From: a virus
IMG/VR virus record: IMGVR_UViG_3300048876_000002
Coordinates: 1-63,226 of that record
Direction: 5' to 3' (one strand)
DNA length: 63,226 bases
Part shown: positions 1-63,226 of the stretch, piece after piece
Position numbering within the stretch: the first letter of the stretch is position 1
How the letters are laid out: every line of letters begins with the position of its first letter
The notes under the pieces: model-generated
Databases searched by the model: none
What the model saw: the letters and a program-made list of their open reading frames with translations, nothing else
Told to the model about the DNA's origin: nothing
Made by a program: the position numbers and the translations under genes

Positions 1-127
1 GCTGGAACTCCCACGCCCGGATGTGGAGTGTAAGCCGTTCGGGATTTACGGTACTCAAACCAACTGGCAAATTGGCAGGCTACCGCGACTGGCGGCGCGA
101 AGTCTCGCTCGTAGCCTTCTTCTTTGC
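1..127. repeat. Terminal direct repeat, left copy
   Basis: These 127 bases are identical to positions 63100-63226. A repeat of this length at both contig ends is the usual overlap of a circular short-read assembly, so the genome is 63,099 bp as a circle. The repeat lies inside an open reading frame, not in a packaging or attachment site. Confidence 0.95.
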
Positions 128-557
128 AGAAGAGTTCCCACCATCCAAACATACCAGCGTCCGGCGTCGTCGCTCCCACGGAGGGAGCCGCCGGAGCACC
201 CAACCGCAACCGCCGTGAGAACCCACCCAGTATAGATTCAGGCTCGCCCACGGAGGGAGCCACCAGCTGGCCAAGAATTGCGGTGCGTACCTGCTCTCTT
301 GTTAGCGCCAGCCACCATTCCTGACATCCCTTTTCAGGGAAGTATGAGAGGGCCCACAACTCCCCTTTGCGTATTTCTAGGCCGTGCCACTCCGCTTTCG
401 ATCCTGTCATCACTACCTCCGATTCGTCCATCGCCTTCAGGTGCTCCGCCAGCGCCAGCAGTTCCATCACGGCGTTCTCGGTAGGCTTTCCGTTTTCGGC
501 CATGAGTTCCAGCCTTCGTGCAACGTAAGCAGGCGTGACCTTGAGTTCTGTAGTCAC
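1..557 (-). CDS. Modular linker-rich protein, N-terminal part (gene crosses the circular join)
   Basis: Reading leftward from GTG at 557 the frame stays open to base 1 and continues without a break at 63099, in the same frame, to the stop at 62265. The whole product is 463 residues; this part holds about the first 186. AGGAGA lies upstream of the GTG, and the stop of the preceding gene (558) directly abuts it. The N-terminal half contains helical segments and then a linker (A-P-S-V-G-A/E) occurring near residues 100 and 120, followed by a Trp-rich module of about 50 residues ending near Y-T-P-H-P. I recognise no enzymatic motif and assign no function. Splitting it at the window ends would produce two false partial genes. 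Confidence 0.85.
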   Translation of the reverse strand, partial: MTTELKVTPAYVARRLELMAENGKPTENAVMELLALAEHLKAMDESEVVMTGSKAEWHGLEIRKGELWALSYFPEKGCQEWWLALTREQVRTAILGQLVAPSVGEPESILGGFSRRLRLGAPAAPSVGATTPDAGMFGWWELFCKEEGYERDFAPPVAVACQFASWFEYRKSRTAYTPHPGVGVP

Positions 558-770
558 TTACTTTTTCTCCTGTGGAGCGCAATCGAACGTCCTTTCCAAG
601 ATGATCTTCTTGTAACCACGGAGCTTGATTTTCAACTTTAGGTCGGGCTGGGAAAATGTTGCCATCGTCGGCCCGGACTCCGTTTCAATCCAAGTTTTAA
701 TCACGCCCAGTACGGCATTGATCTGCCGCGTCCTAACCTGTTTTACCGCTTTCGATCCTGTCTCAGACAT
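558..770 (-). CDS. Small hypothetical protein, 70 aa
   Basis: ATG at 770 follows GGAG with a good spacing (GGAGAAACGCG). The product is rich in Lys and Arg, with a central alternating K-L-K-I-K-L stretch that looks like a beta strand. The stop at 558 abuts the GTG of the next gene, indicating co-translation in the leftward operon. Function not recognised. Confidence 0.75.
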   Translation of the reverse strand: MSETGSKAVKQVRTRQINAVLGVIKTWIETESGPTMATFSQPDLKLKIKLRGYKKIILERTFDCAPQEKK

Positions 771-797
771 CGCGTTTCTCCTTTGTGGCCTCAGCGC

Positions 798-1445
798 TTA
801 CCTTGCCTGCCCCGGTGTGCTGGGCGAAGGAACGGATTTCAGATAGTGCCCCAGAAGTTGCAGAGCCATGCCGCGAATTTGCACTCGTGCCAATTCCCCG
901 TCCGAATTGTTAGTGACAGCGATGGTAGCCTTGGTCCCATCAGCCAATTCAACCTGCACCCGCCAACGATTATGGTCGTTATATTTCAGGTTAACCAGTT
1001 TGTCGTACAGTTCGTGAGCCGCTCCCGAGTAGGTTCGGGGATGCTCAATGAGCGGAATCTTTGCTGCGATTTCTTTGATGGCTTCCAATTCCGATTCGGA
1101 CATCGGCGGTTGCGAAGGAACGGGAGCTTGAGCCGCCGCGATTCTTCGAGCGATAATTTCTGCGGCTAAGTCGTAGTTTATTTCGTAGTTGCGCGGGTCG
1201 CCGTTCATGGCACCCTTCAAGTCATACACCCACGTCTCGACAAAGGGCTTGAGAAGTTTCCAATCTTGCAATGGGGGAGATTGAGCCGCCGCGTAGTGCT
1301 TGGCGATAATCTCATAAGTTGCCAGATAGTCCGGGGAGTTATCGTAGCTTCGTCCACGGTCCGCATTCGCTTCTACAAGCTCTCGCGCCATATTTTCCAT
1401 CCACTTCTGCGGCTCCGGCGTGCCCTGCTCAACCTTTTTGGTCAT
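798..1445 (-). CDS. Hypothetical protein with repeated helix-plus-linker units, 215 aa
   Basis: The start is ATG 1445 (M-T-K-K-V), preceded by GGAG, and it overlaps the upstream stop as ATGA. The middle carries two related units: a short helix followed by 'AAAQSPP' and by 'AAAQAPVPSQPP'. The same style of linker (LAAQSAPIPAEPP) occurs in the junction-spanning gene, so the two may share modules. The C-terminal 80 residues look like a small alpha/beta domain (RVQVELADGTKATIAVTN). No catalytic motif is visible and the function is unknown. Confidence 0.8.
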   Translation of the reverse strand: MTKKVEQGTPEPQKWMENMARELVEANADRGRSYDNSPDYLATYEIIAKHYAAAQSPPLQDWKLLKPFVETWVYDLKGAMNGDPRNYEINYDLAAEIIARRIAAAQAPVPSQPPMSESELEAIKEIAAKIPLIEHPRTYSGAAHELYDKLVNLKYNDHNRWRVQVELADGTKATIAVTNNSDGELARVQIRGMALQLLGHYLKSVPSPSTPGQAR

Positions 1446-1606
1446 AAACTGTCTCCATCTGACTTGGAACATTTCGGCCCACAGCAATGTGTTCCCGCTA
1501 ATGGGTGCGCTGGTCCGACCCTGCTGTTACCCGGCATACACTTCCGACAGAGACACAAGCAGATGCTTGGCTTGCGCGGCGCATCACTGTCAACCTTGTC
1601 GCTCAT
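1442..1606 (-). CDS. Cys-rich micro-protein, 54 aa
   Basis: ATG 1606 is preceded by GAGGAGG with 8 nt spacing, one of the strongest ribosome sites in this operon. The product contains the cluster CLCLCRKC and a later HCCGPKC, consistent with a small metal-binding fold. The stop overlaps the next start as ATGA. A longer reading from further upstream would run through the end of the preceding gene and is less likely. Function not recognised. Confidence 0.75.
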   Translation of the reverse strand: MSDKVDSDAPRKPSICLCLCRKCMPGNSRVGPAHPLAGTHCCGPKCSKSDGDSL

Positions 1607-1619
1607 GGTCGATCCCTCC

Positions 1620-1979
1620 TCAATCTTTCCATCCGACTTGATCTTCGCGGAAATATGGCCGTGTAGTGGCCCCGCTTTTAACTGGCTTAAGCGCAGGTTT
1701 CCACGGAGCGTCTTTTCGCCCCATCGCAAACAATCGCTTAGAATAGAGCATGTGGTCGCGGCAAATCGTTTGGATGTATGCGAGCAGATCGTGCTTCCGG
1801 CCTTGGATAATTGCGTCACGCTCGCTGGATAGACTAGCCGGAGCATAACGCGAACTCTCGCGAGGAATTACTTTATCAATCCACTCTAAGTCTTTCAAGA
1901 TAGATTCTAGGTGCTCGTGGTACTGAAAGCACAGCATCTCCTGCCGTTCGGTCATCAATTTAACTTTTCGTTTCGCCAT
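1620..1979 (-). CDS. Hypothetical helical protein, 119 aa
   Basis: Start ATG 1979 lies 20 nt inside the 3' end of the upstream gene, suggesting translational coupling. The N-terminus is basic (MAKRKVKLMTERQ), followed by amphipathic helices rich in His, Glu and Leu. No known motif is seen. Confidence 0.75.
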   Translation of the reverse strand: MAKRKVKLMTERQEMLCFQYHEHLESILKDLEWIDKVIPRESSRYAPASLSSERDAIIQGRKHDLLAYIQTICRDHMLYSKRLFAMGRKDAPWKPALKPVKSGATTRPYFREDQVGWKD

Positions 1980-2292
1980 TGCCGTCCTTCCCCTTACTCC
2001 CTCTGCCGGAGAGTTCGTCAGCCAGCACCTCGTAAGCTTCAGCCACGGCTAGACGCTGCATTCGCCCATGGATCGTTCCTTCTGCCGACTGACTGAGTTC
2101 CGCGTTAATGCGTGCCGCCCGTTCCCTCAGCCTCTTTGCGATCTCCTCCCGCTCAAGCGCACGCTCCTTGAGGGAGAAGTCAACCATTGCATGAATCGGA
2201 GACAGTCGCTTGTACTCTTCTCCGATCAGATAGAGCCGCGCTCGTTTTCGTACTTCCTCGGCCTGTTCGGACTCAGCCTTTTGGTCAGCCAT
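1960..2292 (-). CDS. Charged coiled-coil-like protein, 110 aa
   Basis: ATG 2292 follows GAGGAGAGTGTG, the same 12-nt ribosome-site leader used by the next upstream gene (2303-2419). The product is almost entirely charged helix (runs such as KERALEREEIAKRLRERAAR), typical of a coiled coil. Unknown role. Confidence 0.8.
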   Translation of the reverse strand: MADQKAESEQAEEVRKRARLYLIGEEYKRLSPIHAMVDFSLKERALEREEIAKRLRERAARINAELSQSAEGTIHGRMQRLAVAEAYEVLADELSGRGSKGKDGNGETKS

Positions 2293-2302
2293 CACACTCT
2301 CC

Positions 2303-2419
2303 TCAACCTCGGACCCAGCCTTTGAGTTTTATTTCTAGGCCGTCATCGTACTTCACGTCGATGGTCAAACTACCGAGACTCAACAGCCACAGCAGGTACC
2401 ATCCGAATAGTCTTGCCAT
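2303..2419 (-). CDS. Single-span membrane micro-protein, 38 aa
   Basis: ATG 2419 follows GAGGAGAGTGTG, identical to the leader of the downstream gene; the stop TGA at 2303 is part of that second leader. The product starts MARLFGWYLLWLLSLGSL, a hydrophobic segment of about 15 residues, then a short polar tail. A small inner-membrane protein of unknown role. Confidence 0.65.
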   Translation of the reverse strand: MARLFGWYLLWLLSLGSLTIDVKYDDGLEIKLKGWVRG

Positions 2420-2452
2420 CACACTCTCCTCGTTCAACGGGGTTGCGGGGCA

Positions 2453-2644
2453 TCAGGGTTGCTCGGGGTCAATATTCTCGAAGCCGATTATTTCCGGTAT
2501 GCACAAATCGTCACCGTCGCAACCTCCGCCGAGGCCGCCACCCAGAGCACTCCGCAATTCTGGGGATTCAACCAGTACCGATAAAGTCACTGGGTACACA
2601 TCGCCATTGGTGCGGATCAACTTCTTAATGAAAATTCTAACCAT
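2453..2644 (-). CDS. Small hypothetical protein, 63 aa
   Basis: ATG 2644 is preceded by AAGGA. The C-terminal half has a Gly-rich stretch (GGGLGGGCDGDD) followed by an acidic tail. Overlaps the 3' end of the upstream gene by 28 nt. Function not recognised. Confidence 0.6.
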   Translation of the reverse strand: MVRIFIKKLIRTNGDVYPVTLSVLVESPELRSALGGGLGGGCDGDDLCIPEIIGFENIDPEQP

Positions 2645-2811
2645 TGCATCCTTCTTTCCGGGAACCTACAGCACGTCCCCATCGTCACGCCTACGGATTT
2701 TCGATCCAAGTTCCCCAAAAGTCGTTCGGCGGAAATATCGGGTTGTCGAGTGTACCGTTCAGCCAATTCAGTAGGATTTTCCCTGTACGCCGCAGTCACG
2801 AATGCCAGCAT
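2617..2811 (-). CDS. Small hypothetical protein, 64 aa
   Basis: I take ATG 2811 (MLAFVTAAYRENP) as start; a TTG further upstream at 2829 is possible. It overlaps the 3' end of its upstream neighbour by 44 nt, more than usual here, so the true start could be internal. No ribosome site stands out. Unknown function. Confidence 0.5.
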   Translation of the reverse strand: MLAFVTAAYRENPTELAERYTRQPDISAERLLGNLDRKSVGVTMGTCCRFPERRMQWLEFSLRS

Positions 2812-3001
2812 GGTTCTTGATTGGCTCAACGCATTTCCCGATGTTAATTATATCCATCACGGTTAGCCTGTCATCGACACGCTCAGCCAAGGCATACACC
2901 CACGCTTTCAGCATCCAGGCAACGCGAAGCAACCCGTCTTCACTGGTCACATCATGCCCCTGCCGCCGAACTTCTTCAGTCACATACTCGACAATTGCCA
3001 T
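2768..3001 (-). CDS. Small hypothetical protein, 77 aa
   Basis: ATG 3001 follows GGAGG with 7 nt spacing. The product (MAIVEYVTEEVRRQGHDV...) is predicted helical with a DDRLTVMDIINIGK segment. No recognised motif. Part of the leftward operon. Confidence 0.7.
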   Translation of the reverse strand: MAIVEYVTEEVRRQGHDVTSEDGLLRVAWMLKAWVYALAERVDDRLTVMDIINIGKCVEPIKNHAGIRDCGVQGKSY

Positions 3002-3037
3002 GTTCACCCCTCCACCAGTTCCTCATCCGATGCCCTA

Positions 3038-3262
3038 CTAGGAAATTCTCCCGACCTTGAGTAGCGTCACGCGCCTTTTGCCCGTGTAGGTCCGTAAGTT
3101 ATAGAGATCGGTTGCCGCGCTTGCTTTGCTCGGATACGCGATTGCGTGCCCACGAATGTCCGTATGAGGGACGAAAATATTCCGCCCGTCAAGCATTGTC
3201 CGCTTCACGTAGATCACGTACATCCGAAACGACATTCGATCCAACTGCTTATCCGTCAGCAT
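3038..3262 (-). CDS. Small basic hypothetical protein, 74 aa
   Basis: ATG 3262 (MLTDKQLDRMSFRMY) is preceded by AGGGG. The product mixes a helical N-terminus with a strand-rich basic C-terminus (YTGKRRVTLLKVGRIS). Unknown. Confidence 0.7.
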   Translation of the reverse strand: MLTDKQLDRMSFRMYVIYVKRTMLDGRNIFVPHTDIRGHAIAYPSKASAATDLYNLRTYTGKRRVTLLKVGRIS

Positions 3263-3278
3263 AGTTACACCCCTTCGC

Positions 3279-3524
3279 CTACAGCACTTCGCCTGGATCA
3301 ACGCCCTTCATCTGCAACAGCACGCTCCCAGTCAGCATGGTCCGGGCAACTTGCAGGCCAAGGTTATAGGCCCGTGCTGGCACGAGAAGCTTAATCTCGT
3401 CATCACTGAGGGCTGCATACAACTCGTGTACTTGTGCGGCCAACATCTTCGGATCGGCGGACTTCAGACTGTCCATCGCCGACTCAATCGTTCCTGCGGG
3501 TGGTACGCTCCACTTCGTTGCCAT
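3279..3524 (-). CDS. Small helical hypothetical protein, 81 aa
   Basis: ATG 3524 follows AGGAGGAG, a near-perfect Shine-Dalgarno. The sequence is acidic-helical with a repeated A-A-x-V/L-H/Y pattern. No recognised motif. Confidence 0.8.
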   Translation of the reverse strand: MATKWSVPPAGTIESAMDSLKSADPKMLAAQVHELYAALSDDEIKLLVPARAYNLGLQVARTMLTGSVLLQMKGVDPGEVL

Positions 3525-3561
3525 TGTCTCCTCCTGTGCTTACTCGGCTGTTACGCCCCGG

Positions 3562-4122
3562 TTATAGTTGTGGTTTATGGCACCAATGCTTGCCGTTCTC
3601 GGCGGTTTGAAGAATACGGGATTTGTCGACGCAGGTAGGCTCCTGCACAGTCTGATTCTCAGAACAGCACCCACACGAATTCCCGCTAGTTCTAGTGTCT
3701 ACCGCGCAAATATTGCAGTTTGGAATCTGCACGCACTCTTGGCGACCTTCCGTAATCGCCGGGACGTCTATCGGCTCCGCTAGTGGAGTCCGCGGATTTG
3801 TGCCGCCCTCCATTGGACATAGATCACCGATAAAGTTAGCGCCCTTCTGGAAGGAGCGATTGGTGGAACATTCTGGATCATCACAGCCCGGACGAATGTA
3901 TAGTGTGGCATTCGGCGGACAGTCAATCTCCTTCAACTGAAAATCCGCGTTCACTTGAAAGCAATCGCCGACGTTAGGCTGGTCACGGGTGACTAGTCCG
4001 AGGGTCCAAATTTCCTTGCCTGTAAGCCGTGCTCCCCCAAACTGATCAGGTGATTTCATTTGCCCCCAGCACCACGACCCCGCCAGCAGCATCGCCGCCA
4101 TGATCACGATTCGTTGTTTCAT
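3562..4122 (-). CDS. Exported Cys-rich protein with signal peptide, 186 aa
   Basis: GGAGG precedes ATG 4122. The N-terminus (MKQRIVIMAAMLLAGSWCWGQ) is a classic signal peptide: basic start, hydrophobic core, small residues before Gln. The mature part has about 17 Cys, including CNICAVD and CGCCS, so it is probably a disulfide-stabilised extracytoplasmic protein. A secreted early-region phage protein could act at the envelope, for example in superinfection exclusion, but nothing in the sequence proves that. It joins six further signal-peptide proteins at 39-51 kb. Confidence 0.8.
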   Translation of the reverse strand: MKQRIVIMAAMLLAGSWCWGQMKSPDQFGGARLTGKEIWTLGLVTRDQPNVGDCFQVNADFQLKEIDCPPNATLYIRPGCDDPECSTNRSFQKGANFIGDLCPMEGGTNPRTPLAEPIDVPAITEGRQECVQIPNCNICAVDTRTSGNSCGCCSENQTVQEPTCVDKSRILQTAENGKHWCHKPQL

Positions 4123-4276
4123 TCGTTGCCTCCTTCAAATTTAGAGATGCGTGGCGACCCGACTTGGTGTCCATCCTTCGCCTCAGCGTATCGCCATTCC
4201 TAGGTAACGACCGCCTGACCGGACGAAGCCGCCACACATCCCCTCTTCTGCCCAGCCTTCCGACCGGGCAAAACTC

Positions 4277-4726
4277 TTACGCCTTCGAGATTGCCACCTC
4301 TACCCTACTCGGTAGCCCAAAACCCTTTCTAACGCTGCACGCTACCACTTGGGCATCGTCTCGAAACACAATGCCCGTGAGCGAATCCAGAAGACCACGC
4401 AGCAGTTTATCCAGATCTGGTTTTGTGATCTTGTGCCGAACATCTTTCTTTGTAGACTTCGGCTTATCGAAGAAAAAGGAAGCCTCGACCGCGAGAGGGA
4501 TGTTTTCGAGCAGTCCAATTTTGGACTGATTCATCGCTACCTGAGCGGTCCCTGAAATCTCTTGGCGCCAGGGTTTCAGTTTCGAGTTATCGGAAGTGAT
4601 GATCGCCCTTTTCCACCCTTTAGGGATGAAGGCGCGGCTGGACCCTTGGGGCTGCGGGGTGCCGATTACCGTGAAGGTAATGAAGGCAGTCGGCTTGATT
4701 GTGTCGAAGAGTTCCGGCTGGGTCAT
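4277..4726 (-). CDS. rusA: RusA-type Holliday junction resolvase, 149 aa
   Basis: RusA enzymes are small dimeric, Mg-dependent nucleases that cut Holliday junctions and branched DNA, here probably during recombination or before packaging. The family signature is clear: residues 102-114 read KPDLDKLLRGLLD (acidic D104, D106 and D114), followed by the strand ending in FRDDAQV at 121-127 (D123, D124). Length matches the family (about 120-150). The start ATG 4726 overlaps the stop of the upstream ribbon-helix-helix gene as ATGA. A copy of the dispersed 16-bp palindrome lies inside this gene (4512-4527). It works alongside the ERF/YqaJ pair at 6.5-8.0 kb in recombination. Confidence 0.92.
   Translation of the reverse strand: MTQPELFDTIKPTAFITFTVIGTPQPQGSSRAFIPKGWKRAIITSDNSKLKPWRQEISGTAQVAMNQSKIGLLENIPLAVEASFFFDKPKSTKKDVRHKITKPDLDKLLRGLLDSLTGIVFRDDAQVVACSVRKGFGLPSRVEVAISKA
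4512..4527 (-). repeat. Dispersed near-palindrome, copy 1 (AGTCCAATTTTGGACT)
   Basis: Seven-base arms AGTCCAA/TTGGACT around a two-base centre. On the plus strand the centre is TT, so the AA version lies on the minus strand, the direction of transcription here. The other four copies, in rightward genes, have AA on the plus strand. Confidence 0.85.
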
Positions 4727-4884
4727 TTCGCCCTTCCATTGCTGTTTCGCGCTTGAATCGCTTCCTTAATAAGAACGCGAATCATTGCAGAAAGATTGCG
4801 ATCTTCTTGGACGGCGATCCGCGCAGCCTGTTTCTGAAGATCAGTCGGTATCCGGAGGCCGATGTATATCGTCGCTTTCTGCAT
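4723..4884 (-). CDS. Arc/CopG-like ribbon-helix-helix DNA-binding protein, 53 aa
   Basis: The product begins MQKATIYIGLRIPTDLQKQA, a short strand (residues 3-9) with alternating residues, followed by helix A (about 13-29) and helix B after a polar turn (N31-L32-S33, to about 47). This is the ribbon-helix-helix layout, in which dimers insert the beta ribbon into the major groove. P22 Arc is also 53 residues. The gene is first in the leftward operon and stands back to back with the rightward early promoter, the classic position of a phage regulator. Its stop overlaps the RusA start. I see no strong Shine-Dalgarno, only GAG 9 nt upstream. Identity as a regulator is inference; the fold is well supported by the pattern. 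Confidence 0.82.
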   Translation of the reverse strand: MQKATIYIGLRIPTDLQKQAARIAVQEDRNLSAMIRVLIKEAIQARNSNGRAK

Positions 4885-4914
4885 GAATGCTACTCTTGCA
4901 TACGAGCGCCCCTT

Positions 4915-4965
4915 TTGTCAACGGAAAAAAACAAACTACAAATACTGTAAAATAATAGTTGACAA
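4915..4965. promoter_or_regulatory. Divergent control region with inverted TTGTCAAC/GTTGACAA
   Basis: An exact 8-bp inverted repeat (4915-4922 and 4958-4965) places a consensus -35 hexamer TTGACA on each strand, about 43 bp centre to centre. An AT-rich stretch lies between. On the minus strand I find no convincing -10 at the usual spacing. The symmetry suggests a shared operator, probably for the adjacent ribbon-helix-helix protein. Confidence 0.55.
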
Positions 4966-4987
4966 GTTTTCCGCCTCATGCAATACT
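4959..4987 (+). promoter_or_regulatory. Rightward early promoter, sigma70-like
   Basis: TTGACA at 4959-4964 (6/6), 17-bp spacer, AATACT at 4982-4987 (4/6). It is the first promoter upstream of the rightward early operon, 36 bp before the ATG at 5023. Confidence 0.65.
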
Positions 4988-5022
4988 CGCTTCGTTGTTA
5001 ATCAAACCCTGGGAGGGGAAAT

Positions 5023-5238
5023 ATGACGGTCTTAGAAGGCAATCAATCGTATCGAGCAGCAATGACGATCCTGAAGACAGCACGGATGGCTCTGCTCGCC
5101 GAGAATGATGATGCTACCTATTACATGTTGGTTCATGCAAGCTATCAACTCACCGAGCAAGAGCATCGGGACATGAAAGCCAGTTTCGCTCACGAAGAGT
5201 TTTCGGCAGCCCCCATCGCGCCCTCCCAGGTACGTTGA
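5023..5238 (+). CDS. First rightward early gene, hypothetical, 71 aa
   Basis: ATG 5023 follows GGGAGGGG. Mostly helical with a Met/Ala-rich N-terminal half (KTARMALLAENDDATYYM) and a Pro-containing tail. Position immediately behind the early promoter suggests an immediate-early role; function unrecognised. Confidence 0.75.
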   Translation: MTVLEGNQSYRAAMTILKTARMALLAENDDATYYMLVHASYQLTEQEHRDMKASFAHEEFSAAPIAPSQVR

Positions 5239-5284
5239 ACTGCCGAGTACTCGATCCGGCTTACTACTTGGTCGGGTACTGAGC

Positions 5285-5299
5285 AGTCCAAAATTGGAC
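5285..5299 (+). repeat. Dispersed near-palindrome, copy 2 (AGTCCAAAATTGGAC)
   Basis: Intergenic copy, 23 bp before the ATG at 5308, AA centre on the plus (transcribed) strand. The terminal T of the right arm is replaced by G. Confidence 0.85.
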
Positions 5300-5307
5300 G
5301 ATAACTT

Positions 5308-5490
5308 ATGAATCCTCTTGATCCATGCTGGCAAGCGATAGCGGTACTCGATGCGTGCCGAGGAGACTTTCCGAAGGCTCTGGAACTGGCGAGAGTGGCG
5401 ATGGACCGAAGGATTCCGAGCGATGACGAATTTGAGTTTCGGTGTACGGTTTACGAGTTGTTGATGGGGATTGGGGGATATGAGTGTTGA
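5308..5490 (+). CDS. Small hypothetical protein, 60 aa
   Basis: ATG 5308; no strong ribosome site, and the palindrome copy at 5285-5299 occupies the position just upstream, which could affect its expression. The product (MNPLDPCWQAIAVLDACRGD) is helical. The next gene's GTG overlaps its 3' end. Confidence 0.6.
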   Translation: MNPLDPCWQAIAVLDACRGDFPKALELARVAMDRRIPSDDEFEFRCTVYELLMGIGGYEC

Positions 5491-5660
5491 AAGTCGGCGA
5501 CGAAGTTAGGCTTAAACTCGGATTGTCTGACAAGGGCGGACGTCGTGGAGTAGCCAAAATAGAACTTTTTTACAGTGACATCGACGGCGGAGTTCGCCTT
5601 GATAAGATGCTAGGCGGATTCTACTCATGGAACGTTAAAGATTTGGAGGCAGCACAATGA
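5484..5660 (+). CDS. Small SH3-like hypothetical phage protein, 58 aa
   Basis: GTG 5484 overlaps the previous stop and is preceded by GGGGG. The sequence VLKVGDEVRLKLGL, then RRGVAKIELFY and GGVRLDKMLGGFYSWN, alternates like a small beta barrel. The stop overlaps the next ATG (ATGA). Function unknown. Confidence 0.72.
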   Translation: MLKVGDEVRLKLGLSDKGGRRGVAKIELFYSDIDGGVRLDKMLGGFYSWNVKDLEAAQ

Positions 5661-5923
5661 CCGACGACACGAAGCAGATTCTCTCGCACCCGCTGATTCA
5701 GGGCGCAGTGTGGACCGCAACCGAGGAAGAGAGAGTCATGGACGAGCAGATCGCCATCGGACATGCAAGGCTGCTTCCAGTAGAGGAGAAGCGGCATTTC
5801 GCGGAATGCACTTGGATCAATGATGAAGGATACGACTGCGGTGCGGCGGCTGTCGTTCTGCTTTTGCCTAGCGGTGACGAAGGGCGCTGTCGTGGCCATA
5901 TTCAGAAAGGCGCGCAACTGTGA
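5657..5923 (+). CDS. Hypothetical protein, 88 aa
   Basis: ATG 5657 (preceded by GGAGG) overlaps the upstream stop. The C-terminal half has a Cys/His set (CTWINDEGYDC, then CRGH) that could bind one metal ion. No known family recognised. Confidence 0.75.
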   Translation: MTDDTKQILSHPLIQGAVWTATEEERVMDEQIAIGHARLLPVEEKRHFAECTWINDEGYDCGAAAVVLLLPSGDEGRCRGHIQKGAQL

Positions 5924-6126
5924 CCTCTCAGACTCATGCCGCGATATTACTCCTACAGCAATTCCTCCTGCGGGCCTTGTCTGAGCGCAAGCCATCGCGT
6001 GTGTGGTGGGAAGCAATGCGTGGAATCCGACAGAAGCAGGCCGATCAGGAGTTCGCGGAAATGGAACTGGCTCACGGAACGGTGCGAGAGCCGGGAAAGA
6101 TCGACTGGCGAAAACTTCCGTTTTGA
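5920..6126 (+). CDS. Small hypothetical protein, 68 aa
   Basis: GTG 5920 overlaps the preceding stop (GTGA). Helical N-terminus (AAILLLQQFLLRALSER) and a basic/acidic C-terminus. Unknown. Confidence 0.65.
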   Translation: MTSQTHAAILLLQQFLLRALSERKPSRVWWEAMRGIRQKQADQEFAEMELAHGTVREPGKIDWRKLPF

Positions 6127-6136
6127 GGAGCGATTT

Positions 6137-6277
6137 ATGCAACGCGAATCGTCCGGTTACACCGTTGTTTCATGGCTACTGTTCTGGACCGTAGCGGGTG
6201 GCGTGGCTTGGTATGGCATCTTGCGCGTCATGGCCTGGGCGTTGCGGGCGATGGGCGTTGTGATTACGGGAATCTAG
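6137..6277 (+). CDS. Single-span membrane protein, 46 aa
   Basis: ATG 6137 follows TGAGGAG. After ten polar residues nearly everything is hydrophobic (VVSWLLFWTVAGGVAWYGIL and on). Small early inner-membrane protein of unknown role. Confidence 0.65.
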   Translation: MQRESSGYTVVSWLLFWTVAGGVAWYGILRVMAWALRAMGVVITGI

Positions 6278-6299
6278 CTTAATAAAGGGGGCGCATTTA

Positions 6300-6527
6300 A
6301 TGCTCAGTTCAATCGCAGATCGGGCGCTTTGCTCAAGTCTTGAAGGAGATGGCGGATATGTGCGAGGCATTCAGATAGCTCTATTTGATACTGGAGATGC
6401 TACGCGGGTTGGAGTATGGCTCCTTCTAACGCAGAGATTTGACCACCCTGACGGCCTCGGAGATACGCTTTCTGAGGCATTGGAAGATGCAGCGCACAGA
6501 GTAAGACTGGAGAAACGACATGCCTAA
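6300..6527 (+). CDS. Hypothetical protein, 75 aa
   Basis: ATG 6300 is preceded by AAGGGGG. Alternating strand/helix pattern (GVWLLLTQRFDHPDG then a terminal helix). Overlaps the ERF gene start by 8 nt. Not recognised. Confidence 0.72.
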   Translation: MLSSIADRALCSSLEGDGGYVRGIQIALFDTGDATRVGVWLLLTQRFDHPDGLGDTLSEALEDAAHRVRLEKRHA

Positions 6528-7284
6528 AACAATTGACGCGCAACCGTCACTGATAGCAGAGGACATACCCGCCCAGCCGCAAGCTTTAGTGCGGAACCAC
6601 TTTGATCTGCTGGCTCTAGCCATTCAGGATAAGGCCAACATCGACGTTATCGAGCGCCTGAGTGCCTTGCAAGAACGAGCGATGGACCGCGATGCCGAGC
6701 AGCAATTCAATGAAGCAATGTGCGCGGCGCAAGGTGAAATTGGCCTAATCGCGCCCGACCTGACGAATCCTCAAACGAATAGCAAATATGCTTCATTTAA
6801 GGCCGTCGATAAGATCGTGCGCCCGGTCTATCTGAAACACGGATTTAGCCTGTCGTTCAATAATGGCGACGAACCGCGCCCAGAAATGGTACGGATGATT
6901 TGTTACGTATCTCACCGGGCAGGGCACACGCGCAAGTATCAAATGGACATGCCGGCGGATGGGAAGGGAGCGAAGGGCGGCGCTGTGATGACAGCGACCC
7001 ATGCCACTGGGGCGGCGAACTCCTACGGCAAGCGGTACATCGTCCTGAATATTTTCAACATCCCTGTTGGAGTTGACACTGATGGCAATGAGGGGCAAGT
7101 TGAGCAGTCTTGGCTTAAGACTCAGTTAGAGGAAATCGGACGCTGCGAGACGGAAGAAGGTCTTTTGGCTGCATTCCGTTCGGCTGGGCGTGAGGCACTA
7201 GCAATTCAGGATATCGAAGCATACCGACAACTCAACAAGGCCAAGAATAGCCGCAAAAAGGAATTACAGAAAGGCGGCGCATGA
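6520..7284 (+). CDS. erf: ERF-family single-strand annealing protein, 254 aa
   Basis: ERF proteins form rings on single-stranded DNA and anneal complementary strands, the recombinase partner of an exonuclease; P22 Erf also circularises incoming phage DNA. The core is visible at residues 88-110 (SKYASFKAVDKIVRPVYLKHG), followed by strands and the conserved SYGKRYIVLNIFNI at 168-181. Length fits the family (about 200-260). The gene overlaps the exonuclease start at 7281, so both are produced together. Confidence 0.9.
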   Translation: MPKTIDAQPSLIAEDIPAQPQALVRNHFDLLALAIQDKANIDVIERLSALQERAMDRDAEQQFNEAMCAAQGEIGLIAPDLTNPQTNSKYASFKAVDKIVRPVYLKHGFSLSFNNGDEPRPEMVRMICYVSHRAGHTRKYQMDMPADGKGAKGGAVMTATHATGAANSYGKRYIVLNIFNIPVGVDTDGNEGQVEQSWLKTQLEEIGRCETEEGLLAAFRSAGREALAIQDIEAYRQLNKAKNSRKKELQKGGA

Positions 7285-8042
7285 TGGCGGTTAGCAAGAA
7301 AGAACGCCAAGAGTTCCGCAATCTCACGCAGAGCACGCCTGAATGGTTGGCCGCTAGGCGTGGGCGCGTCACAGCTTCACGATGCAGCGATGTGATTCGC
7401 CGCTTGAAAAGCAAAGTTTTGAAAGACGGCACAGTAAAACCGGGAGAGTATTCGGCTGATCGTTACAACTACTTAATGGAGTTAGTTGTGGAGCATTTGA
7501 CCGGACGCTCTATGGATACCTATGTCAATCAAGCGATGGAGTGGGGAATCGAGCAGCAGCCCTTCGCGCAAGCGGCTTACGAAATGAGGCAAGATGTATC
7601 AGTGGAGTCCGTGGGACTGATTATTCACCCAGAACAAGAGAGCTTCGCAGCTAGTCCGGATGGGACTATAGATCAGGATGGCCTTGTAGAGTTCAAGTGC
7701 CCGACTACTCGCGTGCATCTCGAATACCTCAAGGCTGGGGTTGTGCCGGACGATTATATCCCTCAGATGAACGCGCAGTTAGCGTGTATGCCGGAGCGGG
7801 AGTATTGCGACTTTGTGTCCTTCGACCCGCGCGTGCCTTTTGGGATGCAATTATTTATTAGACGGCATTACCGGGATAAGGGGCGCATCGGAGAGTTGGA
7901 ATGTGAAGTCGAGACATTCTTAGGCGAGTTAGCGAGCGAACTCTTGGCACTGTCGCTGGTGCAACCGATACAATCTAAAGCCGTAATGCCCTCAGAGGCG
8001 GATGAGGAAGTCGAGGCAGAGTTGTTCGGGACGGAGGCGTAA
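7281..8042 (+). CDS. YqaJ/lambda-Exo-like recombination exonuclease, 253 aa
   Basis: The 5'-3' exonuclease partner of the ERF annealase. The family signature WLAARRGRVTAS is at 22-33, then G89-E91, and the PD-(D/E)xK catalytic set SPDG (D127), E137 and K139 in VEFKCP. The C-terminal helix ends in an acidic tail. Start is one of two adjacent ATGs (7281 or 7284) overlapping the ERF stop. With RusA this gives the phage a complete recombination set. Confidence 0.92.
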   Translation: MMAVSKKERQEFRNLTQSTPEWLAARRGRVTASRCSDVIRRLKSKVLKDGTVKPGEYSADRYNYLMELVVEHLTGRSMDTYVNQAMEWGIEQQPFAQAAYEMRQDVSVESVGLIIHPEQESFAASPDGTIDQDGLVEFKCPTTRVHLEYLKAGVVPDDYIPQMNAQLACMPEREYCDFVSFDPRVPFGMQLFIRRHYRDKGRIGELECEVETFLGELASELLALSLVQPIQSKAVMPSEADEEVEAELFGTEA

Positions 8043-8043
8043 C

Positions 8044-8364
8044 GTGCTGTTTAAACGCAAAGGCGATAAGACCCGCTATGCATTTGTGGATACGGACTGC
8101 ATCGGGCGTGAGTGTTGGGCGGCTGGGATGTACCAGCATCGTTCTCCGATGTCCGGCGGAGGTTCACGCAATACTGGAAGCCCTGACTCGCCGTGCTGCT
8201 TAAATCGTGCTTATCGTGGATGTCCTGAGGGGCCGGTCGGACAGCAGCAAGTTCCTTGCGACTGTGAAGGCAATCCACACACCTTGCATACAATTACTGG
8301 TCTGCCAGTATTTAATCCTGACCTAGCGCGGAAGAGAAAAGCGGAAGGCTGGAGACCCGCATGA
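8044..8364 (+). CDS. Cys-rich hypothetical protein, 106 aa
   Basis: GTG 8044 starts right after the exonuclease stop. The product has CIGREC, CCLNRAYRGC and CDCEGN clusters, plausible for a zinc protein. It overlaps the next ATG by 4 nt. Unknown. Confidence 0.68.
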   Translation: MLFKRKGDKTRYAFVDTDCIGRECWAAGMYQHRSPMSGGGSRNTGSPDSPCCLNRAYRGCPEGPVGQQQVPCDCEGNPHTLHTITGLPVFNPDLARKRKAEGWRPA

Positions 8365-8600
8365 TTCACTCCGACATAATCCGTTTCTTATTCGATCCTC
8401 TGACCGGGGGACCACCAAGGGCATTCGAGTGCACACTGGTTACAGGACTTGGGTACAGTTCCGAGAAGGTCTGCGGATTAGTTACGCGCACGCTTTCCGG
8501 GATGCGAGCACATCAGCGCATAGTGCACGACTTCACGCCTCAATCAAAACTGCCATTGACTAGAAAGGAATCAGATGACTCGCTTCCTGTGGGCGATTGA
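8361..8600 (+). CDS. Possible zinc-finger-like small protein, 79 aa
   Basis: ATG 8361 overlaps the preceding stop. Residues C24, C38 and the pair H50/H55 (AHQRIVH) make a loose C2H2 arrangement. Low-certainty fold; no function assigned. Confidence 0.62.
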   Translation: MIHSDIIRFLFDPLTGGPPRAFECTLVTGLGYSSEKVCGLVTRTLSGMRAHQRIVHDFTPQSKLPLTRKESDDSLPVGD

Positions 8601-8754
8601 AGAACTGGAACTACATGCTAAGACGTGGCAATTACTACCGAATACTGTGCAGGTTCGCCGCCATCATTGCGAGTTCGACATCAAACAATTGCGTGAGGAT
8701 TATCCGGCAGAGCGGTACAGGATTGTGAAGTATGAAAGGAAAGGACTCCGATGA
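8575..8754 (+). CDS. Small basic hypothetical protein, 59 aa
   Basis: ATG 8575 is preceded by AAAGGA. Helical, basic at the end (ERYRIVKYERKGLR). Its stop overlaps the next ATG as ATGA, supporting real translation. Function unknown. Confidence 0.65.
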   Translation: MTRFLWAIEELELHAKTWQLLPNTVQVRRHHCEFDIKQLREDYPAERYRIVKYERKGLR

Positions 8755-8903
8755 CGTACTTAAAACTGATCTGGTTTGAGGGCGACCTACGATTCCTGAC
8801 TCGGAACACGATCATCGACGTTCTGATCCGCAAGCACGACCGGAGCGAGGAGTTCTGGGCCTGGGTGGACCGGGCGCTCAGTTTTAGGCGAAAAACGGCC
8901 TAA
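8751..8903 (+). CDS. Small hypothetical protein, 50 aa
   Basis: ATG 8751 overlaps the upstream stop; AAAGGA lies just upstream. Basic and hydrophobic residues alternate (MTYLKLIWFEGDLRFLTR). The 108 bases that follow hold only a CCTAGCTAGG palindrome at 8931-8940 and no gene I can support. Confidence 0.62.
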   Translation: MTYLKLIWFEGDLRFLTRNTIIDVLIRKHDRSEEFWAWVDRALSFRRKTA

Positions 8904-9011
8904 GAGCCTCGGAGAGCGTCTGAGGGGTAGCCTAGCTAGGGGTAAGGCGTAATTATCGCGCCACGGGGCAAGAAACAAGGCCAGCGACGGGGTTAAGGGA
9001 GGATTTAACCG

Positions 9012-9182
9012 ATGAAAGACGAACTACGCCCGACTCCAGACGAGCACTGGAGCATTGCTGACTTTTACCGGAGGCCAACTGTCGAGCATAAGCGCGAGTC
9101 CAAAATTGGACTGTTCTGGCGGCTGGTTATGGCTGGCTGTGTTGTAATGCTGGGCGTAGTCGTGTGGAGGTTGTTCGCGTGA
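9012..9182 (+). CDS. C-terminally anchored membrane protein, 56 aa
   Basis: ATG 9012 follows GGGAGG. The first 35 residues are polar; residues 36-52 (LVMAGCVVMLGVVVWRL) form a transmembrane segment. A palindrome copy (9097-9112) lies inside the coding region and encodes S-K-I-G-L. Role unknown. Confidence 0.65.
   Translation: MKDELRPTPDEHWSIADFYRRPTVEHKRESKIGLFWRLVMAGCVVMLGVVVWRLFA
9097..9112 (+). repeat. Dispersed near-palindrome, copy 3 (AGTCCAAAATTGGACT)
   Basis: Perfect 16-bp copy, inside a small membrane-protein gene and 106 bp before the promoter that precedes the replication genes. AA centre on the plus strand. Confidence 0.88.
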
Positions 9183-9202
9183 AACTTGGCTGAAGAAAGT
9201 TC

Positions 9203-9232
9203 TTTACTTTTCGAGCGGCGTATGCTCATAAT
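9203..9232 (+). promoter_or_regulatory. Probable promoter for the replication genes
   Basis: TTTACT at 9203-9208 (4/6), an 18-bp spacer and CATAAT at 9227-9232 (5/6). It sits in a 131-bp gap before the initiator gene. Confidence 0.5.
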
Positions 9233-9238
9233 ATTACG

Positions 9239-9288
9239 CCTACGCCCGTAGGTTTTCGCCCCTGTCCTGCCGACTAGACCCCGGCAGG
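9239..9288 (+). other. Two leader hairpins upstream of the initiator gene
   Basis: CCTACG-CC-CGTAGG at 9239-9252 followed by TTTT, then CCTGCCG (9266-9272) pairing with CGGCAGG (9282-9288) and flanked by partly pairing C- and G-runs. In the transcript these lie between the promoter and the ATG at 9314. They may act as an attenuator or protect the mRNA. Confidence 0.5.
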
Positions 9289-9313
9289 CGGGGGCAGTAA
9301 AGGGTCTTAATAT

Positions 9314-10057
9314 ATGGAAATTAGAGATCGTCGTGGCGGTTTTCTTTGGCTAAATAATGAAATCATTGATGGATATGCTCCTCAGATGGGATCTTCTTCA
9401 CTTCTTGTCTATATGTTCTTGTGTCGTTATGCAAATAATGACACGGCAGCCTGTTGGCCGAGCCAGATTACTATAGCTGACTTTTGCCACTGTTCAGAGC
9501 GAACTGTTCGCTCTGCGCTTAAAGAATTAGAGGGCTTATGCCTCATTGAGATCAGAAGAAGAAAAGTTGGAGATATAACCCAAAATACCTATACCCTCCT
9601 GAATGTCAGAACCAACACAGACCTCTACCCCGATCACGAATCAACCGGCAAATTATTGCCGCTTACTCTAATACCAACCGGCAACCACGAACCCGACCAA
9701 CCGGCAACCACGAACCCCCTAACAAGACTTATAGAACAAGACTTAAAAGATAATCACTTTTTACCTATTTGGGTTCCAAAGGAAAACTGGGATGGATTCG
9801 TTGAGATGAGACGAAAAATGCATAACGCTCCATTCACGAATCGGGCGAAAAAGTTGGCCATTGCAGAATTAGAAAAGCTCGTCATCCAAGGGCAAGATGC
9901 TGCCCGCGTAATAGATCAATCGACAATGCGCGGCTGGCGCGGGTTCTTCCCGATCACAGGTAACGGCAACGGGCATAAAGCGGTTGATCCAGGATATGAA
10001 TCGCAAAGCGTAATCCGTAAACGCGAACTCGAAGCGCGAAAGGCCCAAGGTTTATGA
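9314..10057 (+). CDS. Winged-helix replication initiator-like protein, 247 aa
   Basis: Residues about 27-83 form a helix-turn-helix/winged-helix domain of the kind found in phage initiators (WPSQITIADFCHCSERTVRS, then wing residues IEIRRRK). A low-complexity Thr/Pro linker follows (about 100-140) and a C-terminal helical domain (WDGFVEMRRKMHNAPFT...). With a DnaB-like helicase 4 bp into its end, it most likely binds the origin and loads helicase. The linker region is AT-richer than its surroundings and, as in lambdoid O genes, might carry the origin, though I see no clear iterons. ATG 9314 has no good Shine-Dalgarno. Confidence 0.78.
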   Translation: MEIRDRRGGFLWLNNEIIDGYAPQMGSSSLLVYMFLCRYANNDTAACWPSQITIADFCHCSERTVRSALKELEGLCLIEIRRRKVGDITQNTYTLLNVRTNTDLYPDHESTGKLLPLTLIPTGNHEPDQPATTNPLTRLIEQDLKDNHFLPIWVPKENWDGFVEMRRKMHNAPFTNRAKKLAIAELEKLVIQGQDAARVIDQSTMRGWRGFFPITGNGNGHKAVDPGYESQSVIRKRELEARKAQGL

Positions 10058-11352
10058 GCACAGAGGTTAGCCACGATGCGGAGCGTAGTGTATTAGGTTT
10101 ATTCCTGATAGACCCAAAAGCCTTTGATGAGGCGATGGTGTTGGGATTAACCTCTGACGACTTCTCATTGGAGTCACATCGAAAGATATTCACCCACTGC
10201 TGCCTGCTGGCGGAAACCTCTAGCAATATAGATCTTCTCACAGTCGTAACGTCCTTGGACCGGACGAAGGAACTAACTTCGGTAGGGGATGCTTCTTATG
10301 TAGCCGATCTATTGATGGGCCTTTCGGAATTGAGTTCAATTAAATCTTACGTTCGCATTGTGAAAGAACACGCGGCGCAGAGAAAGATTGACCGCGCCTG
10401 CCTCACTGTGCAAGGTCAGCTTGCGGAAGGGGTGTCATCAGCAGAAGCAATATCGTATTTGACCGATCAGATGTTGCAAGTCCAATCTGGGAGCGATACA
10501 GCGCCCGCACGTCGCGTGCTTGAGTTTTCTGACCAAACATATGCGCGCTGGTCCGCCGTTGCGGATGGAGACTCAGATCTTATCGGGTTGTCTACCGGTG
10601 TGCCCTCTCTCGATCTAAGCACTACTGGAATTCGAGAAAAGGAATTATGGGTTATTGGTGGAAGAACCGGAGATGGCAAAACTAATCTGGCGTTACAAAT
10701 GCTGGCTGCGAACTGCCGCCAAGATATTCCCACCGGAATATTCTCCATCGAAATGCCAAAGGAATCATTGCTTCATAGGCTCTGGGCTGGGGAAGGGCAA
10801 ATAAACTTCAATCATATCCGCTTCCCTCGAAGGCTCTCCGTCGAAGTCAAGATGCAGATTCAGCGAGCAATGATGGAGGTGGCGCGCTGGCCGCTGCATG
10901 TTGTAGAGGAAAGTAATATCTCAATTTCTAAATTGTTGGCGAAGGCACGTCTTTTGATTCGGCGCGAGAATGTCAAACTGATCGTCGTCGATTACGTCCA
11001 ATTAATTAACGCCAATGGTCGTGAAGAACGAGAACGCATCACGAAGATTTCCAAAGCTCTGCAATCGCTGGCGAAGGATACTGGAGTGCCGGTAATCGCT
11101 CTAAGCCAACTGACGCGGCCTAAAGACGGCAATGAAAATAATCGTCCCGTAAAGTACAACCTGAAAGAGTCCGGCAGTTTAGAGAATGATCCAGACGTAA
11201 TTATCCTCATCTACCGCCCGGTTGATGATCGCAAGATGAAAACGGGTGAAGATGAGTTGATTGTCGAGAAGCAGCGCAGTGGTCTTCCAAGCATCGAGAG
11301 AGTAGCGTTCTTGCCCTGGCTTCGATTCGCAGAAAGAGAGATGAGCAGATGA
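10054..11352 (+). CDS. DnaB-like replicative helicase, 432 aa
   Basis: Hexameric 5'-3' helicase that unwinds the replication fork. The N-terminal domain (about 1-105, EVSHDAERSVLGLFLIDP) is the DnaB_N helical bundle; the RecA-like motor has Walker A GGRTGDGKT at 202-210, Walker B VVDYVQL at 311-317 and the SQLTRPKDG motif near 351. Length is normal for phage DnaB (about 430-460). It overlaps the initiator stop by 4 nt and the following regulator start by 4 nt. Confidence 0.93.
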   Translation: MSTEVSHDAERSVLGLFLIDPKAFDEAMVLGLTSDDFSLESHRKIFTHCCLLAETSSNIDLLTVVTSLDRTKELTSVGDASYVADLLMGLSELSSIKSYVRIVKEHAAQRKIDRACLTVQGQLAEGVSSAEAISYLTDQMLQVQSGSDTAPARRVLEFSDQTYARWSAVADGDSDLIGLSTGVPSLDLSTTGIREKELWVIGGRTGDGKTNLALQMLAANCRQDIPTGIFSIEMPKESLLHRLWAGEGQINFNHIRFPRRLSVEVKMQIQRAMMEVARWPLHVVEESNISISKLLAKARLLIRRENVKLIVVDYVQLINANGREERERITKISKALQSLAKDTGVPVIALSQLTRPKDGNENNRPVKYNLKESGSLENDPDVIILIYRPVDDRKMKTGEDELIVEKQRSGLPSIERVAFLPWLRFAEREMSR

Positions 11353-11603
11353 AGTTTAGTGAGCGACTCAGGCGACTTCGTGATTCATTGGGACTGACAA
11401 ATTCACAGATTGCGGAGATATTCGGAGTAGATGACATTCAAACTGTGCGCAGGTGGGCGGCTGGTGAATCGAACCTGGCTCCTGAGTTTCGCGCTACTCT
11501 TCTGCGACTCGAAGCGGATAACTTGCCTGCGCTGTCTCCGAAGTTGCGCCCTGAAACCGTGGCGGCATTCTACGCGGGGCGCAAGAGGATGAGGGCGGCA
11601 TGA
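11349..11603 (+). CDS. XRE-like helix-turn-helix protein, 84 aa
   Basis: Residues 5-45 (RLRRLRDSLGLTNSQIAEIFGV then TVRRWAAG) give the five-helix XRE pattern. Overlaps the helicase stop (ATGA) and the next start. Could regulate early genes; no target is evident. One of three candidate regulators, with the ribbon-helix-helix and Fis-like proteins. Confidence 0.75.
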   Translation: MKFSERLRRLRDSLGLTNSQIAEIFGVDDIQTVRRWAAGESNLAPEFRATLLRLEADNLPALSPKLRPETVAAFYAGRKRMRAA

Positions 11604-11824
11604 CTCTTCCCGCTATTCAGCAGCGATCTGTCGAGGAATTAATCGACCGCAATATCCAGCATCACCATCGCGGATTGGATGAGATAGTCGAGCGCTTTCG
11701 CAATTCGGTCATTGTCAGGGCGCTGGCGCTTAATCATGGGAACCTAGAGCGAACGGCGGATGTCTTGGGAATAGAGTACACAGAATTAAAGGGATGGATG
11801 ACTCGGTACGGAATCAAAGCATGA
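11600..11824 (+). CDS. Fis/NtrC-type HTH protein, 74 aa
   Basis: The C-terminal half (ALALNHGNLERTADVLGIEY then LKGWMTRYGI) matches the Fis-type helix-turn-helix normally found at the end of NtrC-family activators: 'GN...A..LGI...L...YGI'. Standing alone it could be a nucleoid-like or accessory DNA-bending protein. Start ATG 11600 overlaps the previous stop. Confidence 0.75.
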   Translation: MTLPAIQQRSVEELIDRNIQHHHRGLDEIVERFRNSVIVRALALNHGNLERTADVLGIEYTELKGWMTRYGIKA

Positions 11825-12150
11825 GCCTGTCTATCCATCCCGCCGCGCCCGATCATCCGTATATGCACTGGATGAAAAAAGTTAAGATGCGACTGGCGGA
11901 ATTGCAGCGCGTACCGAATCCAGATATTAGGACACGCGGAGAGATCAAGGAGTTAAAGGCGCGTCTGGGGCTTAATCGCGTTCCATCCAGTCCCGCAGCT
12001 ATGTACAACCGCAAACGATCGGATCGGCTGAAGCGAGAGGGCCGGTGTGTAGATTGCACAACGCGAACGCGAAGTAAGTACGCTAGGTGTTTCAAATGTA
12101 GAAAGAAAGCGGCCAAGCGATCTGAGAAAGCGCGGGAGTTAGGATTATGA
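11821..12150 (+). CDS. Basic zinc-ribbon-like protein, 109 aa
   Basis: ATG 11821 overlaps the upstream stop (ATGA). The C-terminal half is strongly basic and has CVDC and CFKC about 14 residues apart, a four-Cys zinc knuckle. Likely nucleic-acid binding; function unknown. Confidence 0.7.
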   Translation: MSLSIHPAAPDHPYMHWMKKVKMRLAELQRVPNPDIRTRGEIKELKARLGLNRVPSSPAAMYNRKRSDRLKREGRCVDCTTRTRSKYARCFKCRKKAAKRSEKARELGL

Positions 12151-12163
12151 GAGAGGAAACGAA

Positions 12164-13180
12164 GTGAAAGCGCCCTTTCCATGGTTCGGCGGTAAGTCGC
12201 GAGTCGCCGATATAGTCTGGCAGCGCTTCGGAAACGTGCCGAATTATTGTGAGCCGTTCTTTGGGAGTGGAGCAGTATTGCTCGAACGTCCACACGATCC
12301 ACACACCGAAACCGTCAACGATCTCGATTGCTTAGTGGCGAATTTCTGGAGGGCCGTGCAGTCCGCGCCGGACGAAGTAGCCGAGCACGCCGACAATCCC
12401 GTCAATGAAGCGGATCAGCACGCACGGCACTTCTGGCTGTGTCATCAGGAAGAGTTTCGAGAGCGGATGAAAGTTGAGCCGGATTACTATGATTCCAAGA
12501 TTGCAGGATGGTGGGTATGGGGGCAATGTATTTGGATTGGTTCAGGATGGTGCCGCACACAGCTACCTCACCTCGGGAACGCGGGAACAGGGATAAACCG
12601 ACAGCTACCTCACCTCGGGACCGCGGGAACAGGAATTCATCGTAAGCTACCTCACCTCGGGAACGCGGGAACAGGGGAGTCGCCATGCCTAAGCGACCTC
12701 ACCTCGGGAACGCGGTCGCGCCAGCAGATCACAGCCTACATGCAAGAACTCGCGGAGCGCTTGCGGAATGTTCGAGTGTGTTGCGGAGACTGGAGCCGTA
12801 TCTGCGGCCCTTCGCTAACGATCAAGCATGGCATTACGGGTGTCTTCCTCGATCCACCTTATGCGGACGAAGCCGAGAGAACAGAAGGTCTCTACTCTGC
12901 CGACGACCTGCAAATCGCCCATGCAGTGCGGGAGTGGGCTATCGAGTGGGGAAGCGATCCAAGAATGCGAATCGCGCTTTGCGGCTACGACGGCGAGCAC
13001 TCGATGCCGGACTCGTGGGAATGTGTTCACTGGAAGGCCATAGGCGGCTACGGATCACAAGGCGATGCGGACGGGCAAGGCCGCGCAAACTCCGCGAAGG
13101 AGCGAATCTGGTTCAGTCCGCACTGCTTGAGGGTAACGTTATTCTCGGAACTAATTGGAATGGAGGAGTTAGTACCATGA
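12164..13180 (+). CDS. D12-class DNA adenine methyltransferase (Dam-like) with internal repeats, 338 aa
   Basis: Transfers a methyl group from SAM to N6 of adenine, probably to protect phage DNA from host restriction. Motif FPWFGGK (5-11), the SAM-binding EPFFGSGA (30-37) and catalytic DPPY (230-233) are all present. Between them, residues 132-173 are three 14-residue repeats of the form QLPHLGNAGTGIxR; the DNA repeat continues into a fourth copy read in another frame (LSDLTSGTRS). I recall similar PHLGNAG repeats in other phage D12 methylases, so they may be a family feature, but the out-of-frame fourth copy is odd. Start: an ATG at 12147-12149 is excluded by an immediate stop; I infer GTG 12164 with GAGAGGAAACGAA upstream. 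Confidence 0.9.
   Translation: MKAPFPWFGGKSRVADIVWQRFGNVPNYCEPFFGSGAVLLERPHDPHTETVNDLDCLVANFWRAVQSAPDEVAEHADNPVNEADQHARHFWLCHQEEFRERMKVEPDYYDSKIAGWWVWGQCIWIGSGWCRTQLPHLGNAGTGINRQLPHLGTAGTGIHRKLPHLGNAGTGESPCLSDLTSGTRSRQQITAYMQELAERLRNVRVCCGDWSRICGPSLTIKHGITGVFLDPPYADEAERTEGLYSADDLQIAHAVREWAIEWGSDPRMRIALCGYDGEHSMPDSWECVHWKAIGGYGSQGDADGQGRANSAKERIWFSPHCLRVTLFSELIGMEELVP
12563..12717 (+). repeat. 42-bp tandem repeats in the methylase gene
   Basis: Units beginning CTACCTCACCTCGGGAACG start at 12563, 12605 and 12647 (period 42 bp = 14 codons). A fourth partial unit starts at 12694, 47 bp later, so it is read in a different frame. Confidence 0.85.
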
Positions 13181-13392
13181 TGCGTCTTGAGTATGATGAG
13201 CAAAAGAGGTTCGTTCTGCCGCGCCGGGTATGCGGGAATCGTGTGGCAATCTCGGTTAGTGCGGAGACGTATTGCACGTATGATTACGGGCATGAAGGGA
13301 ACTGTCAACCACCGGAAAGTCAGGTAGTAACTCGTATTCCCTGCAATTGCCTTGACTGTCGAGCCAAACGGCAAGGGATAACGCGCCAATGA
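13177..13392 (+). CDS. Small Cys-rich protein, 71 aa
   Basis: ATG 13177 (followed by a second ATG) overlaps the methylase stop and is preceded by TGGAGGAG. Cys/His residues (CGN, CTYDYGHEGNC, CNCLDC) suggest a zinc ribbon. Its stop overlaps the next methyltransferase start, so it is sandwiched between two modification genes and might assist one of them. Confidence 0.72.
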   Translation: MMRLEYDEQKRFVLPRRVCGNRVAISVSAETYCTYDYGHEGNCQPPESQVVTRIPCNCLDCRAKRQGITRQ

Positions 13393-14339
13393 CAATCGAC
13401 CTGTTCGGGCATCAAACTGTGGACAAATTGCCGGGGGGCGCGATGTGTCAGCGCTTCATAGAACCTCCATTCACAACTCTCGACCAGCGCGCTGGACGTT
13501 GGCAGGATAGGAAACGGGATTGGCTGGCTTTGGGCTTACAGGGCGAATTAGGGCGGTCGGCGAGTCCTGGGGGTTCTGCTATGCCAGCGGCGGATTATTC
13601 GCAGGGTGAGCGCGGTGACGGCCGTGGCGATGCTTTAGGCGTTGACGGTAACGCCTCTAGCGTCTTTGATCCTGTCATTTGCGAACTGATTTACTCATGG
13701 TTCATGCCAGAGAAGCCCACGCTCGGAATCCTCGACCCCTTCGCCGGAGGCAGTGTTCGCGGCATCGTAGCTGGACGGCTCGGCTACCAGTATGTGGGCA
13801 TCGACCTCCGGAAAGAGCAGATTGACGCAAACGTGAAACAGGCGCTCGACATTCCCTGCCAGCCTAACCCTCACTGGATATGCGGCGACAGCGCGAATCT
13901 GGAAAGCATGGTGGGAGATGAATACGACCTGATGTTTACGTGCCCCCCATACTGGAATCTTGAACGCTACTCGGATGATCCACGCGACATATCTACTCTT
14001 GATCGCTGGCAAGAATTTGTAATCAAGTACCAGCGCATCATGCTACTTGCCGCGCGTCGGCTCAAGTCGCAACGCTTTGCTGTAGTGGTTGTGGGGAACA
14101 TCCGCGACGATGAAGGTTTTATCCGCGACATGCGGCAACCCACGGCCTCGGCCATGCTGGGCGCCGGATTAAAACTTTACAATGAATTCGTATTACTCAC
14201 ACCAATCGGTTCTCTGCCGTTGCGTGTGAATGGACAATTTACGAAGGGGCGCAAGGCAGGAAGTGCTCGTCAGTACGTGATGTGTTTCTTTCGCGGCAAT
14301 CCTGAGTCGATTCGATGTGATTTCACGGAGTTCGATTAA
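13389..14339 (+). CDS. N4/N6-type DNA methyltransferase, 316 aa
   Basis: SAM-binding motif DPFAGGS at 116-122 and catalytic CPPYW at 185-189, in the order seen in alpha/gamma-type amino-methyltransferases; the Cys-Pro-Pro-Tyr variant is common for N4-cytosine or N6-adenine enzymes. N-terminal 110 residues are poorly conserved and probably serve target recognition. Overlaps its neighbours at both ends (ATGA and TAATG). A second DNA-modification enzyme beside the D12 methylase. Confidence 0.88.
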   Translation: MTIDLFGHQTVDKLPGGAMCQRFIEPPFTTLDQRAGRWQDRKRDWLALGLQGELGRSASPGGSAMPAADYSQGERGDGRGDALGVDGNASSVFDPVICELIYSWFMPEKPTLGILDPFAGGSVRGIVAGRLGYQYVGIDLRKEQIDANVKQALDIPCQPNPHWICGDSANLESMVGDEYDLMFTCPPYWNLERYSDDPRDISTLDRWQEFVIKYQRIMLLAARRLKSQRFAVVVVGNIRDDEGFIRDMRQPTASAMLGAGLKLYNEFVLLTPIGSLPLRVNGQFTKGRKAGSARQYVMCFFRGNPESIRCDFTEFD

Positions 14340-14926
14340 TGAGCAAGACACTCGCGAAACGTTCCCCAGAAGTTCTGGCACCAAAGGAACATGGGAATTC
14401 TTGCACGTGCTTCAATTGCCGCGACAAGCGTGTACGAGATTGGGTACGGACAGTCCAAAATTGGACGGCCATAGCGCGAGATTGCGTAGGTGTAAAGGTC
14501 GATAAGAGCTATGAGCAGGGAGGGTTCAAGACTTGGGAAGATTGGCTACTGAGCGCCGCGCCGGAGGAAAAGAGCCGTAGTTACTTGTATCTCGTGTCGA
14601 AGAATTATCTGGAATTGACCGGACTGATTCCAGAGAATGAAATTGACGGAGTAAAACTCGGGTGCGTTACGGTCTTAAAGCAGACCTCGCCGGAGATTCG
14701 GCGTGACCCAAGAGTGTTAGCGGCAGCGAAGGATAAGCCAGAAAAACTACGTGAAGTTCTGGAGCGCGATTTCCCGGAACAGCATATCGAAACGACCGTT
14801 AACAAGCGTTGCCGGTTCCCGCGTTCGATGTGGGAGCATACGATTGAGCCGAAGTACGAAACGTTTTTACTGATAGAGCCTGATGCTGGTTTTGAATCCT
14901 TTATTGAATGGCTTTGCACGGAATAA
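14339..14926 (+). CDS. Hypothetical protein with N-terminal CxC..C zinc-like motif, 195 aa
   Basis: ATG 14339 overlaps the preceding stop (TAATG). HGNSCTCFNC near residues 18-27 resembles half a zinc ribbon; the central part is helical (KTWEDWLLSAAPEEKSRSY) and might form a DNA-binding domain. A palindrome copy lies inside (14452-14466). Function not recognised. Confidence 0.72.
   Translation: MSKTLAKRSPEVLAPKEHGNSCTCFNCRDKRVRDWVRTVQNWTAIARDCVGVKVDKSYEQGGFKTWEDWLLSAAPEEKSRSYLYLVSKNYLELTGLIPENEIDGVKLGCVTVLKQTSPEIRRDPRVLAAAKDKPEKLREVLERDFPEQHIETTVNKRCRFPRSMWEHTIEPKYETFLLIEPDAGFESFIEWLCTE
14452..14466 (+). repeat. Dispersed near-palindrome, copy 4 (AGTCCAAAATTGGAC)
   Basis: Inside a coding region, AA centre on the transcribed (plus) strand, last arm base changed to G as in copy 2. 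Confidence 0.85.
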
Positions 14927-14929
14927 ATA

Positions 14930-15283
14930 ATGCCTGTGAATGCTAAACACTCTCTCCGCTACGACCTCGTTTGCGATGGTGCGGTGCGTCGATATCCTAA
15001 CGGGCGCGAGGTCTGTTGCTCGACTCCAAAGGGGCGCGCAGAATACGAACGCCGCACCGAAGAGATGCGCTTGCGCCAGCACAATATTTGCGCGAGAGGG
15101 AACCACTTCATTGTCAATCCGACTTTTGATCATGGGCGAAGCCGTGGCGGCGGTGGTGGGTTTCGTGATGACCGGATCGTAAATGAGGAGACTGGCGAAA
15201 CGATGAGTGGGTGTTCTTGTTGGTATTGTAATGGGCAGGCTGGGAGTAAGCCATTAACGCGCGGGACTGAATCCCGCGTGTAG
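14930..15283 (+). CDS. HNH-like nuclease, 117 aa
   Basis: The motif order FDHGRSRGGGGGFRDDRIV (about 66-84) then CSCWYCNGQAGSK (about 95-107) fits a divergent HNH fold, with the catalytic His in F-D-H and the zinc or Asn element in C-W-Y-C-N. An N-terminal Cys pair precedes it. Phage HNH proteins often act in packaging or recombination; this copy lies in the early region. The gene end forms the first arm of a structured RNA (15277-15345). Confidence 0.7.
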   Translation: MPVNAKHSLRYDLVCDGAVRRYPNGREVCCSTPKGRAEYERRTEEMRLRQHNICARGNHFIVNPTFDHGRSRGGGGGFRDDRIVNEETGETMSGCSCWYCNGQAGSKPLTRGTESRV

Positions 15284-15345
15284 TCTATTGAACCGCATAG
15301 ATTCTAGTGGACGAAGGTCCGGAACGGGACTTAATAGGCTACACG
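15277..15345 (+). ncRNA. Candidate three-way-junction RNA element
   Basis: A 13-bp outer stem pairs 15277-15289 with 15333-15345 (one G-U pair). Inside are two hairpins: 15293-15300 with 15304-15310 (7 bp, one bulged A, loop ATT) and 15314-15320 with 15327-15332 (6 bp, one bulged G, loop GGAACG). It ends just before the ribosome site of the gene at 15359. The stop codon of the HNH-like gene is in the outer stem. No known riboswitch or ribozyme core was recognised. Confidence 0.5.
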
Positions 15346-15358
15346 GAGGATTCAGAAT

Positions 15359-15784
15359 ATGGCGACGAAGAAGAAATCAGCACCGAAAGAGAAAGTCAAG
15401 AAAGGTCCGAAGCAGAGTGCATTGCCGGGGATGGAGGATCGTTCATTGGAAGAACTCGAATCCAAGGCAGAAGAGTACGCCGAAACCCGCGATGAGCGTA
15501 TGAAGCTCACAACCGCAGAGGGCGAGTTGAACGACGAACTTCTGGCCTTGATGAAGAAACACAAGAAGGTCGAATATCATCACGGCGACGTTCACTGCTG
15601 GGTGCAGTCCATAGATGAGAAAGTGAAAGTGAAGATTGGCGACCTGCCGGCCAAGAAGACGACGCAGAAGGCAACAGACTTCACGCCGCCCGAAGACTTC
15701 GCGCCGCCCGAACCCGATGCGGCTCCCGCTCCCGAGGTCCAGACCGAAACTGAAGATCAACCCGAACCCGTAGTTATGCAATAA
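15359..15784 (+). CDS. Hypothetical phage protein with coiled coil, 141 aa
   Basis: ATG 15359 follows GGAGGA. Lys-rich N-terminus, charged helices (SLEELESKAEEYAETRDERM), then HKKVEYHHGDVHCWVQS, a pattern I associate with small phage proteins encoded near recombination genes, and a Pro/Glu-rich tail. Its expression may be controlled by the folded RNA immediately upstream. Confidence 0.75.
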   Translation: MATKKKSAPKEKVKKGPKQSALPGMEDRSLEELESKAEEYAETRDERMKLTTAEGELNDELLALMKKHKKVEYHHGDVHCWVQSIDEKVKVKIGDLPAKKTTQKATDFTPPEDFAPPEPDAAPAPEVQTETEDQPEPVVMQ

Positions 15785-15793
15785 CGAAACGCT

Positions 15794-15919
15794 ATGGAAC
15801 TGACTCAGGCACAGCGCATTGCGAAACGGCGTCAGGAAATCGACGTAGTAGTGTACGAAGAATGGCTGCTGAGTATGGGCTACAAGCGTGTGCCTGAGTT
15901 CTGGGAGCGGTACTACTGA
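15794..15919 (+). CDS. Micro-protein, 41 aa
   Basis: ATG 15794; the stop overlaps the next ATG. Single charged helix ending in Tyr/Trp residues (EEWLLSMGYKRVPEFWERYY). Supported by the stop/start overlap only. Confidence 0.5.
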   Translation: MELTQAQRIAKRRQEIDVVVYEEWLLSMGYKRVPEFWERYY

Positions 15920-16089
15920 TGAAGTGCTCGAATCCAAAATGTCCGCGCCAGAGGGTAAAAGGTCGTAGCAAGTGTAGGCGTTGCTTGCTGGCGAATGCCC
16001 TCTGGATGGCGCGGCGAAGGCCGGTAGTAATCCGCAGTCCAAAATTAGACAGAACGGTACAGAAGTATTTCACGAGGAGCGCGGCATGA
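15919..16089 (+). CDS. Basic zinc-ribbon micro-protein, 56 aa
   Basis: ATG 15919 overlaps the preceding stop. MKCSNPKC and CRRC give a four-Cys knuckle in a very basic chain. The palindrome copy at 16036-16050 is inside it. Stop overlaps the next ATG (ATGA). Confidence 0.6.
   Translation: MKCSNPKCPRQRVKGRSKCRRCLLANALWMARRRPVVIRSPKLDRTVQKYFTRSAA
16036..16050 (+). repeat. Dispersed near-palindrome, copy 5 (AGTCCAAAATTAGAC)
   Basis: One mismatch in the right arm (TTAGAC). AA centre on the plus strand. This is the rightmost convincing copy. Confidence 0.75.
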
Positions 16090-16328
16090 GGCATTGCGAC
16101 AGCAAAGATGACATCGAAAAGCGAGAGGATGTTAAACTCGATATGTATAGTGAATGTACTCTTTGCAACTCCGAGCAGTCTAGATCCGAAGAATCTTTGC
16201 CTGTCCGCGAATGTCGAAAGTGTGGCGTCGAGCACCTAGTGAAGAATATGTTCCAAAAGTTAACTGGTTGGCTCTGCTATACCTGCGCGAACGAGTACGA
16301 GCAAGCGTTGATGAAGGTGGCGCAATGA
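16086..16328 (+). CDS. Zinc-ribbon protein, 80 aa
   Basis: ATG 16086 overlaps the upstream stop and follows AGGAG. CTLCNS, CRKCGV and CYTC supply three Cys pairs, suggesting one or two zinc ions. Unknown role. Confidence 0.68.
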   Translation: MRHCDSKDDIEKREDVKLDMYSECTLCNSEQSRSEESLPVRECRKCGVEHLVKNMFQKLTGWLCYTCANEYEQALMKVAQ

Positions 16329-16708
16329 GCGCATCGGCATGGCAGCATAGTGATGCTCGGGAACCTGGCGCTGGCCTAACGTCTGAGCAACTGGATCTGA
16401 TCTATTCCCAGCGAGACTTGACTATCGACGAACGCTTTGCGAAGTTCCACCGCGAGAATCCTCTGATTTACCGAAAACTCGTGAACTTGTGCCGAGAGGT
16501 AAAGGGCGCTGGCCATGATCATTACTCCGTCAAAGCGCTATTCGAGCGGTTGCGGTGGTGGCATCATATTGAACTGAAGTCCAAAGAACCTTTTCTGCTG
16601 AATAACGATTTCACCGCAAGATATTCTCGCGCCATAATGCTATTCGAGCCTGATCTAGCGGGATTTTTTGAAGTTAGGAAGTTGCGCGCTAAAGGTTCTG
16701 CATTATGA
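16325..16708 (+). CDS. Conserved-looking phage protein, 127 aa
   Basis: ATG 16325 overlaps the previous stop. The middle reads like a widespread uncharacterised phage family: HYSVKALFERLRWWH, then LNNDFTARYSR and EPDLAGFFEVRKLR. All-helical. Function unknown. Confidence 0.75.
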   Translation: MSASAWQHSDAREPGAGLTSEQLDLIYSQRDLTIDERFAKFHRENPLIYRKLVNLCREVKGAGHDHYSVKALFERLRWWHHIELKSKEPFLLNNDFTARYSRAIMLFEPDLAGFFEVRKLRAKGSAL

Positions 16709-16992
16709 GTAATGCGATAGACACCAAAGAAGAAGCGATTGAGTGCGCTAAATATCTCCTGGCGAATCGTGGATATATTGTGTTGAGAACTCCCCCATGG
16801 GGCAGCTTGCAGGTGGGAGGGATCGTAAACTCCATTTGGCGGATCGACGTAAATCAACCGTTTCAAGTAACGGCAGAAACTACACATGCAGATTTTGAAG
16901 AACCACGACGGATAGTGGCTCCCCATATTGGGCGTGTATTTAAGGCAATCCCTCATACGGGAGAGCACTACTATCGAGCGGTTACGGATTAA
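16705..16992 (+). CDS. Hypothetical protein, 95 aa
   Basis: ATG 16705 overlaps the preceding stop. N-terminal helix (TKEEAIECAKYLLANRGY) followed by a strand-rich part (SIWRIDVNQPFQVTAE). Not recognised. Confidence 0.72.
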   Translation: MSNAIDTKEEAIECAKYLLANRGYIVLRTPPWGSLQVGGIVNSIWRIDVNQPFQVTAETTHADFEEPRRIVAPHIGRVFKAIPHTGEHYYRAVTD

Positions 16993-17005
16993 TGAGGAGT
17001 TTTCT

Positions 17006-17179
17006 ATGAGCGCCCATAGCATCCGTCTTATCTTGCGTGGCTGGTATCAAGTAACCTCAGGCCCGGCCTTGGCTGGTGACAAATACTGGTCGCAGAAGCA
17101 TCTTGGGTGGCTACCAGTTACGGTTAATTCAGGAAGGAGGGTCGCGGACTATGCGGCTGTGATCAGGAAGGGCGATTAG
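17006..17179 (+). CDS. Small hypothetical protein, 57 aa
   Basis: ATG 17006 follows GAGGAG. Strand-rich, basic (SIRLILRGWYQVTSG). Unknown. A partial palindrome-like CCAATTTTGG follows at 17181-17190 but lacks the AGT/ACT ends. Confidence 0.65.
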   Translation: MSAHSIRLILRGWYQVTSGPALAGDKYWSQKHLGWLPVTVNSGRRVADYAAVIRKGD

Positions 17180-17205
17180 CCCAATTTTGGAGGAAAGGAA
17201 CTTCA

Positions 17206-17829
17206 ATGCCTAAAAAGCTGACTGCTACGGAAACTGCGGTGAAGGAATTGCGGGAGCGAGTTGAGAAGTTGGAAAGCGATAAAAAGGCTCTTGAGAAAAC
17301 GTTTGGGTCGATTGCCACCATCATTCCAACTAGCCTAGCTCGGCTTTGGAAGAAACGTTCTATTGAGGACGCAATTGCGGTAGAGGAAATGATAGCCGAA
17401 CACTCGACTCCGTTGCCCGATCCGCCTGTACGCTGGCCGCTCTGGGTAGCTGTGCTCCTGTTGGCCTGTTACTGCGCGGCGCTCGGGCTGACGGTCTGGG
17501 GGCCGCGAGTGGCTGGAATCTCCCCCAAACCCGCCGTTACTGTCCGTGAGTTACCGCCGGAACCAGCGCCATTTCCTGCATCAGTGTTGCATACCGTGGT
17601 CGTGCGCGCCCCGAAAGATTGCTGGCTGGGGTTGGGTGACGATGACGCGGGAGCGCTAACCCAGCATGCGGAAGGGAATTTCCAATGGGGGCAACTAATT
17701 CAAGGCCAGACTATCAGTGTTCGTGACGGCTGTCCCGGCAAGGTAACATTCTCCGTCGATGGAGTCGAGGTTCATCCGGTGAATCGGGCGATCAATAAAG
17801 CGAAAGTGGAACTGGTGACGCTACCCTAA
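17206..17829 (+). CDS. Coiled-coil membrane protein, 207 aa
   Basis: ATG 17206 follows GGAGG. Residues 8-35 form a heptad-like coiled coil, 78-100 a transmembrane helix (WVAVLLLACYCAALGLTVWG), and the C-terminal 90 residues a strand-rich domain that would lie in the periplasm if the N-terminus is cytoplasmic. Could be a membrane anchor; no family recognised. Confidence 0.75.
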   Translation: MPKKLTATETAVKELRERVEKLESDKKALEKTFGSIATIIPTSLARLWKKRSIEDAIAVEEMIAEHSTPLPDPPVRWPLWVAVLLLACYCAALGLTVWGPRVAGISPKPAVTVRELPPEPAPFPASVLHTVVVRAPKDCWLGLGDDDAGALTQHAEGNFQWGQLIQGQTISVRDGCPGKVTFSVDGVEVHPVNRAINKAKVELVTLP

Positions 17830-17869
17830 AGTGTTAAGCCCAATGAGGGCACAAAGGAGCAAGACAGCA

Positions 17870-18175
17870 ATGAACAGCAATTCAGTATTTGGAACAGAAG
17901 CAGGGCAGATTGGCCGATCATCCTCACTGAAAGATGGTGCGGTGGTGCGGCTTACCGTGGCCGATGTCCAAACCGAAACCATCAAACTCCTCAACGATTG
18001 CCTCGTTTCGACCGAGAATATGCTTCACAAAATGCGGGGGAGTCATCCAGAGAAAGGGACAGCAGGGCAGCCTGACGAAATGCCATCAGTGCTCGCCAAC
18101 GCAACGAAGGTCCGGCAGCTCGCCTACGCGATTCAGGAGCGGCTTGACGAACTCCACTCCATTTTCGGCGACTAA
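17870..18175 (+). CDS. Hypothetical helical protein, 101 aa
   Basis: Start ATG 17870 (MNSNSVFGTEAG) follows AAAGGAG; a GTG at 17831 is possible but lacks a ribosome site. Helical C-terminal half (ATKVRQLAYAIQERLDELHS). Last gene before a strong hairpin, probably the end of the early operon. Confidence 0.7.
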   Translation: MNSNSVFGTEAGQIGRSSSLKDGAVVRLTVADVQTETIKLLNDCLVSTENMLHKMRGSHPEKGTAGQPDEMPSVLANATKVRQLAYAIQERLDELHSIFGD

Positions 18176-18190
18176 GCACACGCAAGGACA

Positions 18191-18215
18191 GCGGCCTCTG
18201 TGACAGGGAGGCCGC
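18191..18215 (+). terminator. Strong hairpin at the early/late boundary
   Basis: GCGGCCTC (18191-18198) pairs perfectly with GAGGCCGC (18208-18215) over a 9-base loop; no direct U-run, but TTTT appears 20 bases later. The following 126 bases to 18341 hold no supported gene; a small CCCGC/GCGGG hairpin lies near 18308-18322. Confidence 0.5.
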
Positions 18216-18341
18216 AGTCCGCGCAGTTTTGTAGAAAGTTCTTGCAAAGTCCGTTCCCTTGTAGTAGCGTTTCTTCTGAAGCGTACTTACGGCCTCTTCA
18301 GGCATCCCCGCGCCATGCGGGTTAAAAGACATACACCCTAA

Positions 18342-18686
18342 GTGTCTAAAAGCATAGGATTCCTAGCCCACTATCAGCCAATTGGGACTAAGCCTACTAC
18401 CCATATCCCTTGGGAAGTAGCTCAGTCGTTACTGTCCCGCATGATAGCGGAAGAGATTTCAAGCAAGGTCATCCGAGCCTTCCCCCCTAATACCCCCTTC
18501 CAGCGCTTACAGAACTCCCCAGCGCATTACGTTCCCGAAACCCTCCCTGGCGTAGAATTTGGCACAAGGTTTCAGCCCCCTCAATCCCCCCAGTGGCAAG
18601 AGGAGCATCTACCGGCTACTCGTTCGCTGCAAATAAGGGCGCGGCTATGCATGAAATCCTTTCGAGCGAGTAACCCCGCAGTCTAA
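18342..18686 (+). CDS. Hypothetical protein ahead of terminase, 114 aa
   Basis: GTG 18342 without a good ribosome site. The sequence looks coding (HIPWEVAQSLLSRMIAEEIS, then a Pro-rich tail with YVPETLPGVEFG). Its stop overlaps a 23-codon frame, which in turn overlaps the terminase small-subunit start, so the three form a coupled chain. Function unknown. Confidence 0.55.
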   Translation: MSKSIGFLAHYQPIGTKPTTHIPWEVAQSLLSRMIAEEISSKVIRAFPPNTPFQRLQNSPAHYVPETLPGVEFGTRFQPPQSPQWQEEHLPATRSLQIRARLCMKSFRASNPAV

Positions 18687-18757
18687 TGAGAACCATAGCT
18701 ACTGGCAGGGGACGCGGCCCAGGCGTATATCGGCTATCCCCTAGTGTCCCTCAATGA
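18686..18757 (+). CDS. Possible coupling peptide, 23 aa
   Basis: ATG 18686 overlaps the previous stop (TAATG) and its own stop overlaps the ATG at 18754 (ATGA). The peptide (MRTIATGRGRGPG...) may exist mainly to hand ribosomes on to the terminase small subunit, whose own site lacks a Shine-Dalgarno. Confidence 0.4.
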   Translation: MRTIATGRGRGPGVYRLSPSVPQ

Positions 18758-19278
18758 GAACCGCTGACTCAATCGAAGCAACGGCAGAATCTCAGGCAGA
18801 TTCCCAAGTTGCAACGTCGGGCAAAAAGCCGAAGAAAACACCATCGGAGGTAGCTGCTGGGCGTGCGCGGCGGTTAGCGAATCTTGTAGCACCGTGGAAC
18901 TCTCAGACTGCGCCGAAGAGTTGCGGAAGGCCGAAGAAAGATATTTCGCAAGAGATTGCGCGGCAAGTCTTTGAAAACAATCCAGAATTACTCTATAAGG
19001 CATACGTGAAGGCGCTGGCTAAAGGGCAGGCTTTTGCGTTCCAAGTGCTGTCTGACCGGGCATATGGCAAGTTAGTAGAGAAGCGAATTGTAGCGGATGG
19101 TGGGCAGCAAGACTTTGCGGGAGAAGATGAATCAAGCCTTAACGAACGAATTGCCAGAATCGAGCAGGATCTTGGCCTTGCGGGAGCGATTGATGAAGCT
19201 GGAAGAATTGGCAGCGCTCAGGCAGGAAAGAACCCGACGAACGGCAAGGCGGAAACTACTGACTTACTACCCCGATAG
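18754..19278 (+). CDS. Putative terminase small subunit, 174 aa
   Basis: Directly before the large terminase gene, which it overlaps. A basic N-terminus with LANLVAPWNSQTAPKSCGRPKK is followed by a helical region (NPELLYKAYVKALAKGQAFA) and an acidic coiled tail. Small subunits bind the packaging site and regulate the large subunit. Assignment is from position, size and charge pattern. Confidence 0.65.
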   Translation: MRTADSIEATAESQADSQVATSGKKPKKTPSEVAAGRARRLANLVAPWNSQTAPKSCGRPKKDISQEIARQVFENNPELLYKAYVKALAKGQAFAFQVLSDRAYGKLVEKRIVADGGQQDFAGEDESSLNERIARIEQDLGLAGAIDEAGRIGSAQAGKNPTNGKAETTDLLPR

Positions 19279-20695
19279 TGGACCATTGCGGCGTGAGTTG
19301 TATGTTAAACACCTTCAATTCTTCGCTGCTGGGAGTAAGTACCGAGAACGCTTGATGTTAGCAGCTAACAGGATTGGCAAAACTGAGGGTGTGGGGGGGT
19401 ATGAGTTGGCGCTTCACTTGACCGGGCAGTATCCGGCATGGTGGGTAGGCCGGAGATTCACGCGGCCAGTGAAAGCGTGGGCGGCCGGCAATACCAGCAA
19501 GAAAGTATTTGAAATTCTGCAAGACAAGCTTATCGGGCCTGTGGGTAAGTGGGGAACAGGGTTGATTCCTGGGGATTCAATCGCCCGCACCGTGAGGGCT
19601 TCCGGTGGTATTGCTGACATGCTTGATTCTGTGTACATAACTCACGCCAAGGGCGGGACAAGCCTGCTGACCTTCAAGAGTTACGATCAGCGCCGCGAAG
19701 GGTTTGAGGGCACGGAGCAAGACATCATCCTGCTTGACGAAGAACCCCCGCTGGATGTGTACACGGAATGCCTGATTCGGACGATGACTAATAACGGCAT
19801 GTTAATGCTGACATTCACCCCCTTGGAAGGCATGTCGGATGTGGTATTACAGTTTCTTCCCGGCGGGAAACTGGATACTGCGGTATGCGGCAAGCCCGTT
19901 GGGGATGCCTATTGCAATCATCCACCTGCGCACGAAGGCCCGTGCAGTTATACCGAGCCTACTAAGTACGTGGTCATGGCGACGTGGGATGATGCGCCTC
20001 ACCTAGACGCGCAGGCGAAGAAAGACCTTTGGAACTCTATTCCGCCGTTTCAGCGCGATGCGCGGTCGAAGGGGATTCCGCAGCTTGGGGCTGGGGCAAT
20101 CTATCCGGTGCCTGAGTCTGATTTACTCGTCGATCCGTTTGCAATTCCTCCTCACTGGCCGCAAGGGTACGGCATGGACGTAGGCTGGAACTGCACAGCA
20201 GCCGTATGGGGAGCGCTAGACGGACAGAGTGATACTTTGTACCTTGTCGGGGAACATCGCCGCTCTCAGGCAGAACCAAGCGTCAACGCGGTAGGGATTC
20301 GGGCGCGCGGTGACTGGATTCCTGGCTTCATTGACCCTGCCTCAAGGGGGCGAAGCCAACAAGACGGGAAGCAGTTATTTGATGACTACACCCAGTTAGG
20401 ATTAAAGCTCTCTCTCGCAGATAATGGGGTCGAGTCAGGGCTGTACGGTGTTTGGAACCGAATGTCTACTGGGCGCTTGAAGGTATTCCGGTCGATGCAA
20501 AACTGGTTGCAGGAGTTTCGGCTGTACCGCAGGGATGACAAAGGCCATGTGGTCAAGGTGAATGATCACCTGATGGATGCCACGCGGTACCTAGAGAGCC
20601 GGATTTCTGAAATGAGAGCGAGACCGCAGGAAGTTAGGCCACGTCAGGAGTACTACACGCAAGGCCAACAGGATTTAAGCTGGATGGGGCAATGA
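19193..20695 (+). CDS. terL: Terminase large subunit, 500 aa
   Basis: DNA-packaging motor with ATPase and nuclease. Counting from ATG 19193 (preceded by GGGAG, 7 nt), the Walker-A-like AANRIGKT is at 57-64 and Walker B IILLDEEP at 178-185. A Cys/His insertion (about 260-280, AVCGKPVGDAYCNHPPA) is unusual. The C-terminal nuclease half holds GMDVGW and a late VNDHLMDATRY segment. Alternative starts at 19127 and 19097 would lengthen the overlap with the small subunit to 152 or 182 nt. Packaging style (headful or cos) cannot be read from sequence alone; P22-like neighbours favour headful. Confidence 0.92.
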   Translation: MKLEELAALRQERTRRTARRKLLTYYPDSGPLRRELYVKHLQFFAAGSKYRERLMLAANRIGKTEGVGGYELALHLTGQYPAWWVGRRFTRPVKAWAAGNTSKKVFEILQDKLIGPVGKWGTGLIPGDSIARTVRASGGIADMLDSVYITHAKGGTSLLTFKSYDQRREGFEGTEQDIILLDEEPPLDVYTECLIRTMTNNGMLMLTFTPLEGMSDVVLQFLPGGKLDTAVCGKPVGDAYCNHPPAHEGPCSYTEPTKYVVMATWDDAPHLDAQAKKDLWNSIPPFQRDARSKGIPQLGAGAIYPVPESDLLVDPFAIPPHWPQGYGMDVGWNCTAAVWGALDGQSDTLYLVGEHRRSQAEPSVNAVGIRARGDWIPGFIDPASRGRSQQDGKQLFDDYTQLGLKLSLADNGVESGLYGVWNRMSTGRLKVFRSMQNWLQEFRLYRRDDKGHVVKVNDHLMDATRYLESRISEMRARPQEVRPRQEYYTQGQQDLSWMGQ

Positions 20696-20883
20696 GTACA
20701 GCCTTCGTAGTGCGGACCCGTGATTCCAAAGGTGCTCTTGTAGGTCATCGCATCTTCTCTAGCCGAGAGCTAGCCGACAGGCATCTTACCAGCGAACCGC
20801 TTGCGGCTGGACATACCAGCGAGATCATTGAACGCGAAGCAGTACCGGAAGCAGTTGCACAACTTGCCCGCAAGGGAAACTAG
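20692..20883 (+). CDS. Small hypothetical protein, 63 aa
   Basis: ATG 20692 overlaps the terminase stop (ATGA). Strand-helix pattern (AFVVRTRDSKGALVGHRIFS). Unknown. Confidence 0.72.
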   Translation: MSTAFVVRTRDSKGALVGHRIFSSRELADRHLTSEPLAAGHTSEIIEREAVPEAVAQLARKGN

Positions 20884-20892
20884 GAGAATCTT

Positions 20893-21474
20893 ATGAACCC
20901 CAACGAAGTTCCAGTACAGAACGCCGATCCGAGAACCAGAGCAATCAATCCGGCCTATGGCAAGCAACGTCCGCCGGAGAAGCCTTTGAATTCAAACCCT
21001 TCCCACCAGCCGCATGAATGTTGTGGGCGAATATTCCAAAGCAAGGAACTGTTCGACAACCATTTTGCCTCGGTCCACCAGCCATTTCTGACCAATGGCG
21101 AGGGCATTTCGGAAGCGAATCCGAGTTACATTGCGCCGGAGAATGCGAATACCGGGGCAGTGCATGGCGGGTTGCCATATGCTGAACACCGGGCAGGCGG
21201 GTTTGCCGGGAGAGGGCACAGTACGGGCTTGGCTGCAACGGAGAAGTTTATTCCGGTGCCGGAGAGTCAGAAGCATCTGATCAACAACCCGGAGTATGGG
21301 TTAGGGTCTACGGGCGCCTCAGGGTTAGCTGCCAATCAGCAACAGATTGACGCGGAAGCCCAGCGACAGGCAGGGTATCCGATAGGTACAGAGCCAGGAC
21401 AACGGGAGTACCTCGACAAGAGCCGACCGGGCATGGAAACTCCGAACGGCCAACCGCGTCCCTTTGGCGAGTAA
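20893..21474 (+). CDS. Gly/Pro-rich protein with C2H2-like finger, 193 aa
   Basis: ATG 20893 follows TAGGAG. Residues about 40-60 (HECCGRIFQSKELFDNHFAS, then VH) resemble a C2H2 zinc finger; the rest is low-complexity and probably disordered. Located between terminase and portal. Unknown. Confidence 0.7.
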   Translation: MNPNEVPVQNADPRTRAINPAYGKQRPPEKPLNSNPSHQPHECCGRIFQSKELFDNHFASVHQPFLTNGEGISEANPSYIAPENANTGAVHGGLPYAEHRAGGFAGRGHSTGLAATEKFIPVPESQKHLINNPEYGLGSTGASGLAANQQQIDAEAQRQAGYPIGTEPGQREYLDKSRPGMETPNGQPRPFGE

Positions 21475-21557
21475 TGAGTCGTCACCACCATAACGAGCTT
21501 CACGAACTTGAAGAGAAGATCAGGCAATTGGCCTACTTCCTCTTAGGAGAAGAAATC

Positions 21558-21890
21558 ATGTCCCAAGTACAGTTTTCCGTAGTGATCACCGTTACACCGT
21601 CCACGCCGCCCCCTCCGCCTTTGACTGAGGGCGCTCCGTCTGGAACCGCTACATTCGCTCAAGGGGTGCAGAGTTCGGTTGTACTCACCTCGATTACTGG
21701 CGGCGTTGCCCCTCTGGTTGCCCCCGTCGTGGACCCCACAAGCCCTTCCCAGCTTCCTCCGGGCATTACGGCTAGCCTGGATGCCAGCAACAACCTGATC
21801 CTGTCCGGCACTCCGACTGTGTCCGGGACGGCGACCGTGCTGCTAAACGTCAACGACTCCGCGACTCCGTCAGTTCCGGCGAAAGCGTAG
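21558..21890 (+). CDS. Ig-like domain protein, 110 aa
   Basis: AGGAGA sits in front of ATG 21558 (MSQVQFSVVITVTPS). A Pro-rich hinge is followed by a domain with PPGITASLDASNNLILSGTP, the pattern of 'putative Ig' (He_PIG) domains often used as head decoration. An in-frame ATG at 21474 would add 28 residues (MSRHHHNELHELEEK) and overlaps the preceding stop, so a longer form is possible. Confidence 0.68.
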   Translation: MSQVQFSVVITVTPSTPPPPPLTEGAPSGTATFAQGVQSSVVLTSITGGVAPLVAPVVDPTSPSQLPPGITASLDASNNLILSGTPTVSGTATVLLNVNDSATPSVPAKA

Positions 21891-21899
21891 GGTACATCC

Positions 21900-22178
21900 A
21901 TGGCTGGACTGAAAACAGCGGTAGGCGAGCGGCATAGTAAGCCGAAGGCGCTCACGTCGATGGAGGTCCGCGAAGCCGAGCCGAACGAGCTTGAGGAAGG
22001 CAAAAGCGGCGGACACATCGTAATGCACAACTTCGACAACAGTGGCAGCGGAAGTTACCATGACCCTGAGAAACATTCGTTTCCCGAAGGCCAAGGCGCT
22101 GCCCTGTTGTCCCATATAGCGGATCATCTGCACATCAAAATGCCGGATATGGACGAATCCGAAGAAAAGGGGGAGTGA
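21900..22178 (+). CDS. Hypothetical acidic protein, 92 aa
   Basis: ATG 21900, no clear ribosome site. His/Asp/Gly-rich centre (HNFDNSGSGSYHDPEKH). Part of the head-region run of small proteins. Unknown. Confidence 0.68.
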   Translation: MAGLKTAVGERHSKPKALTSMEVREAEPNELEEGKSGGHIVMHNFDNSGSGSYHDPEKHSFPEGQGAALLSHIADHLHIKMPDMDESEEKGE

Positions 22179-22179
22179 A

Positions 22180-22578
22180 ATGGCAAGAGGAGTAGGACCG
22201 CACGTAGGGGCGGTAGAAGCGGCATTTCTGCAAGACATTAAGGACGGGGACGCCATGCAAGGACTCCCTGTCCTGTTGACTGGATCGGCGGATGCGATTA
22301 ATCCTCACCAGTCGGGCAATTACATCGTCACGACCGCTGGCGTGGACTCCATAACGTTGGGAGCGCCTACGGCAGGAGTAGACGATAACCTGTCGATTGT
22401 GATCACTTCCGGCAGTTCAAATGCTCATACGGTGACTCTGCCTTCAGCGCTGTTTGCTAATGGGGCCTCGCTGGCTACTGTGGCCACGTTCAAGGCGTTT
22501 TCCGGGTCAAACTTGCTGCTGAGAGCCTGGAACGGGACTTGGCAGGTAATGTCATCGAACGTCACCAGCATCTCGTAA
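22180..22578 (+). CDS. Probable structural beta protein, 132 aa
   Basis: ATG 22180 follows GGGGGAG. Strand-rich with repeated T/S-G patterns (SGNYIVTTAGVDSITLGAPT and TWQVMSSNVTSIS), like small capsid- or tail-associated proteins. Its stop overlaps the start of the gene broken by the transposon. Confidence 0.68.
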   Translation: MARGVGPHVGAVEAAFLQDIKDGDAMQGLPVLLTGSADAINPHQSGNYIVTTAGVDSITLGAPTAGVDDNLSIVITSGSSNAHTVTLPSALFANGASLATVATFKAFSGSNLLLRAWNGTWQVMSSNVTSIS

Positions 22579-22617
22579 TGCCAAAGTTCCTCGAAGCCGC
22601 GCTCCGCCATGAAGCCC

Positions 22618-22625
22618 GTAAGAAG
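22618..22625 (+). repeat. Target-site duplication, left (GTAAGAAG)
   Basis: Exact 8-bp match to 24463-24470, flanking the IS; 8 bp is the usual duplication for IS1595-family elements. Confidence 0.9.
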
Positions 22626-22648
22626 GGGAATTATATACATGAGTCGCT
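22626..22648 (+). repeat. IS left terminal inverted repeat
   Basis: GGGAATTATATA-C-ATGA-G-TCGCT; pairs with 24440-24462 with two mismatches. Confidence 0.9.
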
Positions 22649-22678
22649 AACCCTTTCAGAACAAAGCGACTAAAGTTC

Positions 22679-22707
22679 TTGACAAAATGCAGCGAGTTAT
22701 CTACTAT
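22679..22707 (+). promoter_or_regulatory. Promoter of the IS passenger/transposase operon
   Basis: TTGACA 22679-22684, 17-bp spacer, TACTAT 22702-22707 (4/6). The first passenger gene's GGAGG follows 14 bases later. Confidence 0.65.
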
Positions 22708-22734
22708 GAGTGCATGGTTACGGAGGATAAAGCG

Positions 22735-23022
22735 ATGAAAAACACACAGAATCCGAGCACAGAACAACTGGAAGCACTCAAGGCGTGGGCTGCTCTTTAC
22801 GGTCGAAACTGGAAGTCTCCTCTCCTCGATGCGTGGATGACTGGCGACTACGGCTCTTTCGAGCAATCCAACTATCTCCAGCAAATTCGCAACACTTTTG
22901 GCCCGTCTTGGTTGATTCGCTTTCGGCTCCCGAAGGCGGACGGGCTGGAGCACCTGCGCGGTGCGGTCGAGGACATGCAATTCTTCGACCGTGTTACGAA
23001 GGGAGTCCGGGATGGACGCTAA
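22735..23022 (+). CDS. IS passenger protein 1, 95 aa
   Basis: ATG 22735 follows GGAGG at 8 nt. Product MKNTQNPSTEQLEALKAWAA... is helical, with AALYGRNWKSPLLDAWMTGD and an acidic end. This type of small protein acts on unknown targets; no transposition motif is present. I recognise no close bacterial homologue from memory. Confidence 0.75.
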   Translation: MKNTQNPSTEQLEALKAWAALYGRNWKSPLLDAWMTGDYGSFEQSNYLQQIRNTFGPSWLIRFRLPKADGLEHLRGAVEDMQFFDRVTKGVRDGR

Positions 23023-23197
23023 AGAAGTGTTCGTTATCGAGTGGCTCCATCCTGACGGCACATGGCACATTGACCGCGACCTGTATCTGCCTAGGTTTAC
23101 GAGAGAAGAAGCGGAACGCTCAATAGGATTTCGCGGCAAGTTTGAAATCAAGATTGAACGGCGCGTGACAAAGTACGTTCCAGAGGAAGGCAGATGA
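23012..23197 (+). CDS. IS passenger protein 2, 61 aa
   Basis: ATG 23012 overlaps passenger 1 by 11 nt and has GGGAG upstream. MDAKEVFVIEWLHPDGTWHI, then basic residues; a small alpha/beta protein. Unknown. Confidence 0.68.
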   Translation: MDAKEVFVIEWLHPDGTWHIDRDLYLPRFTREEAERSIGFRGKFEIKIERRVTKYVPEEGR

Positions 23198-23400
23198 TCC
23201 GCACAGCCAAGTTTATCTTCTGCGACAACGAGCACGGCATGGTTACCTACCCCGATCTGTTCGCCGATACCGAAGTGTTGCGCCAGCATTTTATCGACTC
23301 TCCGAGCCTGAAGGCTTTACGCCAAGATGCCAAGAAAGCGGGTTGGAGTCGCCACAACGGTGCGGACTATTGCCAGCAATGCACGGAGGGCGGGATATGA
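23194..23400 (+). CDS. IS passenger protein 3, Cys-containing, 68 aa
   Basis: ATG 23194 overlaps the preceding stop. FCDNEHG near the start and CQQC near the end could bind a metal. Overlaps the transposase start (ATGA). Unknown. Confidence 0.68.
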   Translation: MIRTAKFIFCDNEHGMVTYPDLFADTEVLRQHFIDSPSLKALRQDAKKAGWSRHNGADYCQQCTEGGI

Positions 23401-24323
23401 GCAAGAGCACGATTAGCACCTTCCAACTTTTTGAGATGTTTCCGACCGCTGAGTCAGCACGGATTTACCTCGAATCCAGACTCTGGCCTGACGGCGCGTT
23501 CTGCCCTGAATGCAAGAGCCGGGAGCGCATCGGGAAGCAGCCCAAGGTTGGCTTCTATCGCTGCAATGCCTGTTCCCTCGATTTTACGATCCGTACAGGG
23601 ACGATCTTCGAGCGCAGCCATATCCCCCTGCACAAGTGGCTTTACGCCATGTACCTGCTTGTAACCGCACGCAAGGGCATCTCTAGCCTGCAATTGGGGA
23701 AAGAGATTGGCGTCACTCAGAAGTCGGCATGGTTCATGCTTCAACGTCTGAGAGAGGCTTGTGGCTCTGGCGATGATCTTGACAAGTTGCGTGGCATCGT
23801 CGAAGTAGACGAGTGCTTCATCGGCGGGAAAGAGCGCAATAAGCACGAGCACAAGAAACTCAAGGCTGGACGCGGCAGCGTAGGCAAGACTGCTGTCGTA
23901 GGGCTTCGGGAGCGTGGCGGACGCACCGTAGCGATGCCGATTGAGGCTACCGACATGGCCGCACTGCAATCGGCTGTCCATGCTAACGTCGAAGTAGGTT
24001 CCACGATCTTTACTGATGAGGCGACGGGCTATGTCGGCCTTGACGGTCTGTTCTTTCGCCACGAAGCCATCAATCACACGGCTGGCATCTACTCCGAGAA
24101 CGGAGTCAGCACGAACAGCATCGAATCCGTTTGGGCTGTGCTCAAGCGCGGTGTATATGGCGTCTACCATCAAGTTTCCAAGAAGCACCTGCATCGCTAT
24201 GTGGATGAGTTTACGTTTCGCCTGAACGTCGGTAACGTGAGCCGTCACACCTTGGAACGGCTGGATAGCTTCGTCGTTGCGGTAGTCGGAAAGCATCTCA
24301 CCTACAAGGAACTGACAGCATGA
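23397..24323 (+). CDS. ISXO2-like (IS1595 family) transposase, 308 aa
   Basis: DDE-type transposase. N-terminal zinc ribbon C36-C39...C56-C59 (CPEC, CNAC), helix-turn-helix around 95-120 (LGKEIGVTQKSAW), then the catalytic set D138 (VEVDECFIGG), D207 (IFTDEATGY) and E243 (TNSIESVWAVLK). Length and motifs are those of an intact family member. Overlaps its neighbours by 4 nt at both ends. Confidence 0.95.
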   Translation: MSKSTISTFQLFEMFPTAESARIYLESRLWPDGAFCPECKSRERIGKQPKVGFYRCNACSLDFTIRTGTIFERSHIPLHKWLYAMYLLVTARKGISSLQLGKEIGVTQKSAWFMLQRLREACGSGDDLDKLRGIVEVDECFIGGKERNKHEHKKLKAGRGSVGKTAVVGLRERGGRTVAMPIEATDMAALQSAVHANVEVGSTIFTDEATGYVGLDGLFFRHEAINHTAGIYSENGVSTNSIESVWAVLKRGVYGVYHQVSKKHLHRYVDEFTFRLNVGNVSRHTLERLDSFVVAVVGKHLTYKELTA

Positions 24324-24457
24324 AAACTCCCCCAGAGCTAGACCGTATCGCGGATAAAGTCCTCTCGTATCGTCCGAAACCCAAGACCAAAGCGGCCAAG
24401 CGCCGGAAGCGGAGAGATCAGTATGCGAAGCGTCGAAGGAGCGAGTCATCTATATAA
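24320..24457 (+). CDS. Basic micro-protein at the IS right end, 45 aa
   Basis: ATG 24320 overlaps the transposase stop. More than a third of the chain is Lys/Arg (KTKAAKRRKRRDQYAKRRR). The stop codon lies in the right inverted repeat. Possibly a DNA-binding helper for transposition; inference only. Confidence 0.6.
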   Translation: MKTPPELDRIADKVLSYRPKPKTKAAKRRKRRDQYAKRRRSESSI

Positions 24458-24462
24458 TTCCC
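24440..24462 (-). repeat. IS right terminal inverted repeat
   Basis: On the minus strand it reads GGGAATTATATA-G-ATGA-C-TCGCT. Confidence 0.9.
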
Positions 24463-24470
24463 GTAAGAAG
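24463..24470 (+). repeat. Target-site duplication, right (GTAAGAAG)
   Basis: Second copy of the duplicated target; continues directly into the 3' part of the interrupted gene. Confidence 0.9.
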
Positions 24471-24617
24471 GGGTTAAAGGGCAGAGCCGCCGACAGGTAC
24501 ACGTTTGGTGCATTGAACAATATGAATGCGATGCACGGAAACAAGGAAACAGCGCATGGGGCTGCAATGCAGCGCAAGCACGACAAGATGGTTTCTGTGG
24601 AAAGGTTAAGAGCATGA
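24463..24617 (+). pseudogene. 3' part of the interrupted 64-aa gene
   Basis: Continues the frame of 22578-22625 after the IS: KKGLKGRAADRYTFG ... HDKMVSVERLRA. An ATG inside the IS (24423) is in frame and could express a 64-residue chimera with a replaced N-terminus (MRSVEGASHLYNS). The stop overlaps the next gene's start. Confidence 0.82.
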
Positions 24618-24904
24618 TGCCGATAGCGCGTTCCCCGATGCAGTATCCCAGCCCGGTTTCGCAGAGAATGCCTCTTCAGGGCGGCGCTCCTCCGCGCTGG
24701 CCCGGTGACCCGGTTGGTGGTGCTCCCGTTCGGCCTATTGGACCTGAGATGCCCGTGCTTGGGCAATTCAGGAAAGGTGGGAAGGTTGCGAAGACGGGCA
24801 AATATGTGCTCCATGCTGGGGAGAAAGTTGTCCCGAAAGGTAAGCGGAAGGCTCCGCATCATGGGCCGGAGAAGATGGTCAGCGTAGCGGCGTTGAGAGC
24901 ATAG
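24614..24904 (+). CDS. Small head-region protein ending KMVSVAALRA, 96 aa
   Basis: ATG 24614 overlaps the upstream stop. Pro/Arg-rich N-terminus, then KGGKVAKTGKYVLHAGEKVV, a short pattern I have seen in other phage head-region proteins, and the C-terminal PEKMVSVAALRA shared with the interrupted gene and partly with the next gene. Unknown. Confidence 0.72.
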   Translation: MMPIARSPMQYPSPVSQRMPLQGGAPPRWPGDPVGGAPVRPIGPEMPVLGQFRKGGKVAKTGKYVLHAGEKVVPKGKRKAPHHGPEKMVSVAALRA

Positions 24905-25143
24905 TGGCGAACTACCTTTCAAGTCCATCGTCAGTCAACGCGCCGGGAACCTTCCGCCTGCGTAAGCCACGGCTGGCGCAAGTGGGGATGCCGAAGCCGT
25001 TACTGAAGTTCGCGCAGCCTAGCGGGGTGCCAAAGATGGGCAGGATTCAGCCTTCAAAGGTAAAAATGATGTCCGTTGCGGCTCTCGCGGGGCCAAGACT
25101 ATCAGCGCCCCGCGTACCGCGTATACCAAAGGTGATGGCGTGA
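24904..25143 (+). CDS. Small basic head-region protein, 79 aa
   Basis: GTG 24904 overlaps the preceding TAG. Pro/Lys/Arg-rich with a late VKMMSVAALAGP, echoing the C-terminal motif of the two upstream genes. Its stop overlaps the GTG of the GroES-like gene. Confidence 0.65.
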   Translation: MANYLSSPSSVNAPGTFRLRKPRLAQVGMPKPLLKFAQPSGVPKMGRIQPSKVKMMSVAALAGPRLSAPRVPRIPKVMA

Positions 25144-25496
25144 GACTATCTGAACTTGATCCCAAAACATTCGTACCGCTAGGGCATAACCGGAAGGCCC
25201 TGCTAGTCGAGCGGATTGACTCCGCGCATGAGTTTCAACACATCATCATCCCGGAAGAGTGCAAAGGCGCTGCCCTGTCGTCTGGCTTGGAGCCTCCTGT
25301 TTTGAGTCACTACCTGCCAAAACGCTGTAAGGTGCTGGCGATTGGCCCGAACGTGCGCGGCGTTAAGCCGGGGGATGTTGTAAATGTGCCCGGGGCGGGG
25401 AACTGCTATGCCGACTACGAGGATGGCACGGGACCGGGAAGCCGTTTGCTGATCCGTGAAGGGGATATTGCGGGAGTGTATGAAGCAACTGCGTAA
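25140..25496 (+). CDS. GroES-like co-chaperonin homologue, 118 aa
   Basis: Pattern of Cpn10 proteins: RKALLVERIDSA near the start, a mobile-loop-like stretch (IIIPEECKGAAL), then CKVLAIGPNVRGVKPGDVVN and a terminal REGDIAGVYEA. T4 gp31 is a precedent for a phage protein that replaces GroES so GroEL can fold the large coat protein. Its place just before the portal and upstream of the coat gene fits that role. Similarity is moderate. GTG start overlaps the previous stop. Confidence 0.7.
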   Translation: MRLSELDPKTFVPLGHNRKALLVERIDSAHEFQHIIIPEECKGAALSSGLEPPVLSHYLPKRCKVLAIGPNVRGVKPGDVVNVPGAGNCYADYEDGTGPGSRLLIREGDIAGVYEATA

Positions 25497-27750
25497 CGCC
25501 CAAGGGAATCCTGGCAAAAAAGAGCTCTCCGAAGTTCAGAAGGCGCAGACTCGTGACAAGAAGTTCATCGAGATTGCCCTGAAGCGATGGAAGGCTTCTG
25601 CGGAAGCTACGTCACAGACGCGCCGGGAAGCCTTGGAGGACTTTAAGTTTAGGGCTGGTGAGCAGTGGCCTGCGGATGTAGCGAAAGCCTACGGCAACAG
25701 GGTAATGCTGACCATCAACCGGACAGCATCATTTTGTAATCAGGTCACAAACGAGCAGCGCCAGCAGAGGCCAGCGGGAACCATCAACCCGGTAGGGGAT
25801 CAGGCCGACAAGGATACCGCCGAAATCCTGCAAGGCTTGGTGAGGCATGTCGAAGTCAACTGCGATGCGGAAGTGGGCGACGACATTGCTTTCGAGCATA
25901 TGGTTATCGGAGGGTTTGGCTGGCTAAGACTTTGGTCGGAAGATATTGATGATGATCCCGACAATGAGTGGCAGCAGGAGATTAAGGTTGAAGCCGTTCC
26001 GAACCCATTCACGGTATATGACGATCCTAACGCACGTCATCCGCTGAAAATTGATGCAAAGTGGAGGTTCTTTGTAGAGGACATCCCGATAGACGATTAC
26101 AAGGAAAAGTATGGCGATCAGACCGACTTCGCATCTCTTGAGCAATTCCGCAGTACCGGCGATTCCCCGCAAGAGTGGGTGAGTAAAGAGGCCATACGAA
26201 TTGCCGAGTATTATCATATCGAGTTCACGGAAGAGACGATCTACCGATTAGCCGATGGCACGACCGTGCGCGAGTTGCAACCGGGCGAAAATGCTATCAA
26301 GACGCGCACTAAGCAGGTTCCGAGAGTAGTGTGGACGCTGATAAACGCGGTGCAGAAACTTGAGGAGCATGATGTTCCGGGGCGCGTGATTCCTTCCGTG
26401 CCGGTTCTCGGCTACAACCTGAATATTGACGGTAAGCAGTATCTCGCGGGGTTGGTGAGGACGGCAAAAGACCCGGCAAGGGCTTACAACTACCATCTGT
26501 CAAAGGCTACGCAAACGGTTGCCATCGCGTCAAAAGCGCCGTGGGTTGCAGCGGTGGGGCAACTGGAAGGGCGAGAGAACGAATGGGCGCGGTCGAACAG
26601 TGGCGATGTTAATGTATTGCAGTACAACCACAAAGACAACGTGGCTCCTCCGACGCGGGATGTAGCGGAACCGCCGATTGAGGCTATCAGCCATCTTTTG
26701 ACCACCGCCGATACCGACATGAAGGCGGTAACGGGGCTTTTCGACCCGTCGCTAGGGCAGAAATCTCCCGACCAGTCTGGCAAGGCTATCGTCGCGCTGC
26801 AACGGCAAGGCAATGTCGCGACTTCCAACTTCTCCGACAATCTGGCGCGAACGAAGCGTGAAATCACGCGCATCATGCTTCAGTGGATACCCGTCATTTA
26901 CGATACGGCGGCAGTTCGCAGAATCATTAAGCCTGATGGGACGGTTGACCATGTAGGGGTCTACAACTCGAAGTCTGGGGCAATGTCCGGGATGTCGCAG
27001 GATCAGGCTAAGCAGTATGCCCAAGAGCAACTGCAAGAGCATATTGATTCCGGCAAGATCAAGAAGATTTACGACATTGGGTTAGGCCGCTATGATGTCA
27101 CTGTTTCAGTCGGCCCAAGCTACCAGACCAAGCGGCAAGAGCAGGCAGCGGCCATCATGCAACTCATTGGAGCTTATCCGGAGTTAATGCACGTCTGCGG
27201 GGATATCCTGATCAGCGATTTGGACTTTGAGCAGGCAAAGGAAATTGCGGAGCGCGTGAAGCGCACGATCCCACCGAACATTCTTGGTCCGGCGGACGGT
27301 ACGGACCCCGAGGCCGACAATGCCCGGATGCAGTCAGAACTTCAGCAGATGATGCAACAGCATCAGCAGTTGGCGCAGGAGTTGCAAAGCGCTACGCAGA
27401 TCATCAATACCAAGCAGGTTGAGGCTCAGGCGAAGAAAGAAATCGCGCAAGGGCAGGATGCCGCGAAGATGGCTATCGAGAAACTCCATGCCGAGACGCA
27501 GATCACCGTTGCGGAGATCAACACTAAAGCTCAATTGGCCCAGACGCGGCTTGAGTATGAGCATGACATGTGGAGCGTTCTACATAATACCGCTCACGAC
27601 TTAGGGATGCAGGCAGATCAGAACGCCGCCAATCAGCAGGCAGCCGCGCAGCAAGCCGCTACTCAGGCCGATTCGCAGGCTTCAGATCAGGACCACCAGC
27701 AGACGATGGCGGAGCAGGCGCAGGAGAATCAGCCAGAGGCGGGGCAGTGA
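25480..27750 (+). CDS. P22-like portal protein, 756 aa
   Basis: Forms the dodecameric ring at the capsid vertex through which DNA enters. ATG 25480 follows GGGAG. The N-terminal region (RREALEDFKFRAGEQWPADV) and INRTASFCNQVTNEQRQQRP are typical of P22-type portals, followed by alpha/beta wing and stem regions; the last 150 residues are Gln/Ala-rich coiled coil, like the P22 barrel. Length is close to P22 gp1 (725). The antisense gene 27659-27952 overlaps its last 92 bases. Confidence 0.92.
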   Translation: MKQLRNAQGNPGKKELSEVQKAQTRDKKFIEIALKRWKASAEATSQTRREALEDFKFRAGEQWPADVAKAYGNRVMLTINRTASFCNQVTNEQRQQRPAGTINPVGDQADKDTAEILQGLVRHVEVNCDAEVGDDIAFEHMVIGGFGWLRLWSEDIDDDPDNEWQQEIKVEAVPNPFTVYDDPNARHPLKIDAKWRFFVEDIPIDDYKEKYGDQTDFASLEQFRSTGDSPQEWVSKEAIRIAEYYHIEFTEETIYRLADGTTVRELQPGENAIKTRTKQVPRVVWTLINAVQKLEEHDVPGRVIPSVPVLGYNLNIDGKQYLAGLVRTAKDPARAYNYHLSKATQTVAIASKAPWVAAVGQLEGRENEWARSNSGDVNVLQYNHKDNVAPPTRDVAEPPIEAISHLLTTADTDMKAVTGLFDPSLGQKSPDQSGKAIVALQRQGNVATSNFSDNLARTKREITRIMLQWIPVIYDTAAVRRIIKPDGTVDHVGVYNSKSGAMSGMSQDQAKQYAQEQLQEHIDSGKIKKIYDIGLGRYDVTVSVGPSYQTKRQEQAAAIMQLIGAYPELMHVCGDILISDLDFEQAKEIAERVKRTIPPNILGPADGTDPEADNARMQSELQQMMQQHQQLAQELQSATQIINTKQVEAQAKKEIAQGQDAAKMAIEKLHAETQITVAEINTKAQLAQTRLEYEHDMWSVLHNTAHDLGMQADQNAANQQAAAQQAATQADSQASDQDHQQTMAEQAQENQPEAGQ

Positions 27751-27952
27751 CGGTGGTATCTAGTCCAGACGCGTCATATCCATATCCCATGAAATGCAAG
27801 GTGGACTCATCGTCAAACGTGATCGTGACGGAATTGTTGCCATGGGAAAAGTCTTCTCCTGAGTCAGGTTCGCGCCGAATGGCGGATACGCGACGACCGA
27901 TGAAGCGTTGCAATAATTCGACATTCACATCTTCGATGTCAATCTCCGGCAT
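27659..27952 (-). CDS. Antisense cassette gene 3, hypothetical, 97 aa
   Basis: ATG 27952 follows AAGGAG. The N-terminal 70 residues look like a folded domain (LQRFIGRRVSAI, then TITFDDESTLHFMGYGYD); the Pro/Ala-rich tail runs into the 3' end of the portal gene on the opposite strand. With two upstream genes it forms a leftward operon against the surrounding late genes. Confidence 0.7.
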   Translation of the reverse strand: MPEIDIEDVNVELLQRFIGRRVSAIRREPDSGEDFSHGNNSVTITFDDESTLHFMGYGYDASGLDTTVTAPPLADSPAPAPPSSAGGPDLKPANRPE

Positions 27953-27954
27953 GT

Positions 27955-28119
27955 TTACTCCTTCTCAGTCTTGCGGTGAATGCGGGTGATTAAAGCATTG
28001 ACTTCCATGGGAGTGTCAAAGGTTAATGACTTCCAGTCGCCGCGAGCGATACCAGCCACTACCGTCAGAGAGTATCCGACATGTACAGGGCGAGGAAGGT
28101 CTTCGATAAACATTTGCAT
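27955..28119 (-). CDS. Antisense cassette gene 2, hypothetical, 54 aa
   Basis: ATG 28119 overlaps the upstream stop (TAATG) and follows GAGAAGGAG. Product MQMFIEDLPRPVHVGYSLTV... ends in a basic helix. Stop/start spacing with both neighbours supports translation. Unknown. Confidence 0.68.
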   Translation of the reverse strand: MQMFIEDLPRPVHVGYSLTVVAGIARGDWKSLTFDTPMEVNALITRIHRKTEKE

Positions 28120-28373
28120 TATGGCTCCTTCTCAGTCTCAGGAACGGACACAGCGAACCGCTGAGGCATTCGGATGCGGACAGTAGAACCAATCTTGAAT
28201 TTGTTAACGAAAGCTGGAATGCGCCATTCCTTCAGATTGCAGCGAGCACAAATGCGCTCCTCTTCATCAAGGGTAACCATCAGCCAAGGCATAGATGGTG
28301 GACACTGCGGAAGAGGGCGGGGATGCCAGTAACCCCATTTGTGGCTAAATATTCGACACCAAAACCGTTTCAT
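28119..28373 (-). CDS. Antisense cassette gene 1, zinc-finger-like, 84 aa
   Basis: ATG 28373, preceded by GAGGG. FSHKWGYWHP, then CARCNLKEW: His and Cys pairs arranged as in small phage zinc proteins. First gene of the leftward cassette; its promoter should lie in 28374-28472. Confidence 0.72.
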   Translation of the reverse strand: MKRFWCRIFSHKWGYWHPRPLPQCPPSMPWLMVTLDEEERICARCNLKEWRIPAFVNKFKIGSTVRIRMPQRFAVSVPETEKEP

Positions 28374-28404
28374 GCCCTCAAGTTTAGCATCATGTACCCC
28401 CCTA

Positions 28405-28446
28405 TGTACACGGCGAATTTTCGGCCTACGAGCGGGCTTTGTACAC
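28405..28446. repeat. Paired TGTACAC sites between divergent genes
   Basis: TGTACAC at 28405-28411 and 28440-28446, each followed by TCGGCCT (17 and 7 bases from the site start respectively, after different spacers). A related CATGTAC is at 28391-28397. They lie between the leftward cassette and the rightward scaffold gene and could be an operator. Confidence 0.4.
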
Positions 28447-28472
28447 TCGGCCTCAATCCAGGAGAATGACTA

Positions 28473-29483
28473 ATGCCTGACTTCATCGTAGCTTCAGCAA
28501 CCGCAACTCAGGAAGAAATCGACCATGCTGTGTCTCCCAACTGGCGTGATCCGATGCCCGTCAAGGAACCTGAAGTAAAGACGGAATCCGAAGTTGCAAC
28601 CGAAGAACCCGTGACCACCGAGGAAACTCCGGAGGTCGAGACCGCTCCAGACTCGGAACTGGAAACCACGCAGGAACCACCACAGAAAGGCAAAGGCGGA
28701 TTCCAGAAGAAAATCGACAAGCTCACAAGGGAAAAAGGGGAAATTCAAAGTCGCGCCGATTCATTGGCGCAAGAGTTAGTGGAGTTCAAGAGTCGTTTTG
28801 AGGCTATCGAAGCCCGTTTGGCAGGGAAACCTGCTGCGACGGAAGAAACGCCTGTTAAAACCGCTCCAGACGCTCCCGCAAAGCCCCTTGAGAGCGATAT
28901 CGGGACCAAGTACAAGGATTGGAACGAGTATAACGAGGCCCTGATTGACTGGAAGGCTGACCGTCGCTTAGACGCCAAACTGGCCGAACGCGACAAAACG
29001 GCTGAAGCACGAGAAGCAGGAGAAATTCAGGAAGCACGAGACAGTGGGTACAGCGAGACCGCAAAAGAGTTTGCCGTGACGGTGCCGGATTTCAATGAAG
29101 CTATCACGGCGGCGACGAAGGCTGGCATGAAGCTCCCAGAGCCGATTATCAACCTGATTAAAGAACTCCCCAACGGCCCCGCAGTGACCTACTACCTCGT
29201 GAAAAATCCTGATGAAGCGCTCGCACTGGTTGAGATGACTCCCCAGATGGGATTTGTCGCAATTGGGCGCATTTCTCAAGGACTCGAAGCCGAAGTCGCG
29301 CAACCTGTGAAAGTTCCCGTAAAACGCCCTTTGAGTGCCGCCCCTCCAGCCGTCAGGCCCGTGGCTGGGGCATCCGCAAGATCGTCCGATTCTCCCACTG
29401 AAATGAGTAAGTCGCGTCCCGACGATTATGTCCGTGCGCGAATGACTCAAATGAAAGAGAGAGACGCGGCACGACGGTACTGA
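28473..29483 (+). CDS. Scaffolding protein, 336 aa
   Basis: ATG 28473 follows AGGAG. Strongly acidic Glu/Thr/Pro-rich first 70 residues, a coiled coil (FQKKIDKLTREKGEIQSRAD), more acidic helices and a short basic C-terminus (RARMTQMKERDAARRY), the coat-binding end in P22-like scaffolds. Directly precedes the coat gene. Confidence 0.85.
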   Translation: MPDFIVASATATQEEIDHAVSPNWRDPMPVKEPEVKTESEVATEEPVTTEETPEVETAPDSELETTQEPPQKGKGGFQKKIDKLTREKGEIQSRADSLAQELVEFKSRFEAIEARLAGKPAATEETPVKTAPDAPAKPLESDIGTKYKDWNEYNEALIDWKADRRLDAKLAERDKTAEAREAGEIQEARDSGYSETAKEFAVTVPDFNEAITAATKAGMKLPEPIINLIKELPNGPAVTYYLVKNPDEALALVEMTPQMGFVAIGRISQGLEAEVAQPVKVPVKRPLSAAPPAVRPVAGASARSSDSPTEMSKSRPDDYVRARMTQMKERDAARRY

Positions 29484-29521
29484 AACCGCCTCAGCGGACT
29501 GGCAGAAAACCGAGATAACTT

Positions 29522-30748
29522 GTGAACACACTTCTAACGCCACTGATGATCACGCAAGAAGCGATGATTGTGCTTGTGAATGAACTGAACACGGCGCGTC
29601 ACTTTGATCGCCAGTACGACGACCGCTTCGGAATTCCCGGAGCGAAAATCGGCAACATCATCAACCTCCGCAAACCGCCTCGCTACCTGACTTCTCTTGG
29701 GCAGGCATTGTCCATTGAGGACTCGACCGAAACCAGCGTACCCTTGGTGCTGACACAGCAGCGTCAGTTTGCAATGGCCTTCACGTCGCAGGAGTATGGA
29801 TTGCAGATTGACGATTTCTCCAAGCGGATCGTTCGGCCGGCAATTGAAACTCTGGCAAACATGGTGGATTACGACGCGAACGGGCAGTTTGTCAATCTGT
29901 ACAACGAGCTTGGCACGCCGGGAACGGTGCCAAACACTCGTTTGCTCTACCTGCAAGTAGCGCAGCGGTTGAATGAGGAAGCGGCTCCATTCAAAGACCG
30001 GGTTTGCATTATGACTCCGGCGATGAACACGCTTCTCGTAGATGCTCAGGCTGGACTGTTCCAGGCGTCGGACAAAATCCGCGAGCAGTACAACACTGGA
30101 ATGCAGGGCATGGGCCTCGGATTCTCGTTCAAAATGGACCAGAACGCTCGCAATCAGGTGGTTGGGAAGCAGGGCGGAACTCCGGTAGTGAACGGATCAA
30201 ACCAAACTGGCAACTCAATCATTACGAACGGCTGGAGCAACAGCACTCAAGTATTGAATGCTGGGGATGTCATCTCCATTGGGACTCTGACGGCTGGCTC
30301 GCTGGCCGTGAACCCGCAGAGCCGTCAATCCACGGGAGCGTTGCGGCAGTTTGTCGTGACCGCTAACGTAACCTCAGATGGTTCCGGTAACGCCACGATC
30401 CCGATTTCCGGGCCTTCCGGCTTCGGTATTGTGACGGCTGGGCCATTCCAGACCGTAACCGTGGCACCTTTAACGGGCTGGGCTATCAATGTGCAGGGGG
30501 CTGCGAATACCAGTTCACTGCGCGGCATGGCCTTCGTGGATGATGTTACCTTCGCAATGGGCTGCGCTGATCTGCCGATCTGGCCAAACCAGGTCATCGG
30601 AGAGCGTGCTTCCAGCAAGGAACTCGGCATCAGCATCCGAATTCAACAGGCGTATGACATCTTCGAGGATCGAGCACCGATTCGCGGGGATTTCCTCTAT
30701 GGCTTCGTCACCAAATATCCTGAGACGGGTGTTCGCATAGCGAATTAG
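29522..30748 (+). CDS. Major coat protein, P22 gp5-like, 408 aa
   Basis: Builds the icosahedral shell (HK97 fold). GTG 29522. N-terminal NTLLTPLMITQEAMIVLVNE and ARHFDRQYDDRFG match the P22-type coat N-arm region, followed by the EDSTETSVPLVLTQQRQFAM segment. An insertion around 230-300 is Gly/Ser/Thr-rich, like a surface I-domain. Length is near P22 gp5 (430). Confidence 0.9.
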   Translation: MNTLLTPLMITQEAMIVLVNELNTARHFDRQYDDRFGIPGAKIGNIINLRKPPRYLTSLGQALSIEDSTETSVPLVLTQQRQFAMAFTSQEYGLQIDDFSKRIVRPAIETLANMVDYDANGQFVNLYNELGTPGTVPNTRLLYLQVAQRLNEEAAPFKDRVCIMTPAMNTLLVDAQAGLFQASDKIREQYNTGMQGMGLGFSFKMDQNARNQVVGKQGGTPVVNGSNQTGNSIITNGWSNSTQVLNAGDVISIGTLTAGSLAVNPQSRQSTGALRQFVVTANVTSDGSGNATIPISGPSGFGIVTAGPFQTVTVAPLTGWAINVQGAANTSSLRGMAFVDDVTFAMGCADLPIWPNQVIGERASSKELGISIRIQQAYDIFEDRAPIRGDFLYGFVTKYPETGVRIAN

Positions 30749-30776
30749 CGCCAATAGCTAAAGGAGAATATTTAAC

Positions 30777-31568
30777 ATGTCAACGAAACTCACTTCTACC
30801 ACACTATCCGCTGCGGTTGCCGGAGGGACGAATGCGCCGAACTCGGTGATTCTTGCCTCCGTGACAGGAGTGGCGGCTCCTACGGCTGGCGGCGGAATTC
30901 AAACCATGCTGCTGATTGACGGCGAATTAATGACTGTTCAATCGGTCAACACGGTATCGCTGGTCGCAACCGTTCAACGTGGGCAAGGAGGGACGAAAGT
31001 CGCTCCTCATGGCAATGGCGCAACTGTATGGCTTGCCGATCCCACGTTTTTCGCGCAGTACAACTATGGCGGCGTCGGAAAGTTAAGTGGGCGCTACCGC
31101 TTCTTCACGGCAGACGCGCTTCAGGCCAGCTTGACGGCCTTGGGTACTTCCACTGCTGATACTGCTGGGGGCATCTTCTTGGCAGATGTCAACGTTGATC
31201 GTCTGTTAGTTTCAACGGGTGCCGCTGTGCTGAACGGCGCTACCGTGGGAACTGACCTCAACGTTGTCCTGCTCTACGATGCCAGCGGCACGCTGATTGC
31301 AAACAGCAATGCCGTGGGCGCTGTGACGGCGGGTGCTTCCGCCTTCCAGCAGAGAGCATGGGTCAATCCAGTGATTTTGGTTCCGGGGCAATACTTCCTC
31401 GGCTACCAGACCAACGGAACGACCGACAACTTCCAGACCATCAAGACCGCGACATGGGTCAATGTGCTGGCAGGAACCTTGACCGGAACCTTCGGAACGT
31501 TCCCGAACCCGATCACTTTGCCGGCCACGTTCACGGCTGACAAAGGGCCTTTCGGCTACATTTACTAG
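30777..31568 (+). CDS. Probable head decoration/structural protein, 263 aa
   Basis: ATG 30777 follows AGGAG, 28 bases after the coat stop. Ala/Gly/Thr-rich and strand-rich; an early VTGVAAPTAGGGIQTMLLID and late PVILVPGQYFLGYQTNG suggest a beta-sandwich. Position and composition point to a virion protein. A hairpin terminator follows. Confidence 0.72.
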   Translation: MSTKLTSTTLSAAVAGGTNAPNSVILASVTGVAAPTAGGGIQTMLLIDGELMTVQSVNTVSLVATVQRGQGGTKVAPHGNGATVWLADPTFFAQYNYGGVGKLSGRYRFFTADALQASLTALGTSTADTAGGIFLADVNVDRLLVSTGAAVLNGATVGTDLNVVLLYDASGTLIANSNAVGAVTAGASAFQQRAWVNPVILVPGQYFLGYQTNGTTDNFQTIKTATWVNVLAGTLTGTFGTFPNPITLPATFTADKGPFGYIY

Positions 31569-31589
31569 AGCCTGAAGGGTACATTACTA

Positions 31590-31620
31590 GCGGCGTCTCG
31601 TGAGGGACGCCGCCTATTTT
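31590..31620 (+). terminator. Terminator after the coat genes
   Basis: GCGGCGTC (31590-31597) and GACGCCGC (31606-31613) form a perfect 8-bp stem with an 8-base loop, followed by CTATTTT. Leaky termination here would favour high coat and decoration mRNA. Confidence 0.75.
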
Positions 31621-31634
31621 CAATAGGAGGAATC

Positions 31635-32081
31635 ATGCAGCAACCAACTCTTAACGGAGTGCAGAAACCGAGCGATGTGATTGCGAAAGGGCCGCACCGC
31701 TTCAATGAAGGAACGCGAAAGTATGAGGAAGTCCCGGCCTTGTTTCCAGAGTTCCCTCGTGCAATGTGGCACGCAACCAAGGGCTACTGTGAAGCCTCAA
31801 GCAAAGACCACCAAGCGGTACTGGAATCGGAAGGCTGGCAGAGTAAGCCGTTCCCTGAGAAGATTGTTGCCAAAAAGGAAGACGTAGTTCCTGCATCTGG
31901 TGACGTGGCTGCAATCGTGGTCCAGCAGATGAAGGAAATGCAGTTGATGCGGGAGCAGATGCAGGCATTGCAGAATCAGGTCAGCCTAGCCCCGCAAGTC
32001 CAATTGTCGCAATCAGGCGAATTTCTCAAAGCGCAAGTCCCGGTAGCCGAAACGCCTCGCCGCAAGGAAAAGGGCGAGTAA
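31635..32081 (+). CDS. Hypothetical structural-region protein, 148 aa
   Basis: ATG 31635 follows AGGAGG. The N-terminal 70 residues (FPEFPRAMWHATKGYCEASS) look folded; the second half is a Gln/Met-rich coiled coil and a basic end. Unknown; perhaps minor virion. Confidence 0.72.
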   Translation: MQQPTLNGVQKPSDVIAKGPHRFNEGTRKYEEVPALFPEFPRAMWHATKGYCEASSKDHQAVLESEGWQSKPFPEKIVAKKEDVVPASGDVAAIVVQQMKEMQLMREQMQALQNQVSLAPQVQLSQSGEFLKAQVPVAETPRRKEKGE

Positions 32082-32855
32082 GTGCCTGTCCCTCCCGTAA
32101 CTCCCCCGACGCCGGGGATGAGCGTGTCTGGCCTAGACATCATCAAGGGGGCCATGCGGGCAGTCAACATCCTCAGTGCGGGGAGAAATCCAACTCCAGA
32201 CGAGTTGGCGGATTACCTCGCCATCTTGAATCAGTTTTTGGATTCCTGCAATGCGGAACGATTGATGATTTTCACGGTCAATCGACTTGGGCCATTCAAT
32301 CTCATACCGGGACAACAGGCTTATACAGTGGGAAGTGGTGGAGTTATCAACATCCCGCGCCCTCCGCGTATCGAGAGCATCTCGGTACTGTGGTTGGGGA
32401 ATCCAGTCCAGCCATCCGAGATATTCATGGATCCGGTGGACGAACAGGGATGGGGCGCAATCCCGGTCAAAAACATCGGAGCACCGTTGCCGCAAACAGT
32501 ATGGGATGACGGAGGTTTCCCATTACGAACACTAAGTTATTACCCATTCCCAACCGTCGCTATCGAGACTGTGTTGTATGCGTGGCAGGCGTTGTCGTTC
32601 TTCCCTGACCTTGTAACAAAGTTATCCTTCCCCCCTGGCTATCTTGAATTTATTCGCTGGAACCTTGCTCTCAGACTCGACAATGCTCAGATCACTCCTC
32701 AGGTGCAGGGCCTCGCCGCCGAGTCTAAGGCTAGGATTAAGAGCTTCAACGCCCCTACCATCACAGTGCAACCGGATATCGGAGGTTTGGTTGGCACCGG
32801 CGCGCAGTGGAATTGGCTCTCCGATACTCCGATTGTGCGAGGGCGAGGAATTTAA
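32082..32855 (+). CDS. P22 gp4-like neck (tail accessory) protein, 257 aa
   Basis: GTG 32082 directly follows the previous stop. The pattern GLDIIKGAMRAVNILSAGRN, then TPDELADYLAILNQFLDSC and GQQAYTVGSGGVINIPRP is typical of the gp4 family that seals the portal after packaging. Stop overlaps the next ATG (TAATG). Confidence 0.85.
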   Translation: MPVPPVTPPTPGMSVSGLDIIKGAMRAVNILSAGRNPTPDELADYLAILNQFLDSCNAERLMIFTVNRLGPFNLIPGQQAYTVGSGGVINIPRPPRIESISVLWLGNPVQPSEIFMDPVDEQGWGAIPVKNIGAPLPQTVWDDGGFPLRTLSYYPFPTVAIETVLYAWQALSFFPDLVTKLSFPPGYLEFIRWNLALRLDNAQITPQVQGLAAESKARIKSFNAPTITVQPDIGGLVGTGAQWNWLSDTPIVRGRGI

Positions 32856-34387
32856 TGGCTCGCATAAACTTCTGCGGCGGATCGTATCAGAGTGCCAGCC
32901 CTAACGCCGATTGCCAATACACCCAAAACTGGATGCCAGAAGCCATTGAAAGCGGGATGGGTGTTTCGGGCATGGTCATGTACCGCAGTCCCGGCCTCGC
33001 GGTATTTGCCACTTTGGACGGTATGACATCGGTTGTCATGGGCTATGAGTTCGGCACCGGAACTTCCGCGAGAGCATTTGTAGTCGCGCAGGACTTGCAG
33101 AGTCAGTACCTTTGGGAAGTGTTTGCGAACAAGACCGTGCTCCCTCGCGGCACCTTGGGACCAGCAAACGGTCTAGCATCAATGGTCGCAAACAATGCGA
33201 ATCAACTGCTGGTGTGTAGTTCAGGAACGCTCTGGATACTGTCGCTGACCACAAACATTCTGCTGCAACTTGACACGACCAGCGGAACTATCTTGATCGG
33301 ACCTGTGGCTAGCATACATTTCAGTGATGGGTTTTTCGTTGCCCATATTCAGAACTCTCAAACCTTGCAAGTATCGTCACTTTTGAACGGATCGGCGACA
33401 GGATGGAGTCCACTAAACTTCACAACTGTTTCAGTGTTCGCCGATCAGATCATTGCCATTCTGGTAGATCATCGGGAAGTATGGGCATGGGGGCCAAAGC
33501 AGACGATTCCTTACTTCGATGCGGGAGCGCCTATTTTCCCATACCTTCCAGCACCGGGCGGATTTATTGAGCAAGGCTTGATCGCCCCCGCAAGTCCGGT
33601 GAAACTCGATAATAGCGTCATGTGGCTAGGCGGAGATGATCGAGGCTACGGAATAGCATGGCGGGCGAATGGCTACCTTCCGACGCGCATCAGTAATCAT
33701 GCCTTAGAAACCGAATGGCAGAGCTATCCGACCATCACGGATGCAATCGGGTTTTCCTTTCAGGACAGAGGGCACTCAATCGCTCAATGGTACTTCCCGA
33801 GTGGGGGGAAGACATTTCGCTACGATGTGGCGACGGGCCTTTGGACCAATGCGACTTATAACCAAAGTGGTTTACCAACAGCCCATTTGAGCCGCTGTCA
33901 CTGGATGGCCTTTGGGAAACATCTTGTCGGCGACCGGCAGAGTGGGACGGTATATGAGATGTCGCCAGCATTCCTCACCGATGCAGGAGTTCTGATTCAG
34001 CGCGTGCGACGTGGAGCAACTGTAGCGGCAGAGCAGGAATTCATGCACCTGAATAAATTTCAGGTGTATTTGGAGGCTGGGTTAGGGCCGGAACCTCCGC
34101 TTCTGGACTCTAAACGCAATCCCCGCGATCCAGAGATGTACTTCCGCGACAGCAGGGATGGGGGGCATAGTTGGAGCGATCCGGTAACGATGGACTGTGG
34201 GCAGGCGGGAGACTTTCAGAAGATCGCCGAAGTTAGACGGTTGGGCCGAGCGCGAAGCTGGGTTCCTGAAATTAGCACCACAGACCCGGTTGATTGGAAA
34301 ATTATTGACGGCTACCTTGAGGCTCCGGGGGCTGACTTTGCTCCTCATCAGCAACGGCTTGTGAAGAAATTCGCACAGATGGCATGA
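32855..34387 (+). CDS. P22 gp10-like DNA-stabilisation/neck protein, 510 aa
   Basis: ATG 32855 overlaps the previous stop. The start MARINFCGGSYQSASPNADC, then QNWMPEAIESGMGVSGMVMY is characteristic of packaged-DNA stabilisation protein gp10, which plugs the neck and connects the tail. Strand-rich repeats follow (beta-propeller-like). Length is near P22 gp10 (472). An in-frame ATG at 32807 lies inside the previous gene and has no ribosome site. Confidence 0.88.
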   Translation: MARINFCGGSYQSASPNADCQYTQNWMPEAIESGMGVSGMVMYRSPGLAVFATLDGMTSVVMGYEFGTGTSARAFVVAQDLQSQYLWEVFANKTVLPRGTLGPANGLASMVANNANQLLVCSSGTLWILSLTTNILLQLDTTSGTILIGPVASIHFSDGFFVAHIQNSQTLQVSSLLNGSATGWSPLNFTTVSVFADQIIAILVDHREVWAWGPKQTIPYFDAGAPIFPYLPAPGGFIEQGLIAPASPVKLDNSVMWLGGDDRGYGIAWRANGYLPTRISNHALETEWQSYPTITDAIGFSFQDRGHSIAQWYFPSGGKTFRYDVATGLWTNATYNQSGLPTAHLSRCHWMAFGKHLVGDRQSGTVYEMSPAFLTDAGVLIQRVRRGATVAAEQEFMHLNKFQVYLEAGLGPEPPLLDSKRNPRDPEMYFRDSRDGGHSWSDPVTMDCGQAGDFQKIAEVRRLGRARSWVPEISTTDPVDWKIIDGYLEAPGADFAPHQQRLVKKFAQMA

Positions 34388-34638
34388 GTTCCATCGCTCA
34401 AACATTCGCAGGCTTGCAACGAACTCCTCTTCTGGCAGAAGACGGCCAGAGCGTTGCATGGCAGTGGCAGCAGGGATTTAATAAGCTGTCGCAAGCGGTC
34501 GCCGCCCCAGCATCTTCCGGCAATGTTCCAACTTCCTCCTCTTCGCCGGGAACGTTTGGGCAGATCGCTACTGATGGAATATATGTTTACGTTTATGGCC
34601 TTACAGGTTGGGGGCGAGCAGCCCTGAGTGCCTTCTGA
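34384..34638 (+). CDS. Small tail-region protein, 84 aa
   Basis: ATG 34384 overlaps the preceding stop (ATGA). Ser/Pro hinge then FGQIATDGIYVYVYGLTGWG, a strand pattern like short virion adaptors. Unknown. Confidence 0.68.
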   Translation: MSSIAQTFAGLQRTPLLAEDGQSVAWQWQQGFNKLSQAVAAPASSGNVPTSSSSPGTFGQIATDGIYVYVYGLTGWGRAALSAF

Positions 34639-35063
34639 TGATCCGCACTGCGACAGTACAAGATATTCCGCGCATGGTTGAGATGGGGGAAAGATTTCGC
34701 CACGACAGCACCTACGGGACAAGATTTGCGAAGAATCCTAAGCAAATGGCAGTTCTTGCCGAAAAGTTGATCGCAAAGGACAGTGCGTTACTGGCGGAGC
34801 GCGACGGCAAGGTTATCGGAATGCTTGGGTATATCGTGTATGAGCATTTTGTGTCTGGTGAGACGTTCGCTGGGGAAGTATTTTGGTGGGTTGAGCCTGA
34901 GTTCGCTGGGGATGGGCCGCGACTCATGCGAGAAGCCGAGAAGAGAGCGAAACAGGCGGGTGCAGTGGAAATGCAGATGATCGCCCCAACCGAAAAGGTG
35001 GCTAAATTCTATGAGCGCTGCAACTATGCGTTTGTCGAATCCACCTACCAGAAAACCCTGTGA
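34638..35063 (+). CDS. GNAT-family N-acetyltransferase, 141 aa
   Basis: GNAT enzymes move an acetyl group from acetyl-CoA to an amine. Start MIRTATVQDIPRMVEMGERF is the typical first strand and helix; GKVIGMLGYIV and GEVFWWVEPEFAGDGPRLMREA give the core strands and pyrophosphate-binding turn (motif A), and FYERCNYAFVE the last. It is embedded among virion genes, so it may modify a virion or host surface component. ATG 34638 overlaps the stop of 34384-34638. Confidence 0.85.
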   Translation: MIRTATVQDIPRMVEMGERFRHDSTYGTRFAKNPKQMAVLAEKLIAKDSALLAERDGKVIGMLGYIVYEHFVSGETFAGEVFWWVEPEFAGDGPRLMREAEKRAKQAGAVEMQMIAPTEKVAKFYERCNYAFVESTYQKTL

Positions 35064-35647
35064 CCGAAATCCTTCAATTCGACAATTTTGCCCTAGATGC
35101 TCCTGAAGTTCGGGATGCAGTAGTGTCAGGCGGATTTGCGACCGAAAAGGGGCCTGATGGGGCGATGTATACAGGGATTTCAAGACATCCAGTGCCGCAG
35201 TGGTACGACCGAATCTCAGACTTTATCGGATTGCCAATCACTCCACGTTTATCGTGCTTTCGGCTGAATCTAGCCGGAGAGCTGCCACACTCTTGGGTGC
35301 ATTCCGATGACATCTGCGCCCGTTTTGCAAGTGTGCTTTATCTCAATCTTCCGTGGCAATGCAGAGGCGGAACGGCCTTCTGGAAGCACAGAACACTTGG
35401 AATTTACGGGCTTCCGCCAAAAGACACTCTTGAGGATTGGCAACAGTTCTATCGCATGATTGAGGGCGAATGGAAAAAGCAGGACGTGTGGGAGCAGACT
35501 ACCTATGTGGCGATGAAATTCAATCGCTTCATTACCTACCCAACTTCTCTGTTCCATAGTCGCTTCCCTTTTGAGGGCTTTGGCTCTGGCCCGAGCGATG
35601 GCCGTCTCATCTGGATTTGCTTCTATGATCTTGAGGATGAAGCATGA
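35060..35647 (+). CDS. 2OG-Fe(II) dioxygenase-like protein (DUF6445-type), 195 aa
   Basis: Possible iron/2-oxoglutarate oxygenase: H81-x-D83 in WVHSDD, a distal H166 in SLFHSRFPFEGFG and R182 in DGRLIW fit the metal and 2OG-binding residues. GTG 35060 overlaps the GNAT stop. Substrate unknown; it may hydroxylate a phage protein with the neighbouring acetyltransferase. Confidence 0.75.
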   Translation: MTEILQFDNFALDAPEVRDAVVSGGFATEKGPDGAMYTGISRHPVPQWYDRISDFIGLPITPRLSCFRLNLAGELPHSWVHSDDICARFASVLYLNLPWQCRGGTAFWKHRTLGIYGLPPKDTLEDWQQFYRMIEGEWKKQDVWEQTTYVAMKFNRFITYPTSLFHSRFPFEGFGSGPSDGRLIWICFYDLEDEA

Positions 35648-36456
35648 GTGTAGCGGCCACTACAGCGTTAGCTATTGGTGGTATCGCTGCTGCTGGTGTC
35701 AGTGGTGGGCTGGCTTATGCTGGACAGAGCCAAGTAGCGGGAGCCGCCAATAGTGCCGCAGATTTACAGGCACAGGAAGCGCAGCAAGCCCTTGATTTCC
35801 AGAAGCAGGAATTTAATACTCAACAGGCTAACCAAGCCCCATTCCTTAAAGCTGGCCAGACTGCGGTTACTGATCTTTCTTCTTTGCTTGCTCCAGGCGG
35901 CTCTTTATCGCAGCCTTGGACTGGAACATTCCAAGCCCCCACGGCAGCGCAGGCGCAGGCAACGCCTGGATATGAATTCACTCTCGCGCAGGGCCGTGAT
36001 GCGATTCAGAATTCAGCGGCGGCAACGGGGAATGTCCTTAGCGGTGGCACCCTCGCATCACTGGATCAATATTCTCAAGGGCTGGCTTCGACGGATTACC
36101 AACAGGCGTTCAACAACGCACTGACGCAGTACGGCACGGCCTACAACACATTCCAGAATAATCAGGCAAACCAGTTCAATCGCCTAGCTTCAGTCGCGGG
36201 TCTTGGGCAAACTTCGGCAGCGCAATTAGGACAGACGGGCCAGCAGGCGGCGAACAATGTGAGCAATGTCAATCTGACAACCGGAGCGCAGCAAGGTCAG
36301 GATATGCTCAATGCGGCATCTGCGACGGCCAGCGGGTATAACGCTATCGGGAACAGTTTTGGAAGCTTCGCCAACATGCTCCCTCTCTATAGCCTGATGA
36401 GTCAGAATCAGAATTCAGGTGTGAACATAAATCCTAATGCGGCAACGCTAGGCTAA
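35644..36456 (+). CDS. Probable ejection/internal virion protein, 270 aa
   Basis: ATG 35644 overlaps the previous stop. N-terminal Gly/Ala-rich hydrophobic segment (ALAIGGIAAAGVSGGLAYAG) followed by Gln/Ala/Asn-rich helical repeats, the composition of P22-like DNA-transfer proteins that leave the head and form a channel through the envelope. Confidence 0.75.
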   Translation: MSVAATTALAIGGIAAAGVSGGLAYAGQSQVAGAANSAADLQAQEAQQALDFQKQEFNTQQANQAPFLKAGQTAVTDLSSLLAPGGSLSQPWTGTFQAPTAAQAQATPGYEFTLAQGRDAIQNSAAATGNVLSGGTLASLDQYSQGLASTDYQQAFNNALTQYGTAYNTFQNNQANQFNRLASVAGLGQTSAAQLGQTGQQAANNVSNVNLTTGAQQGQDMLNAASATASGYNAIGNSFGSFANMLPLYSLMSQNQNSGVNINPNAATLG

Positions 36457-36458
36457 TC

Positions 36459-38048
36459 ATGGGCGCACTGAATCACATTCCACCGCTGGCGATTCCACCT
36501 GAGCAGCCGCCTGACCCGCTCGCTCAGTATGGGAAGATGCAGAGCATTGCTGCGCTGGGCGCTCAGAGGCAACAGCAGCAAGCCATGATGCCTGGGCAGC
36601 TTGAGCAACAAAGGCAGCAGATTGAAGCAGCCGCGCTTGAGAATCAGCAGAAGACGAGAACGTTGAAGCAGGGGCAAGCGCTTGACGCGGCCTTTCAGGG
36701 GGCATTAACGCCCGATCCGGTAACAGGGCAGCCAAAGTTCGATTCAGGAAAAGTTATAAGCCAAGTTGCGGCGTCGGGCAATGGTTCTCTTGTTCCACAA
36801 CTGACCGAAACGTTCACTAAACTTGATCAGGGCAAGGCGACTCTACTAAAGACGAAGCAGGAAGCCGCATCTCAGATGCAAGATTATATGGGGAGTTTGG
36901 GAGCGGAGATTAAGGCGGCTGGGTACACGCCGGGGGCTGCTGGTGTTGCACTAGCTCATCTTTCGGAAGTTGATCCGAACGCGGCGGCGCAGTTAAAGCA
37001 GCAATTCACTGCTGATCCAACGTCGATTCAGAAGATGGCGGATGCCGCGATTGCAGCTTCTCCAAAACAGCAGCAAGCGGTAAAGGATGCAGCACAAGCA
37101 GGACAGGCCACAGCAGAGACTAATCTAAAGAGTGCCCAATTAACCGGGGCGCAGGGCAGTGGAATTGCACCGGGCGTGCCTCTTGAGAACCAGGAAGCGG
37201 CAGCATGGTTAAAACAAAATCCGACGAAGAATCTGGCTGACTATGCCAAGTACCATGCCTCATTAAATCCCATTGCACAAATTCAAGCCGCGAACTCCGC
37301 TGGAGGAGGCTTACAGCAAACCGCTATCGACCAAGCGGCGGAACGGTATGCGACTACCGGACAATTACCTCCTGCTGCACGTGGCGTGGCCGGACTGGCT
37401 CAGAATCGCCAGATTATGAACCGGGCGGCAGAACTTCACCCAGAAGGGAATCTCGCGGAGAACTCGGCAGAGTATGCGGCTAATAAATCATCCCTGACAG
37501 GATTACAGAAGAATTTCGATCAGGTTTCTGCCTTCGAAAATACTGCTGGAAAGAATCTTGACGTGTTCCTTAAAACTGCGAAGTCGGTAGTTGATTCTGG
37601 GAGTCCTTGGATCAACCAGCCGTTGCGCTCAGTGGCTACGGGCGCTCTTGGCAGTTCCGATCAAGCCGCCTTCAATGCGGCTAGGCAGACGGCAGTAACG
37701 GAAATCGCCAAAGTCCTGAATTCCTCAAATGCTTCTGGTGTACTGTCAGATTCGGCGCGTCATGAAGTGGAAGGATTGATAGGGCCGACTGCCACGCTGA
37801 AGCAGATTTACTCGGCGGCGAACATCCTCAAGCAGGACATGGCCAATCGGCACCAGGCTTATCAAGATCAAATTAACGACATCAAGAGCCGTGGTGTGAA
37901 GCCGGGGAATCAACCTCAGCAGAACGCGCAACCTCCATCTCAATCTCAAGGTGCGGGAACTGGCGAAGCGCAGAAATTCTCCCATGTTAGTGCCAGCGGA
38001 GACTATGGCTGGGACGGAACGCAATGGGTGAAGATCGCGAAGAAATAA
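36459..38048 (+). CDS. Probable ejection/internal virion protein, 529 aa
   Basis: ATG 36459, right after the previous stop. Long Gln/Ala-rich helices (QRQQQQAMMPGQLEQQRQQI) and a Ser/Asn-rich end with YGWDGTQWVKIAKK. Same class as its neighbours; comparable to gp16/gp20-type proteins by position, not by recognisable sequence. Confidence 0.72.
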   Translation: MGALNHIPPLAIPPEQPPDPLAQYGKMQSIAALGAQRQQQQAMMPGQLEQQRQQIEAAALENQQKTRTLKQGQALDAAFQGALTPDPVTGQPKFDSGKVISQVAASGNGSLVPQLTETFTKLDQGKATLLKTKQEAASQMQDYMGSLGAEIKAAGYTPGAAGVALAHLSEVDPNAAAQLKQQFTADPTSIQKMADAAIAASPKQQQAVKDAAQAGQATAETNLKSAQLTGAQGSGIAPGVPLENQEAAAWLKQNPTKNLADYAKYHASLNPIAQIQAANSAGGGLQQTAIDQAAERYATTGQLPPAARGVAGLAQNRQIMNRAAELHPEGNLAENSAEYAANKSSLTGLQKNFDQVSAFENTAGKNLDVFLKTAKSVVDSGSPWINQPLRSVATGALGSSDQAAFNAARQTAVTEIAKVLNSSNASGVLSDSARHEVEGLIGPTATLKQIYSAANILKQDMANRHQAYQDQINDIKSRGVKPGNQPQQNAQPPSQSQGAGTGEAQKFSHVSASGDYGWDGTQWVKIAKK

Positions 38049-39050
38049 ATGGCTGACCCTCAAACAATCCCCCCTCCGCCTGACGGTTCGGCTGTAGTGG
38101 CCCAGATGGGCGGAATTCCTCCTCCGCCTGATGGGAGCGCTGTGATTGCTCGGGGTGATGGCAATACACCAATTAAGCAACTAAGCGTCATGGACGTGAT
38201 CACTCAGCCGACCGACAAGACCGATAAAGAGTACCTCGGCTATACCGGACCAGCGGGAGTGGCGGGGGCAACAATTAAAGGCTTGGATGATGTAGGGCGC
38301 GGAGTAGGCGATGCTCTTACTGGCGCTTGGAATGCGGTTCGCCATCCGATTGACACCGCTAAATCTATCGCCAGTTTGCCTCAGCAGGCGGCTCAAGTGC
38401 CAGCAGCGATTCACGACATCAATCAATCCGCCGATCCGACAGGAAGTTATCTGCAAGCGGCACAAGATACCGCATCTCAGGGGGCTGGGCAGGCCCTAAC
38501 CGCTATCGCGGCAAGTGGGATACCTAAAGCCGCAGGCGCTGTTTCAGAAGCCATTCCTTCTGCCTCCCGCGCTGGCGCTGCTTTGAGCGAAGTGAAAAGC
38601 GCCGCTGCATCAGTTCCGATTGATATGTCGAAAGTCGGGAACACGGCGATGGATATTTACACGCAATCTCAGCGCGGAGCGCAACTCCCGCAAGCTGTAG
38701 GGAAGTTGATACGCCGCGTCACGGCCCCTGACAGCGCTCCGTTGACCTATGAAGAGGCAAAAGACTTTCAATCTAACATTTCACGTCTTTCTGCCAATGA
38801 GCAAATGCGGTTGAATCCAAATACGAAGCGACTGGTGGGGCAATTAAATCAAGACCTGAAGGGAAGCCTGCAAGATGCTGCGGATACGGTTGGCAAGGGG
38901 CAGCAGTTCCAGCAAGCTATGAAAGAATATCACCACGCAATGCAGTTGAAGGGATTCAGTGAGGCCGCGATTGATGCCGCATGGAAGGCGGCGCTAACCG
39001 GAGTAGGGCTGTATGGAGCAAAGAAAGTGATTGAGGCTGTCCCGCATTAG
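38049..39050 (+). CDS. Probable ejection protein with duplicated PPPPDGSAV motif, 333 aa
   Basis: ATG 38049 follows the preceding stop directly. Residues 8-16 and 24-32 repeat PPPPDGSAV. Then a helical, Ala/Gly-rich body with a C-terminal hydrophobic stretch (AWKAALTGVGLYGAKK). Likely the third member of the ejection set. Confidence 0.7.
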   Translation: MADPQTIPPPPDGSAVVAQMGGIPPPPDGSAVIARGDGNTPIKQLSVMDVITQPTDKTDKEYLGYTGPAGVAGATIKGLDDVGRGVGDALTGAWNAVRHPIDTAKSIASLPQQAAQVPAAIHDINQSADPTGSYLQAAQDTASQGAGQALTAIAASGIPKAAGAVSEAIPSASRAGAALSEVKSAAASVPIDMSKVGNTAMDIYTQSQRGAQLPQAVGKLIRRVTAPDSAPLTYEEAKDFQSNISRLSANEQMRLNPNTKRLVGQLNQDLKGSLQDAADTVGKGQQFQQAMKEYHHAMQLKGFSEAAIDAAWKAALTGVGLYGAKKVIEAVPH

Positions 39051-39140
39051 CCGAACCAGAACTTGCGATACCAACGCCGATGCGACTCCTCTTTCGATCT
39101 ATTGAGCAGCGTGATGACTATCGCTAAAAGAATGATCCAC

Positions 39141-40400
39141 ATGAAAAAACTTCCCTTATTGATTCTAGCATTCTGCTGCCTCTGCGGAGCGCAGATAAAT
39201 TATCCAATGATGCCCATGCCGCGCCAGCAGTTCACGAATAACGGCGCACCGCTCTCTGGCGGATTCCTTTATACGTGGGCGGCAGGAACAAGCACGCCAC
39301 TCGCCACTTACCACATCGACACACTAGGAAGTCTCACAGCCAATACCAACCCGGTAATCTTAGACGTGAACGGTTCGGCTGAAGTCCGACTACTTCCGCA
39401 AGCCTACAAGATGCAGTTGACCGATTCCAATAACGTGCAAATCTGGCAGATTGACCAGATTCAAGACTTCGGCCAACTAGCCCTCGCGTCATCCGTCCTC
39501 CTAAATCCTGCGTTCGCGAACCTGCAAACTATCGCCGGACCATTGGCCTTTACGACTCTCTCGCTGAATAGTGGAACCCCCCTGACAACGACAAACCAGA
39601 GCGGCACAGGTAGTTTGTGTCTTGTCACAAATTGCGCGTTGGTAACGCCGTCACTAAATGGGGTGAACATTGCCAACAGCCCAGGAACCTATCAGAATTT
39701 TGCAAACTCAGTTTCGCCGGGGACGATCCTTAATGATTTGGCTAATTTGGTAGCACCGGGCAACGCGGGAGTAAAAACCGCGCCAGCGGGAACGACTGGC
39801 GGAATTATGGGGATTGTGAGCGCGGGAGCTGGGACGACGGGCGTAGCTACAGTACAGGAATCCGGGCAATCGTTTTGCAACTTCGACGGGGCTGCAACTA
39901 CTGGCGATTATGTGCAAATGAGCAGCTCGGTTGCGGGAGACTGCACGGACGCTGGCGCAAACTATCCGACCTCCGGGCAGGTGATTGGAAGAGTTGAGCA
40001 GACTTCCGGTTCTCCGGCGCTTTTGGGACTGACTCTGTTTGGGCCGGAAATACAGGTTCCTACAACACTCGGCCTTGCCGCCATCACATCATGTGCAACA
40101 GGGCTTGGGGCCGGTTCTAGTCCCGCACTTACTTGCAGCAGCGCAAAAGACGGTGGCGGGTATATCTCGTTAACTACAGGCAGCAGCCCTAGCACTAATT
40201 CTCAAGTATGGATTATCTCTTTCGGCGCAACGCATACCGGGCACAACTGCTCGATCTCTCCAGCAAATGCTGCCGCAGTTAGTTCGGGCGTATTTATAGG
40301 CAGCAATAGCGTTACCCCGACCTTCTATATAGATTCTGGGGCAAGCGCCCTCACTGGAGCGACATTATATGCGTGGCAGTATACCTGTAATTTTTACTGA
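39141..40400 (+). CDS. Tail-fibre-like protein with signal peptide, 419 aa
   Basis: The first residues MKKLPLLILAFCCLCGAQ form a signal peptide. It is followed by a head-binding-type domain seen in podovirus tail fibres: PRQQFTNNGAPLSGGFLYTW, then AGTSTPLATYHID, NPVILDVNGSAEVRL and a YKMQLTDS...IWQIDQI segment (to about residue 110). The rest is Gly/Ser/Thr-rich strand structure. In-frame ATGs at 39063, 39114 and 39132 would bury the signal peptide internally. A virion adaptor with an export signal is unexpected. Confidence 0.78.
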   Translation: MKKLPLLILAFCCLCGAQINYPMMPMPRQQFTNNGAPLSGGFLYTWAAGTSTPLATYHIDTLGSLTANTNPVILDVNGSAEVRLLPQAYKMQLTDSNNVQIWQIDQIQDFGQLALASSVLLNPAFANLQTIAGPLAFTTLSLNSGTPLTTTNQSGTGSLCLVTNCALVTPSLNGVNIANSPGTYQNFANSVSPGTILNDLANLVAPGNAGVKTAPAGTTGGIMGIVSAGAGTTGVATVQESGQSFCNFDGAATTGDYVQMSSSVAGDCTDAGANYPTSGQVIGRVEQTSGSPALLGLTLFGPEIQVPTTLGLAAITSCATGLGAGSSPALTCSSAKDGGGYISLTTGSSPSTNSQVWIISFGATHTGHNCSISPANAAAVSSGVFIGSNSVTPTFYIDSGASALTGATLYAWQYTCNFY

Positions 40401-40417
40401 TCAAGAAAGGATTCACC

Positions 40418-42457
40418 ATGCTTAGGAAGTTACTTATCATTCTAATCCTTTCTTCGCCAGCATTTTCCCAACTGAGTTCCACGGGAAACATCACAGCCTC
40501 GGGCACGACTTGCGCTACGACGAACGCCTGCATTGTGCTCACGCTGTTTAATAGTCCGACACTCTCGACCACGGCTGCAACAATCACGGTCTCAGGCACA
40601 TATTCTGGAACGCTGCAATTCGAGATTAGTGCGGACGGCATCAACTTCTCCGCTATTTCAGGTATTAACGGCGCGAGTACGGCAAGTTCTACTACGTCCA
40701 CAGGAACGTGGACCTTCGGGATTCCAGCCCAGAATGTTCTTCGTGTAAGGGCATCTGCATTTTCATCGGGAACGGCTACGATTCTCATTCAAGCATCTGC
40801 TGGGCAGACTCCAACGGCGGCTCAAGTTCTAGCTCTCTTTGGCGGGCCTGGGACCAGTTCGCAATACCTCGCTGCAAATGGAACGATTCAGACGGCTGCT
40901 GGCGGCGCTGGAACGGTGACCACTACTGGCTCTCCTGCCTCTCCCAACCTTGCCGCGTTCTCTGGTGCTACCTCGATTACCAATGCCACGGCGCATAACG
41001 TCTCATCCCCGCTTAATTGTCCGGCAGCCTCGGCTTCCGGCACAGCCTACACTTGCACCACCACTCCCACCTTCGTTCCTGCCGATGGCGATGTGATCCT
41101 GTTCCAGGCCGACGTGGCGAACACAGGCGCGGCCACTCTCGTGGTAAATAGTCAGTCCGGAACTCCTGCGATAAAAAAGCAAGGCGGGGGCACGGCGCTT
41201 GTAGCCAACGATCTTCTAGTAGGCCAAGATACGCTACTGGAGTTCGACGGCACTAACTGGCAGATGCAGGGGCAAACGGGAAATGCGGCTAGTGGGACTG
41301 GTTTTACTGTTTCCGGTAGCACAGCATTATTTGGAACCTCTCCGACCGGGGGAACATTTAATCTGTACCTTGGCACCGGCACCACACAAGGAGTCACTAC
41401 CGCCACAGGTACGAACAACATTTGCGTGAATGCCTCGAACTTGGAATGCTATTACTCTCTCACTAGCGGGTCTACTAACATCGCCATCGGGCAATCGTCC
41501 TTATTCAGTTTGACTCAAGGATCTTTTAATGTGGCAATCGGGAACGACTTAGGTGGCGTTACCACTGGCACAAAGAATACGGCTGTGGGGAACTCGGCGC
41601 AGTCTGGTGGGTTGAATGTAAGCCAGGTAACCGCAGTCGGATGGGGAGCCCTTCAAAACAATCAAACCGTCGAGGCGTCGGCGTTCGGAAACCAATCACA
41701 GCAAGCCAATACCACTGGATTGAATTCTTCCTTTGGGTCGCTCGCTCTGCTTAACAATACCGACGGAACCAACAACGACGTATTTGGCGAAGATACTATC
41801 CGAGACAACGTGCATGGAAGTCGTAACATTGCAATGGGCGCTCGCGCAGGACAAAGTATAAACGGTGGTAATGATAATACTGCACTTGGATTTACCGCTG
41901 GTTATACCGCAACCACGGCGAACGCCAACGTGACTGGAAACTTCAACACTTGGGTAGGGTCGGGCACAGGACCGGGGAGCGCGACGCAGTTTAGCAACCA
42001 AACGGTCATTGGTGCTCTTGCTTTAGGGACTTGTAGTAACTGTGTAGTGCTTGGAAGAACAACAGCAATCGTGGCTGGCGGTGACACGACATTCGCGGCA
42101 CGGTTTTCAGTGGATAGTTCCACAACTCTTGTGGCGGGAGATTTCGTGCTCAGTGCTGAGTGGGGCACCACGGCCTCAATCGTCATCACGGACACTACAT
42201 CGAAAGACTCGGCGGCTGTAGTTACCGTCACATCCGCCGGAACTGGCCAAGCTGCGAATCCGACCATCGCGTTTACCTTCCACGATGGAACTTGGACAAA
42301 CACTCCCGCCTGCATTGCCATCCAGACAGGCGGAACAGGAATCTTTGGCGACAGCACCACGACGGCTAGATCTGCCACCGCCCAAACTTGGCAGTGGAAT
42401 GCAACCCCGACTGCCGCCGCAAATTACCAGTTTACAATTCACTGTACAGGGACATAA
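40418..42457 (+). CDS. Adhesin-like protein with signal peptide and YadA-type head repeats, 679 aa
   Basis: ATG 40418 follows AAAGGA. Signal peptide MLRKLLIILILSSPAFSQ. Residues about 345-560 repeat NIAIGQSSL, NVAIGNDLG, NTAVGNSAQ, NIAMGARAG, NTALGFTAG, the beta-roll repeats of trimeric autotransporter heads, also used in phage fibres. The N-terminal half is Ser/Thr-rich beta structure. Probably a trimeric receptor-binding fibre or an exported adhesin. Confidence 0.8.
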   Translation: MLRKLLIILILSSPAFSQLSSTGNITASGTTCATTNACIVLTLFNSPTLSTTAATITVSGTYSGTLQFEISADGINFSAISGINGASTASSTTSTGTWTFGIPAQNVLRVRASAFSSGTATILIQASAGQTPTAAQVLALFGGPGTSSQYLAANGTIQTAAGGAGTVTTTGSPASPNLAAFSGATSITNATAHNVSSPLNCPAASASGTAYTCTTTPTFVPADGDVILFQADVANTGAATLVVNSQSGTPAIKKQGGGTALVANDLLVGQDTLLEFDGTNWQMQGQTGNAASGTGFTVSGSTALFGTSPTGGTFNLYLGTGTTQGVTTATGTNNICVNASNLECYYSLTSGSTNIAIGQSSLFSLTQGSFNVAIGNDLGGVTTGTKNTAVGNSAQSGGLNVSQVTAVGWGALQNNQTVEASAFGNQSQQANTTGLNSSFGSLALLNNTDGTNNDVFGEDTIRDNVHGSRNIAMGARAGQSINGGNDNTALGFTAGYTATTANANVTGNFNTWVGSGTGPGSATQFSNQTVIGALALGTCSNCVVLGRTTAIVAGGDTTFAARFSVDSSTTLVAGDFVLSAEWGTTASIVITDTTSKDSAAVVTVTSAGTGQAANPTIAFTFHDGTWTNTPACIAIQTGGTGIFGDSTTTARSATAQTWQWNATPTAAANYQFTIHCTGT

Positions 42458-42458
42458 T

Positions 42459-42920
42459 ATGAAACGATTGCTATGCGTACTTTTGATCCTCGCGGGTTCG
42501 CTGTCAGCCCAAACCTCTGACGGTCCGACGGGACGTATCCACCCACTCACGTTAACAGTAGCGGGCAACACGGGCGCACATGGCGTTAGTACTGTATTCA
42601 CTGCCCCCGCAACGCACCTGTACCGCGTCGAGTGGAGTATGCGGACGACGGTCGTAGCCACGTCCGGCACAATGTCGGCACTTACTCTCGCGTGGAACAA
42701 TGGGAATGCGATAAGCCGGAACGCTCTTCTCGTCGGACCCCAGTTGCTCGACCTTGCGAGCTTGGTTAGCACGGGGCTTACCTCAGCAGAGATTACAGGC
42801 GTACAAGAGATGTACGTCGCATCGGGCACAAGCGTTACTTGGGCGACGACAGTCGGCACTGCGATTGTTGGATCGCCACAATACACCGTGGAATTCCGCG
42901 TATTCGATGCGGGGAGTTAG
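42459..42920 (+). CDS. Secreted beta protein, 153 aa
   Basis: ATG 42459 lies 1 base after the previous stop. Signal peptide MKRLLCVLLILAGSLSAQ, then a beta-sandwich-like domain (HPLTLTVAGNTGAHGVSTVF, LYRVEWSMRTTVVATSGT). Probably a small partner of the adjacent fibres. Confidence 0.72.
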   Translation: MKRLLCVLLILAGSLSAQTSDGPTGRIHPLTLTVAGNTGAHGVSTVFTAPATHLYRVEWSMRTTVVATSGTMSALTLAWNNGNAISRNALLVGPQLLDLASLVSTGLTSAEITGVQEMYVASGTSVTWATTVGTAIVGSPQYTVEFRVFDAGS

Positions 42921-45900
42921 ATGATGCGCCGACTGCTTATCCTCGCTATACTACTTCTGTTGGGAGTAGCCTTTTCCTTTGGCACAACTGGTGTACGCTT
43001 TGACCTCGGAGGGCCTATTGCCGGGGTTTCAACGATCAGCGCGCAGCCATCCAATAATGGGCAGAATGCCGACTACTTGATCGTGCTTGCCCCCGTATCA
43101 CTAAACTGGTGCGCCTATCCAGCTAACAGCATTCAGGGTGTGCCCTGCACGAACTACAGCCCTACGTATACCGATTTGCTCCTCGGCACGCCCTGCCCGA
43201 GCACGCAGCCAATCGTGCTTCAGCAGACGAATGTTTGCGTCAGTTTCAGTGATGCGCTGGGCAATCTGGGAGTAAACGCCGCAGCGGGAACCTATACCTA
43301 TACTCTCACTTCCGGTTCGACTACATATGGCCCCTACACGGTCACTCTGGGAGGCAGCAGCGCAGGTGGGGGTGGGATAACCATCACAACCGTAGCTGGG
43401 CTTGCATTAGTGCCCGTCAAGACAAATGGTACCCTGGCCACGGTTACCAATGGTGCAAATGCTTCCGACTGCACGGTAGGCGGCGGCGTGTTTTTGGTAA
43501 ACTGTCAATATAATGGTTCTATATGGTCGCCGCTTACGAGTGCTACTGGGGGAAACGGCTGCACGTACACACAAAGTACGTCAACGGTAACCTGCCCAAA
43601 CGTTGTTGTAACTGGCTTTTGGAATACCACTACTCCATTAACTTGGGCGACTACTTTCCCTACTAATCCTTGCACGACGGCATCTTTCGACTCGCCTTAC
43701 CTTGTTACCGGACTGGTATCGGGATACTCCGGCATCACCATGAACAACGACGGCAATTTCTGCCTGTTTGTGAATGGCGTATATCAAGGTAATTTAGGGG
43801 CGGGCGTTACCCTTACCGGAACGAATCCTTTTACGAGCGTTAATTCTTTCTCGGGCACGACCACTCTTGCAAGCGCCAACGGCGTCTTGAATCCGGCAAT
43901 GTGCAGCACGGCAACTCCTCCGAGTTGGTGTTCTCCGGGATTGGAAATCGGCGGGTGGACGAACGCAGCGATTGCAGCGTTGCCGGGTCAGTGCGGGAAA
44001 ATCTTCATCCCCTCTGGAACGTATTCACAGAACACAACGATCCTGAAACCTCGTTGCGTGAGCATGAAAGGAGCAGGACGGCTCTCTACGGTCCTTAACT
44101 GGACTCCGACTGCCGGGAACGCTTTGGTAATCGAGGACAGCACGGGCACAAGTATTTACCCAGAAGGGGAAGTTTCTGATCTCACGTTAAATGGTTCTGG
44201 AACAAGCCACACAGCAGACGGAGTTTACCTTGGCGGCGATCCGAATGGTACTACCGTTAAAGTCTATGTAAACGGAGTCGCCACAGGAACCGTGATTCCC
44301 ACCACAGCCTATGGCGACCACAACAATTTCAACCGTGTTTCCATTCAGGCATTCAACAATGGTGTGCGCTGGGGGAATAACGCTTGGTCGCACAGTTTCA
44401 ATCAAAGCCTAATTGCGGGGAACAATGTCGGAGTGAACTCGAACTCCGGGGGGACTGTGACTGGGTCCGGTGAGGCTGAATCCTTCATCGCAACCAGAGT
44501 GCAGAACAACCTGACCAGTGGATTCAACTTGGAAGATTATGCTGATTTTTATATCGACTCGGGAAGTTGCGATTTCAACCCTGTGTGTTTGGTGATCACC
44601 GGAGCGGTTCAAGTCCGCGTGCAGAAGGAGCATTTCGAGCAAAACTCCGGGAACATGATTACCATTGCGTCATTCCCGGATTACCGGTTGCATCTCACCG
44701 TGGCCAATAGTTCAATGGTATACGATCAGGCAAGCGGAACACAGGCGCAGGCCATCGCAGTAACTACTGGCTCAGGAAACTCAGTATCCGTTGATCTTGA
44801 CGATGTGTGGGCATTTGTACTGAATGCAGGCACATTTACTGTTACCAATTTAGTGAATTGGTCAGCCCCGGTTACTGGCAGTGCGAACATTCTACGAATC
44901 GTAGAACCGCATCTGGTAAGTTCATTTCCTGGCGGTGCATCCAATCTTCCGTGTTCATCGTTTGCGCCCACCAGTGGATGCACGATTGACGATCCTCAAC
45001 ATGGCACGCTTAGTACGACTGGGCTGGCAGCAACCACAATTAACGGCCTGACGGCACCCAGCGGCTCTTCGGGAGCTTACCTCGCTGAACTTAGCGGCAC
45101 ATTTACCAACAACTATCCCACTATATTCAATGGCACACTTGTGCTGAATGCGGCGACAACACTGTTTAAGTCTGCGGCTTACACGCCGAGTACGGCAGGA
45201 CTGTTTGGCTACGACAGCACAAATAATCGCTTTGTTGGAGGCAACGGCACAAACACTAGTTTCCTGAACTGGATTGCTTCCACGGCCTCAATCACCACTG
45301 GTCATTGCGCTCAGTTTACAGGCACAAAGGGGCAACTTGTAGATGCAGGAGCGGCTTGCGGTACAGGAGGCGGATCGAGCGGCAACGGACCTTCCGGCTC
45401 AACTGGAGTGGGGATTGTCACCACCACAACGAATGGCTACGCGCCACTCTACGGAAACTACAGTGCAAGCGTGGCGGTTGCCAACGTTGGTAATATCGCT
45501 CAGTCGGTCGGGGCTGTAGCGAATGCCATCTCGCAACTATCTGTAACTTTAGGGACCGCTGTAGCGAGTGGAAAGACCTTGACGGTGACGCTCTATGATG
45601 TCACGGCGGCAAGTGCTCAGGCGGTTACTTGCACGGTTGCGGCTTTAGCGACGACCTGCACAGATGTAACGCATTCCTACAGTGCCCCGGCAGGAGATAC
45701 GCTGGCATGGCAGGTTGTCGGCACTGCCTCACTTACTACTAACCTTGCCATCGGCGCACAGGTCGGATCGGCATCTACGTTCTCTGGCAATACCCCCGTA
45801 GCAGTCTCACAAGGCGGAGGCGGAACCACACAGAATGACCTTTTATCTTACGACGCCAACGGCAACGCGGTGGACTCCGGAAATTGCTTGGAACACTATT

Positions 45901-46382
45901 CGCCCATTCCAGGAAGTAGCGATCAATTAACCGGGGCCGGGACATTTGCGACCACGATTGCATTGACTGCCGGGGTGCCGGGATGCCTTGTTGCAGGAAG
46001 CGTACTGACAATCCTCGGCCACGGTACAGGCAATGCTGCGGGCACAGAGAATCTTGCTCTACAAATTGGGGCAGGAGGTAATAGCACAATTTGTCCCGCT
46101 CCCACGGCACCCGTTGTGGTCCCAACGTCCGCATTTTATTGGGACGCAATTTGCTATATCCAAATCAACACCACTGGCAACCCAGGAACCGCATTTGCCT
46201 GGGGTGCATGGCAAGTCTCAAACGTCAATGGTGGCTCTATTGCGGCGAAGACCTTTGCGGTGACCGGAGTTTCGACTGTGGCGTTCAACACTGTTACCCC
46301 AGGCACAGTAAATGTGCAGGCTTCGACCATGACCGCAACCAACATCAATCTCCTATCCTTGGATACAAAGGTGATCCATTAA
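42921..46382 (+). CDS. Large pectate-lyase-fold depolymerase-like protein with signal peptide, 1153 aa
   Basis: ATG 42921 follows the previous stop directly. Signal-like start MMRRLLILAILLLLGVAFSF. Residues about 340-620 show the right-handed beta-helix pattern of pectate lyase/tailspike enzymes (GKIFIPSGTYSQNTTILKP, VSMKGAGRLSTVLNW, repeated DGVYLGG and NNGVRWG turns). Such proteins cleave surface polysaccharide during adsorption. The remainder is Gly/Thr/Ser-rich strands. No catalytic residue can be assigned from sequence alone. Confidence 0.8.
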   Translation: MMRRLLILAILLLLGVAFSFGTTGVRFDLGGPIAGVSTISAQPSNNGQNADYLIVLAPVSLNWCAYPANSIQGVPCTNYSPTYTDLLLGTPCPSTQPIVLQQTNVCVSFSDALGNLGVNAAAGTYTYTLTSGSTTYGPYTVTLGGSSAGGGGITITTVAGLALVPVKTNGTLATVTNGANASDCTVGGGVFLVNCQYNGSIWSPLTSATGGNGCTYTQSTSTVTCPNVVVTGFWNTTTPLTWATTFPTNPCTTASFDSPYLVTGLVSGYSGITMNNDGNFCLFVNGVYQGNLGAGVTLTGTNPFTSVNSFSGTTTLASANGVLNPAMCSTATPPSWCSPGLEIGGWTNAAIAALPGQCGKIFIPSGTYSQNTTILKPRCVSMKGAGRLSTVLNWTPTAGNALVIEDSTGTSIYPEGEVSDLTLNGSGTSHTADGVYLGGDPNGTTVKVYVNGVATGTVIPTTAYGDHNNFNRVSIQAFNNGVRWGNNAWSHSFNQSLIAGNNVGVNSNSGGTVTGSGEAESFIATRVQNNLTSGFNLEDYADFYIDSGSCDFNPVCLVITGAVQVRVQKEHFEQNSGNMITIASFPDYRLHLTVANSSMVYDQASGTQAQAIAVTTGSGNSVSVDLDDVWAFVLNAGTFTVTNLVNWSAPVTGSANILRIVEPHLVSSFPGGASNLPCSSFAPTSGCTIDDPQHGTLSTTGLAATTINGLTAPSGSSGAYLAELSGTFTNNYPTIFNGTLVLNAATTLFKSAAYTPSTAGLFGYDSTNNRFVGGNGTNTSFLNWIASTASITTGHCAQFTGTKGQLVDAGAACGTGGGSSGNGPSGSTGVGIVTTTTNGYAPLYGNYSASVAVANVGNIAQSVGAVANAISQLSVTLGTAVASGKTLTVTLYDVTAASAQAVTCTVAALATTCTDVTHSYSAPAGDTLAWQVVGTASLTTNLAIGAQVGSASTFSGNTPVAVSQGGGGTTQNDLLSYDANGNAVDSGNCLEHYSPIPGSSDQLTGAGTFATTIALTAGVPGCLVAGSVLTILGHGTGNAAGTENLALQIGAGGNSTICPAPTAPVVVPTSAFYWDAICYIQINTTGNPGTAFAWGAWQVSNVNGGSIAAKTFAVTGVSTVAFNTVTPGTVNVQASTMTATNINLLSLDTKVIH

Positions 46383-46781
46383 ATGATCAAACGACTCTTG
46401 TTGCTGTATATGCTGTTCGCCAGCCTTTCGGCGTTTGCTCAAGCAAGCACTCGTCCGGTCGTTTTAACTTGGACTCCTCCATCCACGGCTGGATTCACTG
46501 GGTATGAGGTATATCGCTGCACTGTGCCCACGGGAGCCACGTCCTGCACCCCAACTATAGGCACACCGCTCAACTCGACTATTCTCACAGGGGCGACATA
46601 TACGGACAACCCGACAACGCAAACCGCTTACGGCTATACCGTCGTCGCAGTCTACCCGCCGTGTTCGCTGACAAGTTCATTGACTACGGCCTGCGGGGCG
46701 GGCGGAGCGGTCACGCTGACATTTGTCCCTGTACCGCCCCAAGGAGTCGGAGCTACGAATCTGGTGATTGTGGTTCAGTAG
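46383..46781 (+). CDS. Secreted fibronectin type III-like protein, 132 aa
   Basis: ATG 46383 abuts the previous stop. Signal peptide MIKRLLLLYMLFASLSAFAQ, then the FN3 pattern VVLTWTPPSTAGFTGYEVYR ... TAYGYTVVAVYP. FN3 domains are common in exported carbohydrate enzymes and phage tails. Confidence 0.78.
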   Translation: MIKRLLLLYMLFASLSAFAQASTRPVVLTWTPPSTAGFTGYEVYRCTVPTGATSCTPTIGTPLNSTILTGATYTDNPTTQTAYGYTVVAVYPPCSLTSSLTTACGAGGAVTLTFVPVPPQGVGATNLVIVVQ

Positions 46782-46784
46782 CCT

Positions 46785-49700
46785 ATGTGGAAACTGCTCC
46801 CCATCTTACTGTTGGCCGTAACAGCGACCGCGCAGACGACCTCTAACATTGATGACCTCGGCCTCGGCACGCCCGGATGGCAAGCGCCCTGCTACTTTCC
46901 TTCATGCAACCCCGGTGGAGTAGGAACGCCGACGCTGGGTTCAGTGCATCAGACATTCGTCAACGCCTCGCCGAGCCTTGATGGCAACTCTATGTTGATG
47001 ACCGAGGTGGGGACCAATTATTCAAACGTGATGTACCACTACACCTTCGGGGCGAATAATTCAGCCACGGCGTTTACGGGGAGTTACGCCGTTTATATCC
47101 AGACCAGCCTAGCCCCTTGGCAAGTCTTCGGGATGGATATGTATCAGTACATTCCAGGCGTGCGCCTTATGTTTGGAAGCCAATGTGCCGTCGCAGGCAA
47201 CACTGCTGGATTATGGAGTTTCTTTAACCAGCAGCCAGCCCCGGACGGGGTATGGAATGTAAGCACCGTTCCTTGCCCACTCACGGCAGCAACTTGGTGG
47301 AATATTAGCATGACCGTGCATCGCGTGCCCGGTGATACATCTTGTCCCGGTGGACTTCCCGCTGAGCACTACGACTCGCTCACGCAATACACCGTTCCCT
47401 TTGCACCCGTCACCTACACGCTCAACCTCAGCTATTGCTCGGAAACAACAACCTTCGCCAACGATACCGGGATGCAGTTCGATGTCAGCGGCAGCGCGAC
47501 GGGCGGAACGAATACAGCTTTCGTCGATCAACAAAACTATCAAGCGAGCGTCACTACCGTGGCCCCAGCATCGTCTTGCACTCCCGCTGGGGGGACGTTC
47601 GGTTTGCCGCAAACCGTGCCTTGCACAAACGCAGCCCCGGTGCAGTGCTACAACTTCACGGGCGCGCCTAAGACGAATGGAACGACAGGTTGCCTCGCAG
47701 GGGCGCACTATACGGCCCCCATCACCGCAGGAAACTCCACGCTTTACATTGTTGGCGGAGGAACAGGTTACACAGACGGCCCCGTAACGCCTTATGGGTT
47801 CACCATTACAGGGCTGGCTGTTCCCGGAGGGCGAATCAATTCCGTTCAAGCCCCGGACCCCGCAGGAACGAATTTCGCGGCCTATAGTTCTGTTCTGGCA
47901 CAGAAGAACCCTTTACTGACAGGGCAGACGCTTCTGGTTGGCGTTGGCAACAGCGGTGCCAGTATTCTGTATCTCGACAGTGAATCTGGGACGGGAGTTT
48001 GCACCCCAAACAATACTGCTGGATTCACTTTGCTCGACGGTATCATCGCGTCTTATCCAACTAACGTACTCTTGGTTCCTGCGACTGAAGGTGGGACGAA
48101 TATAAACACTCCCGCGTGCGTGTTCTCTCAGGCGCAGGCAAATGCAGTAGCGTTGTCTTGGACTTCCGGAATGACCATGCTCCCAAGTTGGTATTTGAAT
48201 ATCTCAGGGACTTACTGGCAGATGCAGGCCGGGTGCTATGGAGGTTCTGGATATTCCAATGCGTGTCAACTAGGAACCGTAGAGCCAGTAGCCTGCTACG
48301 GCACTGCTGGGCCGTGTACAGACGGGACAGCCGTGATGACCAAGATTGGCGCAAACGCCCCTCTGCAAGATGTCTCTTGTTCCGCCAATTATAAATGTGG
48401 ACCCGCGTCCGCAAACTGTTATACAGCAAACGGCAGTGCTCCAATTGTCATCAACTCCGGTGCTTTTGCCCCATGCTCATCCACGGAAGTAATTCAGGGG
48501 GAACCGATTCCGTGGGAACTTCCGATTGTTAATTACTACGAGCAGCAGATCGCTGCGTTCATAAGTCACTACAATGGCAACGTGAATATGGGATACATGC
48601 GCCCTGGTTCTCCAGCAGGCGGAGAACTGTCCCCGCTTGGGATTTCTGCTACTACTCCAAGCAACGCGGTCTGGCCATTTTCAGGAAGTTCTAGCGCCCA
48701 GAAACGTGCAACATTCCTTAGCTGGGTGAGCGTTCTCGATGCCTACGTTATGGCGCAGACTCCCACCTTTCCGATCTTCACTGATCTAAACAATGCAGGG
48801 AACCCTTCAGACGCTAATTATGCGGATCAAGAAGCCTTACTGGCTTACCAAGACTGCTTTCAGGGCTTAGGGACCAACGGTTATCAAGTGAAGGACGTTC
48901 TCGCCCTAGAGGGTGTGAATGCTGGATGCAATCTTACGACCGGACTGGTTGGCGGGACGACTACCTGCGGCTCTGGTGACTTCCCGTGGCTTTTCCTGAC
49001 CTATCCAAAGAATTCCTGCGGTCAGCATATGTACCATTCCTTGCAGACGTTGACCGGAATGACTCCGCTGTATTGCAACGCTGCGACGGGTACTTGTCCG
49101 GGAATCACTGGACCTCCGGGGCCACTCCCTACGGGAACGAACTGCACATTAGGGTTCCCCGGCCTCATTTCTTTTCTTGGAACTCTGGCGAATGTCGGCA
49201 TCGGTGCACTGAATCAGAAGATCATCGTCGATAATCTTGAACTTTATGTCAACGCTCCGAGCAACAATACAAACGCCGGTACTGGGTGTGCTGGCACGCC
49301 TGCATGGCCTGCCAGTGACATACTGCTCGCTTTGTACCCAAATTACTCGGGAACCGTTGGAGCGCAGACTCAGTACCTATCGGCCCCGGCTGGCTGTACT
49401 GCCCCAGCGGCAGGGTGTGTTAAGCCAGTTTTGAGCTATGATGCGGCTTTTGCTCAGTATCTTGGGATTGGGACAGCCCTTGGCGGAACGGCCCCTACAG
49501 GACTGACGGTGTTCGGCAGCGGTTCCGTTCCATACGGCCCTCCGTTGTATAGTGTCTCGACAATTTCCACGGCTAATCCAGGCACTATCGCTCCGATCTT
49601 CATTGCAACAGCCCCGACTTCCACGACCTGTTTAGGGATGTGCCAGAATTCCGTAGCCTACGATACTACGCTTAATCCTGTTGGCACTGACATCATCTCT

Positions 49701-51062
49701 CGGGTGACGGACGGTACCAGTTTCGGGAGCGGTGCATCAATGGGAAACCTTACGTTCTCGGGCGGAGACAACGACATTATGGGATCGGTGAACGAAACTT
49801 ATCTCGGGATGAACTCTGGGCAGGTTTATATCTTCCACATGAGAGTCGCCTTGGATGGGAGTTATCAGGTTGTCAATACTGGCATTCCTGCGATTCACGT
49901 AGCGGGGCCGTTCGGCTTCAGCAAGGTTACCGATACGCGTTTCTATTACCTGGTCAGCGATACCCAGCTTTGGCAGGGCGACATCACCAGCGACACGACA
50001 TGGACACAGACGAAACTCTTTGATCTGACCTCAGGGAACGGGACGCAAACGCAATGCCCAGGTATAAATTGGACAACGTTTGGGACAGCAGGATCAGCAA
50101 GTATTATGGGGATTTCTCAAACGGATCAGCGCTTCGGTTGGAGTGTTGGTCACGGCGGCCAGGGTACGGCAGATTGGGCGTTCGTCTGGGATAAGACGCT
50201 CGGATGCTCAAGCATAAACAATGCCACCGGGCAATATTGGGCTTTCACCACTTCTGGTACTTCCTCAACACCCGCCTCCGGCACGGTCGTATCGACCGGA
50301 TGCTATGGCTCGAATGGCAGCGCAACTCCGCCGAAGGGCATCCACGATTCACAGATGTCGGGAGACGGGAATTACATGCTCTTTACCCTGCAGAATCCGC
50401 CGTGGACTGGGGGAGTGTGTGCAGGATCGACAATTGCTAACCAACAAACCGAGTGGCAGATTGGGACATCTGGTTCGCAGTGGAGCTATGGAGCGAACAC
50501 GATAGGGGTAGGCGGGGCGAACCTCGGCTCCCATAACAGCGTCGGCGTAACCAATGTTGTGGCTCCCTTTAATAACGGTCCACCAACGAACAACGGGCCG
50601 AACGTCCGCACTATGGCGAACGTCGCGTCATTTTCAGGATTCCAAGCAACCGGGATCATTCCGACGAATGTCATCATTGCGACCGATGAGCACTGTTCTT
50701 GGCCGCATCCTCTGAACGACGACAGTTACCCTTGGGTGTGCGCCAGCGACCTGACCTCAAGCGCTAACGGTGGTTCCCTGACACCCAACTACATGCAAAA
50801 TGTGATTTATGCGTGGTTCCCAAACAACCCGCTACCTCTTGGCCTTTCACCGAGACTGTTTGCCCACACGTTCAGTTGTGGTACGACACCTTCGACGTGC
50901 GCCGGTGGAGTAGGGGATTTCACTTTCGGCTCGCAGCAAGCTATCGGCTACACGACGGCAAAGGGCAACTATTTCTGTTGGGCGAGTACCCATTTGCAAT
51001 CTCTGGGCTCCGACAATCTAGGACATCCAAGAGCGGATGGATTTTGCGTAAGGCTGCAATAA
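46785..51062 (+). CDS. Giant secreted Cys-rich protein, possible carbohydrate-active, 1425 aa
   Basis: ATG 46785, 3 bases after the previous stop. Signal peptide MWKLLPILLLAVTATAQ. The N-terminal third is a beta-rich, Cys-containing domain. A central part (about 560-700) includes INYYEQQIAAFISHYNGNVN, resembling glycoside-hydrolase barrels; the last 450 residues contain repeated strand motifs and could form a propeller. About 60 Cys indicate an oxidising destination. Largest protein of the phage; I recognise no specific family. Confidence 0.72.
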   Translation: MWKLLPILLLAVTATAQTTSNIDDLGLGTPGWQAPCYFPSCNPGGVGTPTLGSVHQTFVNASPSLDGNSMLMTEVGTNYSNVMYHYTFGANNSATAFTGSYAVYIQTSLAPWQVFGMDMYQYIPGVRLMFGSQCAVAGNTAGLWSFFNQQPAPDGVWNVSTVPCPLTAATWWNISMTVHRVPGDTSCPGGLPAEHYDSLTQYTVPFAPVTYTLNLSYCSETTTFANDTGMQFDVSGSATGGTNTAFVDQQNYQASVTTVAPASSCTPAGGTFGLPQTVPCTNAAPVQCYNFTGAPKTNGTTGCLAGAHYTAPITAGNSTLYIVGGGTGYTDGPVTPYGFTITGLAVPGGRINSVQAPDPAGTNFAAYSSVLAQKNPLLTGQTLLVGVGNSGASILYLDSESGTGVCTPNNTAGFTLLDGIIASYPTNVLLVPATEGGTNINTPACVFSQAQANAVALSWTSGMTMLPSWYLNISGTYWQMQAGCYGGSGYSNACQLGTVEPVACYGTAGPCTDGTAVMTKIGANAPLQDVSCSANYKCGPASANCYTANGSAPIVINSGAFAPCSSTEVIQGEPIPWELPIVNYYEQQIAAFISHYNGNVNMGYMRPGSPAGGELSPLGISATTPSNAVWPFSGSSSAQKRATFLSWVSVLDAYVMAQTPTFPIFTDLNNAGNPSDANYADQEALLAYQDCFQGLGTNGYQVKDVLALEGVNAGCNLTTGLVGGTTTCGSGDFPWLFLTYPKNSCGQHMYHSLQTLTGMTPLYCNAATGTCPGITGPPGPLPTGTNCTLGFPGLISFLGTLANVGIGALNQKIIVDNLELYVNAPSNNTNAGTGCAGTPAWPASDILLALYPNYSGTVGAQTQYLSAPAGCTAPAAGCVKPVLSYDAAFAQYLGIGTALGGTAPTGLTVFGSGSVPYGPPLYSVSTISTANPGTIAPIFIATAPTSTTCLGMCQNSVAYDTTLNPVGTDIISRVTDGTSFGSGASMGNLTFSGGDNDIMGSVNETYLGMNSGQVYIFHMRVALDGSYQVVNTGIPAIHVAGPFGFSKVTDTRFYYLVSDTQLWQGDITSDTTWTQTKLFDLTSGNGTQTQCPGINWTTFGTAGSASIMGISQTDQRFGWSVGHGGQGTADWAFVWDKTLGCSSINNATGQYWAFTTSGTSSTPASGTVVSTGCYGSNGSATPPKGIHDSQMSGDGNYMLFTLQNPPWTGGVCAGSTIANQQTEWQIGTSGSQWSYGANTIGVGGANLGSHNSVGVTNVVAPFNNGPPTNNGPNVRTMANVASFSGFQATGIIPTNVIIATDEHCSWPHPLNDDSYPWVCASDLTSSANGGSLTPNYMQNVIYAWFPNNPLPLGLSPRLFAHTFSCGTTPSTCAGGVGDFTFGSQQAIGYTTAKGNYFCWASTHLQSLGSDNLGHPRADGFCVRLQ

Positions 51063-51115
51063 ATGGTTCGCGTTTCCGGACTGGCTTGCTACACTAAGAT
51101 CGACATGGAGTTACG

Positions 51116-51406
51116 ATGATCTGGAACCTAATTCAATCGCACCAAGCTATCGCCGGAATCGTTGCTATGTACATCGCGGCGACCGCAATAGGTGCCCTGC
51201 CTACGCCGCGAGACAATAGCAGCCTCTTCTATCACTGGTGCTTCCGGTTCCTGACCGGGCTGGGCGCTGGGGCAGCGCGGATACTCGCTATCTACAAACC
51301 TGCATGGCTTGTAGCGATCACTGGCCAGACCTTGCATCCCACGATTCCATCAAATCCGCCGATCATCGCGTCGGCATCTGATACTACGACCGTAGGAGGT
51401 CACTGA
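51116..51406 (+). CDS. Membrane protein, holin candidate, 96 aa
   Basis: ATG 51116 follows GGAG. Hydrophobic segments at about 10-29 (AIAGIVAMYIAATAIGALP) and 43-64. Opens the lysis region together with two more small membrane proteins. Holin assignment is by size, topology and place only. Confidence 0.62.
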   Translation: MIWNLIQSHQAIAGIVAMYIAATAIGALPTPRDNSSLFYHWCFRFLTGLGAGAARILAIYKPAWLVAITGQTLHPTIPSNPPIIASASDTTTVGGH

Positions 51407-51407
51407 T

Positions 51408-51578
51408 ATGCCAATTAGCTATCTGTTCTGGGGAATTTACATCCTGTCGATTGTGTTCTTCTGGATATTCTCAAACGATGGTCAACCGCTTTGGTATCGT
51501 CGTGCTGGCGTTCTCACTGCGCTGTGGATACTTGTGGGCATCCTTGGCTACAGAGTGTTCGGCGCTGCCATAAAGTAA
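51408..51578 (+). CDS. Two-span membrane micro-protein, 56 aa
   Basis: ATG 51408 follows AGGAGG. Hydrophobic stretches 4-22 and 34-50 separated by a short polar turn (NDGQPLWYRR). Holin-like topology. Confidence 0.65.
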   Translation: MPISYLFWGIYILSIVFFWIFSNDGQPLWYRRAGVLTALWILVGILGYRVFGAAIK

Positions 51579-51588
51579 GGGACGAACG

Positions 51589-51930
51589 ATGACGCTCGCG
51601 CACGTTTCAGTCTGGAAGATCGCCTCGTGGATGATCGGCATCATCGTCGCCGTCATAGGCGCGATGGATGCTTCATGGAAGATTCTTATCGTGGGGGCGC
51701 TGATCGCGTCGATAGCTCCTACAATCACGGGGATATTCTCTCTTGTCCTGCAAACTAGGGCGGCGACGAAGCTCGACAAGATCGGTGAGCAGACGGATGG
51801 GATGAACAAGGCGCTGCAAGCCAGAGCCGATACCAAACAGGATCAGTTAATCGCAGCCAACAAGCGAGCGGATCATGCGGATGGCGTCCAGCAGGAACGG
51901 GTAGAGGCAAGGGAGCGGCACGAGAAATGA
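51589..51930 (+). CDS. Two-span membrane protein with C-terminal coiled coil, 113 aa
   Basis: ATG 51589. Two transmembrane helices at about 10-30 and 32-55, then a charged coiled coil (KLDKIGEQTDGMNKALQARA). Layout fits holin/antiholin or spanin partners. Confidence 0.68.
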   Translation: MTLAHVSVWKIASWMIGIIVAVIGAMDASWKILIVGALIASIAPTITGIFSLVLQTRAATKLDKIGEQTDGMNKALQARADTKQDQLIAANKRADHADGVQQERVEARERHEK

Positions 51931-51931
51931 A

Positions 51932-52081
51932 ATGCTCACGCCAGCCGAACGGAGTAAACTGATAGAGGAAATCCGCAAGTGGGAGCATGATCTGAAGACC
52001 GCCAGCGACAGCGGGATTCAGCGGTGGATCGCTTTCCATATCGTGCTACTGAAGAAGGAATTGGCAATAATGGAGGAGTAA
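51932..52081 (+). CDS. Helical micro-protein, 49 aa
   Basis: ATG 51932 starts 1 base after the previous stop, and its own stop overlaps the next ATG (TAATG). Charged helix MLTPAERSKLIEEIRKWEHD. Unknown. Confidence 0.58.
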   Translation: MLTPAERSKLIEEIRKWEHDLKTASDSGIQRWIAFHIVLLKKELAIMEE

Positions 52082-52284
52082 TGATTTTACTTGCAGCAGT
52101 GGTACTGGAAATCCTGCTGTGCATAGTGGTCTATGAGGCCATGCACGCCATTCGCTTCGTCTGTTGGTTTAGCGCCCGATGTTGGAATATCCACGACTAT
52201 CTTGAGGATTCTGGCGGCGACGGCTTCCCCACGCATTTCTATGCCTATCGCTGCTGGAATTGCGGGAAGGAGTTTTCAATATGA
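52081..52284 (+). CDS. Membrane-anchored Cys protein, 67 aa
   Basis: ATG 52081 follows GGAGGAG and overlaps the preceding stop. Hydrophobic N-terminus (MILLAAVVLEILLCIVVYEA) then a soluble part with CWNCGKEF, a zinc-knuckle half. Confidence 0.65.
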   Translation: MILLAAVVLEILLCIVVYEAMHAIRFVCWFSARCWNIHDYLEDSGGDGFPTHFYAYRCWNCGKEFSI

Positions 52285-52541
52285 CGCTGGCGCGCAAAGA
52301 TTTTCGAGGACTGCAAGCTACCGTGAGCATGATGGAACTTCGCTCGGAGCCTGGGGAAGTAATTGACCGCGTAGCTCACGGCATGACCATTCATATTGAA
52401 AAGAGCGGAAAGCACGTCGGATCATTAGTGCCTCCGTTTGGCATTGGTGACAGCACCGTCATTCGGCCTGATGGCAGCATCGTAGGGCCAATTCCTTTGA
52501 CATTCAGGCGAAATCTAGGAACAGGCGGATACGGTAGCTAA
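52281..52541 (+). CDS. Phd/YefM-like antitoxin-type protein, 86 aa
   Basis: ATG 52281 overlaps the preceding stop. VSMMELRSEPGEVIDRVAHG, then MTIHIEKSGKHVGSLVPP is the N-terminal pattern of Phd-type DNA-binding antitoxins. No toxin gene follows. It might be an anti-toxin defence against host systems or a transcription regulator. Confidence 0.6.
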   Translation: MTLARKDFRGLQATVSMMELRSEPGEVIDRVAHGMTIHIEKSGKHVGSLVPPFGIGDSTVIRPDGSIVGPIPLTFRRNLGTGGYGS

Positions 52542-52560
52542 GGAAGAAACCGGAGGAGAA

Positions 52561-52908
52561 ATGATTGAGCATATAGGCGAAGAGGGAACTGAGCAATTCA
52601 CGGTTACGACGAGCGTTGACGGCAAAGTGATCCGCGAACAACCCATTCACGATCCGTTCCTGCACAATAAAACCGTCGTCGGAATCTCTCGATGGGACTT
52701 GTTTAAGGCCATGTTTCACAAGCAGTATACCGTTACCGTGCAGGTATCGGTCCACGGAACGGAGGGAGTGCAGCGAGCGATTATGACGATGAACCCGCGA
52801 GAGTTGCAACGTTCGACCGAGGAGATACTTGAGGCGCGCAGGTTGAGCCGAGAACGTCATGCGCGTGGCGAGTACGGGCCTTGCAGTGGAATAGCGGCAC
52901 AAGCATAG
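52561..52908 (+). CDS. Hypothetical protein, 115 aa
   Basis: ATG 52561 follows CCGGAGGAG. Strand-rich N-terminal half (QFTVTTSVDGKVIREQPIHD), basic helical C-terminus (RRLSRERHARGEYG). Unknown. Confidence 0.72.
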   Translation: MIEHIGEEGTEQFTVTTSVDGKVIREQPIHDPFLHNKTVVGISRWDLFKAMFHKQYTVTVQVSVHGTEGVQRAIMTMNPRELQRSTEEILEARRLSRERHARGEYGPCSGIAAQA

Positions 52909-52916
52909 GAGGAGCA

Positions 52917-53810
52917 ATGACATCCCTTGAACTCGTACAGAAAGCGCTTCCGACGTGGAATGGCCGCTTGGCCGCCCACGATATTTTCTATAATGGTGAC
53001 GGCCACGTTCATCGTGCTGTACCTTACGATCCTACCAAGCCTGCTGTGGCGCTACAGAAGGCGAAACTGATGAAGTCGGACGGCGTAACCTTGTGCATCG
53101 GGACGTGGCAAGGCCCGTGGGCAACCTCCTGCCATGCCGCCGCGATTGCGATGTCGAACGCCTGCACCGAGATTGGCCTTCAGTTCGCGCTGTTGCTCGA
53201 TCCTGGCGGGATGCAGAAGTGGCAGGCCAACCAGTCGAGTACGCAGATCACCGCGAACGTAGTTGCGGCCTTAAACGATCCCGGCACCAAGGCCATGCTG
53301 GCCGCGTCGAGCTACGTGCCGGAGAAGTGGATTCTGGACTTTGGGACGGGCGCTAACCTTGGATCGCTGGGCAGCACGTTCCCGACTTACAAGTTCCTGG
53401 CCCAAGGCGCGGGATTCAGTTGGATCACCATCCCGAACGTGACAGACTCGCCAGCGCGCAACGTAGCAGCGGTCGCCAACCTGAAGGCCCAGCACGCGAA
53501 TCCGGCCATGAAGATTGCGTCGTTCTGCAAGTCGTTTGACGATAGCGGCCAGCCGCAGCCTGTGGGCGTACAGTCTCAGGCAGCATTCGACGCAGCAGGC
53601 GGAGTACGCAACCTCGCCAACTCCGTCTGGGGTGGTCCGGCGCGCATTCTGGAATCGTTCGACGGGCAGTTCGCCGAGCAGCAGTTGGCGACGATCAATC
53701 CGGCGTGCCCCGTGATCGCCATCCTGACGTGGAGCGACTACGACGAACAATCGAGCGGCCCGAGGGAGAAAGTGGTCGCCGAGGAAAGCGGTATCGTTTG
53801 GGCAACCTAG
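52917..53810 (+). CDS. Glycosidase-like (TIM-barrel) enzyme, lysin candidate, 297 aa
   Basis: ATG 52917 follows AGGAGGAG. The sequence alternates strands and helices: AKLMKSDGVTLCIGTWQGPW, then CTEIGLQFALLLDPGGM, WILDFGTGANL, FSWITIPNVTD, VIAILTWSDYDE. This resembles GH71/GH99-like barrels. Located after the small membrane proteins, it is the best cell-wall or polysaccharide hydrolase candidate of the lysis region, but catalytic acids cannot be assigned. Confidence 0.6.
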   Translation: MTSLELVQKALPTWNGRLAAHDIFYNGDGHVHRAVPYDPTKPAVALQKAKLMKSDGVTLCIGTWQGPWATSCHAAAIAMSNACTEIGLQFALLLDPGGMQKWQANQSSTQITANVVAALNDPGTKAMLAASSYVPEKWILDFGTGANLGSLGSTFPTYKFLAQGAGFSWITIPNVTDSPARNVAAVANLKAQHANPAMKIASFCKSFDDSGQPQPVGVQSQAAFDAAGGVRNLANSVWGGPARILESFDGQFAEQQLATINPACPVIAILTWSDYDEQSSGPREKVVAEESGIVWAT

Positions 53811-53878
53811 TTCGCCGTTCGTAACGGAATTGACTTGCATGTTAGGGCGGTCGAATTTAAGCTTAGACTGAGGAAGCC

Positions 53879-54127
53879 GTGCATGATGCCGCTTTATTGC
53901 TTCTCGATGGGCCTCTTAGCGGCTGGGGTGGTCCTTCCATTCTGGCCGGGGTCATTGCCTTTGGCTTCTGGCTGCTTGAGCGTTCTATATCTCGCGCTGA
54001 TGACCGCCAAAAGGACTCGGCTGCGGAAGTCAGAAAGCAAGGCGACAAGATCGTGGACCATGAGGTCCGTATTACGGTCATTGAAAAGTCGGATGGGCGT
54101 CGTGTGGAACCAGGCGGACGAAGATAG
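53879..54127 (+). CDS. Membrane protein with coiled coil, spanin/holin candidate, 82 aa
   Basis: GTG 53879, preceded by GAGG. Hydrophobic segment about 18-33 (PSILAGVIAFGFWLLE), then a charged coiled coil (DDRQKDSAAEVRKQGDKIVD). An overlapping longer frame on the same strand is less likely at this end. Confidence 0.6.
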   Translation: MHDAALLLLDGPLSGWGGPSILAGVIAFGFWLLERSISRADDRQKDSAAEVRKQGDKIVDHEVRITVIEKSDGRRVEPGGRR

Positions 54128-54131
54128 CAAC

Positions 54132-54509
54132 ATGCGAGAGCAGATTGAGATTGCGAATCGGCTGAACGGCGGCTGGGCCTTCGTGCGAGTGGTGCTACTG
54201 GCGCTGGCCTGCGCTGGCGGCGTGCTGGCGTTCTCCTTCCAGCCGAAGTACCCGGTTGAGACGCATCACAACGTTTACGTCTGGAGTCAGGTTAAGGGAA
54301 CGCAGGAATCATGGTGGGTGAGCGGCAATGATTTACCGTTCTCGAAATGGAAGTGTTGTCCAGATTTCAACTGTTCGGCTATTCTGTGGCCCGGTTATAT
54401 CGCAACTACGCTTAAATACGAGGAGCGTGGGGTATGTAAAAGTATTCGAGCAAGCGGGCTGGGGTGGTTTTGGGAACGGGACGAACGCGGCAACGTGAAG
54501 GAGTGGTAA
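54132..54509 (+). CDS. Single-span membrane protein, 125 aa
   Basis: Start ATG 54132 (MREQIEIANRL) chosen so the frame does not overlap 53879-54127. Transmembrane helix about 17-36 (AFVRVVLLALACAGGVLAF), then a Trp/Cys-rich outer domain (CCPDFNC). Unknown. Confidence 0.62.
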   Translation: MREQIEIANRLNGGWAFVRVVLLALACAGGVLAFSFQPKYPVETHHNVYVWSQVKGTQESWWVSGNDLPFSKWKCCPDFNCSAILWPGYIATTLKYEERGVCKSIRASGLGWFWERDERGNVKEW

Positions 54510-54511
54510 CC

Positions 54512-54694
54512 ATGAGTGGACCAGAAGATAAGTGGTATAAGGTTCTAGTTTCAACCACCAGTGACGCCCACGCCCAAACAAGCACCGCGATCCTCGGCGG
54601 ACTGAACACAGACTACTCCGGCGTCCCCGGCATGACCACGGTGGTATGCAGCGACGGCACGTTCATGTTCATCGGCGTGTACGCGGAAGCGTGA
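54512..54694 (+). CDS. Small hypothetical protein, 60 aa
   Basis: ATG 54512 follows AAGGAG. Strand-rich small domain (YKVLVSTTSDAHAQ, then GMTTVVCSDGTFMFIGVYAE). Unknown. Confidence 0.65.
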   Translation: MSGPEDKWYKVLVSTTSDAHAQTSTAILGGLNTDYSGVPGMTTVVCSDGTFMFIGVYAEA

Positions 54695-54704
54695 AGCAGG
54701 CCGA

Positions 54705-54902
54705 ATGTCGAGCAAGTTCCGTGCCCGTGGACTGGAGATGCACGCAGGCGTAATCGTTTACGATCCGCGCACGCCGGAGCGCCAGCGATACTATCTGAAG
54801 CGGCATGTGGATGCGGTGCATGACGGCAGCATGGTAGCATCGTGCCAAGCTTGCAAGGAACTGAGTAAGCCGAACGAGACTTTGAGGAGGAATTCAAAAT
54901 GA
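54705..54902 (+). CDS. Small hypothetical protein, 65 aa
   Basis: ATG 54705. HVDAVHDGSMVASCQACKELSK shows a single CxxC with nearby His. Overlaps the lipoprotein start by 4 nt. Unknown. Confidence 0.62.
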   Translation: MSSKFRARGLEMHAGVIVYDPRTPERQRYYLKRHVDAVHDGSMVASCQACKELSKPNETLRRNSK

Positions 54903-55438
54903 AGCGGAAGTTAACGATGGTATGGCAGCACTTGGCGATTGCGACGGTACTTTTCGCCATGATCGTCACTACGGCCTGCACCAACAGCGCATGGCCCCTG
55001 ATTATCGCCAGCGCGCAGGCTGCGGCTCAGGTCACCAGCATCTTCTACCCGGCGGTTGGACAGTGGAGCGGCCTTGCGGTCGGCCTATTGCAACAAGTGG
55101 AAGCAGCGTCCACGGCGTACACGTCTACTCCGACCGCGACCACGGAGCAGAAGTTGATCAACGCCATCAACTCCATCGAAATCCAATTGCCGCAGGATTT
55201 GGCGAACCTCGGAATCCCTGTGATTGACCAGCAGAAGGTGCTTGCGGTCCAGACCATCATCCTCGACTTCGTGGAAGGTCTGGCAGGGCAACTCCCCGTG
55301 ACGAAAAGCATGGTCGCTACGGCTCGGGTATCCCGGCAGGCTGGCCCTGCGCCGGCGCCGATGACGAAAGCTCAGGTGAAGACACGCTGGGCTGCGATGT
55401 GTAGCGGGGATCAGCACTGCCTTAGCTTGGTGAAGTAA
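54899..55438 (+). CDS. Putative lipoprotein, 179 aa
   Basis: ATG 54899 follows GAGGAGG. N-terminus MKRKLTMVWQHLAIATVLFAMI then VTTAC, a lipobox-like cleavage site. The mature part is helical and ends with a Cys pair (MCSGDQHC). Could be an outer-membrane lysis partner (spanin-like) or exclusion protein. A duplicated 18-bp sequence starts at its last codons. Confidence 0.7.
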   Translation: MKRKLTMVWQHLAIATVLFAMIVTTACTNSAWPLIIASAQAAAQVTSIFYPAVGQWSGLAVGLLQQVEAASTAYTSTPTATTEQKLINAINSIEIQLPQDLANLGIPVIDQQKVLAVQTIILDFVEGLAGQLPVTKSMVATARVSRQAGPAPAPMTKAQVKTRWAAMCSGDQHCLSLVK

Positions 55439-55443
55439 GGAAA
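55426..55443 (+). repeat. 18-bp direct repeat, copy 1 (CTTGGTGAAGTAAGGAAA)
   Basis: Identical to 55599-55616, 173 bp away. It spans the stop codon of the lipoprotein gene. Confidence 0.85.
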
Positions 55444-55444
55444 T

Positions 55445-55467
55445 AGGCCAGCAAACATCGCTGGCCT
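55445..55467 (+). terminator. Terminator after the lysis region
   Basis: AGGCCAGC (55445-55452) pairs with GCTGGCCT (55460-55467) around a 7-base loop, followed by a pyrimidine-rich TTCTACTTTCCTTT. Confidence 0.7.
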
Positions 55468-55598
55468 GTTCTACTTTCCTTTCGCGTTGGGTTGGATCAA
55501 CGCCCTCACGCTCGTACAGAAAGCGCTAGATGTGCTTCCATGCTTGTCGGGGTTATGATCCAGCGAACCGTTTCATGGCTAATTCCATATTTCCTTCC

Positions 55599-55616
55599 CT
55601 TGGTGAAGTAAGGAAA
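55599..55616 (+). repeat. 18-bp direct repeat, copy 2
   Basis: Second copy of CTTGGTGAAGTAAGGAAA. In both places a hairpin terminator follows at once. Confidence 0.85.
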
Positions 55617-55618
55617 GC

Positions 55619-55658
55619 AGCGCCCAAACTGAGAAGGCTTGGGCGCTGAAGTGTTTTT
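55619..55658 (+). terminator. Second terminator
   Basis: AGCGCCCAA (55619-55627) pairs with TTGGGCGCT (55639-55647), 9 bp, followed by GAAGTGTTTTTA. Strong intrinsic terminator. Confidence 0.8.
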
Positions 55659-55719
55659 ACGGGGTTATAAGTACCTTAATGACAGGTAGTTTATCGTCAA
55701 ATGCAGCGTATTATCTGCA

Positions 55720-56178
55720 ATGATCATCAACCAGACTGCCATCCAGGCTGGACAGTCTGGCGGATATCCCGTCGCCTTACATGTTTCCCATGTCCAGTTC
55801 GGCGATTATGGAATTAACCATCCAAGCCTTGCTGAGGATCAAGACCCACGAAAACTCAGGGTGAGTCCAAACATTCGTTATACAAGCTCTACAAGTTATG
55901 TTGTCGCCAAAGGGCAAGCACCGCCACGGAAGAAGAAGGATGAGACGGCTGAACAGGAAGCCGCGCGGAAGCGTCTACTTCCATCTGTACAGTACCCGAA
56001 ACTGGCAGGGATGATAAAAACTCATTCGAGCTGGAAAGGCAGCGCATTTAGTTGGGGCGACATGTTTATAGATCGCTGCTCTCAAAAAAAGTGCACTGGT
56101 TCGGGAAGCGATTGGCGCGGGGTAGGGGCTTCGCATCACATCGCCTTAGTTTTGCAGCAGATCGCCAATCTCCCCTAG
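55720..56178 (+). CDS. Hypothetical protein, 152 aa
   Basis: ATG 55720, no Shine-Dalgarno. The preceding 25 bases resemble the IS promoter region (ATGCAGCG..TTATCT..), suggesting a short-leader transcript. Sequence has a Lys/Glu-rich middle and a folded N-terminus (VALHVSHVQFGDYGINHPSL). It overlaps the convergent sce7726-type gene by 113 nt, so its 3' end is uncertain. Confidence 0.5.
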   Translation: MIINQTAIQAGQSGGYPVALHVSHVQFGDYGINHPSLAEDQDPRKLRVSPNIRYTSSTSYVVAKGQAPPRKKKDETAEQEAARKRLLPSVQYPKLAGMIKTHSSWKGSAFSWGDMFIDRCSQKKCTGSGSDWRGVGASHHIALVLQQIANLP

Positions 56179-56728
56179 CGCGTAATGCTTCGCGCACATA
56201 ACGCGCAAGCCGTTCTGCTGGAAGTTCAGCCGCAAGCCTTTCAATCAGGTGAGCCATTGGTTTTGAGCGGACTCCCTTGTCCAATCCCAAATTGGCAAGA
56301 ATGCGGAGGGCTTCTGGACGCCACAATAAGCAGGCTATTGCACGAGCACATGGCGCGGGATTTGGTAGGGATTCGCGAACTCGTTCCAAGCGCAGATCAA
56401 GCTCGCCCCGAACTTCAATAATTCCCCACCATGAAGGAATGATCTTCTTCTTTGCTTCTGTCAGGTGCCGAATTGCGCTAACCAGGGTAGCTCTCTCGAA
56501 TACGGCATTATATGCATCTACTTGTTCCGGCAGTCTGATTAGCGTGTCGCGGTCGCTCTTGATCTCATATCCGTGCGACTCGCCATTAAGTGCCGCATAG
56601 TCGGCGCGGTTTGCCCCGCCATATAGGGCAAACTCTGGCAAGTAAATTGTGTCGGGATAGTCCCTGTGTTCGTTGTGGACAAAAGGAATCAACAGATCGC
56701 GGATAACGGCATCATTTGTAGCTTGCAT
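56066..56728 (-). CDS. sce7726-family protein, possible PD-(D/E)xK nuclease, 220 aa
   Basis: ATG 56728 follows GGGAG; a GTG at 56764 would add 12 residues without a ribosome site. The core GANRADYAALNG then SHGYEIKSDRDTLIRLPEQV reads as D43...E55-x-K57...Q69, the arrangement of PD-(D/E)xK nucleases, and matches the uncharacterised sce7726 family as I recall it. Bacterial-type accessory gene lying against the phage late genes; a defence or anti-defence role is possible but unproven. Confidence 0.72.
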   Translation of the reverse strand: MQATNDAVIRDLLIPFVHNEHRDYPDTIYLPEFALYGGANRADYAALNGESHGYEIKSDRDTLIRLPEQVDAYNAVFERATLVSAIRHLTEAKKKIIPSWWGIIEVRGELDLRLERVRESLPNPAPCARAIACLLWRPEALRILANLGLDKGVRSKPMAHLIERLAAELPAERLARYVREALRARGDWRSAAKLRRCDAKPLPRANRFPNQCTFFESSDL

Positions 56729-56788
56729 GGCGAACCACTCCCGCGTAAGATTTGGAGTGAGCACACCAAACCGACATCATAAAACGGT

Positions 56789-56820
56789 CACAAGGCCCGA
56801 CCTAGGAATCGGGCCTTGTG
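56789..56820. terminator. Perfect 12-bp bidirectional terminator
   Basis: CACAAGGCCCGA (56789-56800) and TCGGGCCTTGTG (56809-56820) with an 8-base loop; followed by GCTTTTAT on plus and ACCGTTTTAT on minus. Lies between the transposase and the sce7726-type gene and ends leftward transcription of the transposase. Confidence 0.85.
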
Positions 56821-56838
56821 GCTTTTATAGCATGATTT

Positions 56839-57786
56839 CTATGCAATTCCTAACACTTCGTTGAGATTCCAGACGTGATCCGTGATCCCCGCTTCCATTG
56901 CGGGAGTGCATCGAATACTGGAATGTAATCGGCAAAAGTTGTAAAACGCGAAGTGCAAAGCGACAGCCGCTTTCAGATGCGACAGCTTTTTGCTGAAAGC
57001 ATTCGTGAGTCGCGTAAATCGCCGCATCGCCATTCGCATGGTCAAGTTCTGCCGTTCCACAAACGAAGTGCTGATATGGTCAGGGTCGGGGTCGCCTTGT
57101 CGAACTTTGGATATAACCCCCGAGATGCGTGGTGGGGAGTACCTCGCATCGGGAGTATCAAACTGCCCGTAGTCGCCAAACATTTTCGTGAGCTGTGCGA
57201 AGTCTACTTCGGTTCCAAAGCACTCAGGAACGCTCACCGTGTAGTGGTTCAGGCCATCGCTGGTAAGTTGCACGCGATTCGCAAGGCGCTTGTGCAAGTC
57301 CCATAGAAAGGCCCATGTATCGGGGCGCACGCGCTTGCCGATGCGGAATGAAGGAACGAGTTTTGTTTCCGCATCAATGGCAACGTAAACCCACTGGTCG
57401 CCCATCTCAGGCGAATCTCCACTTCGCACGTTCCGGCGTTTCTTGCCGACGTAAGTCCAGATTTCGTCAACCTGCAAATACCTGGTCTGGAGATTTTGCA
57501 TCTTCGCATCCATCAATTTCTGACTGCGCTCACCCGCCAGAAGTAACAGGCTCATAATCGTATCGCGATGCACGCCAGTGACGCGCTCGATTGATCGTAG
57601 GCTCATTCCTTCGACTAGCAGCTTGAGGATGGATTCAGCTTTCTCCATCGGCAAGCGCATTTCAGCGAGAGGCCGCGTGTGATCTTCCGTGAATGTCTTA
57701 CGGCATTGTGAGCAGCGATAGCGTTGTAGGCCGTTCCTGTGCTTCCCAGAGCGCTTGCAGGATGAATTGCAGTTGTGGCAGGTCAC
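56839..57786 (-). CDS. IS1-family transposase (single-frame type), 315 aa
   Basis: GTG 57786 follows AAGGAG. N-terminal zinc finger C3-C6...C25-C28 with an InsA-like HTH (SIERVTGVHRDTI), then DDE residues D107 (LQVDEIWTYVG), D177 (LTSDGLNHY) and E244 (SFVERQNLTMR). Unlike classic IS1, both parts are in one frame. I cannot find matching terminal inverted repeats or a target duplication around it, so it may be a degenerate or domesticated copy. Confidence 0.88.
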   Translation of the reverse strand: MTCHNCNSSCKRSGKHRNGLQRYRCSQCRKTFTEDHTRPLAEMRLPMEKAESILKLLVEGMSLRSIERVTGVHRDTIMSLLLLAGERSQKLMDAKMQNLQTRYLQVDEIWTYVGKKRRNVRSGDSPEMGDQWVYVAIDAETKLVPSFRIGKRVRPDTWAFLWDLHKRLANRVQLTSDGLNHYTVSVPECFGTEVDFAQLTKMFGDYGQFDTPDARYSPPRISGVISKVRQGDPDPDHISTSFVERQNLTMRMAMRRFTRLTNAFSKKLSHLKAAVALHFAFYNFCRLHSSIRCTPAMEAGITDHVWNLNEVLGIA

Positions 57787-57870
57787 TGTGAAATCTCCTT
57801 GAGTTCACAGCCGACTTGCCGGATAATGAAGTTGCGAGTCTCATTGCGGCTACGGCTGTGATGGATTCAA

Positions 57871-57905
57871 GCCCTGATTCTGTTTCCGCAGAGTCGGGGC
57901 TTTTT
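57871..57905 (+). terminator. Imperfect hairpin with T-run
   Basis: GCCCTGATTCTG (57871-57882) pairs with CAGAGTCGGGGC (57889-57900) with two mismatches, followed by TTTTT. Insulates the P63C gene from rightward read-through. Confidence 0.6.
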
Positions 57906-57922
57906 GTTGCCAGTCCAATCTA

Positions 57923-58000
57923 ATGCTTAGAAGGCATGATGTCAAGATGCTTGCAAAATAAATGTTGCAATGCTTGCAATGGTAGTGTATAAAATGCTTA
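57923..58000 (+). promoter_or_regulatory. Four iterons with an embedded promoter
   Basis: ATGCTTAG (57923), ATGCTTGCAA (57947), ATGCTTGCAA (57970) and ATGCTTAC (57994) start 24, 23 and 24 bp apart. A promoter TTGCAA (57965-57970), 17-bp spacer, TATAAA (57988-57993) lies across them, and the ATG at 58004 is only 10 bases beyond the -10, implying a leaderless or very short-leader mRNA. Confidence 0.65.
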
Positions 58001-58003
58001 CCT

Positions 58004-59080
58004 ATGGAAAACACTCCCGAATCCACTGCTATTGCACGCGGCTCAAAAGGCGGTGAGGCCAGAGCTGCAAGCCTTTCCACTGCACGAAAGAAGGCTATCG
58101 GTAAATTGGCTGCTGATGCGCGATGGGGTTCCGATCTGCCGCGTGCAACGCATGATGGACCGCTCCAGATTGGCGATGCTGTGCTTGTCGCAGCGGTTCT
58201 CGGCAATGGCAAGCGGCTTCTGAGTCAAGGCACAGTATTGCAGGCGATTGGCCGTTCCCGTACTCCCAAGGCCGGAACTGGCGGTTTTACCACTGTCGAC
58301 GAACTACCCTTCTTTTTGCAGGCAGAAGTGCTCAAACCCTTCATTTCAGAAGAGTTGATGATGTCGACGACCCCTATCTTGTTTCGCCTGAAAAATGGGC
58401 AGAGAACGGTAGGTTATGACGCAATGCTTCTGCCTATGATCTGCGAAGTGTATTTGAAATTCCGCGACAGCCTGAACGAGAAATTGGGACACAATCTTGC
58501 CGATGTTCGAGGGGTCGCGAAGAGTTATCTAGCGAGGTATAAGCACATCATTGCGGCGTGTGATCGTCTGACTCGCGGACTGGCGAGACGCGGGATTGTT
58601 GCTCTGGTAGACGATGCTACAGGCTACAGGGATGACCAGATGCGGGAGGAAATCTATGACCGCATCATCAAGGCATACGTCGCACCGTCTCTCGCGCCTT
58701 GGGTAATACAGAAGTTTCCGCATGAGTTCTTTCGGCAAGCCTACAGGCTCCTTGGTTGGAAGTATGAACCGGGACAAACAAAGCACTCGCCGTACATGGG
58801 GAAATTCATAAACAAATATGTATTTGAGGCATTGCCGCCGGGAGTGCTTGAAGAATTAAAAGCAAGATTGCCGAAGAATGAGCACGGCCACCGACGCGGC
58901 CACCTGTGGCGACTGCTAACCGTGGACACTGGCATCCCGCACCTAGATCGACAGCTCACAGCCGATCTGACGCTCATGCAGATCGCCGACAAGAAAGAAG
59001 ATTTTGAGCACAACTGGGAAAAACTGTTCGGCAAGCAACAGTTACTCAGCCTTACCATACCCAAGGAATTGCAGCCGTGA
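58004..59080 (+). CDS. P63C-domain protein, 358 aa
   Basis: N-terminal GGEARAASLSTARKKAIGKL then AADARW, a pattern seen at the start of several bacterial accessory proteins; the C-terminal domain (FPHEFFRQAYRLLGWKY ... GKFINKYVFEALPPGVLEEL, then HRRGHLWRLLT) matches the P63C domain found in phages and mobile elements, of unknown biochemical function. It is the only plus-strand gene in this part and has its own promoter with iterons, so it is probably autoregulated. Confidence 0.82.
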   Translation: MENTPESTAIARGSKGGEARAASLSTARKKAIGKLAADARWGSDLPRATHDGPLQIGDAVLVAAVLGNGKRLLSQGTVLQAIGRSRTPKAGTGGFTTVDELPFFLQAEVLKPFISEELMMSTTPILFRLKNGQRTVGYDAMLLPMICEVYLKFRDSLNEKLGHNLADVRGVAKSYLARYKHIIAACDRLTRGLARRGIVALVDDATGYRDDQMREEIYDRIIKAYVAPSLAPWVIQKFPHEFFRQAYRLLGWKYEPGQTKHSPYMGKFINKYVFEALPPGVLEELKARLPKNEHGHRRGHLWRLLTVDTGIPHLDRQLTADLTLMQIADKKEDFEHNWEKLFGKQQLLSLTIPKELQP

Positions 59081-59139
59081 CGGGCTGGCGGCCTTACTCT
59101 CCGAGGCCGCCACCAAGTCAGCAACGCAGTGTTAGGACA

Positions 59140-59646
59140 CTACCGCCTGCCCACCATGCCTACGTCGCCCCACAAGTAGTATGAGCCGAAGTTCGCCTTC
59201 GCCCTGCCTACCCACGGCTGCGCTCCCCGCACATTCTCCACGATCAGAGGAATGTATCTGTCGGCCGCTTCCGAGGCTTCCCGCTGCAATCGGAAGCAGG
59301 TATCGAACAAGAGATTTAATTCCGCGATGGTCCGCGAGCCCATGTAGCCCTCGGGAAATAGATCGTCTTCGGACTTGCTTCGCAGTGCCGCCGCAATCTG
59401 CTTCGACCGGCTCCACGGCATTGCCATGTAGCTGTACTCCGTGCAGGGCGGGCTGGCCACAATCACAGCCGCATCTTTGAACTGCGAGCCGTGCAGCGTT
59501 GTGGCGTCCTGAATTACGAGTTGCCCAGGATATCCGCCGGAGCCGTAATCGTGGCGCTCGATGTCGAAGCCGATAACAGTGCAGCCTTCCGCGAGAAAGC
59601 CTTCAGCCCATCCGCCGAGACCGCAGTAAAGATCGATGCACATCAT
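59140..59646 (-). CDS. C5-cytosine methyltransferase-like protein, 168 aa
   Basis: Motif I DLYCGLGGW (5-13), motif IV SPPCTEYS (65-72, catalytic Cys) and motif VI ENVRGAQPWVG (137-147) are present. At 168 residues it lacks the target-recognition domain and motifs IX-X of full enzymes, so it is a minimal phage type or inactive remnant. ATG 59646 overlaps a tiny upstream frame (ATGA). Confidence 0.78.
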   Translation of the reverse strand: MMCIDLYCGLGGWAEGFLAEGCTVIGFDIERHDYGSGGYPGQLVIQDATTLHGSQFKDAAVIVASPPCTEYSYMAMPWSRSKQIAAALRSKSEDDLFPEGYMGSRTIAELNLLFDTCFRLQREASEAADRYIPLIVENVRGAQPWVGRAKANFGSYYLWGDVGMVGRR

Positions 59647-59699
59647 GCCCAATCTTCCCGGCTCATGGTGAGGACCACTTGGCCGTCACGCTCGCTCAT
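59643..59699 (-). CDS. Possible coupling peptide, 18 aa
   Basis: ATG 59699 overlaps the stop of the tiny frame before it, and its own stop overlaps the methyltransferase start. Preceded by AAAGGGAAGCC. Probably only a ribosome relay if translated. Confidence 0.3.
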   Translation of the reverse strand: MSERDGQVVLTMSREDWA

Positions 59700-59761
59700 G
59701 GCTTCCCTTTCTCTCGCTCCGCCGTCAACTCAGGGTTGCTCGGGGTCAACTTCGTTCCCAT
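59696..59761 (-). CDS. Possible coupling peptide, 21 aa
   Basis: ATG 59761 overlaps the end of the preceding gene; its stop overlaps the next ATG. Supported only by the chain of overlaps. Confidence 0.3.
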   Translation of the reverse strand: MGTKLTPSNPELTAEREKGKP

Positions 59762-60069
59762 AACTTGTAGAGGTCGTTGATTTGGTCCGCCCCTTCTGTC
59801 ACTGCGAAATCCAGCATCCTTTCTATATCTAGAACGAAAACCCGTCCCACCTTGTTTGCTTCTTTCGCGTGATGTGAGCGTGCGGCACGAAAATCCTCCA
59901 ACTTCTGATATTCATGGAGGTACTTCTCTTTATTGCGCTTCGAAGCTTGCACCCCAGCCCACGTCTGCACCCATGTACACCAAACAATCTTACCTTGGTG
60001 CATTTCGACAACAAGCCAGTTTCCTCTAGGACTACTTCGCGTCTTACGCTTTGTTATGATTTCCGCCAC
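59746..60069 (-). CDS. Hypothetical protein, 107 aa
   Basis: GTG 60069 preceded by GGAGAATGGTGA. Strand-rich N-terminus (NWLVVEMHQGKIVWCTWVQT) then basic helices. Unknown. Confidence 0.7.
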   Translation of the reverse strand: MAEIITKRKTRSSPRGNWLVVEMHQGKIVWCTWVQTWAGVQASKRNKEKYLHEYQKLEDFRAARSHHAKEANKVGRVFVLDIERMLDFAVTEGADQINDLYKLWERS

Positions 60070-60115
60070 TCACCATTCTCCTCTCAGACTGTCTCTCTTT
60101 TTCATTTTCCCTCCG

Positions 60116-60400
60116 TCAACTTGGGCGCTGCTGCGTTGTCAGAGCCGAACTCGTGCTATTTTCCCAGCATGGTCCGCCTAGTTTTTGCTCTTTGAATTCA
60201 TAGACGATACCGCAACAGCAAGTCCAGAAAGCACCCAAGCGTCCCATTACAGGAGTAAGACATTCACAACCGCGCTCTTCCGCCAATATACAGGGATTAT
60301 CTTTGCGCTCATCCAGCAGTTCCCGGTAGTTATCGGACTGCGTTTTCCCGTTATGCAGCGACCGCAAATAAGCATCGCCCCAACATTTTTCACACGCCAT
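60116..60400 (-). CDS. Conserved-looking Cys-rich phage protein, 94 aa
   Basis: ATG 60400 follows AAAGGA. Starts MACEKCWGDAYLRSLHNGKT, an opening I recall from many phage genomes, then LLDERKDNPC, CECLTP and CCCGIVYEF. Probably zinc-binding; function unknown. Confidence 0.78.
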   Translation of the reverse strand: MACEKCWGDAYLRSLHNGKTQSDNYRELLDERKDNPCILAEERGCECLTPVMGRLGAFWTCCCGIVYEFKEQKLGGPCWENSTSSALTTQQRPS

Positions 60401-60401
60401 A

Positions 60402-60611
60402 TTATCCTTTCACGGAGCCGCCAAACTTGCGCTCGATCTGATCTGCAATGTGATTGCCATACAGTCCACACTCGCGGATAGATGCCACGATCCTCTTGAC
60501 CGTCTCCCGCTTCTCGGAGTCGGCGAAGTTGGCCATGTTCTGATATAGCCCGGAAGAGGTTGATTTTCGCCAAGACTGCTTCGCCCGTTCTACCGCTGCG
60601 TTGTCAGGCAT
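60402..60611 (-). CDS. Small hypothetical protein, 69 aa
   Basis: ATG 60611 overlaps the upstream gene by 8 nt; its stop lies 1 base before the next start. Basic-helical (RAKQSWRKSTSSGLYQNMAN). Unknown. Confidence 0.7.
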   Translation of the reverse strand: MPDNAAVERAKQSWRKSTSSGLYQNMANFADSEKRETVKRIVASIRECGLYGNHIADQIERKFGGSVKG

Positions 60612-60786
60612 TCAGGGCCTCTCTATCAAACTCCCAAGGTTCTTCGCCGACGCGCCATGCTACTCGTCGGCCAGTCTTACGATTCCATATTTCCGTGATT
60701 GCGATGCTCGGCATATTGCCGTAATCCACGCCCATCTCAACCTCTGGCGCTGGCGGAAGAAGTAATTGCGGCGGCTTGTCAGGCAT
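60604..60786 (-). CDS. Small hypothetical protein, 60 aa
   Basis: ATG 60786. Pro-rich start (MPDKPPQLLLPPAPEVEMG), then a strand pair (VAWRVGEEPWEF). Unknown. Confidence 0.68.
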   Translation of the reverse strand: MPDKPPQLLLPPAPEVEMGVDYGNMPSIAITEIWNRKTGRRVAWRVGEEPWEFDREALNA

Positions 60787-60788
60787 GG

Positions 60789-61322
60789 TTATCGGTCCTC
60801 CCTCAGCAACTTCTCAAATTTAACGATTGGGCAAGATGCTTCGTGTGTTCCGCCCAGCGAATCCCATCCGCAAATATCACAACATTCGTCAGTCTTGCCG
60901 GATTTGTCCACGCATTCCTGAGCAATCTTCCGCAGTTCTTCGTTCTCCCGCTTCGCAGTTTCCAAGCGCTCAGTCAGGCTTTCGACGTGCTGCTTTTGTG
61001 CTCCCGTCTCCCACTCCAACCCTTTCACCTTGGCTTTGAGTTCGGAGTTCTCCCGCTCGGAAGTTTCAGTTCGGCCTTCCCAATGTTTCACGTACTCTGA
61101 TGCCCCAGCGTCGTAACCACTCCGATAGAACTCACCAGCCAGCAACGTTGCTTCGATCTGGGCTTCATTGTCCTCGCCGGATTCAATCGCCGACCGAATC
61201 TTTTCCAGCGATGCGGTAACTCGGTCAGGCTGCTCAATGCGCCCTTCCTCCCTGGCGACCACAGGGGAGGATACGGGAGCCGCTGTCTCCGCCTTTAGCT
61301 TTGAACGTCTCATCTGCCTCAT
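60789..61322 (-). CDS. Coiled-coil protein with C-terminal zinc-like motif, 177 aa
   Basis: ATG 61322 overlaps the upstream stop. Helical from about 35 to 140 with heptads (ENSELKAKVKGLEWETGAQK). The end has CCDICGWDSLGGTHEASC, a possible four-ligand zinc site. Unknown. Confidence 0.75.
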   Translation of the reverse strand: MRQMRRSKLKAETAAPVSSPVVAREEGRIEQPDRVTASLEKIRSAIESGEDNEAQIEATLLAGEFYRSGYDAGASEYVKHWEGRTETSERENSELKAKVKGLEWETGAQKQHVESLTERLETAKRENEELRKIAQECVDKSGKTDECCDICGWDSLGGTHEASCPIVKFEKLLREDR

Positions 61323-61516
61323 ACCTTTTCCTTTAATCCAAGGTCTTTTTCGCTTTTAACCAACTTAATGGTGATGCAGTCGCAAAACATGACCGAAATG
61401 ACGGCTTCTCCGGAGCGGTAACAGGGCTGACCGAATGCAATTCCACTCCCGAAGCACCTTGGACAATCGTTGTTGGCAACTGAGATAAACTGTCCATCCA
61501 CGAACGCGATGCTCAT
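61319..61516 (-). CDS. Zinc-ribbon-like protein, 65 aa
   Basis: ATG 61516 follows AGGAAAAGG. CPRCFGSGIAFGQPC resembles half of a DnaJ-type zinc ribbon; FCDC follows. Unknown. Confidence 0.72.
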   Translation of the reverse strand: MSIAFVDGQFISVANNDCPRCFGSGIAFGQPCYRSGEAVISVMFCDCITIKLVKSEKDLGLKEKV

Positions 61517-61545
61517 ACCTTTTCCTCCCCTTTGGGCTGCGACCT

Positions 61546-62268
61546 TTAACCCTCTCCCCAGTGATCGGAATCTCTCGGAGTCGTGCCTGTGTCAAACGAA
61601 GTTGCGCCGAATCGCTTGGGACTGACTTTGGGCTGCGCTACGGGGCCAGACTCCGCGACTCCCCACTGATCGGCCATCGCATTCGCAATCCCTTGATAGG
61701 TACGGCTCCGATTCTTGGCCCTTTCCGGCGATGGACCGAGCTTATTCTGTCCGCTCGGAGTTTGATTATCCCAACCGCGCTTCACATCTCCCCCACGGGG
61801 CGGAATGATGTTGGTCGGTCGTAGCGGAGGCAGACCTTTCAGCCATAGACATGTTGCTTTCGCTTCCGGGTGCCCGAACTGCCACGGCTGGATAACCTGA
61901 TTCGGTTTGCGGTACGCTGTTGAGATGCGCCCTATTGGATTCTCTAACGCTATTCTCGTGATGCCGTGCGCGATTGAGCCTTCGCCCATTAGGTTGAACA
62001 CAAACAGCATCGCCTCATGGGTGAGTTCGTCGCGGCCCGGAATTCTCTTGTTCCAATGCAGGCCGCTGCTCGCAAGGTAAGTGCATGGAGGGTGGGCGAT
62101 CATTAAATCCCACACTGGCAAGTCCTCCAACACTTCTTGAACGTCGCATTTCAAGTGTTGGCCCGGTATCTCAGTCGGCAGCAAGTCACACGACCACGCA
62201 TCATGCCCACGCAACCGAAACGCTTCACGCACGATTCCTGAGAACTCACACGCGACTAATACTCTCAT
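61546..62268 (-). CDS. C5-cytosine methyltransferase-like phage protein, 240 aa
   Basis: VACEFSGIVREAFRLRGHDA replaces the usual motif I, catalytic HPPCTYLASSG is at 59-69 (Cys61) and ENPIGRIST at 109-117. This is the short type found in many phages; whether it methylates DNA or acts on nucleotides is not known. ATG 62268 follows AAGGAG and overlaps the stop of the linker-rich gene. A second C5-type gene lies 1.9 kb downstream. Confidence 0.85.
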   Translation of the reverse strand: MRVLVACEFSGIVREAFRLRGHDAWSCDLLPTEIPGQHLKCDVQEVLEDLPVWDLMIAHPPCTYLASSGLHWNKRIPGRDELTHEAMLFVFNLMGEGSIAHGITRIALENPIGRISTAYRKPNQVIQPWQFGHPEAKATCLWLKGLPPLRPTNIIPPRGGDVKRGWDNQTPSGQNKLGPSPERAKNRSRTYQGIANAMADQWGVAESGPVAQPKVSPKRFGATSFDTGTTPRDSDHWGEG

Positions 62269-63226
62269 TGATTCTCCTTCGGTACGTCCGGCTTGACCTC
62301 TGCGGGAATGGCCTCAGACTCCGCCTCGGCAAACTTCTTAGCCGATTTCATAAGCGAGTCGATCTTCTGGAATGCACGGTCGTAGGTCGGCTCAACGCCG
62401 ACGAAGTGGCCGAATAGGTACAGTTTGAAGCAGATGCCATTGACCTGCTTGATGCAGTATCCGTCACGCACTTCAGCCTGATTGCGGATCGTCCCCCATT
62501 TCGTATGCTTCGGCGGCTCTGCGGGAATGGGCGCGGACTGAGCGGCCAGAAATGATTTAATTGCCGCTTCCAACTTGCGCGATATTTCCTTGGCGGCCGG
62601 CGCATCACACGCCTCAAGATAGCCAACTGCCAGCGCTCCACAACTTGCGATGTCGAGTGCAAGTTTCCAATCCCACTGCCGCGATCCCGCTTCCGTGGCT
62701 GGCGCGCTATACACTTTCATGTGGACATTTGTGATGCCATTCTCAGGAGGTTCCGTGGCTGGCGCGGAGTTAGCGGCGTGATAGGATTCAAGTAAATCAC
62801 TCAATAGTTCGGCATGTTGTGTATCTTCTCGCCCATCAGCGTCGAAGTAATGGACTAGCCTGTTCGGAACGTTGTTGTCAGCCAGCCAATTTGTCGCGCT
62901 CTGCGTGGCTGGCGCTGCCTTGGAGTCGTCCGGCGTGGCTGTCGTGGCTGGCGGAGAGGCTGGAGCGCCCACGCCCGACAATGCTCGGTGATCTGTTGGC
63001 CGGTCATGTTCAGTACAATCAGGGCCGCAAAACTGCTTAAATTCCGGCGTCGTCGCTCCCACGGAGGGAGCCAGCGATTCGTACTGGGCTGATGGAGAGG
63101 CTGGAACTCCCACGCCCGGATGTGGAGTGTAAGCCGTTCGGGATTTACGGTACTCAAACCAACTGGCAAATTGGCAGGCTACCGCGACTGGCGGCGCGAA
63201 GTCTCGCTCGTAGCCTTCTTCTTTGC
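62265..63226 (-). CDS. Modular linker-rich protein, C-terminal part (continues from 557)
   Basis: Same gene as 1-557: the frame enters from the join and ends at TGA 62265-62267, overlapping the next ATG. Linkers GVGVPASPSAQ, APSVGATTP and GVGAPASPPAT separate small modules; further SAPATEPP/SAPIPAEPP linkers follow. The last module (VRDGYCIKQVNGICFKLYLF) looks folded. A GTG at 63113 gives an apparent 282-residue protein, but that is only the tail of the 463-residue frame. Function unknown. Confidence 0.85.
   Translation of the reverse strand, partial: KEEGYERDFAPPVAVACQFASWFEYRKSRTAYTPHPGVGVPASPSAQYESLAPSVGATTPEFKQFCGPDCTEHDRPTDHRALSGVGAPASPPATTATPDDSKAAPATQSATNWLADNNVPNRLVHYFDADGREDTQHAELLSDLLESYHAANSAPATEPPENGITNVHMKVYSAPATEAGSRQWDWKLALDIASCGALAVGYLEACDAPAAKEISRKLEAAIKSFLAAQSAPIPAEPPKHTKWGTIRNQAEVRDGYCIKQVNGICFKLYLFGHFVGVEPTYDRAFQKIDSLMKSAKKFAEAESEAIPAEVKPDVPKENQ
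63100..63226. repeat. Terminal direct repeat, right copy
   Basis: Exact repeat of 1-127; assembly overlap of a circular molecule. Confidence 0.95.

Follow-up and report, generated by a model that had tools for sequence, protein, structure and literature searches.

A dispersed 16-bp dyad in a soil phage and its relatives, and a small protein with a ParB-like predicted fold as its candidate binder

A soil phage carries, scattered over a part of its genome, copies of a 16-letter dyad (consensus NGTCCAA-WW-TTGGACN), which raises the question of what these sites are and what might bind them. The window, by which we mean the whole analysed stretch of 63,226 nucleotides, had been credited in a first-pass annotation with five copies, and all five are present where it had placed them (Table 1). 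It was also right that they lie mostly inside genes (four in ORFs, one intergenic), that they are confined to 4.5-16 kb, which is unlikely by chance (p 0.005), and that within the window AA is on the transcribed sense in 5/5 copies. A scan of the window at up to 3 mismatches returned 10 strand-matches, against a mean of 0.44 and a maximum of 2 in shuffles, and the sole additional place was a weak 3-mismatch match at 17178. Since the motif was derived from the window sequence itself, its recurrence in other records is the stronger proof; judged from the window by itself, de novo detection is weak (5 copies versus at most 4 in controls). Shuffles and recurrence together rule out a chance origin. 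A protein motif is ruled out as well, because the ORF-borne copies are read in three frames, as SKIG (in two genes), VQNW and SPKLD, and one copy is intergenic. The codons of the rusA site are kept in the window and in records G001 and G003 (4/4 identical versus 18/92), and orthologues of the ORF containing site 5 also contain sites in G001 and G004. The five sites of the window are real and conserved, and the site set is dispersed, selected, concentrated near early genes and probably bound by protein.

Table 1. Dyad sites and associated genes in the window
Feature	Position	Strand	Sequence or character	Context
Site 1	4512..4527	-	AGTCCAAAATTGGACT, 0 mismatches	within rusA (4277-4726)
Site 2	5285..5300	+	AGTCCAAAATTGGACG, 1 mismatch	between ORFs 5023-5238 and 5308-5490
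Site 3	9097..9112	+	AGTCCAAAATTGGACT, 0 mismatches	within ORF 9012-9182
Site 4	14452..14467	+	AGTCCAAAATTGGACG, 1 mismatch	within gene of proposed binder
Site 5	16036..16051	+	variant AGTCCAAAATTAGACA, 2 mismatches	within ORF 15919-16089
rusA	4277..4726	-	RusA-like Holliday junction resolvase gene	contains site 1
Conserved ORF	15919..16089	+	56 aa	contains site 5
DNA methyltransferase	13389..14339	+	phrog_12517	adjoins A1 gene
Proposed binder, A1 family	14339..14926	+	195 aa; ParB-HTH-like predicted fold, no Pfam match	contains site 4

The same site system is common to about a dozen phage records, comprising other phage contigs and the cultured Acidobacteriota phages Tunturi 1 and Tunturi 2. 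Longer genomes carry 5-15 copies (15 in G016, 9 in Tunturi 1, 8 in Tunturi 2), a 5.7-kb piece (G004) has two, and sites are also present in G003, a 14-kb contig from which the gene of the A1 protein described below is absent. Twenty-five of the 63 sites are intergenic, where 12.8 were expected; this tally and the gene strands of the orientation tally were made with a gene finder of our own that overlooks small genes, 15919-16089 among them. The sites also lie at shorter distances from the A1 gene than expected at random (p 0.001), and this closeness and the intergenic excess are regulation-like. Over the 63 sites one and the same C to T change is tolerated in either half-site, which is dimer-like, and the centres in relatives are AT or TA in about a quarter. 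In de novo palindrome controls, 15 of 60 control contigs reached 4 or more copies, mostly of A/T-rich words; for G018, in which 8 were observed, one of eight Markov copies reached 6. One record considered as a further variant (G011) was discarded, having neither a dispersed family nor an A1 homologue.

A homologue of A1 is encoded in all long records that bear sites; the family is present in the window, G001, G002, G004, G005, G016, Tunturi 1 (gp51), Tunturi 2, G018, G019 and, weakly, G006. Dispersed palindromes are present in all records with an A1 homologue, and the homologue was found in 0 of 28 single-hit records. Three of the genomes (G016 and both Tunturi phages) were located by searching with the A1 protein alone, and their sites were found afterwards. 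The protein is small, unannotated and previously unnamed; clear homologues measure only about 187-230 aa, and none was found in bacterial genome contigs. Six of 11 genomes have a site within the A1 gene itself (1.44 expected). The diverged homologues of G018 and G019 accompany another palindrome, CTGCAA-N2-TTGCAG, and one diverged homologue accompanies a 17-bp dyad spacing. The methyltransferase gene is beside A1 in the window, G001, G004, G018 and G019, and methyltransferase relatives encode divergent A1 homologues that are accompanied by another motif. The shift in specificity is drawn from two groups.

Could the sites instead be the target of a host factor or of another regulator of the phage, with A1 simply co-inherited? 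Early genes are generally linked, and linked genes inherited together could yield co-occurrence without binding. However, the motif does not exceed chance in genomes of the presumed host class (6 exact single sites in 399 genomes), and its reading as a host motif was rejected; at up to one mismatch, 2 sites occur among 7 host-class genomes, with no enrichment. As for phage regulators, the ribbon-helix-helix (4723-4884) and XRE-like (11349-11603) proteins had been put forward as binders, but neither tracks the sites, whereas A1 does: in blastp searches at E 1e-5, a cutoff at which short proteins can escape detection, the ribbon-helix-helix protein was found only in the window, G001 and G002, and a Fis-like protein in the window and G001. 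The motif and the A1 protein, moreover, change together, and we regard a different binder as unlikely.

The predicted structure of A1 may be that of a DNA-binding protein. Residues 1-140 of the model resemble the parS-binding domain of ParB/Spo0J/Noc: the best 11 Foldseek rows were all ParB/Spo0J chains, at weak E values of 0.8-3.6, and structural comparison gave Z 9.8 with Spo0J (rmsd 3.9 over 112 residues) and Z 9.5 with Spo0J-parS, in a range (below about 13) that is uncertain for helical proteins. Raf1, which is not known to bind DNA, also scored 8.4 against the model. Foldseek matches of an earlier, poorer model had E values of 3.4 or higher in the PDB and of 0.09 or higher in a viral library. 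Comparison of the A1 profile with chromosomal ParB, represented by eight proteins from acidobacterial genomes, gave no match, as did a trimmed repeat, a weak comparison in which one ParB row was kept, and a search of A1 with Pfam HTH_ParB. A 16-bp palindrome, a ParB-type fold in the model and a site within the protein's own gene would all suit parS-like centromere or genome-organising sites, on which a ParB-like protein gathers, condenses or segregates genomes, perhaps those of a phage-plasmid. Such a role is nevertheless improbable in our judgement, since the ParA-type ATPase (PF13614) and the CTPase domain ParB_N (PF02195) were each found in 0 of 12 records, no A1 homologue was found in plasmids, and the sites are scattered, not gathered in one cluster, with an intergenic bias.

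The reading we lean towards is that the 16-bp dyads are bound by the phage's own 195-aa protein, acting locally to dampen early transcription; we infer binding, dimerisation and repression along the following lines. A1 would bind DNA through the ParB/Noc-type helix-turn-helix domain predicted by the model, with no CTPase domain, and monomers may be paired through a small helical domain at the C-terminus of the same model. One dimer would occupy each dyad, with each monomer on one half-site (AGTCCAA). As there is no clamp domain, no sliding would be expected and each site would act locally, which would explain why the sites are scattered. Bound dimers would serve as roadblocks or silencers that damp transcription of the early region, and A1 would be autoregulated, since its own gene contains a site and its transcription would also be damped.

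The sites had at first been likened to the stoperators of mycobacteriophage L5, directional sites at which the immunity repressor of a temperate phage halts elongation. The dispersal in this comparison stands, as in both cases sites of a phage-encoded protein (here a candidate) are spread across the genome, and the mostly intragenic, uniformly oriented copies of the window, the early-region bias and the intergenic enrichment would agree with it. The directionality does not extend to relatives, where the centres are unoriented (AA:TT on the coding sense 21:12, p 0.16) and where, although sites are kept in close relatives, some relatives have copies in late genes and the orientation is mixed. 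The stoperators of L5 and other Cluster A phages are asymmetric, oriented 13-mers to which a monomer binds and which lose function in reverse orientation (PMC9283540), unlike the present dyads, whose candidate binder is also a different protein. Nor was a role in immunity or lysogeny supported: tyrosine integrase (PF00589) was found in 0 of 11 records, which may be fragments, small serine recombinases were limited to 3 of 12, and multi-site prophages were found in none of the 399 genomes of presumed host class, while the cultured relatives, the Tunturi viruses, are lytic. We consider an L5-type system quite doubtful. RNA hairpins or regulatory RNA elements in the transcript would suit the sense-strand bias in the window and a six-pair stem that is possible by inspection, but they are very improbable, as pair 5-12 is C-A in 8/63 and U-G in 6/63 sites, unaccompanied by compensatory changes, positions 1 and 16 can pair in just 24/63, and no Rfam match was found.

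Among known systems, the orphan 17-bp dyad repeat found in Cluster O mycobacteriophages comes closest (PMC4351075). Corndog and Firecracker carry dispersed dyads (TGTTCGG-N3-CCGAACA), part intergenic, part intragenic and denser in the leftward operon, described in 2015 without an identified binder or an assigned purpose; these phages have no integrase or parAB, and the repeat is absent from the host genome (PMC4351075). Our own de novo scan of a 31-kb piece of Firecracker found 27 dyads, one inside the HTH gene gp75. The present sites are likewise many near-identical dispersed dyads with an unoriented A/T-rich centre, both intergenic and intragenic, with no integrase or ParA found and a motif that is not a host motif. 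They differ in repeat sequence, Cluster O has a higher copy number, and the scanned 31 kb holds no A1 homologue (A1 profile against Firecracker 40-71 kb, nothing at E < 0.4). ParB/Noc with parS and NBS (PMC7383237) and KorB with OB (PMC11790492) resemble our case in their palindromic sites, which are 16 bp for NBS and OB, and in a similar predicted DNA-binding fold, and by eye the S-R of the recognition helix in the GTCCAA group matches S172-R173 of ParB; unlike them, A1 has no CTPase domain, no ParA and no sequence-level homology detected, and its sites are scattered over an apparently lytic phage. In SPbeta, MrpR binds SPBRE, an element repeated at many places in the phage genome (PMC10516654), and the likeness is that of one phage protein (here a candidate) with an element repeated genome-wide; SPBRE, however, sits in promoter regions, and MrpR is a recombinase-like protein that maintains lysogeny (PMC10516654).

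More tentatively, A1 may represent a new family of phage proteins, small, ParB-like and devoid of a CTPase domain, in which a parS-binding fold has been turned into dispersed, autoregulated silencing in apparently lytic Acidobacteriota phages. At least two specificities for DNA and two spacings of the dyad would be represented, and the orphan Cluster O repeats could be of the same kind, with another binder. A candidate binder can now be named for the scattered palindromes of the present phages, one that changes together with its site, and because Tunturi 1 and 2 are cultured the question is open to laboratory testing. If confirmed, the finding would mean that phages have reused a fold of the chromosome-partition type for genome-wide control without a sliding clamp.

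All five copies of the 16-bp dyad (GTCCAA and TTGGAC half-sites) located by the first-pass annotation are present in the window, a virus record 63,226 bases long, against 0.44 strand-matches expected at up to three mismatches. They lie mostly inside genes, as it had described: four fall within ORFs and one is intergenic. Since the four ORF copies are translated in three different frames, the conserved thing is the DNA itself. The early module of the window comprises Erf/RecE-exonuclease/O/DnaB, and further genes encode a RusA resolvase, methyltransferases, terminase and portal; neither a tRNA nor an Rfam match was found in the window.

A scan of IMG/VR for the exact 15-mer returned 81 stretches, about the number expected by chance on a rough estimate. 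A few phage contigs nevertheless carry several copies each: G001 (73.6 kb), G002 (60 kb), G003, G005 (41 kb) and G006 (28 kb). Allowing at most one mismatch in NGTCCAANNTTGGACN, we counted 5 sites in the window, 12 in G001, 5 in G002 (two of them imperfect, which may be chance matches), 3 in G003, 2 in G004 (from the same sample as G003), 10 in G005 and 2 in G006, which has an additional 17-bp form with a three-base spacer in nine copies. The variant AGTCCAAAATTAGACA is common to the window and G001. Contig G011, suspicious at first, has neither sites nor the protein described below.

The sites are associated with a protein family. Comparison of ORFs showed one family common to the window, G001, G002, G004 and G005, represented in the window by the 195-aa protein A1. 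A search with A1 added one contig, G016, and among 50,697 phage records retrieved only Tunturi 1 (E 1e-3) and Tunturi 2 (8e-3), phages of the acidobacterium Tunturiibacter, which the G005 homologue matches at E 9e-10 and 1e-8. These three genomes, picked by A1 alone, were then shown to carry 15, 9 and 8 sites, a prediction from the protein that was borne out. An A1 homologue was found in none of 28 other records, each entered through a single 15-mer match and drawn from those of the 81 stretches, in a check that recovered both positive controls, G001 and G016. A profile of the A1 family, whose members match it by construction, detected divergent homologues in contigs G018 (stretches L118-L120, E 1.6e-27), G019 (L121, 3.9e-29) and G006 (4.7e-5). 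G018 and G019 lack GTCCAA sites (count 0 in G018); a different palindrome built on the same plan, CTGCAA-N2-TTGCAG, is dispersed through them in 8 and 6 copies. In de novo palindrome counts, 15 of 60 control contigs reached a top count of at least 4, mostly with A/T-rich words. The very distant homologue in G006 directly follows DnaB. A1 adjoins the same methyltransferase family in the window, G001, G004, G018 and G019, the gene order in the first three being reversed with respect to the last two.

The sites are also under selection. In rusA, whose products in G001 and G003 are 80 and 74% identical to that of the window, codons of invariant residues are identical in all three genomes in 18 of 92 cases overall versus 4 of 4 in the site core. 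In a 56-aa gene, 15 of 30 codons are identical overall and 5 of 6 agree in the site region, the sixth differing at a tolerated position. Moreover, a site lies within the A1 gene itself in 6 of 11 genomes versus 1.44 expected (Poisson ~0.003), an excess at five distinct positions that is weaker if G001 and G004, which share a position, are counted once. Sites cluster closer to the A1 gene than randomly placed ones would (combined p 0.001), driven by the window, G016 and G018; G002, G006, G019 and Tunturi 1 taken singly show no effect.

Most likely, a dimer of A1 binds each dyad. Among 10 members scanned, no Pfam family was convincing (best stray E 0.005) and PHROG gave stray weak matches only. 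A second AlphaFold2 model, made from eight sequences headed by the G001 protein, reached a mean pLDDT of 87; its top 11 Foldseek rows were ParB or Spo0J chains at weak E values (0.8-3.6). VIA-align listed Spo0J 1vz0_B (Z 9.8, rmsd 3.9, 112 residues), Spo0J-parS 4umk_C (Z 9.5) and ParB-parS 6t1f_D (Z 8.9), a small lead since Raf1 6kkm_E also appeared (Z 8.4); model residues 146-188 matched plasmid pCXC100 ParB 3no7 weakly (Z 4.3 over 43 residues). Profile comparison of A1 with ParB gave no match, nor did HTH_ParB match the A1 proteins, its one weak phage match lying in G002 outside A1. The APRSRSY segment of the GTCCAA group aligns gap-free, by eye, to ParB G170-K171-S172-R173, of which R173 is described as one of four residues setting parS versus NBS preference (PMC7383237). 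At that position S-R is found in the GTCCAA group, to which Tunturi belongs, and the two carriers of the CTGCAA dyad show S-Y (G018) and S-H (G019), a correspondence between two groups in a by-eye alignment. The main alternative is an organising or segregating role of A1 with its sites; ParA and ParB_N were found in none of 12 records. As the clamp domain is absent, the A1 dimer would act locally, where bound.

The sites had been read as directional and likened to L5-type stoperators, which are described as 13-mers that lack symmetry, bind a monomer and lose function on reversal (PMC9283540). An asymmetric, direction-dependent site is not what we found: coding-sense AA:TT centres are 26:12 (p 0.03) when the window is counted and 21:12 (p 0.16) when it is not, with Tunturi 2 dropped as a near copy of Tunturi 1 and three sites lacking a clear gene strand omitted, and 16 of 60 oriented sites have an AT or TA centre. 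The same C to T change is tolerated in both half-sites and no compensatory pairs were seen, a pattern that fits a DNA-bound dimer and not an RNA stem. Intergenic sites number 25 of 63 versus 12.8 expected locally, according to a gene finder that overlooks some small genes. Seven of the nine Tunturi 1 sites are in annotated genes; two overlap stop codons, starting within TAG stops with the dyad abutting the gene ends. Restriction to the early region holds in this window, and is a feature of it, since several relatives have some late-gene copies.

The host of the window is probably an acidobacterium, judging from its leftward transposase-like gene, closest to Acidobacteria MAG proteins (78-83%), and from the named relatives, which infect one. 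Both transposase-like genes sit inside the apparent phage genome. Among 399 genomes of the presumed host class, six single exact sites occur, about chance, and thus indicate neither a host motif nor a multi-site prophage. A tyrosine integrase was found in none of 11 records; of 12 records, three, the window not among them, encode a small serine recombinase. Lytic infection is reported for the Tunturi viruses, of which only Tunturi 3-5 have annotated integrase/recombinase genes; the main text does not use the word "repressor" (PMC11924767).

Positions of features in the window and in related records
Record	Feature	Position	Strand	Basis
Window	A1 gene	14339-14926		
Window	A1 and methyltransferase	13389-14926		
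L118 (G018)	A1 and methyltransferase	9309-10906		
G019	A1 and methyltransferase	26159-28213		
L110 (G006)	very distant A1 homologue	1808-2608		
Window	56-aa gene	15919-16089		
Window	transposase-like gene	23397-24323	+	reading of sequence
Window	transposase-like gene	56839-57786	-	reading of sequence
G002	small serine recombinase	57626-58084		
G005	small serine recombinase	5312-5755		
G016	small serine recombinase	11610-12059		
L136 (Tunturi 1)	site at stop codon	9300-9315		
L137 (Tunturi 1)	site at stop codon	3730-3745 (record 53730-53745)		
L207 (Firecracker 40001-71000)	17-bp repeat in gp75 gene	6969		

The five site sequences and the GTCCAA/TTGGAC palindrome had no match in literature whose coverage mostly lacks subscription journals. 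The nearest parallel is a 17-bp dyad scattered through the genomes of Cluster O mycobacteriophages, an orphan repeat to which the paper describing it assigns neither function nor binder (PMC4351075). Firecracker shows the same pattern as A1, with a 17-bp repeat within the gene of its helix-turn-helix protein gp75, a candidate binder of the Cluster O repeat. KorB with its OB sites (PMC11790492) and MrpR with SPBRE (PMC10516654) offer analogies. Bound locally as a dimer, A1 would target the early transcription units and its own gene, where it may repress as a roadblock or silencer.

Follow-up and report, generated by a model that had tools for sequence, protein, structure and literature searches.

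Predicted Sec leaders on the tail fibre genes of a P22-like podovirus suggest that its virion may be completed outside the cytoplasm

By the textbook account, tailed phages are put together in the cytoplasm. In phage P22, addition of the tailspike is the last assembly step, and purified tailspike completes tailspike-less heads in vitro. Filamentous phages assemble from membrane-inserted coat proteins, and their virion proteins pass through the host inner-membrane insertion or Sec pathway. In that respect they resemble the case made here, but they have no head, cause no lysis, are extruded through the membrane and are built of unrelated proteins. In P22, receptor binding falls to six tailspike trimers that flank the tail (PMC3741392). 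Phage endolysins are exported via a signal peptide or as the SAR type (PMC6116005) and likewise use the host Sec system during lytic growth, but they are lysis enzymes and not virion parts. Porphyromonas phages encode secreted Q-rule proteins of obscure function that are thought to alter the host surface (PMC10367356); these have a Sec leader and Gln at position +1, as do most of the proteins described below, but are not tail fibres with a docking domain. The Q-rule itself, in which SPase I substrates have an N-terminal Gln or pyroglutamate, has been described as Bacteroidetes-specific (PMC5837995). The filamentous, endolysin and Porphyromonas cases are thus known already. A full-text search of the literature, covering open-licence papers, turned up no description of a tailed phage that exports its tail fibres.

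The window, by which we mean the whole 63,226-base stretch of viral DNA analysed here (53.9% G+C), has a 127-base direct terminal repeat, and we therefore take the record to be a complete phage genome. Judged by its sequence it is a P22-like podovirus. PHROG matches place the virion genes in the P22 order of portal, scaffold, coat, gp10-like closure and ejection-type proteins (Table 1), the same genome type as in P22, Sf6 and Pam1. Two large genes, at 36459 and 38049, stand between the ejection-type gene and a block of six genes that we call P1 to P6. The block (39141-51062) had no nucleotide match in the phage collection, and no tail-fibre-like genes besides those in it were recognised in the window. 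The GNAT acetyltransferase gene within the virion module is also found in the virion modules of the relatives L016 and L017 and of the cultured phages Tunturi 1 and 2.

Table 1. Virion-module features of the window. Cys counts for P1 to P6 refer to the mature part. HBD, head-binding domain.
Feature	Coordinates	Strand	Description
P22-type portal protein	25456..27750	+	phrog_156, 5e-114
Scaffold	28473		PHROG match
Major coat protein	29522..30748	+	phrog_283, 1.9e-48
Post-coat virion-type protein	30777..31568	+	directly 3' of coat gene; leaderless, Cys-free in the window
gp10-like head closure protein (Hc3)	32807..34387	+	phrog_578, 3e-75; basis of phylogeny
GNAT acetyltransferase	34608-35063		within virion module; PHROG match
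Minor coat	35060		PHROG match
Ejection-type protein	35644		PHROG match
P1, tail fibre/spike	39141..40400	+	leader in codons 1-17; P22/Pam1-type HBD; 8 Cys
P1 Sec leader	39141..39191	+	MKKLPLLILAFCCLCGA, then Q; predicted cleavage A17/Q18
P1 HBD, from the mature N-terminus on	39192..39470	+	profile, AlphaFold, Foldseek
P2	40418..42457	+	17-aa leader MLRKLLIILILSSPAFS, then Q (S/Q); tail spike/virion structural repeats; 10 Cys
P3	42459..42920	+	17-aa leader MKRLLCVLLILAGSLSA, then Q (A/Q); 153 aa; 0 Cys
P4	42921..46382	+	~21-aa leader MMRRLLILAILLLLGVAFSFG, then T; no Gln at +1; 1153 aa; 26 Cys
P5	46383..46781	+	19-aa leader MIKRLLLLYMLFASLSAFA, then Q (A/Q); weak FN3 match; 4 Cys
P6	46785..51062	+	16-aa leader MWKLLPILLLAVTATA, then Q (A/Q); 1425 aa; 42 Cys

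The initial annotation had described six consecutive tail-type genes, 0 to 17 bases apart, that begin with signal peptides mostly ending in A-Q or S-Q. The six ORFs and their spacing were confirmed (gaps of 17, 1, 0, 0 and 3 bases), and leaders are present on all six. Each follows the Sec/SPase I design, in which the n-region is basic, the core hydrophobic and the residue at -1 small. Gln comes next, at +1, in five of them, the exception being P4. Leaders were predicted with a von Heijne-type matrix in which positions +1 and +2 are not scored; in an OmpA control the predictor puts the cut at the known site. In a census of the 78 window ORFs of at least 80 amino acids it flagged five of the six tail genes. 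The remaining one, at 42459, was masked in the census by an overlapping ORF, and its leader is evident from its own start. Outside the tail block, the only flags in this census were on a lipoprotein-like gene at 54899 and a weak, spurious one on the gene at 30777. The lipoprotein-like gene (54899-55438, leader MKRKLTMVWQHLAIATVLFAMIVTTAC) lies 3' of the tail block and could encode a spanin or other envelope protein. The P4 homologue of the relative G001 has a leader of its own, MIKKLLLFIAVVCSCAYA followed by Q. The gene just 5' of the HBD fibre gene in G001 (L012:9346-9936) also has a leader, MAKKTIHIFAILALGCIALDVLPLFA.

A scan with the P1 sequence on its own gave no relatives. By tblastn, P1 residues 23-107 match the tail spikes or fibres of 33 phages, and a profile of P1 and its relatives matches PDB chain 7eeq, the Tailspike head-binding domain (E 1.7e-9). 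The AlphaFold model of P1 has a pLDDT of 85-96 at residues 31-110, and Foldseek aligns it with the HBDs of the Pam1, P22 and Sf6 tailspikes (E 3e-5 to 1e-3). The podovirus fibre head-binding domain claimed at the outset is thereby strongly confirmed in P1, which shares this domain with the three tailspikes by both profile and fold. The P22 and Pam1 tailspikes begin at the HBD and are made in the cytoplasm, whereas P1 has a 17-residue leader before it. The spike of the window differs further in being Cys-rich, with an even number of Cys, and in being accompanied by tandem fibre genes that all have leaders. Pfam and NCBIfam were nearly silent on the six tail proteins. P2 matches two PHROG families of tail spike or virion structural proteins (phrog_6002, 7.8e-10; phrog_4636, 3e-9), and P6 is the 1425-residue Cys-rich protein that had been described. 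An FN3 protein had also been proposed; the match exists in P5 but is weak (E 0.008) and under the Pfam cut-off. Searches of the domain and PHROG libraries gave no support for a pectate-lyase-like beta helix in P4. No match to a virion-docking domain was identified in most of the tail proteins P2 to P6. The idea that the six genes are host cargo was rejected, given that P1 has a virion-docking domain and occupies the tail position.

The HBD profile was run across all of the fetched loci. Among 114 distinct leaderless homologues, 112 have the initiator Met at -3 to +1 of the HBD start. A leader precedes the HBD in 30 distinct homologues, which belong to the gp10 clade of the window and to Acidobacteriota genomes. 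These leaders are unrelated or divergent in sequence and alike in design. All 30 have [AGSC]-Q at the junction between leader and HBD, and in 26 of them the Gln is at -1 of the HBD start, so that cleavage there would restore the N-terminus of the leaderless proteins. No locus was found to have both a leader-bearing and a leaderless HBD protein; the P1-type protein is the sole HBD protein found in each leader-bearing locus. Comparison of the sequences establishes that a predicted Sec/SPase I leader has been added before a P22-type HBD in one clade of Acidobacteriota podoviruses. The leaders are real and conserved, and the indirect evidence of the junction, the restored N-terminus and the Cys parity described below makes their cleavage very probable.

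The cysteine content of these proteins points the same way. The mature parts of P1 to P6 contain 90 Cys in 3,854 residues (2.34%), compared with 0.48% in the other 12 virion-module proteins of the window, and the six individual counts are all even (Table 1). The median Cys content is 2.05% in complete leader-bearing HBD proteins and 0.35% in leaderless ones (p = 9e-12). The number of Cys is even in 24 of 25 mature leader-bearing HBD proteins, and in only 11 of the 25 if the leader is counted; in the 13 cases in which the leader has an odd number of Cys, the mature part is even every time. Leaderless HBD homologues (n = 63) divide into 30 with even and 33 with odd counts. These p-values are inflated by relatedness; when one HBD protein was kept per 50%-identity cluster, the count was even in 18 of 19 (p = 4e-5). 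Other leader-bearing tail proteins of the clade have even counts in 21 of 23 cases. Both the enrichment and the even mature counts are as expected if every Cys is paired once the protein has been exported and its leader removed, and they indicate that the mature leader-bearing HBD proteins are cleaved and folded in an oxidising compartment. P3, which lacks Cys, and P4, which lacks Gln at +1, count against the explanation by export and assembly outside the cytoplasm, as do the searches for docking domains in P2 to P6, which were negative for most of these proteins.

These comparisons bear on two simpler explanations of the leaders. Wrongly chosen start codons or chance hydrophobic N-termini would leave the fibres as ordinary cytoplasmic proteins, and P1 does have ATGs at codons 23-26. 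These ATGs have no Shine-Dalgarno site. In five of the six tail genes there is no better in-frame ATG or GTG soon after the leader, and the GTG at codon 48 of P5, which has a partial Shine-Dalgarno sequence, is far beyond it. Moreover, leader, Gln at +1 and Cys pattern recur together in about 30 divergent homologues, in both protein families and in a cultured phage that is unrelated, and the leaderless homologues show none of this. True starts downstream of the signal segments, named initially as a result that would count against export, are contradicted by the conservation of the leaders in about 30 relatives, and we give this explanation a negligible probability. The second explanation, uncleaved membrane anchors with tails assembled at the inner membrane, has the hydrophobic N-termini and the analogy of filamentous phages in its favour, but would not account for the invariant small residue-Gln junction exactly where the leaderless homologues begin, nor for a Cys number that is even only without the leader. 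It is very improbable. Of the readings first offered, cleaved export is therefore strongly supported and the anchor reading disfavoured; chance leaders, wrong starts and uncleaved anchors were all rejected on the comparative data.

A phylogenetic tree of 138 gp10-like proteins, constructed by a quick method and with long branches present, required two changes of the leader label, versus a mean of 28 when labels were shuffled. The window falls in a clade of 32 rows (SH-aLRT 99), of which 31 are leader-bearing; two of the 31 (L294 and L295) were relabelled by eye, the automatic call having missed their leaders. The one exception, L242, has an HBD protein (17262-18270) with neither leader nor Cys, and its post-coat protein does have a leader. 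One gp10 relative (L016) sits in an Acidobacteria MAG contig, and two leader-bearing HBD genes occur in the Acidobacteriota genomes G247 and G287; the same genes are present in these two genomes and in the MAG contig. The HBD gene of G247 is on a contig of 6.4 Mb, flanked to either side by host genes, and three consecutive tail genes there are leader-bearing. This part of the chromosome (L201:14888-20000 and L202:1-5000) contains an ejection-type/tail cassette with the three leader genes. As inspection by eye of the 40 kb read showed no head genes, the cassette could be a remnant or could have been domesticated.

Predicted secreted proteins of the Acidobacteriota often have Gln at +1 themselves, namely 18 of 49 in G247 (L206-L225, L201-L202) and 6 of 22 in the MAG G006 (L101-L120). 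[AGS]Q occurs near the cut in 22 of 49, versus a background of about 5%; the E. coli control set for Gln at +1 was small (8 proteins). Gln at +1 is enriched in the predicted secreted proteins of Acidobacteriota, although far from universal, which suggests that a partial Q-rule exists outside the Bacteroidetes. Given how common the residue is in G247, the phage leaders look host-like. They resemble substrates of the Bacteroidetes Q-rule in having Gln at +1 after a small residue, but here they are carried by phages of Acidobacteriota, on proteins predicted to be virion fibres.

Leaders also occur in a second family, that of the post-coat protein, the gene for which always adjoins the coat gene. 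The family has 25 distinct leader-bearing members in the clade, with a median of 4 Cys; Gln stands at the junction in 23, and the Cys count is even in 24. Among the 21 homologues under the leader threshold the median is 2 Cys, and the number is even in 9 of the 15 with any Cys; the 21 include L296, whose leader was probably overlooked. After 50% clustering the parity signal in this family is modest (7 of 8 even). The leader was gained or lost several times (2-6 changes). The AlphaFold model is confident mainly in the N-terminal domain, whose fold matches are weak and are led by virion proteins, among them VP1 capsid and GP4 tail; a role in capsid decoration is therefore a guess from gene position. 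In many relatives the post-coat protein appears, by its leader and Cys pattern, to follow the same export route as the fibres.

We think it probable that the six proteins are virion tail fibres or spikes made as secretory precursors, and that the virion is completed outside the cytoplasm. Late in infection, the fibres would pass through the host Sec translocon and be cleaved, and in the periplasm they would acquire disulfides and become trimers. Assembly of heads, portals and tail hubs would meanwhile go on in the cytoplasm. Opening of the envelope at lysis would mix the two pools, and the HBD would dock on the tail hub of fibreless particles, thereby completing the virion outside the cytoplasm. 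In many relatives a second, coat-adjacent protein would take the same route. Export of the fibres is well supported; docking after export is what we infer. Since the only recognised docking fibre is predicted to be a secretory precursor and the heads are cytoplasmic, the two would meet at lysis. Docking at that stage is chemically plausible, because the P22 tailspike is added last and can be added in vitro.

The exported and cleaved proteins could instead act off the virion, whether as depolymerases in free form, as exclusion factors that block receptors or as adhesins on the surface of the infected cell. Such a role would fit the real export signals and the lack of a known docking domain in P2 to P6, and the Q-rule proteins of Porphyromonas phages (PMC10367356) would be a precedent. 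We consider it unlikely, as P1 keeps its conserved Pam1/P22-type docking domain and is of the type that supplies the only HBD protein found per leader-bearing locus, further genes of the tail-fibre kind were not recognised in the window, and a second virion-type family, beside the coat gene, has gained leaders. Of the two outcomes of export first put forward, completion of the tail after export is thus favoured over action outside, on the strength of the retained docking domain and the leaders of the second family. Less likely again is dual localisation, in which an inefficient or conditional leader would yield an exported pool and a cytoplasmic pool, the latter equipping virions in the ordinary way. 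The retained HBD function, and the Met near the HBD start in many P1 relatives, would be explained by it, but an internal Met near the HBD is absent in many others, the internal starts in the window are without good ribosome sites, and, to judge by the even mature Cys counts, the functional protein would be mostly in oxidised form.

Completion of the virion after export may have a counterpart in cultured phages. Tunturi 1 and Tunturi 2, podoviruses of 63 kb that infect the soil bacterium Tunturiibacter, have been isolated, purified and imaged (PMC11924767), and the main text of that paper does not mention export of tail proteins. Five of their tail genes have leaders, gp12, gp13, gp14, gp16 and gp17, ending respectively in SA/Q, FA/Q, NA/T, NA/Q and GA/Q. 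The proteins have 1.3-2.7% Cys, and the mature counts in Tunturi 2 are, in the same order, 20, 10, 20, 1 and 34. Tunturi 1 and 2 thus resemble the window as Acidobacteriota podoviruses with leader-bearing, Cys-rich tail genes, but their head genes and fibre sequences have no detectable relation to it; a scan with a neck protein of Tunturi 2 found no relatives. Tunturi 3, 4 and 5, cultured phages of the same host genus, have no leaders among the tail genes examined, which counts against the explanation and shows that the host does not force leaders.

A broader proposal can be made, for and against which the evidence seems to us evenly balanced. It is that the lineage finishes its virion exterior, comprising the fibres and in many members the coat-adjacent protein, outside the cytoplasm by means of Sec export, periplasmic oxidation, Gln/pyroglutamate N-termini and attachment at or after lysis, with Tunturi 1 and 2 independently alike. 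The parts are a variant of P22-type tails; the assembly route would be new if confirmed, a lineage with its only recognised receptor-binding proteins made as secretory precursors representing a category of its own. Adsorption proteins would be kept apart from the heads until lysis, disulfide-stabilised fibres would be suited to acidic soil, and free fibres could act on neighbouring cells. The similar tail-gene layout of the cultured Tunturi 1 and 2 makes the route directly testable on Tunturiibacter. Even Cys counts combined with Gln at +1 would also make it simple to screen other sequences for virion proteins that are extracytoplasmic.

Sec may not be the only pathway used by these phages. 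In the relative L021, a gene of the tail block (20709-21440) has a signal of the twin-arginine type at its start, MKINRRKFTGHLVGAAALLAGLAPTAKA, a hint that one tail protein may be exported by Tat.
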